Source: Treponema sp.
GTDB taxonomy: Bacteria > Spirochaetota > Spirochaetia > Treponematales > Breznakiellaceae
Length of the DNA: 33,308 bases
Direction of reading: 5' to 3'
NCBI GenBank assembly: GCA_031266075.1
Contig: JAISBS010000028.1
Location: 1 to 33,308 of the forward strand
Both the position numbers and the translations under genes were made by a program. Under the pieces are notes generated by a model that worked only from the letters and a program-made list of their open reading frames with translations, was not told where the DNA came from and made no database searches. This document shows positions 1-33,308 of this stretch, piece by piece. Positions within the stretch are counted from its first letter, which is position 1, and the number at the start of each line of letters is the position of its first letter.

Positions 1-759
1 CTGAGCCTGACCAAGGGCGGCTCTCTCTTGCGGGACCAGATACCGGTGCGGGTTATGTTCACCTGGGACGAACGGAAGCCCGGTTTCTTCGAGTTTGACC
101 GGGTGGCCCACTGCGGGGCGGATGCGTCCGGCCAGTTCTGCCAGACCCTCACCGGCACCGATGCGGGTTCCGGCTGGACCGAGGAGCACTCCCTGCTCAA
201 CAGCGCCCACCGCTGGGTCAAGGAACGGATACAACAGATCCGGGACGAGCTTCCCTTCCCCCTTTTAGGTCTTGACAGCGACAACGGCGGCGAGTTCATC
301 AATCACCAGCTCAAAGACTGGTGCGACCTGAACCATATCCAGTTCACCAGGGGCCGTCCCTACCGCAAGAACGATAACTGTTTTGTAGAACAGAAAAACG
401 GTGATGTGGTGCGTAAAACCGTGTATTATCACCGCTATGAGGGCCAGGAAATGCACGACGCGCTGGAAGCAGTCTACCGGTGTCTGAATCCCCTGCTCAA
501 CTACTGGTACCCGACGCTACGTCTCATCGCCAAGGAGAAGCAGGCCTCGGGACGGTACAAGAAAATCTACGAGAAGGTTCCCAAGACGCCCTGCCAAAGG
601 CTGCTTGAATCGCCCGAGCTGGCAGAAACGTATAAGGCCGAACTGCGGCGGCGGGCATTGCTGTTCAACCCGGTGACCCTCAAGCGGGAGATGGATGAAG
701 CGCGGGAGCGGCTCTTGAAACTCGCCGCTCAAAGAGGTATCACGGGAGAAACCGCTTGA
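1..759 (+). CDS. DDE-type (rve/integrase-core) transposase, 5' end outside window
   Basis: This is the C-terminal part of an insertion-sequence transposase that would cut and join DNA at the ends of its element. The reading frame is open from the first base of the window, so the TTG at 28 is probably not the true start. Numbering from codon 28, the catalytic triad can be read as Asp24 (EFDRVAHCG), Asp85 (DSDNGGEF) and Glu121 (NDNCFVEQKN), the usual order of an integrase-core domain. A basic, Arg/Lys-rich tail follows to the TGA at 757-759. The triad and tail are intact, so this end does not look decayed; the N-terminal DNA-binding half cannot be judged. Just downstream, similar AT-rich strings at about 770-795 and 805-825 (TAGATTTT followed by a TTTTG/GCGCA stretch) may be the right end of the element. 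The IS family (ISNCY-like) is a guess. Confidence 0.85.
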   Translation: MSLTKGGSLLRDQIPVRVMFTWDERKPGFFEFDRVAHCGADASGQFCQTLTGTDAGSGWTEEHSLLNSAHRWVKERIQQIRDELPFPLLGLDSDNGGEFINHQLKDWCDLNHIQFTRGRPYRKNDNCFVEQKNGDVVRKTVYYHRYEGQEMHDALEAVYRCLNPLLNYWYPTLRLIAKEKQASGRYKKIYEKVPKTPCQRLLESPELAETYKAELRRRALLFNPVTLKREMDEARERLLKLAAQRGITGETA

Positions 760-1020
760 ACGGTTCGGCTAGATTTTTCAATTTTGACGCACACTTTTTT
801 CACTTAGATTTTATTTTGGCGCAATACGGAGGGGCGCGAACGGGCAGCCCGTCAAGGGCTGTTAGTAGATAGAGGTAACACACGCCCGGCGTACAATAAT
901 GGCAACGCATAAACAGCGGTAGACCGGCTTTAGCCGGGCGTACACGCCGGCGCACCAGAGCAGCCGCAGGCTGTTCTGGGATACCGGTAACACACGCCGG
1001 CGCCCAATATCGGCACGAAT

Positions 1021-1203
1021 AAAGTAAACGCACCCTATAAAGGGGTAGGCCGGGACCTTGGCCCGGCCGCAGGGGGGGCCCAATACGGCAGGCGAAATGC
1101 TGAGCCTGTTTTTTCGGTTCGGTATCACGGCGCACCCCCCGAAAAAGTAAACGCACCCTATAGGGGGGTAGGCCGGGACCTTGGCCCGGCCGCAGGGGGG
1201 GCC
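1021..1203. repeat. Pair of 60-bp near-identical direct repeats
   Basis: Copy 1 occupies 1021-1080 and copy 2 occupies 1144-1203. By eye they differ at only two positions (AAGGGG versus GGGGGG after CCCTATA). Each contains the palindrome GGCCGGG-ACCTTGG-CCCGGCC and ends in a run of G followed by GCC. The 63 bp between them is unrelated to the repeat. The copies lie beside the transposase, so recent duplication or insertion is plausible, but the mechanism is not visible. Confidence 0.85.
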
Positions 1204-1287
1204 AAAATGAAAGTCTCCGCGGTGAAAAAAAGTACGGAAACCGGCCCCCCCTCTTTGGAGACAAAGGTCCCCACCGGGAGATTTTGG

Positions 1288-1324
1288 GAAGCTCTGGAAA
1301 CCCCGGTTGGGTTTCCAGAGCTTC
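1288..1324. repeat. Perfect 16-bp inverted repeat (CCGGTTGG-type hairpin)
   Basis: The arms 1288-1303 and 1309-1324 pair perfectly around a 5-nt loop CGGTT; the left arm reads GAAGCTCTGGAAACCC. It belongs to the hairpin family seen in most intergenic gaps of this window. No T-run follows on either strand, so terminator activity is not obvious. Confidence 0.85.
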
Positions 1325-1327
1325 CTC

Positions 1328-1383
1328 GAAGAAAATTGCTCATTCCTTATTATATAACGAATTACGCATATACAATTTTCTTC
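1328..1383. repeat. AT-rich segment bounded by 11-bp inverted repeats
   Basis: GAAGAAAATTG at 1328-1338 is the exact reverse complement of CAATTTTCTTC at 1373-1383. The 34 bp between is strikingly AT-rich (TTATTATATAACGAATTA) compared with the surroundings. It sits between two strong hairpins. Its function is unknown; it could be a miniature element remnant or a cruciform-forming spacer. Confidence 0.6.
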
Positions 1384-1395
1384 ATGGGGTACGAA

Positions 1396-1425
1396 AACCT
1401 CTGAAAACTGAAGTTTTCAGAGGTT
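1396..1425 (-). terminator. Probable intrinsic terminator of htrA
   Basis: The arms AACCTCTGAAAACT (1396-1409) and AGTTTTCAGAGGTT (1412-1425) form a near-perfect palindrome 11 bp beyond the htrA stop. Read on the minus strand, the stem runs into TTTTCG, a short U-tract. The core AAAACTGAAGTTTT matches other hairpins of the window's repeat family, so it may double as a repeat element. Confidence 0.65.
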
Positions 1426-1436
1426 CCCTTTTGTGT

Positions 1437-2945
1437 CTACCGCTTGTACTTCAGCGTCTCCAGCGGAGAGTCGCCCCGGATAAAGCCAAACCACAGCTCT
1501 TTTTCGGTTTTTTCCCGCAGGAGCCGGTAAAAGGCCGCCAAATCCCGGATATTTTCGCCGTTAATGGCGGTGATCCGGTCGCCCTGCCTCAAGCCAATAA
1601 CATCCGCGGGACTATCGGCGATAACCTGGGCCACAAAAAGACCCTGGGCGTTTTTGTCCAGTTTCAGGCTGTTTTTGATCTCGTCCGTAAGGGGGGCCAC
1701 GTAAACCCCGGGCCAGAGCTTTTTGTTCTCCGAGGCCACCTGATCGCTGCGGGCCTCGATGCGGACCGTAAAGTCCTGGGAAACGCCGTCCCGGATAATG
1801 GTAAAAACCGCCCGGTCGCCGGGCTTGAGATCCCCCACCATCATGGTAAGCTGGTTCGTCCCCCGGGCTTCCCGGCCACCCACATGGGTAATAAAATCGC
1901 CGGGCCGGATACCGCCCTTGTCCGCCGGGGAACCGGTAAAGACCTGCGAGGCCAGGGCCCCTCGTTTCCCTTCGAGCCCCAGAATCTGGGCGGTTTCCCT
2001 GGCGGGATCATTCAGGGACACACCGAGCCAGCCGTAACTGATAGTGCCCGAACTGATAAATTCATCCACCGAACGCTTGGCGTTGTTGACGGGAATGGCA
2101 AAGCCCAGCCCCACCGATCCGCCGCCGGAACTGTTGCTGGCGATCCAGGTATTGATCCCGATAACCTCCCCCCGGATATTCACCAGCGCGCCGCCGGAAT
2201 TCCCCTGGTTAATGGAAGTATCGGTCTGGATAAAGTCATTAATATTGTTCGCCGGGCCGCCGGTACGCCCCACCGCGCTGACAATCCCCATAGTAACCGA
2301 GGACATAAAGCCCAGCGGGTTCCCCACGGCGATGGCCCAGTCTCCCACCCGGACCAAATCGGAATCTCCCAGCACCGCCAGGGGGTGGACATCGGAAGTT
2401 TTGAAGGACACCATGGCCAGATCCTTCCGCTCGTCCCTGCCTACCAGTTCCGCAGGGTATTCCTTGCCGTTATTGACCGCCACGATAATCTCGTTGGCGT
2501 TTTCCACTACATGGTTATTGGTCAGCACATAATAGATGTCCCGGTTCTGCCGCACGATGATCCCCGAACCAAGACCCTGGGAACGGTATTCCCGCTCCTG
2601 TCCCCGGCTGTCGGGCTCGCCTTCCCGGGGGCCGAAGAAAAATTCCCAGGGGATACCGGGAAAATTCGGGGCCTGCTGACGCCGGATGGACACGGTTTTC
2701 AGCTCCACCACCGAAGGCAGCACCTTGTCCGCCACGGAGCGGAAGACGGTCTGGAGCCCCTCCGCCACGGCGAGTGCGCCTTCGGGAATAATCACCGGAT
2801 TCTCCTCCGCCCGGGCGGTTTTGGACGCCTGGGGCGTCGAGCAGGAAAAGGACAAAAAAGCCAAAAAAAAGCCAAAAATGGCCCCAATAAGAACCAGGTT
2901 AAAAACGATCAGATTTTTCGATGACAGTTTTTGCAAAATATTCAT
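1437..2945 (-). CDS. htrA: HtrA/DegP-family periplasmic serine protease with two PDZ domains
   Basis: It degrades or refolds misfolded envelope proteins outside the inner membrane. The 502-aa protein begins with a short basic stretch and a hydrophobic segment (about residues 11-34) ending in Cys35 (FLSFSC), so it is either membrane-anchored or, with the loose spirochaete lipobox, a lipoprotein. The trypsin-like domain shows the triad His145 (TNNHVVE), Asp175 (KDLAMV) and Ser250 (NQGNSGGAL). Two PDZ domains follow at about 305-400 and 412-495, the DegP/DegQ arrangement. The ATG start is preceded by AGGAG nine bases upstream. It is the last gene of the minus-strand run and is separated from map by a 225-bp gap with hairpins, so it may have its own promoter; a TATAAT-like hexamer (minus strand, 3074-3069) exists without a convincing -35. 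A hairpin lies just past the stop. Family assignment is secure; the symbol (htrA versus degP/degQ) is conventional. Confidence 0.95.
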   Translation of the reverse strand: MNILQKLSSKNLIVFNLVLIGAIFGFFLAFLSFSCSTPQASKTARAEENPVIIPEGALAVAEGLQTVFRSVADKVLPSVVELKTVSIRRQQAPNFPGIPWEFFFGPREGEPDSRGQEREYRSQGLGSGIIVRQNRDIYYVLTNNHVVENANEIIVAVNNGKEYPAELVGRDERKDLAMVSFKTSDVHPLAVLGDSDLVRVGDWAIAVGNPLGFMSSVTMGIVSAVGRTGGPANNINDFIQTDTSINQGNSGGALVNIRGEVIGINTWIASNSSGGGSVGLGFAIPVNNAKRSVDEFISSGTISYGWLGVSLNDPARETAQILGLEGKRGALASQVFTGSPADKGGIRPGDFITHVGGREARGTNQLTMMVGDLKPGDRAVFTIIRDGVSQDFTVRIEARSDQVASENKKLWPGVYVAPLTDEIKNSLKLDKNAQGLFVAQVIADSPADVIGLRQGDRITAINGENIRDLAAFYRLLREKTEKELWFGFIRGDSPLETLKYKR

Positions 2946-2990
2946 ACTTTAGCGCTCCTGATTATAACTCGGTTTTTGAAACACCCTCAA

Positions 2991-3064
2991 TTGAGCTTGT
3001 TCCAAAACCCGGTCTTTCCATTAAATTCAAGGCAACTGTTCCAAAACCAAAGTTTTGGAACACC
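2991..3064 (-). repeat. Composite hairpin element, copy upstream of htrA (second hairpin half lost)
   Basis: On the minus strand this reads TGTTCCAAAAC-TTTG-GTTTTGGAACA (3062-3037), then GTTGCCTTGAATT, then ACCGGGTTTTGGAACAAGCTC. The first hairpin is an 11-bp perfect stem. The linker and the second part match the element at 21433-21552, but the left arm of the second hairpin is missing here. It lies between the map stop and the htrA start, in the same orientation relative to the downstream gene as the nqrM copy. Confidence 0.7.
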
Positions 3065-3134
3065 CTCAATTATAATAAAATTTCCGTTATCAGAGAATAG
3101 TTACAGAGGCTCCCGGAGGCTCCGGCTGAGTTCC

Positions 3135-3163
3135 CTCCGGAAATCCAACCGGGGCTTCCAGAG
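3135..3163. repeat. CCGGTTGG-type hairpin beside the map stop codon
   Basis: The arms CTCCGGAAATCC and GGGGCTTCCAGAG pair imperfectly around AACC; the minus strand shows the CCCCGGTTGG core also seen at 1288-1324. It begins 8 bp beyond the end of map. No U-tract follows, so it is listed as a repeat-family member rather than a terminator. Confidence 0.6.
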
Positions 3164-3170
3164 GTTCCCC

Positions 3171-3941
3171 TTATACATACTCTTCCAGCGGCTCGGTCAG
3201 AATTTCCGTATGATCCCGGAAAATCGCTATCGTATGCTCCCAGTGGGCGGAAACCTTGTCGTCCGCGGTTACCACCGTCCAGCCGTCTTCCAGAATTTCC
3301 ACATCTCCGGTTCCCAGGTTGATCATGGGCTCGATGGCGATCACCATGCCGCCGGCCAGCCGGGGGTTGGGGCCGTGGGGGTAGTTGGGCACCTGGGGGT
3401 CTTCGTGGAGGGCCAGGCCGACCCCGTGGCCGCAGAATTCATGTACCACCCCGTAGTTCCCGGACAGGGCGTGGCCCTCCACCGCCCGGGAAATCTGGAG
3501 CAGCCGGTCTCCGGCCTTTGCCGCGGCGATCCCTTTGTACAGGCACTCCCGGGTGTTCACGTTAAGGGAGTGAACCTCCCCGCTCACCTTTCCCATTTCA
3601 ATGCTCAGGGCCTGATCGCTGACAAAGCCTGCCAGATCGATGCCGCAGTCCAGCGATACCAGATCCCCCTCCCGGATCATCCGTTTGGAGGGAATACCGT
3701 GGATCACCTCGTTGTTGATGGAAACGCATAAGGCGGCGGGATAGGGCCGGGATCTGGGGCCCTGGCCCAGAAAAACGGGCCGTCCCCCGGCTTTTTTAAT
3801 CCAGTTCCGGACCCACTGGTCAAGGTCGATGGTTCTGACCCCCGGTTTAACCAGGGGGATCAGTTCCCGGTACATGGCCCCCAGCAGCTTGCAGGAACGG
3901 CGGATACCGTTAATCTGCTCCTCGTTTTTTAGTCTAATCAT
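3171..3941 (-). CDS. map: Methionine aminopeptidase, type I
   Basis: It removes the initiator methionine from nascent cytosolic proteins using a dinuclear metal site. The 256-aa length matches bacterial type Ia enzymes. All five metal ligands are visible and nearly co-numbered with the E. coli enzyme: Asp98 (SLDCGID), Asp109 (VSDQAL), His172 (CGHGVG), Glu204 (AIEPM) and Glu235 (HWEHT); His81 (EVIHGIPS) is the substrate-side histidine. The ATG start has AAGG six bases upstream. It follows the DnaJ-domain gene after a 62-bp gap with a small hairpin, and may be read through from the ATPase operon. No sequence oddities are seen. The assignment is very secure. Confidence 0.97.
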   Translation of the reverse strand: MIRLKNEEQINGIRRSCKLLGAMYRELIPLVKPGVRTIDLDQWVRNWIKKAGGRPVFLGQGPRSRPYPAALCVSINNEVIHGIPSKRMIREGDLVSLDCGIDLAGFVSDQALSIEMGKVSGEVHSLNVNTRECLYKGIAAAKAGDRLLQISRAVEGHALSGNYGVVHEFCGHGVGLALHEDPQVPNYPHGPNPRLAGGMVIAIEPMINLGTGDVEILEDGWTVVTADDKVSAHWEHTIAIFRDHTEILTEPLEEYV

Positions 3942-3959
3942 ACCGTACCTTATTGTAGC

Positions 3960-3988
3960 GTTGTTCAGAAACTCCAGTTTCTAACAAC
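3960..3988. repeat. Small hairpin between the dnaJ-like gene and map
   Basis: GTTGTTCAGAAACT pairs with AGTTTCTAACAAC around CC, with one bulged C. It occupies most of the 62-bp gap. The core AAACTCCAGTTT resembles the window's hairpin family with shorter arms. No clear U-tract follows on the minus strand. Confidence 0.55.
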
Positions 3989-4003
3989 ACTGTTAAAAAT
4001 CAA

Positions 4004-4780
4004 TTACACATTCAGTTTCCGCCGGAGCCGGGTCGCATTGGGCAGGGCGGGATCCCGTTTCAGGGCTTCCCGCATCGCGGCCCCCGCGGCGGCGGTTTCC
4101 CCCGTCTGCAAAAGAACCTCCGACAGGGCGCGCAGCCAGCGGGCCTCGTCACGGGGGGAGAAACCCAGCCCCAAAAGGCTTTCCAGACAGTCCATCCAGG
4201 TTTCGTCATCCACCTGGGCCCGCAGGCGGAGCCGGACCAGTTCCTTGAGGAATATTTCAATATCGTCAATAAAATGCCGAAAATAGGACAGCCGCCGCTC
4301 TTCCCGGACCAGCGTCGTCAAAATCCGGAAGGCTTCAAAATACTGCTCCCGCCTGTCCAGTTCTTCCGCCAGAATATACAGGCAGTCCATCCAGTCTTCC
4401 CGGTCCAGATATTTTTCCATGGGAAAGTGGAGACCCCCGTTTTTCCGCCAGACCTCCAGAGCGGCGTCTTCCTCCAGATGGAGCAGATCGAAAAATACCA
4501 GCTTTGCCTGACTCGCCGGATCATCAGCCTGCCGCTGCAACCAGACCCGGTAATTAAAATCGAGCTTTTTAACAAACCGGGAATAGGCCCGGTCGTATTC
4601 AAACCGGCGGTTCCGGTCGGAAAGCACTTCGTAGGCGCCCAGGAGCTTCCGCATGGCCGTCTCGGCGGCCTTTCCGGCAATGTCCGGGTGGAGCCGTTTC
4701 GCCCGTTTCCGGAACGCCTTTTTTATATCCGTAGACGAAGCATCCTGCTTGACGCCGAGGAGAGAATAATAATTTTCCAT
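4004..4780 (-). CDS. J-domain (DnaJ-like) co-chaperone with helical C-terminal region
   Basis: J-domain proteins stimulate the ATPase of DnaK/Hsp70 and deliver clients to it. Residues 1-65 form a canonical J domain (YYSLLGV at the start, the diagnostic HPD at 31-33, YEVL and FEYDRAY at the end of the domain). There is no Gly/Phe linker, no zinc-finger CxxCxGxG repeats and no CTDI/II, so this is not DnaJ itself. The remaining ~190 residues look alpha-helical with paired leucine/alanine helices (for example EVLLQTGETAAAGAAMREAL near the end), reminiscent of a TPR fold. The 258-aa protein starts at ATG 4780 with GGAGC eight bases upstream, 22 bp after usp. Its place after the ATPase and usp genes suggests co-transcription. 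The specific client is unknown. Confidence 0.85.
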   Translation of the reverse strand: MENYYSLLGVKQDASSTDIKKAFRKRAKRLHPDIAGKAAETAMRKLLGAYEVLSDRNRRFEYDRAYSRFVKKLDFNYRVWLQRQADDPASQAKLVFFDLLHLEEDAALEVWRKNGGLHFPMEKYLDREDWMDCLYILAEELDRREQYFEAFRILTTLVREERRLSYFRHFIDDIEIFLKELVRLRLRAQVDDETWMDCLESLLGLGFSPRDEARWLRALSEVLLQTGETAAAGAAMREALKRDPALPNATRLRRKLNV

Positions 4781-4802
4781 GGGCTTACGCTCCGGTACGC
4801 TG

Positions 4803-5285
4803 CTAGGCCTGTTTGAATATTTGGTCGATTGACGGTTCTTTCACCAGCAGGACGGAACATTTGGCGTTGACCATGATTTCCCGGTGGGCGTGGGAGATAA
4901 TATCCCGGGCGCTCCGGTCTTTTTCCCAGCCCCCCAATACGATAAGATCCGCCTTTTTTTCATCCGCCGCAGCCAGAACCTCCGTATACACCGCCCCTTT
5001 ACGGATTTCCCGCTCTATCTTGACCCCTTTAGTCCGGGCCAGCTCTTCCACAAAGGAAAGATAGCGCCCGCCGTTGGATTCCAGGCTCTTTTCGTATTCC
5101 TGGCTTTCCTCCTGAATAAAAATCTTGCTCAGGGTAAGCTGCCTGATAGTAGCGGTATCCACTACATACAGGGCGGTCAGGCGGCACTTGTTCAGTTTGG
5201 ACATAACGATAGCATATTTTGCCGCCAAAATAGAGGCGTCCGAACCGGTGATAACCGCAATGATGTTGGAGATAAGGGGGTTCAT
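4803..5285 (-). CDS. Universal stress protein (UspA-like) domain protein
   Basis: This cytoplasmic single-domain Usp has 160 residues. The N-terminal strand IIAVITGSDAS, the middle helix with a 50-100 variable region, and the C-terminal ADLIVLGGW and CSVLLVKEP strands give the Rossmann-like Usp pattern. The usual ATP-binding signature G-x2-G-x9-G-S/T is not present; after GGW119-120 the sequence is EKDRSARDII, so it may belong to the non-ATP-binding class. Its ATG overlaps the atpD stop (ATGA), implying translational coupling to the ATPase operon. Such proteins often adjust metabolism under energy or oxygen stress; a role in ATPase control here is only inferred from linkage. Confidence 0.85.
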   Translation of the reverse strand: MNPLISNIIAVITGSDASILAAKYAIVMSKLNKCRLTALYVVDTATIRQLTLSKIFIQEESQEYEKSLESNGGRYLSFVEELARTKGVKIEREIRKGAVYTEVLAAADEKKADLIVLGGWEKDRSARDIISHAHREIMVNAKCSVLLVKEPSIDQIFKQA

Positions 5286-5908
5286 TGTTCCTTTCCGGCC
5301 TTCCTTTTCAATAGTTTTGTGGTGAAGAAAGAATCCCGTTCCCGTTCTTCCAGCGCCGATTCAATATACACCTTTGTTTCCCTGGCGGCGGGGATAATCA
5401 TTTTTTCCAGCGCATTAACCCGGCGTTGGGTCTTCCGCACTTCCCGGGCAAGACGCCAGACAATAGTCCGCACCGCCGCCAGTTCGGTGCATAATTTTAA
5501 CATTTCAAAGAATTCTAGCACGGTTTCATCACATTCGGCAAATGAATTCGCCGGGGAATACTTCAACTCCGCCTCGGGGAGTTTTATCTCCAGTCCCGGC
5601 AGGTTCATTCCCCCCAGAAGCATCCGCTTTTCCCGAAGCTCAAAGTCGTAGCGGATATCCTCCGAAATACGATCCGCCCGCTCCCGTCCGCAGACCACCA
5701 GCATCCGTTTGAGCGCCGGATAGGCGCTGATGATCCGGGCGTCAAGATCCCGCTCCAGAAGCTTCACCTGTTCTACCTTGTTCATAAGGTCCATCACGAG
5801 GATTTCCCGCTTCTGCTCCAGAAGATCGTGGCCTTCTTCGGCGGTGGAGAGCCGGTCCTTGACCGCCCGGAGGTTGCTTTTGGTCGGGGCTATGGATTCC
5901 CTTGCCAT
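5282..5908 (-). CDS. atpD: V/A-type ATPase subunit D (central rotor stalk)
   Basis: Subunit D is the coiled-coil shaft that turns inside the A3B3 head and couples catalysis to ion transport. The 208-aa protein opens with the family signature [13 protein letters not shown] and is almost wholly helical: long N-terminal and C-terminal helices (about 1-65 and 130-205, ending in [10 protein letters not shown]-like heptads) flank a short central region. Its start lies inside the end of atpB (19-bp overlap) with a strong GGAGG five bases upstream of the ATG, and its stop overlaps the usp start by 4 bp. The family fit is unambiguous. Confidence 0.95.
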
Positions 5909-7338
5909 TCATCCTCCTCCGGTTCCGGTTCATTTGAAACTCTGGAGGCCAAAATCGGATCCAGGTATTTTTCAATCTGCTCCTGCTTGACCCGCAGCAA
6001 TTCCTCTTTGGGCAGCTCCGCCAGCGCCTGCCAGCCCAAATCAAGCGTCTGGCCAATGTCCCGGTTTTCCGTCTCTCCCTGGGTCAGGAAAAGGGATTCG
6101 AATTTTTCCTCGAATTTCAGATACCGTTTGTCCCCTTCGGTCAGTTCTTCTTCCCCAATGATAGAGGCCAGGTTCCGCACCTGCCGGACTTTGGAATAGG
6201 CGGCAAAAAGCTGGCTGGACAGATCCTTGTGATCGTCCCGGGTCATGCCCGCGCCGATGCCGTCCTTCATCAGCCGGGAAAGGCTGGAAAGCACCGCCAC
6301 CGGAGGGTAAATTTCCCGCTGGGCCAGTTCCCGGTCCAGAACGATCTGCCCCTCGGTGATATAGCCCGACAAGTCCGGGATGGGATGGCTGATATCGTCG
6401 CTGGGCATGGTGAGGATCGGTATCTGGGTGATAGACCCCGAAGAATCGCGGATCCGTCCCGCCCGCTCGTAGAGGCTCGCCAGATCCGAGTACAGGTAGC
6501 CCGGATAACCCTTGCGGCTGGGCACTTCTTCCCGAATGGAGGAAACTTCCCGGAGAGCTTCGCAGTAGTTGGTCATGTCGGTCATCACGACCAGCACGTG
6601 CATATTTTTTTCGTAGGCCAGATACTCCGCAGCGGTCAGGGCGCAGCGGGGCGCCACCAGCCGTTCAAGGGACGGCGCATCCGCCAGAGACAGGAACACC
6701 ACGACGTTGGCAAGCACCCCGGTCCGCTCAAAATCATCCAGAAAAAACCGGGCCACGTCGTATTTAACCCCCATGGCGCAGAAAATCACCACAAAGGGCT
6801 CAGGCGTCTTCCCCCCGGAACCCAATATGGTCGCCTGCCGGACAATCTGGGCCGCCAGCCGGTTATGGGGCAGCCCGTTCCCGGAAAAGATCGGCAGCTT
6901 CTGGCCCCGGATCAGGGTGTTCATCCCGTCAATAGTGGAGATTCCGGTCTGGATAAAATCCTTGGGGTAAGTCCGGGCGTAGGGGTTGATGGGAAGGCCG
7001 TTTACATCCCGGCAGGCGGAAGAAAAAATCTCCCCATAGCCGTCGATGGGTTTTCCCAGGCCGTTAAAGACCCGGCCCAAAAGCCCCTCCCCTACCCGGA
7101 GTTCCATGGGTTCCTTCAAAAATTCAACCCGGCTGTCGTCGGCGGAAAGCCCCGTATTGTTGCTAAAGAGCTGGACGATAGTCAGGTCTTCGCTTAGGTC
7201 CACCACCCGGCCCATCCGCCGCCCGCCGTCCCGTCCGTAGACCGCCACGGTCTCATTAAAGCCCACATTCCGGCTCCGGGCGGTAACTACCACGGGCCCT
7301 TCGATCCGGGCCAGGCCCCGGTATTCAACTCCCCTCAT
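5890..7338 (-). CDS. atpB: V/A-type ATPase subunit B (non-catalytic head subunit)
   Basis: Three B subunits alternate with three A subunits in the soluble head, contributing one side of each nucleotide site without hydrolysing ATP. The 482-aa protein has the beta-barrel N-terminus ([13 protein letters not shown]), the central RecA-like domain where the P-loop is replaced by [11 protein letters not shown], and the hallmark [16 protein letters not shown]. The last ~35 residues are acidic and extended. Its ATG overlaps the atpA stop (ATGA). Length and motifs are typical; no defect is seen. Confidence 0.97.
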
Positions 7339-9164
7339 AAGCCCCCCAGAGAACGGTAGCTCCGTTCCAGCGAATCCAGTACACCCCGCATCTCCTCGGC
7401 AAAATCATCAAGGCCGGAAAGTTCCTCGTTGGTAACCGAGTATTTGAGCCGGGAAAGCCGGGCCCGGATCGGCAGTTCCTGACCGCCGGATTCGGAGGAA
7501 TCCCCCCCTTTCAGGGAAATGATCTTGGTCAGCGGAGTTCCCTGCCGGACAAGGGCCCTGGATCGTTCATAAAATTCCATAATAAGCTCCAGAAGCCGCA
7601 CCTGTTTGACCGGGGCACAGTACATATCAATTTTGTCAAAGGAGTTTTGCTGCAAAAAACCGTCCTTGATGATCTCCGCCACGATCAGGATAAGCCGCTG
7701 ATCGTCCGGCAGGGCGTCGGGCCCGATAAGGCGGACGATTTCGGAAAGCCGCTGCTCCCGTTTGAGCAGTTCCATGGACTGCCGCCGGATCTGAACCCAC
7801 TGGGGGTTGACCCGTTCCCACCAGGGCTGAACTTCCGCAGCGTATTCGGAATAACTGTCAATCCAGCTAATGGCGGGATAGTGCCGGCCATTGGCCAAAT
7901 CCCGGTCCAGGGCCCAAAAACAGCGGATAAACCGTTTGGTATGCTGGGTAACAGGCTCGGAAAAATCACCCCCCGGCGGGGAAACGGCCCCGATAATCGA
8001 AATCGAGCCCTCTTTGCCGCACAGGGTCTTTACCCTGCCGGCCCGTTCGTAAAATTCCGCCAGCCGGGTGGGAAGGTATGCGGGGAACCCTTCTTCCGCG
8101 GGCATTTCCTCCATCCGGCCCGAAAGTTCCCGCAAAGCCTCGGCCCAGCGGCTGGTGGAGTCCGCCATAATCGCCACATGGAGCCCCATGTCCCGGTAAA
8201 ATTCCGCCAGCGTAACGCCGGTGTAGATCGAAACCTCCCGGGCCGCCACCGGCATATTGGAGGTATTGGCGATCAGCACCGTCCGTTCCATCAGGGAATG
8301 TCCGGTCCGGGGATCGATCAGTTCGGGGAATTCGCTCAAAACCTCGGTCATTTCATTCCCCCGCTCGCCGCAGCCGATGTAGATGATCACATCGGCATCG
8401 CAGAACTTGGCGATGGCGTGCTGGGTCATGGTTTTACCCGTGCCGAAGCCCCCGGGAATGGCGGCGGTTCCGCCCTTGGAAAGAGGGAAGAAAATATCGA
8501 TGACCCGCTGCCCCGTAACCAGCGGCATCTCCGGGGAAAGCCGTTCCGCGTTGGGCCGGGGCACCCGCACGGGCCACCACTGGCCGAAGGGGATGATCCG
8601 CCCGCTCCGGGTTTTTGCCGCGGTTGCTTCCACCGGGTAGTCCCCTTCGGGGGCCAGTTCCGCCAGCGTCTCCCCCTGAAAATCCGGGGGAACCATAATG
8701 GAACAGGTAATGCTGCTGGTTTCCTTTACCGTCCCCAAAACCAGCCCCGGCAGGGCCGCCACCGCTTCCCCGGCGGCAACCCGTTTCGCCACATCCGGGT
8801 CAGGCGAAAAATGCCACTTTTTGGAATAATCCAGCGGTTCCCCCCGGGATCCGGGAGCCATGAACGAACCGCCCGCCTGGTACAGCGGCTTCAGGGGCCG
8901 CTGAATTCCGTCGTAGATGGTTCCCATCAAGCCCGGCCCCAGCAGGGCCGAAAGGGGCCGCCCTGTGGAAGCCGCCGGCGCGCCGATCTGCAGGCCCGTG
9001 GCCTCTTCGTAGACCTGAATAATGGCCTCGTCCCGTTCCAGGCGGACAATTTCCCCGATGATCCGGTTTTCCCCCACTTCCACCACGTCAAAAAGCCCGG
9101 CCCCGCCAAGCCCAGAGGCGTGGATAATCGGGCCCGCTATCCGTTTAACCCTGCCCTCAATCAC
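7335..9164 (-). CDS. atpA: V/A-type ATPase catalytic subunit A
   Basis: Subunit A binds and hydrolyses (or makes) ATP. I choose the GTG at 9164 because AAGGAG lies six bases upstream and the product then begins [16 protein letters not shown], the family's normal N-terminus; an in-frame TTG at 9194 lacks support. From this start the protein is 609 aa. The order is a beta-barrel N-terminus, the bulge domain unique to A/V-type catalytic subunits (about 105-180), the P-loop GGFGTGKT at 238-245, a Walker B-like region [11 protein letters not shown], and a helical C-terminal domain. The start overlaps the atpE stop by 8 bp, and the stop overlaps the atpB start by 4 bp. The assignment is very secure; only the start is a choice. 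Confidence 0.96.
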
Positions 9165-9837
9165 CCTGCGCTCCTTCAGATTTACGTTCCTCAAGGCCTC
9201 CCGGCCCCTTTAAGGCTTCCGGCCCCAGCAGGGCTTCGATCAACTCGGCCCGTTTGTTCAGGAGCAGGGAATCAACCGCCATCTTAATTGAAGCAGTCAG
9301 CCGCACCGCGGGAATGTCCAGCACCAGTTCCGGGTAATCCCCCTGCCGGCCCCCGTTTTCCGGGCCGGAAAGGTTTTCAAAAACCGGAGCGGCGCCGGGC
9401 AGGTTTTTTTTCACCAGCGACCCCGCTTCCTCCTGGCTCAAGCCCGTAAACCCGGCCCGGATCATTTCGGCACCGGCAAATTCCGGACATTCGGCAAGGC
9501 GCCTTTTCAGTTCCCGGTCCAAAAAAACGAGAATTTGCTCCCGTTTTAGGGCCCCGAACCAGTCCACCACCGCGGAAACCAGAAAGCCTTCGACTTTTTC
9601 CGACCAGATCCGCCGCATATCCAGCGGCAGCCGGGCCAGAATTTCGGACGCCGATTCCTGCCGTTTGAGGGAATACCGGCGTTCAAGCTCCGCAAGCGCG
9701 TCGGCGGTCTTTTTTTCCCAGGCCCCGGTATTGGCCTTCACCGCATCGTCGGCGCTTTTGAGAATTTTAAAGGCCTTTCTCCGGGCATCCTCCAGGATTT
9801 CCCGTTCAAGCACTTCAGGTGACTGTAATTCTTCCAT
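9157..9837 (-). CDS. atpE: V/A-type ATPase subunit E (peripheral stalk)
   Basis: Subunit E pairs with the G/H coiled-coil protein to form the peripheral stalk that holds the head still. From the ATG at 9837, which has AGGG upstream, the product is 226 aa; an upstream TTG frame extension to 9864 would overlap atpF and is less likely. The first ~100 residues are a charged helix ([20 protein letters not shown]), followed by a compact C-terminal domain. A Gly/Pro-containing segment around 165-185 ([11 protein letters not shown]) interrupts the C-terminal half. It sits between atpF and atpA, as expected. Sequence conservation of E is low in general, so the call rests on helix pattern, size and gene order. 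Confidence 0.85.
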
Positions 9838-9847
9838 AAGATTGCCC

Positions 9848-10195
9848 TTATACCCGAACCCCAATGGCTTCCCGGATGGAATCCATCAGTGTCTTGCGGC
9901 CAGGCTGCCGCCCCATAGTTCCGGGGATTTCTACAATCAGGGGATAAGAACCGGAAAGCTGCCAGTTCACCACCAGATCGTCCACCCATTCCGCCACTTC
10001 CTGCGTGAGGATCAAAACCCGGCACCGTTCGGCCCGACCCCGGGGCAGCGCCATTCCCGTTGTTTCATCCCAGCCTTCGGTGATCCGCCGAAACTGCACA
10101 CGGGCGCCTTCGGCGTTTACCACCCCCGCGCCCTTTACCCCGACAAAACGGAAGGCCGTAACCAACTCCGGTTCGCCGATAAAGAAAAAATCCAC
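9848..10195 (-). CDS. atpF: V/A-type ATPase subunit F (rotor, DF heterodimer)
   Basis: Subunit F binds subunit D on the central stalk and modulates activity. The 115-aa protein shows the family's start pattern (FFIGEPELVTAFRFVGVKG) and the alternating strand/helix order of the small Rossmann-like F fold; the middle RCRVLILTQEVAEWV and the later YPLIVEIPG strand fit well. The start is a GTG (10195) with only weak SD-like G-runs upstream. It lies 18 bp after atpK and 10 bp before atpE. Gene order and fold agree. Confidence 0.9.
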   Translation of the reverse strand: MDFFFIGEPELVTAFRFVGVKGAGVVNAEGARVQFRRITEGWDETTGMALPRGRAERCRVLILTQEVAEWVDDLVVNWQLSGSYPLIVEIPGTMGRQPGRKTLMDSIREAIGVRV

Positions 10196-10213
10196 CCTGT
10201 TTTTCCCAGCCGC

Positions 10214-10537
<324 letters not shown>

Positions 10538-10581
10538 TTATTGCAACAATATACATTTTATCATAATCAGCTACGATTATG

Positions 10582-12675
10582 TTAGTAACTACCCGCTTCT
10601 TTTCTAAACCGGAAGGGGGAAAACTTCACCCCCGTTTCGACAAAAAACTTGCTGAAAAATTCATAATACTGGAGCCGCACCACCTGAATGGCCACGATCA
10701 GTCCCTCAAGAACGATGATGATCCCGTTGCCAATGAGCATAATCAAGAGCGCCCCCAGACTGCCCAGGGGGAAACCCAGGGCCGCAACCTTGTCGGTAAA
10801 CAAAAACACAATGTAGGAAAGCACCAGGTGGGAAAGGGTAAAGGCCCCCACCCGGAGAAAGCTGACCGTATTGGAAAAATAGGTGGAAACAGTTTCCAGA
10901 ACACCCACAAAACACTCGATGAAAAAAGCTGCCAGACCGTGTTCCAGCACCGGGCGCTCCCCGGAGGCCAGCCGCCAGATCGCCGGGCTAAAAATGATGC
11001 AGAGGACCGGCAGGGCAAGGCCGATCAGGTCAAACCACATAAAGCGGCCCCCCAGCACGATACGCAGGGCCATAAAAATGGCGTACCAGAAAAAAAGGAG
11101 CCCCGCGAGGCCGGTCCGGGAAAAAAAGGCTTCCTCGTACTTCCGCCGCATCGAATAGTTGATGATATTGATCACCAGCCCGATGGAAATGAGGAGTATC
11201 CCGATGACAACCGTAAACCCGAAATAAAACAGCAGTTTCATCATGCTCCCGCCATGGCTCGCCATGGGCAGGAGGGTAAGGATATGATTCACCGGATGGC
11301 CGGTCAGCAGCCCGGTCAGCGCCCGGGTGGGCCCCGTCAGCAGTTCTTCATTGGTAAAGACCGACCCGACCAAAAAGCCCATCACCATGGAACTGAGCCC
11401 CACGGAAATGAGGGGGGTTGAATACTTCCCGAATTTCCGCATCTTCCTGAGTCCCCGCGGCCCGGTCAGGAGTCCCAGCAGAAACAGGACAAAGCCCTGC
11501 CCCACATCCCCAAACATAAGGCCGAACATCAGGGTAAAGAAAAAGGCCACCAGCGGACTTGGGTCGATGGTTCCGTAGGGAGGCGCGCCATAGGACATGA
11601 CCACCCCTTCAAAGCCCCGGACAAAGGCCCCATGTTTCAGGGAAACCGGAACCTTTTCCCGGCCTTCCTGCACACGGGGGATCTCGTCGGGGTTAAAGGC
11701 GCGAATCGCGATCCGGCCATCGGTCAAATCCGAAAGCTCCTTCGCCAGTTTCGCCACTCGGTCCTGGGGAACCCAGCCGGAAAGAAGGTACGAACTGCTG
11801 GTGGCAACGAGCCGCCCCTTGATCTCTTCAACCGTGGCGGCCATAAGCCAGGAGGCGGCAAGTTCCCGGATTTTCCGGCCAAATTTACGGCTCAATGCAT
11901 CTTTTTGCCCCGCGGCCTTTTCAAGCTCCCCGTCGATGCTTTCCAGCCGGGATTCAAGGCCCGAAAGCATCTCTTCCGGCACCCCCTGAAACCCTTCGGG
12001 GATCGTTATGGGAACAAAGGAATGTTTTTTCAGCTCCGAATCCAGCGCGAACCGGCCCTTTCTGCTGGCCGCCGCCAAAATCCGGTCCCCCTGTTCGCCC
12101 GTTTTCCCGATTCCCAGCGGGATAATCACGGCCCGGCTACCCAGCGATTCCCGCAGGCCCGCCTGTCCTCTGGCGTCCAGCCGCCCGATTCTGAGGGTCA
12201 GGTAGGAAAGCCGGTCCAGTTCGGCAAAGGGGGCATGAAGGCCGGAAAAAGCCTGCGCCTCGTTAAGGGCCGCCTCGACCTTTGTTTTTTCTTCCTTCAA
12301 TTCCTGTTCCCGGCTGATAAGGCCCGCAGCGGCGGCGTTTATCTCCGCCGCCATATCGGCCTCCGCCGGGCCGGGAAGCCGGGTGGACTCATCAGGCTCG
12401 CCGGGAAACTCGATGCCGAGCCAGTCCGCAACGGCCCGGATCTGTTCCAGGTTTTTCTCCACCGGGAGCCGGCCCGCGCCGGGCGCCGCCGAAGGCTCCT
12501 CCCCGGCTTCCGCGGCGGAGGCCGCTTCGGCAAAGGCGGCCTTCAGATCCGCGGCGGCTTCTTCGTTCTCGGAAAAATGTATCAGCGCCCGGCGGCCCAG
12601 ATGTTCGATTACCGCATCCGCGTCCCGGTTTAAAACGGAAATATCAATATGCTGCATCTTCCGGGGCATGATCAT
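10582..12675 (-). CDS. atpI: V/A-type ATPase subunit I (membrane stator, a-subunit homologue)
   Basis: Subunit I joins the peripheral stalk to the membrane ring and provides the ion half-channels. The 697-aa protein has a large cytosolic N-terminal half (about 1-345; RKMQHIDISVLNRDADAVI, then long coiled-coil helices) and a membrane half with about seven to eight hydrophobic segments. The two conserved arginines of the ion path are visible, at about Arg608 (VSFLRVGAFTLSH) and Arg667 (IQVVRLQYYEFFSKFF). The C-terminus ends with the typical GVKFSPFRF. The start overlaps the atpC stop by 4 bp. An Ala/Gly/Pro-rich insert at about 55-70 (EEPSAAPGAGRLP) is a mild oddity. Confidence 0.95.
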   Translation of the reverse strand: MIMPRKMQHIDISVLNRDADAVIEHLGRRALIHFSENEEAAADLKAAFAEAASAAEAGEEPSAAPGAGRLPVEKNLEQIRAVADWLGIEFPGEPDESTRLPGPAEADMAAEINAAAAGLISREQELKEEKTKVEAALNEAQAFSGLHAPFAELDRLSYLTLRIGRLDARGQAGLRESLGSRAVIIPLGIGKTGEQGDRILAAASRKGRFALDSELKKHSFVPITIPEGFQGVPEEMLSGLESRLESIDGELEKAAGQKDALSRKFGRKIRELAASWLMAATVEEIKGRLVATSSSYLLSGWVPQDRVAKLAKELSDLTDGRIAIRAFNPDEIPRVQEGREKVPVSLKHGAFVRGFEGVVMSYGAPPYGTIDPSPLVAFFFTLMFGLMFGDVGQGFVLFLLGLLTGPRGLRKMRKFGKYSTPLISVGLSSMVMGFLVGSVFTNEELLTGPTRALTGLLTGHPVNHILTLLPMASHGGSMMKLLFYFGFTVVIGILLISIGLVINIINYSMRRKYEEAFFSRTGLAGLLFFWYAIFMALRIVLGGRFMWFDLIGLALPVLCIIFSPAIWRLASGERPVLEHGLAAFFIECFVGVLETVSTYFSNTVSFLRVGAFTLSHLVLSYIVFLFTDKVAALGFPLGSLGALLIMLIGNGIIIVLEGLIVAIQVVRLQYYEFFSKFFVETGVKFSPFRFRKEAGSY

Positions 12676-13691
12676 TTTTCAACCCCCAGCAGATTCAAAA
12701 TATCCCCGCCGGACATTCCCAGCCCCAGCCCTTCGGCGGCGCTGGTAAGAATATCCTCCTCAAACTGCTTCAGCTTGATAAAGCACATGACGGCGTCCAG
12801 CGAAAAGGGATCGCTGCGGAAGTAACGGCGGGCCAGCCGGTACAAATACCGGGAAACCGCGTTCTGGAAAAACCGGGGGTCAGGCTTCCATTCCTCGCCG
12901 GGTTTTTCCGGGTTCAGGAAGGCGTGCCGCCGCCAGCTTTTCCAGACCGCCGGGTTGTCCAGCGGCAATTTCAGGGCCGCCTCCGCGTCTGCCGCCGCGG
13001 AGCGGCCAGGGCCCAGGGGAATCTTCAAAAGATAATGCTGCCCCTGCGGCGATCCCACGCCGTAATAGCTCCGCAGGCGCAGGGCCCACATACAGTTCCG
13101 CAGGGATATTTCTTCCCTCAGGATCAAATCCCCCGCCCGCCGGTCTTTCGGGGCCAAACGGCGGAGGCTTTCCCACAACATCTGGTAATACTGGCGGTCG
13201 AGCCGGGCCTGGAGGAGCATATTTTCCTCCGCGGTCATGGCGCCAAAGTCTTCACCGGCAAGCCACTGGAATTCGGACTGCCGAAACATGGCCCCCAGAT
13301 CGGGCCAGGCCGCCCAGCGCACTGTGTCGAAGGGTTTGAGGCTGGTAAAAACCGGAGCTTCCGTCTCCCCGGCGGTCAAATGGTTCAGGAGGGACTTTAC
13401 GTCGGCATATTCATAAACCCGCAACTGCCGGATCAAAAATTCCGGCGGAGGGGAACAGGACGACACAATCGTCAGAATTTGCTGCACCGCCCGCCCGGTG
13501 ATGCGTTTTTCCAGATCCCGCAAAAGCTCGCCGCCGGGGAGTTCCCGGCTTTCCCCGGGAAAAATCAGCCGGTCCAGGTCCGCCAGCCGGGTAAGGCTCC
13601 GGAGCCGGGAAACCCGGCTGCCAATACAGGACTTGCCGGCAATTCCGCAGGCTTTGGCATATACGTATGCCCGTCTCCCCGGTTCCGCCAT
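12672..13691 (-). CDS. atpC: V/A-type ATPase subunit C (AC39/V0-d family)
   Basis: Subunit C is the funnel-shaped socket linking the central DF shaft to the K ring. The 339-aa length fits the AC39 family. The sequence is helix-rich with the family's characteristic aromatic/arginine helices (YQMLWESLRRL; LRNCMWALRLRSYYG) and an N-terminal YVYAKACGIAGKS. The ATG overlaps the preceding stop by one base (TAATG) and the stop overlaps atpI by 4 bp, so synthesis is tightly coupled. Identity is supported by both motifs and gene order. Confidence 0.9.
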   Translation of the reverse strand: MAEPGRRAYVYAKACGIAGKSCIGSRVSRLRSLTRLADLDRLIFPGESRELPGGELLRDLEKRITGRAVQQILTIVSSCSPPPEFLIRQLRVYEYADVKSLLNHLTAGETEAPVFTSLKPFDTVRWAAWPDLGAMFRQSEFQWLAGEDFGAMTAEENMLLQARLDRQYYQMLWESLRRLAPKDRRAGDLILREEISLRNCMWALRLRSYYGVGSPQGQHYLLKIPLGPGRSAAADAEAALKLPLDNPAVWKSWRRHAFLNPEKPGEEWKPDPRFFQNAVSRYLYRLARRYFRSDPFSLDAVMCFIKLKQFEEDILTSAAEGLGLGMSGGDILNLLGVEK

Positions 13692-14044
13692 TATGTTTCC
13701 CCTGTCAGGAGTGCGGTCATCAACGCTGAAAAACGGCTTTTATCCATGGTGATCCGGCTCAAACTCTCCCGGTAGGCTTCAATTTCTTCTCTATAAGAGG
13801 CTTTTACCCCTGTTATTTCTTTTTGATACGACGCTTCATGGGCTGTGGCTTCCCGGTTGTACTGTTCCTCGTAACGGGCGCGGTTCTGCCGCTCCGCCTC
13901 GTCAATACGGCGGCTCACTTCGACCTGCGCTTCATCCGCCAGGGCGGCGGCCTCGGCCTCGACTTTCAGCAGATTTTCCAGCAGCGCCTGTCTGTGCGCA
14001 TCCTGATCAAGCTGGCCCGCTCCGGGCTGTACGCTTTTCGCCAT
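13691..14044 (-). CDS. V/A-type ATPase G/H-like peripheral-stalk coiled-coil subunit
   Basis: The 117-residue protein is almost entirely a charged helix (ALADEAQVEVSRRIDEAERQ) with heptad-like spacing, as in the small stalk partner of subunit E. It is the first ATPase gene of the run, in the place where Thermus-type operons carry subunit G. Sequence in this family is barely conserved, so the call depends on composition, length and a one-base overlap with atpC. It starts at ATG 14044, 14 bp after the EIIA gene. Confidence 0.75.
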   Translation of the reverse strand: MAKSVQPGAGQLDQDAHRQALLENLLKVEAEAAALADEAQVEVSRRIDEAERQNRARYEEQYNREATAHEASYQKEITGVKASYREEIEAYRESLSRITMDKSRFSALMTALLTGET

Positions 14045-14058
14045 AGTTGCCGCTCCCC

Positions 14059-14556
14059 CTATTCCGGCCTTCCCGAAGGCCGTTGATCCATTGTAACAAA
14101 TATATCTTCGTATTTTTTAATCACGTTATACGCGCTCTGGGGATCCCGCTGGCTCACCAGGTCAATATAAAACTGGGGGTTTTCCAGCAGTTCCGCCATC
14201 CGTTTGAGGATCCGAAGGTGTTTTTCCGTATCCATTTCGGGGATAAGCAGCATAAAGATCAGATACACCGGCTCTCCGTCCAGCGCGTCATAATCAATTC
14301 CCCGCCGGGAAATGCCCAAAACGCCGTGAATCTGCTCCACCGCGGCGGTCTTGCCGTGGGGGATGCCGATCCCCTTGTGGATTCCGGTGGACATTTTCGC
14401 TTCCCGCTCCCGCAGGGCCTCCAGCATTTCTTCACGGCCATCGGACTTGCCGGTCTGGCAAAAATGATCCACCAGTTCCTCGAAGGCTTCGTCCTTGTCT
14501 TCCGCCTCCATATCCACCTTAATCAAATCGGGCCGAAATATATCGTACAGAAACAT
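14059..14556 (-). CDS. PTS EIIA type-2 domain protein (PtsN / fructose-mannitol EIIA family)
   Basis: EIIA domains of this fold accept phosphate from HPr on a histidine, either to pass it to a sugar transporter or, in the PtsN class, to regulate other proteins. I use ATG 14556 (165 aa), which has a G-run GAGTGGGGGGG upstream; a GTG four codons earlier is too close to the upstream SD-like sequence. The active-site histidine is His67 in GIGIPHGK, preceded by STGIHKGIG; the PVYLIFMLLIPE and HLRILKRMAELL segments are the usual conserved ones. There are no EIIB/EIIC genes nearby, which favours a regulatory PtsN-like role. It lies between secG and the ATPase genes in the same transcription unit. 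Confidence 0.88.
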   Translation of the reverse strand: MFLYDIFRPDLIKVDMEAEDKDEAFEELVDHFCQTGKSDGREEMLEALREREAKMSTGIHKGIGIPHGKTAAVEQIHGVLGISRRGIDYDALDGEPVYLIFMLLIPEMDTEKHLRILKRMAELLENPQFYIDLVSQRDPQSAYNVIKKYEDIFVTMDQRPSGRPE

Positions 14557-14571
14557 AAACCCCCCCACTCC

Positions 14572-14961
14572 CTATTCGGTTACGGTATTTTCTTCGACCG
14601 CTGAACCTTCCGGCCCTTCAGTCCCCGGGGTTCCGACGCCCTGGCGATTCAGTTCATCTTCCAGCCAGTCCCCGGTTCCGGCCTCGACGGAAAGTTCCCG
14701 TCCCGCGGCTTCCACCCCCATGTCGCCGGGAGTCCGGTTCAGCAGGGCCAGGCCCAGGCTGATAATCAGAAACAGGGCTCCCAGCACCGTGGTGGCCCTG
14801 GTCAGCACATTCCCGGACCGGGAACCAAAGGCCGAGGCGCTGCCCCCGGCGAAAATGCCCCCCAGACTGTTCCCTTCCTCATTTTGCACCAGCACCAGCA
14901 GCACCAGCAGCACCGCGATGATCACAAAAAATACCAACAGTACGATACTGAGTATATTCAT
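14572..14961 (-). CDS. secG: Preprotein translocase subunit SecG
   Basis: SecG is the small membrane partner of SecYE that assists protein export. The ATG at 14961 has GGAG eight bases upstream and gives 129 aa; an in-frame TTG two codons earlier is less likely. Two membrane helices are clear (about 3-25 and 57-77), joined by the conserved VLVQNEEGNSLGGIFAGG loop and SRSGNVLTRAT. After the second helix comes an acidic, Gly/Thr/Glu-rich tail of ~50 residues, longer than in E. coli SecG and probably unstructured. It is the first gene of the minus-strand operon and would be made directly from the promoter at 15058-15086. Confidence 0.93.
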   Translation of the reverse strand: MNILSIVLLVFFVIIAVLLVLLVLVQNEEGNSLGGIFAGGSASAFGSRSGNVLTRATTVLGALFLIISLGLALLNRTPGDMGVEAAGRELSVEAGTGDWLEDELNRQGVGTPGTEGPEGSAVEENTVTE

Positions 14962-15000
14962 CTCCAAAACTCCATTTAGAATCAGCAGCCTTCCACGAAT

Positions 15001-15036
15001 AAAAAAACCTTCTGAAAACCGAAGCTTTCAAAGGTT
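15001..15036 (-). terminator. Leader terminator-like hairpin with UUCG tetraloop upstream of secG
   Basis: In minus-strand RNA the order is AACCUU-UGAAAGC, the loop UUCG, then GUUUUCA-G-AAGGUU, i.e. 13 pairs (one G.U) with one bulged G, followed by U5 (U7 counting the last stem bases). It lies after the promoter at 15058-15086 and about 40 nt before the secG ATG. No minus-strand gene lies immediately upstream that it could terminate, so it may be an attenuator. It also resembles the hairpin repeat family. Confidence 0.65.
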
Positions 15037-15057
15037 CCTTTTTCGTAAGTATCATGT

Positions 15058-15086
15058 ATTCTAGACGAATTGTGGTATTTATGCAA
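15058..15086 (-). promoter_or_regulatory. Sigma70-type promoter for secG-ATPase operon
   Basis: On the minus strand TTGCAT (15086-15081) is followed after exactly 17 bp by TAGAAT (15063-15058). This gives a start near 15050 and a leader of about 90 nt. Both hexamers are close to consensus and no competing candidate is visible before secG. Confidence 0.7.
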
Positions 15087-15252
15087 GGTTTGGTTTGGTT
15101 TTTGGAAAATTTCCCCTTCCGGGCAGGCGGCGGCTCGTTTTTTCTATTTTTTCACCAAAGCATATTATTCCGCAATAAATACGGTGAATACTTGTTTTGA
15201 ACCGGGCGCCGCCTTTCAAACATAAAAAAAGGCAAAAAATCTTAAAAAAAAC

Positions 15253-15280
15253 TTGACAATTTTAATTAAGATGATAACCT
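15253..15280 (+). promoter_or_regulatory. Sigma70-type promoter for the nqr operon
   Basis: A perfect TTGACA (15253-15258) is followed after 16 bp by TAACCT (15275-15280). An A-rich tract lies immediately upstream (15220-15250) and could act as an UP element. The predicted start near 15287 leaves a leader of ~147 nt before nqrA. Confidence 0.6.
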
Positions 15281-15316
15281 ATGAACAAAGAGAGGAAATA
15301 ATTGAACAGACTCCAT

Positions 15317-16777
<1,461 letters not shown>

Positions 16778-16779
16778 TC

Positions 16780-17979
16780 ATGGGTTTACGTCGATTTCTC
16801 GACCGCCTGGAGCCCCATTTTAAAAAGGGCGGGAAGTTTGAACGGCTCTATCCCCTGTTTGAGGCGGGGGACACGTTCTTTTACCGTCCCGCCTATATAA
16901 CCCGGACCACCGCTCATGTACGGGACGCGATGGATTTAAAGCGGATCATGATCATCGTGGTCTTCGCCGCCATTCCGGCCATGCTTGCGGGTATGTGGAA
17001 TGTGGGTTTTCAGGCCAATAGTGCTTATCAGGCCAACCGCGAACTGCTTTTCAAATTTCTGGAGGGCTGGCGGGGGGCCTTCCTTCAAAGTACCGTAGGT
17101 TTTGATCCGGCCAGCATCTGGGCCAACCTGGTGCATGGCGCGGTCTATTTCCTGCCCATTTTGCTGACCTCGGTGATAGTGGGGATCTTCTGGGAAGTGT
17201 TCTTTGCCTGCGTGCGGAAACATGACATCAGCGAAGGCATTTTTGTTACCATGGTGCTGTTCCCCCTGATTCTGCCCCCCAACATTCCCCTGTGGCAGGT
17301 GGCGCTGGGGATCAGTTTTGGCGTCGTTCTGGGGAAGGAAGTGTTCGGCGGCACGGGCTTTAACTTTCTCAACCCGGCCCTTACCGGGCGGGCCTTCCTG
17401 TTCTTCGCCTACCCGAGCCGCATTTCCGGCGACGCCGTATGGACCGCCGTGGACGGGGTGAGCGGCGCTACTCCGCTGGCCCTGGCCCAGGAAGGGACCG
17501 AATTCGGCATGAGCTGGATGCAGGCGTTCCTCGGCGTCATGCCCGGTTCCACGGGCGAAACATCCACGGTGGCGGTTCTGCTCGGCGGCGCGCTGATGAT
17601 CCTTACCGGGGTTGTTTCTCTCCGGATCATTGTGGGTATTCTGCTCGGGGCGGCGGCGACCAGCCTGCTGTTCAACTTTATCGGCCCCGCCGGCAATGTT
17701 CTCTTCGCCATGCCGTGGTACTGGCACTTTGTGCTGGGCGGCTTTGCCTTCGGAACCATATTTATGGCCACCGATCCGGTGTCCGCCGCCATGACGAACC
17801 GGGGCAAATGGATATACGGGGCGCTGATCGGCGTCATGGTCATACTAATCCGGGTAGTCAATCCGGCCTTTCCGGAAGGCATGATGCTGGCGATCCTCTT
17901 TGGCAACCTCTGCGCCCCCCTGATCGACCATTTTGTCGTTTCAGCAAATATCAAACGAAGGATGGCGCGCCATGTCTGA
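16780..17979 (+). CDS. nqrB: Na+-translocating NADH:quinone oxidoreductase subunit B
   Basis: NqrB is a main membrane subunit and carries a covalently bound FMN and riboflavin in the Na+-pumping path. The 399-aa protein has an N-terminal cytoplasmic region (about 1-52) and roughly ten hydrophobic segments. The flavinylation motif is DGVSGATPL, with Thr231 the expected FMN attachment residue. The signature NFLNPALTGRAFLFFAYP is intact. GGAGGG lies six bases before the ATG; the end overlaps nqrC by 8 bp. FMN transfer needs an ApbE enzyme, which is not encoded in this window. Confidence 0.96.
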   Translation: MGLRRFLDRLEPHFKKGGKFERLYPLFEAGDTFFYRPAYITRTTAHVRDAMDLKRIMIIVVFAAIPAMLAGMWNVGFQANSAYQANRELLFKFLEGWRGAFLQSTVGFDPASIWANLVHGAVYFLPILLTSVIVGIFWEVFFACVRKHDISEGIFVTMVLFPLILPPNIPLWQVALGISFGVVLGKEVFGGTGFNFLNPALTGRAFLFFAYPSRISGDAVWTAVDGVSGATPLALAQEGTEFGMSWMQAFLGVMPGSTGETSTVAVLLGGALMILTGVVSLRIIVGILLGAAATSLLFNFIGPAGNVLFAMPWYWHFVLGGFAFGTIFMATDPVSAAMTNRGKWIYGALIGVMVILIRVVNPAFPEGMMLAILFGNLCAPLIDHFVVSANIKRRMARHV

Positions 17980-18766
17980 CAAGAAAAAAGAATCCATCCT
18001 GCGCACCCTGCTGGTCGCGCTGGTGGTAAGCCTTGTGGCTTCGGTTTTCGTAGCGGGTTCCGCGATTTACCTGAAACCCACCCAGCAGGCGAACAGCCTC
18101 CTTGACAAACAGCGGAGCATCCTGTCAATCGCGGGAATTGGGAATCCTGAACTTTCTTCCCGTGAGGTGCAGGAACTTTTTGCCAGCCGCATCAAGGCCC
18201 GGGTAATCGACCTGACTACGGGTGAAGAAAAAACGGACCTGGATCCGGCGGTCTTTGACCCGTTAAAGGCGGCACGGGATCCCAAAACCTCTATTGCCCT
18301 GTCCGGCGAAGAGGATATTGCCAAGGTCATACGCCGCGAACAGTTCACGACAATCTATCTGCTGGAGACCGACGGCCTTATCGAGGCCCTGATTCTCCCG
18401 GTTCGAGGCTACGGCCTCTGGTCCACCCTCTACGGCTTTCTGGCCCTTAAAACCGGCGACCTGAACACCGTGGTGGGCTTCGGATTCTACCAGCACGGGG
18501 AAACGCCGGGCATGGGCGGCGAAGTGGACAACCCCCGGTGGAAGGCCCTCTGGCCCGGCAAAACCGTGTTTGACGAAGCAGGCAAGCCGGTGATCCAGAT
18601 CATCAAGGGCGGCGTGAACCCGGCCAATCCGGCAGTGGGGCATCAGGTTGACGCGCTGTCGGGCGCCACGCTGACCAGCAGGGGCGTGGAACGCCTGCTG
18701 TTATTCTGGCTGGGGGACAAGGGTTTCGGGCCCTATCTCGCCAAACTGCGTCAACAAGGAGTCTAG
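17972..18766 (+). CDS. nqrC: Na+-translocating NADH:quinone oxidoreductase subunit C
   Basis: NqrC has a single membrane anchor and a periplasmic domain with covalent FMN. I use ATG 17972 (264 aa, [10 protein letters not shown]), 8 bp inside the end of nqrB; the longer frame from 17933 merely reads through nqrB. The anchor is about residues 11-33. The flavin motif [10 protein letters not shown] places the FMN on Thr233. [13 protein letters not shown] and [11 protein letters not shown] are also characteristic. The nqrD start follows after 2 bp. All key residues are present. Confidence 0.95.
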
Positions 18767-18768
18767 CC

Positions 18769-19437
18769 ATGGAAAAAAAAGAAACTATCAAGGACGTGCT
18801 GTTCGATCCGGTTTTTAACAACAACCCCATCGCCCAGCAAATTCTCGGCGTATGTTCGGCGCTGGCGGTTACCTCGGGCCTGAAAACGGCGCTGGTCATG
18901 GCAATCTGCCTGACCCTGGTTACCGCTTTTTCCAGCTTTTTCATTTCCCTGATCCGCAACCAGATTCCCAGCTCCATCCGCATGATCGTGCAAATGGTCA
19001 TCATTGCGTCGCTGGTCATTCTGGTTGATCAGGTGCTTAAAGCCTTTGTCTTTTCGCTGTCCAAGCAACTTTCCGTTTACGTGGGACTGATCATCACCAA
19101 CTGTATCGTTATGGGCCGGGCGGAAGCCTATGCCATGCAGAACCCACCCATCCGCTCCTTCCTGGACGGCATCGGTAACGGGCTTGGCTATTCCCTCATA
19201 CTGATTACGCTGGGCGCATTCCGGGAACTGCTTGGCGCGGGGAAACTGCTGGGCATTACGATTCTGCCGCCCGTCAACGAAGGCGGCTGGTATCTGCCCA
19301 ACAGCCTGCTCCTGATGCCGCCGTCGGCCTTTTTCCTCATCGGCCTTCTTATCTGGGCCCTGCGCAGCTGGAAAAAAGATCAGCGGGAAGAAGCGCCGTT
19401 TGAACTGGCGCCGCAATTTTCGGAACAGGATAATTAG
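18769..19437 (+). CDS. nqrD: Na+-translocating NADH:quinone oxidoreductase subunit D
   Basis: NqrD and NqrE are paired inverted-topology membrane subunits that hold an iron centre between them. The 222-aa protein has about six hydrophobic segments. The two iron-ligating cysteines fall at Cys29 ([10 protein letters not shown]) and Cys112 ([12 protein letters not shown]), the same numbers I recall for Vibrio NqrD. AGGAG precedes the ATG. The hydrophilic C-terminal ~25 residues are charged. Its neighbours and length are typical of an nqr operon. Confidence 0.96.
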
Positions 19438-19449
19438 GGGGAAACAGAC

Positions 19450-20058
19450 ATGGAACATTTATTGAGCCTTTTCGTACGCGCCCTCTTTATCGAAAACATG
19501 GCCCTGGCCTTCTTTTTGGGTATGTGTTCTTTCATCATGATATCCAAAAAGGTGGATACGGCCATCAGTCTGGGGATTGCGATTATTTTGGTTCAGGTCA
19601 TTACCGTCCCGGTGAACAATCTGGTGTATAACTACCTGCTCCGTGACGGGGCGCTGGCCTGGGCGGGACTGCCGGATCTGGATTTATCGTATCTGGGCTT
19701 CCTCACCTATATCGGCGTTATCGCCGCCATTGTGCAGATTCTGGAAATGACAATGGACAAATATATGCCCAAACTGTATAACACGCTGGGTATCTTTTTG
19801 CCGCTGATTACCGTGAACTGTATCATCATGGCCGGATCGCTCTTTATGGTGGAACGGGACTACACATTTTCCGAAAGTGTGGTCTACGGCTTCGGTTCCG
19901 GCGCTTCCTGGGCACTGGCGATTGCGCTCTTGGCCGGGATACGGGAAAAACTAAAATACAGCCATGTGCCTGCGGGACTCCAGGGAAAGGGGATCACCTT
20001 TATCACCATCGGTTTGATGGCCCTGGGTTTCATGTGCTTTTCCGGCATACAGCTTTAA
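19450..20058 (+). CDS. nqrE: Na+-translocating NADH:quinone oxidoreductase subunit E
   Basis: This is the partner of NqrD in the membrane core. It has 202 aa, about six hydrophobic segments, and the cysteines Cys26 (FFLGMCSFI) and Cys124 (TVNCIIMAG) that complete the D/E iron site. The N-terminal [19 protein letters not shown] and the [16 protein letters not shown] segments are family signatures. The loop at 62-80 is short and acidic. A GGGGA SD is nine bases before the ATG. It is followed after 9 bp by nqrF. Confidence 0.96.
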
Positions 20059-20067
20059 GGAGACACG

Positions 20068-21300
20068 ATGAACACTCAGGAAATTTACCTTGCCATCGGG
20101 ATGTTTACCGCCGTGGTTATGGCTTTGGCGGTCATTATCCTTGTCGCCCGCGCCGCCCTGGTCAGCACCGGCGACGTAACGATTGAGATCAACGGCGAAA
20201 AAAACATTACCGTCCCCGCCGGGGGAAAGCTCCTGCATACGCTGGCGGCCCAGAGCATCTACCTGTCCTCCGCCTGCGGCGGCGGCGGCACCTGCGGCCA
20301 GTGCAAATGCCAGGTTCTGGAAGGGGGCGGCGATTTGCTGTCCACGGAGGAGCCCCATTTTACCCGCCGCCAGGCCAGGGATCACTGGCGGCTCGGCTGC
20401 CAGACCCCGGTCAAACAGAACATGAAGATCACCGTTTCCGAAGATGTGTTTGGGGTTAAAAAATTCGAATGTACGGTAGAATCCAACCCCAGCGTGGCCA
20501 CGTTTATCAAAGAGCTTACCCTGCGCCTGCCGGCGGGGGAGGACGTGAATTTCCGGGCCGGCGGCTATATGCAGCTCGAATGTCCGCCCCATGTGGTGAA
20601 CTACAAGGATTTTGACATTCAGACCGAATACCGGGGCGACTGGGACAAATTCAAGCTCTGGCGTTATGTCTCCAAGGTGGACGAAACGGTTACGCGGGCC
20701 TATTCCATGGCCAACTACCCGGAAGAAAAGGGGGTGGTTAAATTCAATATCCGCGTTGCCGCGCCGCCGCCCCGGACCCCCGATGTGCCGCCGGGGAAAA
20801 TGTCCTCCTACGTGTTCAACCTGAAACCGGGGGACAAGGTGAATGTCTACGGACCCTTCGGCGATTTTTTCGCCCGGGACACCGACGCGGAAATGGTCTT
20901 TATCGGCGGCGGCGCGGGGATGGCCCCCATGCGGTCCCATATCTTTGATCAGCTCAAGCGCCTGAAAACGAAGCGGAAAACCAGCTTCTGGTACGGGGCC
21001 CGCTCCCTGAGGGAAGCCTTTTATGTAGAAGAATTCGACCGGCTCCAGGCGGAAAACCCCAATTTTGTCTGGCATCTGGCCCTGTCCGATCCCCTGCCGG
21101 AAGACAAGTGGACCGGATTGACCGGATTCATCCACAATGTGCTGTATGAAAATTACCTGAAAGATCACCCTGCCCCGGAGGATTGCGAGTACTATATGTG
21201 CGGCCCGCCTATGATGTCCTCCGCCGCAATCAAGATGCTCACCGATTTGGGCGTGGAGCGCGACAACATCATCTTTGATGATTTTGGCGGCGGCGGCTGA
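20068..21300 (+). CDS. nqrF: Na+-translocating NADH:quinone oxidoreductase subunit F (NADH dehydrogenase, 2Fe-2S/FAD)
   Basis: NqrF oxidises NADH and feeds electrons into the complex. The 410-aa protein has one N-terminal membrane helix (about 5-30), a ferredoxin domain whose 2Fe-2S ligands are Cys70, Cys76, Cys79 and Cys111 ([15 protein letters not shown] and RLGCQTP), an FAD domain with Arg210-Ala-Tyr-Ser, and an NADH-binding domain with [12 protein letters not shown] and YYMCGPPMM. These cysteine positions agree with Vibrio NqrF. AGGAG lies five bases before the ATG. A strong terminator follows 18 bp after the stop, ending the nqrABCDEF unit. Confidence 0.97.
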
Positions 21301-21318
21301 TAACCGGTTGTGTTCAGG

Positions 21319-21359
21319 GCGCCTTCAAAACCCCGGCGGGGTTTTGAAGGCGCTTTTTT
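21319..21359 (+). terminator. Intrinsic terminator after nqrF
   Basis: A perfect 16-bp stem (21319-21334 with 21338-21353; left arm GCGCCTTCAAAACCCC) encloses the loop GGC and is followed by six T residues. It is the clearest terminator in the window and separates nqrF from nqrM. Confidence 0.92.
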
Positions 21360-21432
21360 CGTACCGGGGGTGTAATACCCGGGAACCCGCCCGCGGCGAA
21401 CCGAAGATTCGGGGCCCCGAGGATTTTCAGAT

Positions 21433-21552
21433 GGGACTGTTCCAAAACTTCAGTTTTTGGAACAGTTGCCTTGAATTGAGGGGGAAAACCGGTCAAGACC
21501 CGGTTTTTCCGGGAGCTTGTTCCGAAACCGGCCAGGTTTTGGAACAAGCTCA
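21433..21552 (+). repeat. Composite two-hairpin element upstream of nqrM
   Basis: Hairpin 1 is ACTGTTCCAAAA (21436-21447) paired with TTTTGGAACAGT (21455-21466). The linker GTTGCCTTGAATT and a CCGGTC..GACCCGG stretch follow. Hairpin 2 pairs GAGCTTGTTCCGAAACC (21513-21529) with GGTTTTGGAACAAGCTC (21535-21551), with one G.T pair, and runs into ATTTTTT just before the nqrM SD. The unit is shared with 2991-3064 and 30137-30220. The final hairpin plus T-run could also terminate or attenuate transcription ahead of nqrM. Confidence 0.75.
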
Positions 21553-21571
21553 GATTTTTTAAGGGAAAAAA

Positions 21572-21763
21572 ATGCTGGCAACCGTATTGATAAGCTTTGG
21601 GATTGTTCTTGTGGTGGTGCTTGGTATGTCCATCGGCGTCCTCCTGGGACGCAAACCCCTTTCCGAAGGGGGCTGTTGCGACGGTTCGGGTACAAAGGCC
21701 GAATGTGCGGGGTGTGAAAAATACGACAAAAACGGCCCGCCGCCGGGGTGCGCCAAAACCTGA
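21572..21763 (+). CDS. nqrM: NqrM-like Na+-NQR maturation protein (DUF539 family)
   Basis: NqrM is a small membrane protein required to assemble the iron site of NqrD/NqrE. This 63-aa product has one N-terminal membrane helix (about 3-25) running into SIGVLLGRKPL, the family hallmark, and then a Cys-rich tail with Cys35, Cys36, Cys45, Cys48 and Cys60. The family normally has four conserved cysteines; the fifth is extra and the tail is Gly/Pro-rich. GGGA lies five to six bases before the ATG. It sits next to nqrF but beyond a terminator and a hairpin element, so it may be expressed separately. The call rests on the helix-RKP-Cys pattern and context. Confidence 0.85.
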   Translation: MLATVLISFGIVLVVVLGMSIGVLLGRKPLSEGGCCDGSGTKAECAGCEKYDKNGPPPGCAKT

Positions 21764-21778
21764 GGCCCCACAATTTAT

Positions 21779-21806
21779 TTGACATTTATGACAAATATGG
21801 TAAAAT
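21779..21806 (+). promoter_or_regulatory. Sigma70-type promoter upstream of menA
   Basis: A perfect TTGACA (21779-21784) is followed after 16 bp by TAAAAT (21801-21806). It begins 15 bp after the nqrM stop, in an AT-rich patch. The predicted start lies about 20 nt before the menA ATG. Confidence 0.7.
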
Positions 21807-21833
21807 ACGGCGAGAGGTAATCCCCTGCAAAAG

Positions 21834-22778
21834 ATGACACCCCTGTTGGCCCTGCGGCTGGCGGCGCCCCATACCTGGCCCCCCGCATCCATAACGCCTG
21901 CAATCCTCGGCGTCCTTTTGGCGCTGGATTTTACCGGGCGCGCCCCGCCGCTCCTCTCCGCCGCTCTGTTCCTGATCGTGATCCTGATGCAGTCGGCGGC
22001 CAATACCTTTAACGATTACGCCGATTTTGTCAAAGGGCTTGATACCAAAGAAAATTCCGGCGAACCGGAAGACGCGGTGCTGGTATACAACCGCCTGGAC
22101 CCGAAATCCGCGCTGTACCTCGCCGCCGGCTTCCTCGCCGCCGCGGGCCTTTTGGGGGCCTATGTGGTTGTTTCAAGCGGCCCGGCCTCCCTGTTCGTCG
22201 GGTTTGCGGGCGCCGCGGCGCTGATCCTCTATTCAATAAGCCCCCGGCCCGTTTCCTTCCTGCCTCTGGGCGAGCTGGTTTCCGGCTTTGTCATGGGGGG
22301 GCTTATCCCTTTTGGGGTCCATGCGGCGCTGACGGGAAGCGTTGACCCAGTGGTCATCATCCTCAGCGTCCCCTGTATCATCGGCGTGGGCCTGGTGATG
22401 ATGACCAACAACCTCTGCGACATCGAGCGGGATCAGCGGGCCGGGCGAAAAACTCTTCCCGTTCTCCTTGGCCGGGAACGGGCCCGGAAATTGTACCTTT
22501 TCCTCTTCCTCCTGATGATCCTGTCCCTGCCTGCCATCGGCCTGTGGCAGTTCGGCTTTACCGTTCTTGGCATCGTCCCGGCGTTGATTGCCGGGCTGCC
22601 CCTTTTCAGGCGCCTTTTCCGCCTTGACTACCTTCACACCCAGCGGGCCCTGTGTTTTAAAACGATTATTCTGGCCGATCTGCTGGCTTACGCCGCCTAT
22701 TTTATGATGATTCTCCCGCATATTCTGATACAATTTTCCGGCAAGGAAGAATGGTTATGGCTGCTTTCGATAAAATAG
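21834..22778 (+). CDS. menA: UbiA-family prenyltransferase, probable 1,4-dihydroxy-2-naphthoate polyprenyltransferase
   Basis: MenA attaches the polyprenyl tail to 1,4-dihydroxy-2-naphthoate in the membrane, giving demethylmenaquinone. The 314-aa protein has eight or nine hydrophobic segments and both Asp-rich motifs: NTFNDYADFVKGLD (Asp61, Asp64, Asp70) and NNLCDIERDQRAGRKTLP (Asp196, Asp200). The N-terminal APHTWPPASITPAILG and LGELVSGFVMGGLIPFG match MenA more than UbiA or heme O synthase. Its end overlaps the prenyl synthase gene, which would supply the tail. The SD (GAGAGG) is rather far from the ATG, so the start is not certain. No other quinone head-group genes are in the window. Confidence 0.85.
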   Translation: MTPLLALRLAAPHTWPPASITPAILGVLLALDFTGRAPPLLSAALFLIVILMQSAANTFNDYADFVKGLDTKENSGEPEDAVLVYNRLDPKSALYLAAGFLAAAGLLGAYVVVSSGPASLFVGFAGAAALILYSISPRPVSFLPLGELVSGFVMGGLIPFGVHAALTGSVDPVVIILSVPCIIGVGLVMMTNNLCDIERDQRAGRKTLPVLLGRERARKLYLFLFLLMILSLPAIGLWQFGFTVLGIVPALIAGLPLFRRLFRLDYLHTQRALCFKTIILADLLAYAAYFMMILPHILIQFSGKEEWLWLLSIK

Positions 22779-23743
22779 AAGGACTTTCGGACGATCTAAA
22801 GCTCGTGGATGTCTATGTGGACGAGTACCTGCGGGATGAAAGCGGCCATACGGCCCTCCGCTCTGTGCTGAACACAATCACCACCGGGGGGGGCAAAAAA
22901 GTCCGGCCCCTGGTTCTGCTGCTTTCGGGCCGTTTCGGCCCCAAATGGCCCAAATGCCGGGACCAGCTCTGCAAAATGGGGGCCACAGTGGAAATGATCC
23001 ACACCGCCTCCCTGATCCATGACGATATTGTGGACGATTCCCCCCTGCGCCGGGGCAGGCCGACAGTGCAGTCCAAATTCGGCAAAGAAATGGCGGTCTA
23101 TGCGGGCGATTTTGTACTCAGCCGCATCGTCTTCTACCTTTTTAAAGAAGCTTCCATTGAAGCGGGTATGCTGCTGGCAAAAACCGTGGAAAGTATGTGC
23201 TACGGGGAAATAGGCCAGTACGCCCATGCCTATGACACGAAAGTGACGGTGGAAGACTATTTGTCCAATATTTTCGGCAAAACCGCCTCCCTTTTTGTGG
23301 CTGCCTGCGGGATCGGGGCTATGGAAAGCGGCTGCGGCGAAAAAACGTCGATGATATTGCGGCAGGTGGGCGAACATATCGGCTATCTGTTCCAGCTCCG
23401 GGACGACCTTTTGAATATTATCTCCACCGGCGACCGGGAGGGGAAACCGGTTCACAGCGACTTTATCAACGGGACCTACACCCTACCCATCCTCCACGCC
23501 CTCCATCACCCCAGCGGCCACCGCCTGCGGGAGGTTATCCACACTATCGGCTCCGGGGCGGCGGTTTCGGACTGCATCAAAGAGGAGATACAGGACATTT
23601 TGAATTCCTCCCGGGGCATCGAATTTACCCGGGAAACCATCCGGTGCCACGCGGAACAGGCCGGGGAACTTCTGAGTTCCCTGCCGGAAGGGCCGGCCCG
23701 TCAGGGTTTTTACGAGATTCTTGACCGCCTGACCGCCGATTAA
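22757..23743 (+). CDS. Trans-polyprenyl diphosphate synthase (quinone side chain)
   Basis: It builds a long all-trans isoprenoid diphosphate from IPP. I take ATG 22757 because AGGA is then nine bases upstream; ATG 22751 is too close. The 328-aa protein has the first Asp-rich motif at 89-94 (HDDIVDD) followed by LRRGRPTVQSKFG, and a second motif at 216-220 that reads DDLLN instead of DDxxD. The usual Lys of GKxTLP is replaced (NGTYTLPIL), as in some HepT-like enzymes. It overlaps the menA end by 22 bp, so the pair is co-translated and likely makes the menaquinone tail. Chain length cannot be read reliably; small Ala80-83 residues before DDxxD suggest a long product. Confidence 0.88.
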   Translation: MAAFDKIEGLSDDLKLVDVYVDEYLRDESGHTALRSVLNTITTGGGKKVRPLVLLLSGRFGPKWPKCRDQLCKMGATVEMIHTASLIHDDIVDDSPLRRGRPTVQSKFGKEMAVYAGDFVLSRIVFYLFKEASIEAGMLLAKTVESMCYGEIGQYAHAYDTKVTVEDYLSNIFGKTASLFVAACGIGAMESGCGEKTSMILRQVGEHIGYLFQLRDDLLNIISTGDREGKPVHSDFINGTYTLPILHALHHPSGHRLREVIHTIGSGAAVSDCIKEEIQDILNSSRGIEFTRETIRCHAEQAGELLSSLPEGPARQGFYEILDRLTAD

Positions 23744-23792
23744 CCGAATTTGTGGACAAAAAGCGCAAAGTACCGGCGAATTTTAATTTTTC

Positions 23793-23821
23793 TTGACGAT
23801 TTTTTCGCTCTGTGGTACACT
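23793..23821 (+). promoter_or_regulatory. Sigma70-type promoter for cydAB(DC)
   Basis: TTGACG (23793-23798) and TACACT (23816-23821) are separated by exactly 17 bp, in an AT-rich patch between the prenyl synthase stop and cydA. It leaves a leader of about 75 nt. No clear Fnr- or Rex-type palindrome is seen around it. Confidence 0.75.
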
Positions 23822-23844
23822 AACTATGCCCAAAAGTATCAGTT

Positions 23845-23872
23845 CTCCGTAAGGAGCGGGGTTTTTTAACCC
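23845..23872 (+). promoter_or_regulatory. Two short hairpins in the cydA leader
   Basis: CTCC-GTAA-GGAG (23845-23856) is followed directly by GGGTT-TTTT-AACCC (23859-23872). Both lie between the promoter and the cydA SD. The first stem contains a GGAG sequence but no start codon near it. A regulatory role is possible but unproven. Confidence 0.35.
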
Positions 23873-23903
23873 TGTATACGACTTAAAAGCAATGGAGGGA
23901 AGT

Positions 23904-25304
23904 ATGGAAGGACTTTTTCTTGCGAGACTGCAGTTTGCCGCAACTTCAGTGTACCACTTTTTCTTTGTGCCTCTGACTCTTGGTCTGGGTATTCTGGTAG
24001 CGATTATGCAAACCCGCTATGTCCAGACCGATGACGAGAAGTACAAAAAAATGACGTTGTTCTGGGGTAAACTGTACCTGATCAATTTCGCCATGGGCGT
24101 GGTTACCGGGATTGTCCAGGAATTCCACTTTGGAATGAACTGGGCGGGGTATTCCGCGTTTGTCGGCGATATATTTGGAGCCCCCTTGGCTATCGAAGCC
24201 CTGCTCGCGTTCTTTCTCGAGTCGACTTTTCTGGGTGTCTGGATCTTCGGCTGGAACCGGCTGTCGAAAAAGGTGCATCTGGCCAGTATCTGGCTGGTAG
24301 CCTTTGCCTCGAACCTGTCGGCGTTCTGGATCCTGGTGGCCAACTCCTTTATGCAGGCTCCGGTAGGTTTTGAAATGGCGGCGGACGGAAGCCGGGCCTT
24401 GATGAACAATTTCCCGGCCCTGCTCACCAACCCCCATGCGCTGTTCCAGTTTTTCCACGTCATCACGGCGGGTCTGGTTACCGCAGCCTTCTTTATCATG
24501 GGGATCAGCGCGTATCACCTGATAAAGAAAAACAACCCCGACTTCTTCAAGAAATCCTTTAAATACGGCGCGGTGGCCGGGATTATCGCGGGAATTCTGG
24601 TCTCGGTTATCGGACATCTCCAGGGCCAGTATCTGACCCACTCCCAGCCCATGAAGATGGCGGCGGCGGAAGCCCTCTGGGACACCGCGGATCCTGCCTC
24701 GCTGGCAATCGTGGCCGGAATTGACGAAGCGAACAAGACCAACACCTGGGAAATCGCCATTCCCGGCGGTTTAAGCTTCATGAATTTCTACAGCTTTACC
24801 TCCGGAGAGGTACAGGGGATCAACCAGCTGCAGGCCCAATACGACGCGGAATTCCGGGAGAAATTCGGGGATGACTACAAAGAAGTACTGGGGACGGATT
24901 CTTTCATTCCTCCGGTGGGCCTGACCTTCTGGAGCTTCCGCATCATGTTCGGCCTGGCTATCGTAATGGCCCTGCTGGGGCTTTTGGCGGTGATTTTCAC
25001 GGCCAAGGGGACGCTGGAAAAACAGACATGGTACCTCAAGATCATGTTCCCGGCCCTGTTCCTGCCCTACATCGCCAGCAGTTTCGGGTGGATTATGGCG
25101 GAAGTTGGCCGCCAGCCCTGGGTGGTCTACGGCCTGCAAACCGTACAGCAGGGCCTGTCCGATTTGCCCCTGTCATTTCTCGTGATCTCGTTTACGGGAT
25201 TCGTGGTTATCTACACGGCGTTGGCTATTGTTGACGTGTATTTGCTGATGAAGGCTTCCGGAAAATTTCCGGCTGAATCCGGCGCCGATTCGCAAGAAGC
25301 ATAG
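23904..25304 (+). CDS. cydA: Cytochrome bd quinol oxidase subunit I
   Basis: CydA oxidises quinol and, with hemes b558, b595 and d, reduces oxygen to water at the inner membrane. The ATG at 23904 follows GGAGGG by four to five bases; an ATG 12 bp earlier contains that SD and is rejected. From 23904 the protein is 466 aa. Heme ligands are visible: His18 (TSVYHFFFVPLTLGL), His185 (FQFFHVITAG) and Met348 (FWSFRIMFG). GRQPW (402-406) and the Q-loop residues QPMKMAAAEALW (248 onward) are intact. The Q-loop is of the short type. About nine membrane helices are predicted. cydB follows after 11 bp. Confidence 0.97.
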   Translation: MEGLFLARLQFAATSVYHFFFVPLTLGLGILVAIMQTRYVQTDDEKYKKMTLFWGKLYLINFAMGVVTGIVQEFHFGMNWAGYSAFVGDIFGAPLAIEALLAFFLESTFLGVWIFGWNRLSKKVHLASIWLVAFASNLSAFWILVANSFMQAPVGFEMAADGSRALMNNFPALLTNPHALFQFFHVITAGLVTAAFFIMGISAYHLIKKNNPDFFKKSFKYGAVAGIIAGILVSVIGHLQGQYLTHSQPMKMAAAEALWDTADPASLAIVAGIDEANKTNTWEIAIPGGLSFMNFYSFTSGEVQGINQLQAQYDAEFREKFGDDYKEVLGTDSFIPPVGLTFWSFRIMFGLAIVMALLGLLAVIFTAKGTLEKQTWYLKIMFPALFLPYIASSFGWIMAEVGRQPWVVYGLQTVQQGLSDLPLSFLVISFTGFVVIYTALAIVDVYLLMKASGKFPAESGADSQEA

Positions 25305-25315
25305 GAGGGAGAGGA

Positions 25316-26398
25316 ATGGACGGAAATATTTTTCAACTGATTTGGTTTCTTCTGGTAGCAGTTCTGTTTACGGGATTTCTGTTTCTGGAAGGTTTTGACT
25401 ACGGCGTGGGGATGCTGGTTCCCTTTGCCGGCAAAGACGATAAGGAACGCCGGATCGTGATCAACAGTATCGGCCCTTTCTGGGACGGTAACGAGGTCTG
25501 GCTTCTGACGGCGGGGGGAGCGATTTTCGCGGCCTTCCCCCTGTGGTACTCGACCCTGTTCAGCAAGTTTTATCTGGCCCTGTTTTTGATCCTTGTGGGC
25601 CTGATTCTCCGGGGTGTGGCCTTTGAATTCCACAGCAAGAGCAAGAACCCCAAATGGCGGACCTGCTGGGACTGGGCTTTCAGCATCGGCAGTTTCCTCC
25701 CCGCCCTGCTCTGGGGCGTGGCGGTGGCCAATCTGATCCGGGGAGTTGTCCTGCCGACCGCCGAACCGCTCGGCCAGTGGAGCGCGGCTACCCAATGGGG
25801 TTTCTTCTTTAGCCTGCTCCATCCCTTCTGTCTGCTCGGCGGGGTGGTAACCTTCCTGCTGTTCCTCTACCACGGGGCGTGTTTCCTGACCCTCAAGGTC
25901 GGAGACGAGACGGTTCTGGCCCGGGCCAAAAAAATAGCCCTCAGGACCGGCATTATCCTGATTCCGGTAACGGTGCTGTGGGTTGTGTACGCGCTGTTCC
26001 AGACGACGATTCTTTTCTCGCCAAACGAGGCGGGAGAAATCGCTCTTCAACCGAAATGGTTAGCCATTATCACGGTGGCGCTGGCGGCGGTGGCTCTGCT
26101 GGTTTCCGTTTTCGCCCAGTGGAAGCAGAAATTCGGTTTGGCCTTTGTCAGCGTGGCCCTGATGATCGTTTTCGTAACGGCAACGGTATTTGCCATTATG
26201 TTCCCCAATGTTCTGATCTTCCGGAATATTCCCGCAGCGAGCCTGAACATCTACAATGCGTCTTCCAGTCTTTACACCCTGAAGATTATGACCATTGTGG
26301 CGGCGATCTTTACGCCGATTGTACTGCTGTACCAAATCTGGAATTTCTGGGTATTCAAAAAACGGGTTACCAACGATCCCAAGGATCTGGTGTATTAG
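25316..26398 (+). CDS. cydB: Cytochrome bd quinol oxidase subunit II
   Basis: CydB is the structural membrane partner of CydA. The 360-aa protein begins with the conserved FLLVAVLFTGFLFLEGFDYG followed by GVGMLVPF, and has about eight to nine hydrophobic segments; the motif GPFWDGNEVWLLTAGGAIFAAFP... is recognisable (about residues 49-70). Its length fits the family. A strong GGAGGGAGAGG precedes the ATG. The cydD start lies only 6 bp past the stop, implying one transcript for all four cyd genes. Confidence 0.97.
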   Translation: MDGNIFQLIWFLLVAVLFTGFLFLEGFDYGVGMLVPFAGKDDKERRIVINSIGPFWDGNEVWLLTAGGAIFAAFPLWYSTLFSKFYLALFLILVGLILRGVAFEFHSKSKNPKWRTCWDWAFSIGSFLPALLWGVAVANLIRGVVLPTAEPLGQWSAATQWGFFFSLLHPFCLLGGVVTFLLFLYHGACFLTLKVGDETVLARAKKIALRTGIILIPVTVLWVVYALFQTTILFSPNEAGEIALQPKWLAIITVALAAVALLVSVFAQWKQKFGLAFVSVALMIVFVTATVFAIMFPNVLIFRNIPAASLNIYNASSSLYTLKIMTIVAAIFTPIVLLYQIWNFWVFKKRVTNDPKDLVY

Positions 26399-26404
26399 CC
26401 GGGG

Positions 26405-28279
26405 ATGCTTAACAAAAATTTGCTGCGGGAAACCAAAGGCAGTAGAAAATTTTTGTTCGGCACGGCGGCCGCCGGTCTTATAACCGGCGGCCTGATCCTG
26501 GCTCAGGCGTTCCTGTTGGCGCGCCTGGCGAACAATGTATTTTTAAAGGGGCAGAATCTTGAACAGGTTCTGCCTTTTTTTGCCCTCCTTGTCCCCATCG
26601 TTACCCTTCGCGCCCTCTTTTCCTGGCTGGAGGAATGGTTTGCCCTGCATCTGGCCCAGACAGCCCAAACCAGCCTTCGGGAGGCGATTCTTTCAAAGAT
26701 AGACCGCCTGGGGCCGGTGCGGCTGAGGGACGAGCAAACCGGAGAACTCCTCCACCTTATCACCGAGGGTCTTGAGGTACTCCACGCCTACTTTGGCAAG
26801 TATATGCCCCAGGTCTTCAAGACCGCCATTATCCCCATCATGTTTTTTGTGATGATCTTTTCCCGGGACTGGATCACGGGCCTGATTCTGCTCTTTACCG
26901 CCCCCATGCTGCCCATGTTTATGATGCTTATCGGCAAATGGTCGAAATCGGTAACCAACAAACAGTGGCGGGCGCTGGACCGCATGACCGGGTTTTTTCA
27001 GGATCTTTTTCAGGGGCTTACCACGCTCAAAACCCTTAACATGAGCAAGCGGCAGGGAGACAAAGTAGAAGCGTTAAGTGAATCCTTCCGGCGTAATAAC
27101 CTGGAGGTCTTGCGGGTCGCTTTTCTTTCGGCCCTGACGCTGGAACTGTTCAGCACCCTGAGCATCGCCATGGTGGCGGTGGGGCTGGGGCTCCGCCTCC
27201 TTAACGGGATGCTTGAGTTTGAGCCGGCCTTTTTTTTGCTGCTGCTGGCCCCTGAATTTTATCAGCCTATCCGTAACCTGGGAACCCAATACCACGCCAG
27301 CCTGAACGGGGTGGAGGCGGCGAACCGGGTGTACCGTTTTCTGGAAACCCCCGAATCGGAAGCCACGGCGGAAGCGCCGGGTTCCGGGCGGGACGAAAAA
27401 GCCGGGTCCGGCGGAGAGGCCGCCGGGTTCTTTGTCCCGCCTGAACAGGGCGGCGCGGTCCGCGCCGGGGATTCCGGCGCTCCGGCTGCCCCGGCAAAAA
27501 ATCCGGCGAACGGCGTTTTTGGATACGCCGGGGATGGTGCGGCCTGCGGTGTTTCCATCGTGTTTGATCATGTGGATCACCGTTACCGCGAGGCCCAAAG
27601 CGAATCCTTGCAGGATATTTCCTTTGCCCTGGAGCGGGGGCAGAAAACCGCGCTGGTGGGCCCCAGCGGCGGCGGCAAAACCACGATCCTCCATTTATTG
27701 CTGGGCTTTTTGTCCGCCACCGGGGGGCGGATTCTGGCCGGCGGGGAGGATCTGGCGGGACTGGATATGGCGGCCTGGCGGCGGCGGATCGCCTGGGTGC
27801 CGCAAAAGCCCTGGCTTTTCGCCGGAACTATCCGGGAAAACCTGCTGATCGGTATGCCCGGCATCACGGATGCGGCGATCCGGGAAGCCGGCGAAGATCT
27901 GGGCCTCCGATCCTGGCTTGAAGGGCTGCCGGAAGGTCTGGAAACCCGAATTGGTCAGGGGGGCCGGGAATTAAGCGGCGGCCAGCGGCAGCTCCTGGCC
28001 ATAACCCGCGCATGGCTCCGCCAATCTTCCCTGCTGTTGCTGGACGAGGCCACCGCAAACCTCGATCTGGTCCGGGAGGAGGCGGTACAGGAGGCCCTGC
28101 TTCATCTGATGGCAGGCCGGACGGTGCTGGCTGCGGCCCACCGGCTGCGGACGGTGAGCGCCATGGACCGGGTGCTGGTCATCGACGGGGGCCGCATTGT
28201 GGAGGACGGTCCTCCCGGCGTTTTGAAGGCTTCCGGGGGGGTTTACCAGTCCCTGCTTGAAGCGGGGGGCGGCGAATGA
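26405..28279 (+). CDS. cydD: Thiol-reductant ABC exporter subunit CydD
   Basis: CydDC is a heterodimeric ABC exporter needed for cytochrome bd assembly, linked to export of glutathione/cysteine or heme handling. The 624-aa protein has a six-helix membrane domain (about 15-310) and a C-terminal ATPase: Walker A GPSGGGKT (419-426), signature LSGGQ (523-527), Walker B LLLLDEAT (543-550) and His579 of the H-loop. Between the domains lies a Gly/Ala/Pro-rich segment (about 317-383) that makes the protein ~36 aa longer than E. coli CydD. The start has only a weak SD (GGGG next to the ATG) six bases after cydB, suggesting re-initiation. The stop overlaps cydC by 4 bp (ATGA). Confidence 0.93.
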   Translation: MLNKNLLRETKGSRKFLFGTAAAGLITGGLILAQAFLLARLANNVFLKGQNLEQVLPFFALLVPIVTLRALFSWLEEWFALHLAQTAQTSLREAILSKIDRLGPVRLRDEQTGELLHLITEGLEVLHAYFGKYMPQVFKTAIIPIMFFVMIFSRDWITGLILLFTAPMLPMFMMLIGKWSKSVTNKQWRALDRMTGFFQDLFQGLTTLKTLNMSKRQGDKVEALSESFRRNNLEVLRVAFLSALTLELFSTLSIAMVAVGLGLRLLNGMLEFEPAFFLLLLAPEFYQPIRNLGTQYHASLNGVEAANRVYRFLETPESEATAEAPGSGRDEKAGSGGEAAGFFVPPEQGGAVRAGDSGAPAAPAKNPANGVFGYAGDGAACGVSIVFDHVDHRYREAQSESLQDISFALERGQKTALVGPSGGGKTTILHLLLGFLSATGGRILAGGEDLAGLDMAAWRRRIAWVPQKPWLFAGTIRENLLIGMPGITDAAIREAGEDLGLRSWLEGLPEGLETRIGQGGRELSGGQRQLLAITRAWLRQSSLLLLDEATANLDLVREEAVQEALLHLMAGRTVLAAAHRLRTVSAMDRVLVIDGGRIVEDGPPGVLKASGGVYQSLLEAGGGE

Positions 28280-30105
28280 AAACCTTTTCCCGGCTTCTTA
28301 GCCTTATGCGCCCCTACTGGCCGGTTATGGCGGGGGCCGCGTTTTGCGGGGCCCTGACCATTGCCTCCAACGTCAGCCTTTTGGGGGCTTCCGCGGTGCT
28401 GATCTCCTCCGCGGCCCTGGCTCCGCCGGTTCTGCAATTGTATACCCTCATCGTGGGGGTGCGTTTTTTCGGCATCTCCCGGGCCTTTTGGCGCTATGTG
28501 GAACGGTATGTTACCCACGACGTAACGTTCAGAATTCTGAAAAAACTGCGGGTCTGGTTTTACCGAAAGATCGAGCCGCTGGCCCCGGCGAATCTGCAAA
28601 GCTACAGCAGCGGGCGGCTCTTCAAACAGATCGTGGGCGATATTGAAAATTTGCAGTTCTTTTACCTCCGGGTGCTGGTAGCCCCCTTTATTGCCCTGGT
28701 GGTACTCATTGGCTGTGTCGTTTTTATGCTCTTTTTCTGCCCCGCCGCCGCCGGACTTTTGGCGGCGCTCTTTTTCTTGAGCGGCGTGGCGGTTCCCCTG
28801 TGGGTGCGCCGGATGACCCGGGGCATGGCGGCGCGGCAGGCCGACCGTTGGGAACGTTTTCATACCCAGGTGGTGGATCTGGTGCTGGGGCTGGGGGAAC
28901 TTCAGGTCTATGACGCCATGCCGCAAAAGCGAGAAGAAATACGGGCGGGCCTTAGGGCCATAACCGGCGGGCAAAAAAAGCTCTTTGCCCTGGACAACTT
29001 GAGCGCCTGCCTGATCCAGTATTTCAGCCACATCGCCATGTTGGGGGGCGTGTTTTTCTCCGTGCCGCTGGTGGCCGAAGGCCGCCTGGAAGGGGTGTTT
29101 TTGACCATGTGCGGCCTTATCATGTGGGCCGCTTTTGAGGCGGTAACTCCCCTGCCGCTGGCCCTGACCAAGCTTGACGAGGGCCTTATTGCCGCGGGCC
29201 GCCTTTTCGCGCTGGCCGGGGAACCGCAGGCGGATGCAGAACTGGAAACCGCCGGGGGAGAACCTGCCGCAGAGGACGGCCCTCCGCAAACGGCGGCGCA
29301 CACGGTGGAACCGTCAACAGGAGTAACACAAGCGGCGGTGGAACCGGCGGAACCGTCAGCGGCCTTACGGACACTGTACGCCGCCGCGCCGCCGGAGCTG
29401 GTCTTTGAGGGGGTGAATTTTCGCTACGGCCCGGAAGAACAGTTCGCCCTGCAGGATCTTTCTTTCCGGCTTGCGCCGGGGGGGAAGATCGCCCTGGCCG
29501 GGCCCAACGGTTCGGGAAAAAGCACCATCATCAACCTGCTCCTGAAATTCTGGCCCTATGCCGCGGGAAGCCTCCGGGTGGATGGCCGGGAACTACGGGA
29601 CTGGCCGGAAGATCAGGTTCGGGATCTGTTGGGGGTGTTGAACCAAGACCCCTATATCTTTCATACCAGTATCCGGGAAAATATCCTGCTGGCCAGGCCG
29701 GAAGCCGGTGTGGAGGAAATGGAAGAGGCCAGCCGCCGGGCCCGGCTCCACGATTTTGTGCGGTCCCTGCCGGAGGGTTATGAAACCATAACCGGCGAAA
29801 ATGGCTTTAAACTTTCCGGAGGCCAGCGGCAGCGGCTGGCGCTGGCGCGGATATACCTGAAAAACAGCCCGGTTCTTGTTCTGGACGAGGTGGAACAGGG
29901 GCTGGACACTCTGACCGGGCAGGAGGTATGGCGCAACCTGCGGCAATGGGCCCGGAACAAAAGCGTTATCACCATAACCCACCATCTGCGGGACCTGTCG
30001 GAGATGGACGAAATTCTGGTTATGCTGGATGGCCGGATTGTGGAACGGGGGAACCATGCGTCCCTCCTGGCCCAGGGGGGCCTCTACACCCGGCTGGCCG
30101 GATAG
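28276..30105 (+). CDS. cydC: Thiol-reductant ABC exporter subunit CydC
   Basis: This is the second half-transporter of the CydDC pair. The 609-aa protein has a membrane domain (about 15-310; note the family-like SRAFWRYVERYVTHDVTFR) and an ATPase domain with Walker A GPNGSGKS (409-416), LSGGQ (513-517), Walker B VLVLDEVE (533-540, Glu538 next to the Asp) and His569 of the H-loop. As in CydD, an Ala/Glu/Pro-rich linker (about 317-374) sits between the domains, and the protein is again ~36 aa longer than the E. coli homologue. The start is translationally coupled to cydD. No clear T-rich terminator follows; a composite hairpin element lies 32 bp downstream. Confidence 0.93.
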   Translation: MKTFSRLLSLMRPYWPVMAGAAFCGALTIASNVSLLGASAVLISSAALAPPVLQLYTLIVGVRFFGISRAFWRYVERYVTHDVTFRILKKLRVWFYRKIEPLAPANLQSYSSGRLFKQIVGDIENLQFFYLRVLVAPFIALVVLIGCVVFMLFFCPAAAGLLAALFFLSGVAVPLWVRRMTRGMAARQADRWERFHTQVVDLVLGLGELQVYDAMPQKREEIRAGLRAITGGQKKLFALDNLSACLIQYFSHIAMLGGVFFSVPLVAEGRLEGVFLTMCGLIMWAAFEAVTPLPLALTKLDEGLIAAGRLFALAGEPQADAELETAGGEPAAEDGPPQTAAHTVEPSTGVTQAAVEPAEPSAALRTLYAAAPPELVFEGVNFRYGPEEQFALQDLSFRLAPGGKIALAGPNGSGKSTIINLLLKFWPYAAGSLRVDGRELRDWPEDQVRDLLGVLNQDPYIFHTSIRENILLARPEAGVEEMEEASRRARLHDFVRSLPEGYETITGENGFKLSGGQRQRLALARIYLKNSPVLVLDEVEQGLDTLTGQEVWRNLRQWARNKSVITITHHLRDLSEMDEILVMLDGRIVERGNHASLLAQGGLYTRLAG

Positions 30106-30136
30106 GGCCCATGCCATGGCCCGGATAAAACACAAT

Positions 30137-30220
30137 GGACTTGTTCAATAACCCGGTTGGTTTCGGAACAAGCTCGAAATTCCAAGGTAGCTGTTCCAAA
30201 AACTGAAGTTTTGGAACAGC
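30137..30220 (-). repeat. Composite two-hairpin element downstream of cydC
   Basis: Read on the minus strand: GCTGTTCCAAAA paired with TTTTGGAACAGC (stem 30190-30201/30209-30220), the linker CTACCTTGGAATT, then GAGCTTGTTCCGAAACC, CCGGGTT and GAACAAGTCC. The last part pairs CTTGTTC (30140-30146) with GAACAAG (30166-30172) on the plus strand. The order, linker and arms match 21433-21552. No T-run follows on the plus strand, so it is not a typical terminator for cydC. Confidence 0.7.
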
Positions 30221-30262
30221 CCCAGCTCATAACGACGAAAAAACTTTTTTATGGAGAGAAAT

Positions 30263-30541
30263 GTGAATTTTTATGGTTTGTTTGCCGGGGCCGCGGCGCT
30301 GTGTATCATCGGATTGTTTCATCCTATTGTGATCAAGGGTGAATACCATTTTGGGAAAAAGATATGGCCCCTTTGCCTTGTCTGCGGCATAGCTTTTCTG
30401 GCGGGGGCCTGTCTGGTGTCCAATCTCTATGTCTCTATCCTGATGGGGATCACCGGATCAAGCTGCTTGTGGAGCATCAAGGAATTGTTTGAACAGGAAA
30501 AGCGGGTAGAACGGGGCTGGTTTCCCAAAAAAGAAAAATAG
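30263..30541 (+). CDS. DUF4491 family small membrane protein
   Basis: The function of this family is unknown. The chosen GTG (30263) gives 92 aa beginning NFYGLFAGAAAL, the family's usual N-terminus; GGAGAG lies four bases upstream. An ATG at 30251 overlaps this SD and has no SD of its own, so it is less likely, though possible. Three hydrophobic segments are seen (about 3-20, 30-50 and 52-70), with the family motifs FHPIVIKGEYHFGKKIWP, LWSIKELFEQEKRVERGWFP and a charged C-terminus. It stands alone between hairpin-rich gaps, with no obvious promoter. Linkage to the cyd genes may be incidental. Confidence 0.85.
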   Translation: MNFYGLFAGAAALCIIGLFHPIVIKGEYHFGKKIWPLCLVCGIAFLAGACLVSNLYVSILMGITGSSCLWSIKELFEQEKRVERGWFPKKEK

Positions 30542-30550
30542 AGTTGTCCG

Positions 30551-30575
30551 GAGACCGCTCATCGCAAGCGGTCTC
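30551..30575 (+). terminator. Possible terminator of the DUF4491 gene
   Basis: A perfect 9-bp stem (GAGACCGCT with AGCGGTCTC, loop CATCGCA) begins 10 bp after the stop. Only two T residues follow, so intrinsic termination would be weak. Confidence 0.45.
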
Positions 30576-31149
30576 TTGGGTATTAGACCCCACCGCGAAT
30601 AATTCGTCCGGTTATTGAACAAGTCCGGGGACTCTCTGAAAACCCAACCGGGATTTCCGGAGATTCCCTCTATTTTATAAAGATATTTTCAAAATATACG
30701 CCCGGATATTGACGGAACAAAAAGAAATAAGTAAATTAGCAGTAAAATAAACTCGACATCGATAAAGTGTTTAGGTTACAGGACTCCTGCTCAGATTTTT
30801 ACCAAATCCGCGGGTGTTACACTTGCCGGTTGAATCCGCCAATCTATTGAAAACAAGAGAGCGCACGTTTCAAAATCCGGTTGGCTTTGAAATTTTCTTT
30901 GGAAAAACGTCTTACCAGCCGCTTTTTTCCTAAAAGAATTGTTTAAAAACTTCAATTTTGAACAATTTCCGCTTAAAAGCAGCAAAAATGCGGAACATTG
31001 AAACCCGCAGGGTTTCTTACGAGACTTGCAAGATAACCTTTGGTTAGCCGATAACCAACAACGAACCGGAGGTTCGAGTTATTGAACAAGTCCAATATAA
31101 AGTTGCTTTTTCAAAATTGAAGTTTTGAAAAAGCCCCGGGAGATAATTT
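30576..31149. other. Gene-free AT-richer region with hairpin-family repeats before the chemoreceptor
   Basis: No credible gene is seen. It contains family hairpins at 30630-30665 (CTGAAAACCC-AACC-GGGATTTCCGG), 30867-30895 (TTTCAAAATCC-GGTTGG-CTTTGAAA), 30937-30967 (AATTGTTTAAAA..TTTTGAACAATT) and 31105-31134, a small GAAACCCGCAGGGTTTC palindrome near 31000, and CGAACC-GGA-GGTTCG at 31063-31077. The 16-mer GTTATTGAACAAGTCC occurs at 30611-30626 and 31078-31093. The central part (30700-30850) is notably AT-rich and may hold the chemoreceptor promoter, but I could not settle on a -35/-10 pair. Confidence 0.65.
31105..31134. repeat. Perfect 12-bp hairpin just upstream of the chemoreceptor gene
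   Basis: GCTTTTTCAAAA (31105-31116) pairs with TTTTGAAAAAGC (31123-31134) around TTGAAG, the same core as other family members. It lies 15 bp before the ATG, adjacent to the GGGAGA SD, so it could influence translation start. Confidence 0.75.
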
Positions 31150-33308
31150 ATGAAAATTCGTATGAGACTCATCCTCATTCTTACCGTGCTGAATGTCATT
31201 GGTATTGGTCTTTTAGCGACAGTCACGATGGTTCTTTCCCGCGCCCAGATTAACCGTCTGGCCCACGAAGGAGCGCTCAGTATAGGGGCGGAAAACAGCG
31301 AAAAGGTGGGGCGTTACTTTGAAATCTACATGGACGCCGCCCGGACTCTGGCGGAGGTTATGAGCCAGTATGAGACCATGCCCGCAGCGGATCGGCGCGA
31401 TTTTTTTAATATGATGCTCCGGGGGTATATGGAGACGCATCCGGAGGCGATTAATATATACAGCGCCTGGGAACCTGGCCTCCCGGACGGTATGGACGCG
31501 CGGTACGCGAACACTCCGGGTGCGGACAGTACCGGGCGCTTTGCGGTGATCTGGGCACTGGGGCCGGACGGGAGGCCCTTTGTAGAAGCCTTGCCGCCGG
31601 GATTCGATGGGGAAGACTTTTATACCGTCGTCATGACCACCGGAAAAGAGATGATTACCGAACCCCTTGCCTATACGATGGGCGGAAAAGATTTTTTTTC
31701 TCCCGGCATCGTGACGCCCATCAAAAACAGCAAAGGTGAAACGGTCGGCATTGTCGGCATTGATGTCCAGTTGACCGAAGTTCAGACGGTGGTGAATAAT
31801 CTAAAACCCTTTGGGCACGGCGTGGCGGCGGTTTTTAGTTCCGGGGGCCATATTATAGCCCACTTTGATCCCAGCCGTAACGGAAAGAATATACGGGACA
31901 CTGAAGGCGATATTGTAGGCGATCACTTAAATGACTGGGTCAATGCCGTTGCCGCCGGAACCCCCATGAATTTCATGGCAGGGGGTATGACGATCTATTT
32001 GACCCCCTTTACCGTGGGTAACTCCGCCAAACCCTGGAGTTTGGTGATAGGGGCTTCGTACACCGATATTATGGCGCCGGTTGACCGTATGTTCTTTATT
32101 ATTATTGGCATAGGTGCGGCAATGTTCGCTGCCATGACTGCGGGGGCTTTTATTATCGCCCGTTCCATCAGCCGGCCCATCGTGCGGACAATGAAGATTC
32201 TGAAAGATGTGTCCGAGGGAGACCTGACCCGCAAAATTGATATATACACAAAAGACGAAGTGGGAGAATTGGCCGGGTATATCAATTTTACCGTCGACAA
32301 GATCAAGGGCCTGATTATGGCTATCAGAAATCAAAGTTCCGCCCTCTCCGGCATCGGAAGCGATCTTGCCGGTAACATGACCGAAACCGCCGCGGCGATC
32401 AATGAGATCACCGCCAATATTCAGAATATAAAAACACGGGTTATCAACCAGTCGGCCAGCGTTACCGAAACCAACGCCACCATGAGCCAGATCACCGTTA
32501 TCATTGACAAACTTTCAGGCCATGTGAACAAGCAGGGCGCCAGTGTCGCACAGTCTTCCTCGGCGATTGAGGAAATGCTCGCCAATATCCAGTCCGTTAC
32601 CCGGTCCCTGGTCAAAAACATCGACAGCGTTCAGGAACTGATGAACGCATCCGAAGTGGGGCGGACGGGTCTTCAGGAAGTAGCGGCGGACATTCAGGAA
32701 ATCGCCAGGGAATCCGCGGGGCTTTTGGAGATAAACGCGGTGATGGAAAACATAGCCAGCCAGACCAACCTCTTGTCGATGAACGCCGCCATTGAAGCGG
32801 CCCATGCCGGAGAAGCGGGAAAAGGCTTCGCCGTGGTGGCCGATGAAATACGCAAGCTGGCCGAGAATTCCGGTGAACAGTCAAAAACTATTTCCACCGT
32901 CCTTAAAAAGATTAAGGATTCTATCGACAAGATAACCAAATCCGCTGACAATGTACTCAATAAGTTTGAAGCCATAGACAGCGGGATTAAAACCGTGTCC
33001 GATCAGGAAGAAAATATCCGTAACGCCATGGAGGAACAGGGAGCGGGGAGCAAGCAGATATTGGAATCTATCGGCCAGTTGAACGAAGTGACCCAAATGG
33101 TCAAGGGCGGTTCACAGGAGATGCTGGAAGGGAGCCGCCAGGTAATACAGGAGAGTAAAAACCTGGAACTGGCGACTGCGGAGATCACCAACGGGATGAA
33201 CGAGATGGCCACCGGGGCGGACCAGATCAACGTGTCGGTAAACCACGTAAATACCATCAGCGGGAAAAATAAGGAAAACATTGATGTGCTGGTTGAAGAG
33301 GTAGCAAA
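31150..33308 (+). CDS. Methyl-accepting chemotaxis protein with extracytoplasmic double-Cache sensor (3' end outside window)
   Basis: This is a membrane receptor that controls CheA and flagellar switching. The ATG follows GGGAGA by six bases. The frame stays open to the window end (719 full codons), so only the extreme C-terminus is missing. TM1 is about residues 5-30; a periplasmic dCache-type ligand domain (about 35-305) shows the YSAWEP motif around Trp107 and GIVGIDVQL with Asp205; TM2 is about 314-337; HAMP follows to ~390 ([22 protein letters not shown]). The signalling tip at about 532-575 is canonical ([19 protein letters not shown] then [18 protein letters not shown]). The Cache motif type often binds amino acids, but the ligand cannot be assigned. 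Linkage to the respiratory genes hints at energy or redox taxis only by position. Confidence 0.95.

Follow-up and report, generated by a model that had tools for sequence, protein, structure and literature searches.

A terminator-like hairpin in the secG leader of a Treponema species is very likely the decayed relic of a MITE

The leader of the secG operon raises the question of why a hairpin with the look of an intrinsic terminator stands between a promoter and the first start codon of the operon. A preliminary description had taken this layout to mean that transcription of secG and of the EIIA, V-type ATPase, usp and dnaJ-like genes behind it may be attenuated. Our analysis of the window, which is the whole stretch of 33,308 nucleotides of Treponema sp. 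DNA, and of related genomes leads us to another reading. The hairpin belongs to a dispersed family of palindromes and corresponds to one end of a non-coding element of three hairpins, copies of which carry 4-bp target duplications; the whole element is present in the same leader of a sister species. We therefore consider it very likely that the secG-leader hairpin is a decayed MITE relic, inserted into the leader and possibly dampening transcription by constitutive partial termination.

We first set out the functional parts of the leader and operon (Table 1), the Pfam check covering the operon genes on either side of 5282-9837. The anatomy is as had been described: TTGCAT and TAGAAT stand 17 nt apart on the minus strand as the claimed promoter, and the claimed 13-pair stem, cUUCGg tetraloop and U-run are present, with one bulged G (15012) in addition. 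The secG ATG (14961) lies downstream, and no minus-strand neighbor needs the terminator, as the upstream rnfC-like gene diverges. In the hairpin, AACCUUUGAAAGC (15036-15024) pairs with GUUUUCAGAAGGUU (15019-15006) around the tetraloop at 15023-15020, and the 8 nt directly 3' of the stem read UUUUUAUU, with U at seven of the eight positions. Transcription of secG would be expected to start near 15051. The A-tract 5' of the stem pairs with the U-tract, so that the optimum fold of the leader has a longer stem; this fold reaches -28.6 kcal/mol (z -3.6), none of 200 dinucleotide shuffles was equally stable, and the closing-pair probability of the hairpin is 0.998. The 31-nt stem alone (-11.8 kcal/mol), with the U-run directly 3' of it, has the sequence of an intrinsic terminator.

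Table 1. Positions of the secG leader, its operon and the repeat copies in the window
Feature	Position	Strand	Basis or remark
Full-length 143-bp element (P2, middle and P1 hairpins)	1286..1428	+	R2; TTTT on both sides
DnaJ-domain gene	4004-4780	-	Pfam family match
Universal stress protein gene	4803-5285	-	Pfam family match
V-type ATPase subunit genes (C/AC39, I, c ring, F recognized)	9848..13691	-	Pfam
Small gene	13691-14044		No Pfam family matched
PTS EIIA type-2 gene	14059..14568	-	PF00359
secG, first operon gene	14572..14961	-	PF03840
Relic copy of palindrome P1 (3' end of three-hairpin element)	15000..15039	+	R1 covariance model, alignment A1
U-tract after hairpin	15001..15007	-	First two U inside stem
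13-pair hairpin, one bulged G, cUUCGg loop	15006..15036	-	In secG transcripts
secG promoter	15058..15086	-	-35 TTGCAT 15086-15081, 17-nt spacer, -10 TAGAAT 15063-15058
Divergent upstream neighbor		+	rnfC-like, judged by eye

Simple promoter and terminator scans omit both signals, the promoter because its -35 TTGCAT is identical to the consensus at just 3 of 6 positions and the hairpin because of the bulge in its stem. Support for the promoter comes from the relatives, where the TTG...-17-TA...T layout recurs 5' of secG. The top promoter-like site in a scan of 7000-20000 lies upstream of the hairpin on the minus strand (15440-15413, 10/12, 16-nt spacer), so a longer minus-strand transcript may read into the secG hairpin; the scan found 8 such sites against 5.3 expected, which is not clearly beyond chance.

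The palindrome, P1, is a dispersed repeat. Eight palindrome copies, none of them from secG, served to build a covariance model, R1, which matched the secG copy with 35.7 bits (window E 2.2e-8; genome-wide E 1.3e-6) on the plus strand versus 21.3 bits (E 4.1e-4) on the minus strand, which places P1 in the orientation opposite to secG. The aligned P1 copies, with which the secG sequence can be aligned, have ACGAAAACCTCTGAAAACtgaaGTTTTCAGAGGTTCCC in common. In the same genome, the exact pattern AACCTYTGAAA...TTYARAGGTT gave 14 matches, 7 per strand, at 8 places, and the reversed-pattern control gave 0. R1 found at least 90 matches (E <=0.01, both strands) at 55 or more distinct places in this 1.97-Mb, 70%-complete genome, a lower bound because 150 of 753 first-look candidates were scored. 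The genomic setting of 27 of these copies, taken from a home-made gene caller, was intergenic in 24 (11 tandem, 7 convergent, and 6 divergent), within a gene in 1, and at contig edges in 2. Sites between divergent genes would not be expected of gene-end terminators, though these are bare counts without a background rate.

In the genomes searched, the family is patchy within the order of the window and sparse beyond it. R1 matched 17 of 39 genomes (own included) at E 0.001. In a draw of 149 genomes from the phylum, searched with stricter filters and 44 candidates scored per genome, 13 matched at 1e-4. The window's order accounts for 6 of these (of 15 drawn, own included), and the other 7 are among 134 genomes from outside it. 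Six of the 7 belong to one genus (f17 g50) and match weakly, at E 7.6e-6 or worse and in part as tandem arrays; the seventh (f44) has 10 R1 matches. In one genome per species from 84,980 species, an exact 26-base pattern occurred in at least 115 stretches, and among the 115 matches listed, all titles were those of spirochetes, including T. vincentii, T. porcinum, and T. parvum. The viral contigs of IMG/VR gave 0 palindrome matches. In the distant spirochete G131 (contig C2, 3250078-3250505), four R1 matches lie exactly 130 nt apart, perhaps as a tandem array, and in G165 (contig C4) three matches are 141 nt apart.

P1 forms the 3' end of a larger element, which in full consists of a 5' hairpin (P2), a middle hairpin, and P1, with GGG...CCC ends. 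The 21 element candidates measure 107-144 bp and are non-coding, and their termini are inverted repeats of the GGGNACCTCTRAAAAC ... GTTTTYAGAGGTTCCC type (alignment A3). Exact 4-bp duplications flank 13 of the 21, compared with a mean of 1.18 and a maximum of 6 in 2000 shuffles; flank identity at lengths 2, 3, 5, and 6 showed no comparable excess in the same candidates. An excess of 4-bp duplications is the signature of a transposable element. The test drew on 22 listed candidates, of which 21 had long enough flanks; an empty artefact row (L142) was scored as a non-match, and L194, omitted for its short flank, has 4-bp flanks that agree. A 13-sequence alignment of the own-genome subfamily predicts 54 pairs, 8 of them changed on both sides, and other subfamilies keep the same three-hairpin plan with different stems.

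The copy at 1286 in the window is among the 13 sequences of model R2, which matches it with 164.6 bits (E 6e-42). Weaker R2 matches occur at 3032-3169, 21316-21552, 30136-30222, 30551-30668, and 30861-30968. With GTTCC/CTTGTTC as arms and unchanged loops (CTGAAG and CCCGGTTGG), these are probably members of a second element family, and the 33-kb window may thus hold several three-hairpin elements. P1 palindromes also occur alone, at L219 225-260 and elsewhere; their termini are GGG...CCC, and in some of them the 4-bp flanks agree. Such flank matches were found for 5 of 16 solo palindromes (shuffle mean 0.94, maximum 5), which is no more than suggestive that the 36-bp palindrome could move alone. 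Near the 1286 element, the window also has a 63-bp direct repeat, 95% identical, at 1021-1083 and 1144-1206; its start, AAAGTAAACGCACCC, also follows the solo palindrome in L060.

PMC10969869 describes bacterial MITEs as gene-free elements shorter than 500 bp, with inverted ends, stable stem-loops, and intergenic sites, the younger copies also showing target duplications. The Treponema element agrees in its size, inverted ends, duplications, lack of a gene, stem-loops, and dispersed, mostly intergenic copies, and so, judged from its sequence, fits the structural criteria set out there. It differs in having a middle hairpin and ends that are both palindromes, each with a conserved loop of its own. 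The same source calls MITEs conceivable as mRNA terminators and cites SPRITE as a terminator-like example. Compared by description alone, the Treponema repeat resembles known dispersed elements that carry a terminator-like hairpin, in contrast to which most Treponema copies, even on the U-richer side, have only 3-4 U among the 8 nt that follow the stem, single copies such as the one at secG being terminator-like. REP/RAYT and IS200/IS605 palindromes are likewise dispersed, extragenic, and often paired, but no palindrome-flanked Y1 transposase was found for the Treponema repeat in the genomes searched. The REP/RAYT and IS200/IS605 class is not known to produce 4-bp duplications. The main text of PMC10969869 has no mention of Treponema, spirochaet-, spirochet-, or Borrelia, nor has PMC2267715, on stem-loop families, of Treponema, spirochaet-, Borrelia, or denticola; by title and abstract, we found no description of the palindrome or element in the open-licence PMC literature. 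Rfam gave 0 RNA hits at the gathering threshold over the window and 4 sub-threshold hits over 3 loci.

We searched near the copies for a gene that could mobilize the element. Among 60 listed ORFs of 943, no recurring transposase-like ORF was seen by eye; these 60 comprised translations of the repeat itself and members of other gene families, ABC proteins among them. When 218 loci were searched for long-range pairing, four pairs spanned more than 200 bp: 316 bp (L119, flanked on each side by TATT), 400 bp (L176, flanked on each side by TTAA and containing N), 810 bp, and 4036 bp. In four further stretches, inspected for a gene between element ends, the ORFs were, by eye, not transposases. No autonomous copy or associated transposase was found among ORFs near copies, in the pairing search, in these further stretches, or in the PF01609 and PF01797 searches. 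An IS4/IS5-type transposase (DDE_Tnp_1, PF01609) was rejected as the driver: it matched 3 of 7 genomes, with none in G016, G022, G025, and G030, and its 5 loci lack P1. The Y1 transposase (PF01797) had no match in G001, G025, and G030, all rich in copies. The single Y1 gene of the window's own genome lies in locus L096, which lacks a P1 match at E up to 0.1 and has a 12.9-bit P2-like remnant (E 0.31) about 400 bp from the gene. A RAYT/IS200 driver was likewise rejected, Y1 being absent from these three copy-rich genomes and the Y1 gene not being flanked by the palindrome. Mobilization of MITEs in trans is a property of a parent element, which may be absent from the same genome. The window itself contains an ORF at 28-756 (plus strand), about 530 bp from the 1286 element, that resembles the integrase core (PF00665) only weakly, at E 3e-4, and falls short of the Pfam cut-off.

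The sister species shows the element whole in the leader. Model R2 matches the same-genus locus L003 end to end at 1330-1472 (89.9 bits, E 3.4e-22), inside the secG leader, between the promoter and the ribosome-binding site, with flanks GTAT and TTAT. The distance from -10 to ATG there is 178 nt, or 143 + 4 + 31, and 31 nt is a length seen in short leaders of the relatives. In the window, R2 matches the secG relic with 15.7 bits (E 0.016) at model positions 105-140; the copy is decayed, the P1 end alone is left, and it has no target duplication of its own flanking it. In L003 the U-run of P1 lies on the antisense strand of secG, with CCCTTATTTT as the sense tail, so the sense-strand terminator of the window is not common to both species. 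The opposite orientation of the two copies also means that shared ancestry of the insertions is not demonstrated; they may descend from a single insertion that was later rearranged or from two separate events. A shared A-run and AGCTTT were rejected as proof of a single insertion, as the A-run also occurs in L230 and in L036/L055 and AGCTTT can arise by reading strand.

We compared secG leaders across relatives by automatic promoter picks, which were wrong or doubtful in some cases (e.g., L006, L010, L019, L027, and L029), and L009 was omitted. The SecG protein is present in 35 of 39 genomes (own included), and 30 loci were returned, five of the 35 giving none. At E <=0.1, R1 matched 2 of the 30 secG loci from the window's order, the window (L001) and the same-genus relative (L003); P1 was absent at E up to 0.1 from the other 28. 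The distance from -10 to ATG is 30-36 nt in six short-leader relatives (L002, L007, L012, L013, L014, and L018), 96 nt in the window, and 21 to 178 nt in the leaders outside those six. Six of 29 leaders have a fold z of -2 or lower (L021, L003, L001, L008, L006, and L010), which indicates that other leaders can contain hairpins of unrelated sequence. Two of the six, L001 and L003, carry the repeat; for L006 and L010, the promoter assignment is uncertain.

With this evidence, the part of the preliminary description that concerned attenuation can be divided: partial termination is possible, and an evolved, regulated attenuation is unsupported, the hairpin being a dispersed repeat found at 2 of 30 loci. 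A regulated attenuator would be an evolved terminator, its formation controlled by an antiterminator, protein, or ligand, that tunes secG and the ATPase operon. The secG leader resembles terminator/antiterminator attenuators in having a hairpin and U-run between promoter and start codon, and its strong fold and its tail, the most U-rich among 28 copies, also speak for such a device; it differs from them in that neither an antiterminator nor conservation was found, and this is why regulation is unsupported. The fold prediction for a competing antiterminator, suggested in the preliminary description, found none: the RNA ahead of the stem is only about 15 nt long, and the best stem-free fold, at -18.1 versus -28.6 kcal/mol, is less stable by 10.5 kcal/mol and draws on sequence 3' of the U-tract. 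As P1 is missing from 28 of 30 loci, the two copies have U-runs on opposite strands, and two of the six stable leaders are the element itself, we rejected a conserved secG attenuator and hold a regulated one to be highly improbable. It is quite improbable that the stem instead shields the operon mRNA at its 5' end without terminating transcription. The stem begins about 15 nt from the expected start, and known 5' stabilizer stems begin similarly near the transcript start, but a stabilizer has no need of a U-run directly 3' of the stem, and the hairpin is not conserved among secG loci. The chance that the hairpin arose at random in an A+T-rich leader is negligible; terminator-like motifs hardly exceed chance in the region (24 found by the simple scan versus 19.7 expected, sd 4.4), but no shuffle folded equally well and the match to the repeat family has E 2.2e-8.

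The closest competitor to a plain relic is a MITE end that was captured and refined, by its UUCG loop and longer U-run, into a constitutive partial terminator setting the operon level. Among 28 copies compared, the one at secG looks most like a terminator: U occupies 7 of the 8 positions behind its stem, read on the secG strand. On the same reading the next copies have 6 and 5, and the rest 4 or fewer (range 1-6). Its loop is cUUCGg, where most copies have cUUCAg in the secG-strand reading. Both departures from the family consensus improve the terminator on the secG strand; a U-rich tail and UUCG loop are what selection for termination would produce, and they count against a plain relic. MITE-borne mRNA terminators are also called conceivable (PMC10969869). 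We nonetheless judge this refinement unlikely: the finding was chosen for its terminator-like look, so that these departures are not independent evidence, the refined form is known from one genome only, and similar A-runs occur in other copies (L055 and L230). A broader version is distinctly unlikely, namely a new three-hairpin mobile family, patchy in the Treponema order, with fixed loops (CTGAAG at one end and, in the own-genome subfamily, CCCGGTTGGG at the other) and compensating stems, one end of which has become, in the secG leader, a functional terminator controlling how strongly the secretion/V-ATPase operon is expressed.

As a decayed MITE relic, the hairpin would have come about in a few steps. 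A transposase acting in trans would have moved the element into the secG leader, and the copy would then have been truncated and decayed in this genome. The relic RNA can act as a terminator because its stem happens to precede a U-run; it is predicted to be a weak, unregulated intrinsic terminator, and such partial termination would lower, and not switch, secG-EIIA-V-ATPase-usp-dnaJ transcription. A textbook-looking attenuator can thus be a transposable-element relic, and repeat status is worth checking before a riboregulator is proposed. The element, with its structured ends and precise 4-bp duplications in many Treponema-type genomes, is a concrete target for finding the mobilizer and may account for many odd intergenic hairpins in such genomes.

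A second strong hairpin, at 15317-15362 on the plus strand, belongs to the leader of the rnfC-like operon, which diverges from secG. Its stem pattern is absent from the 38 other genomes searched and occurs once in the window's own genome. The fold of this leader (15282-15440) has a z of -2.43, with 2 of 200 shuffles equally stable.
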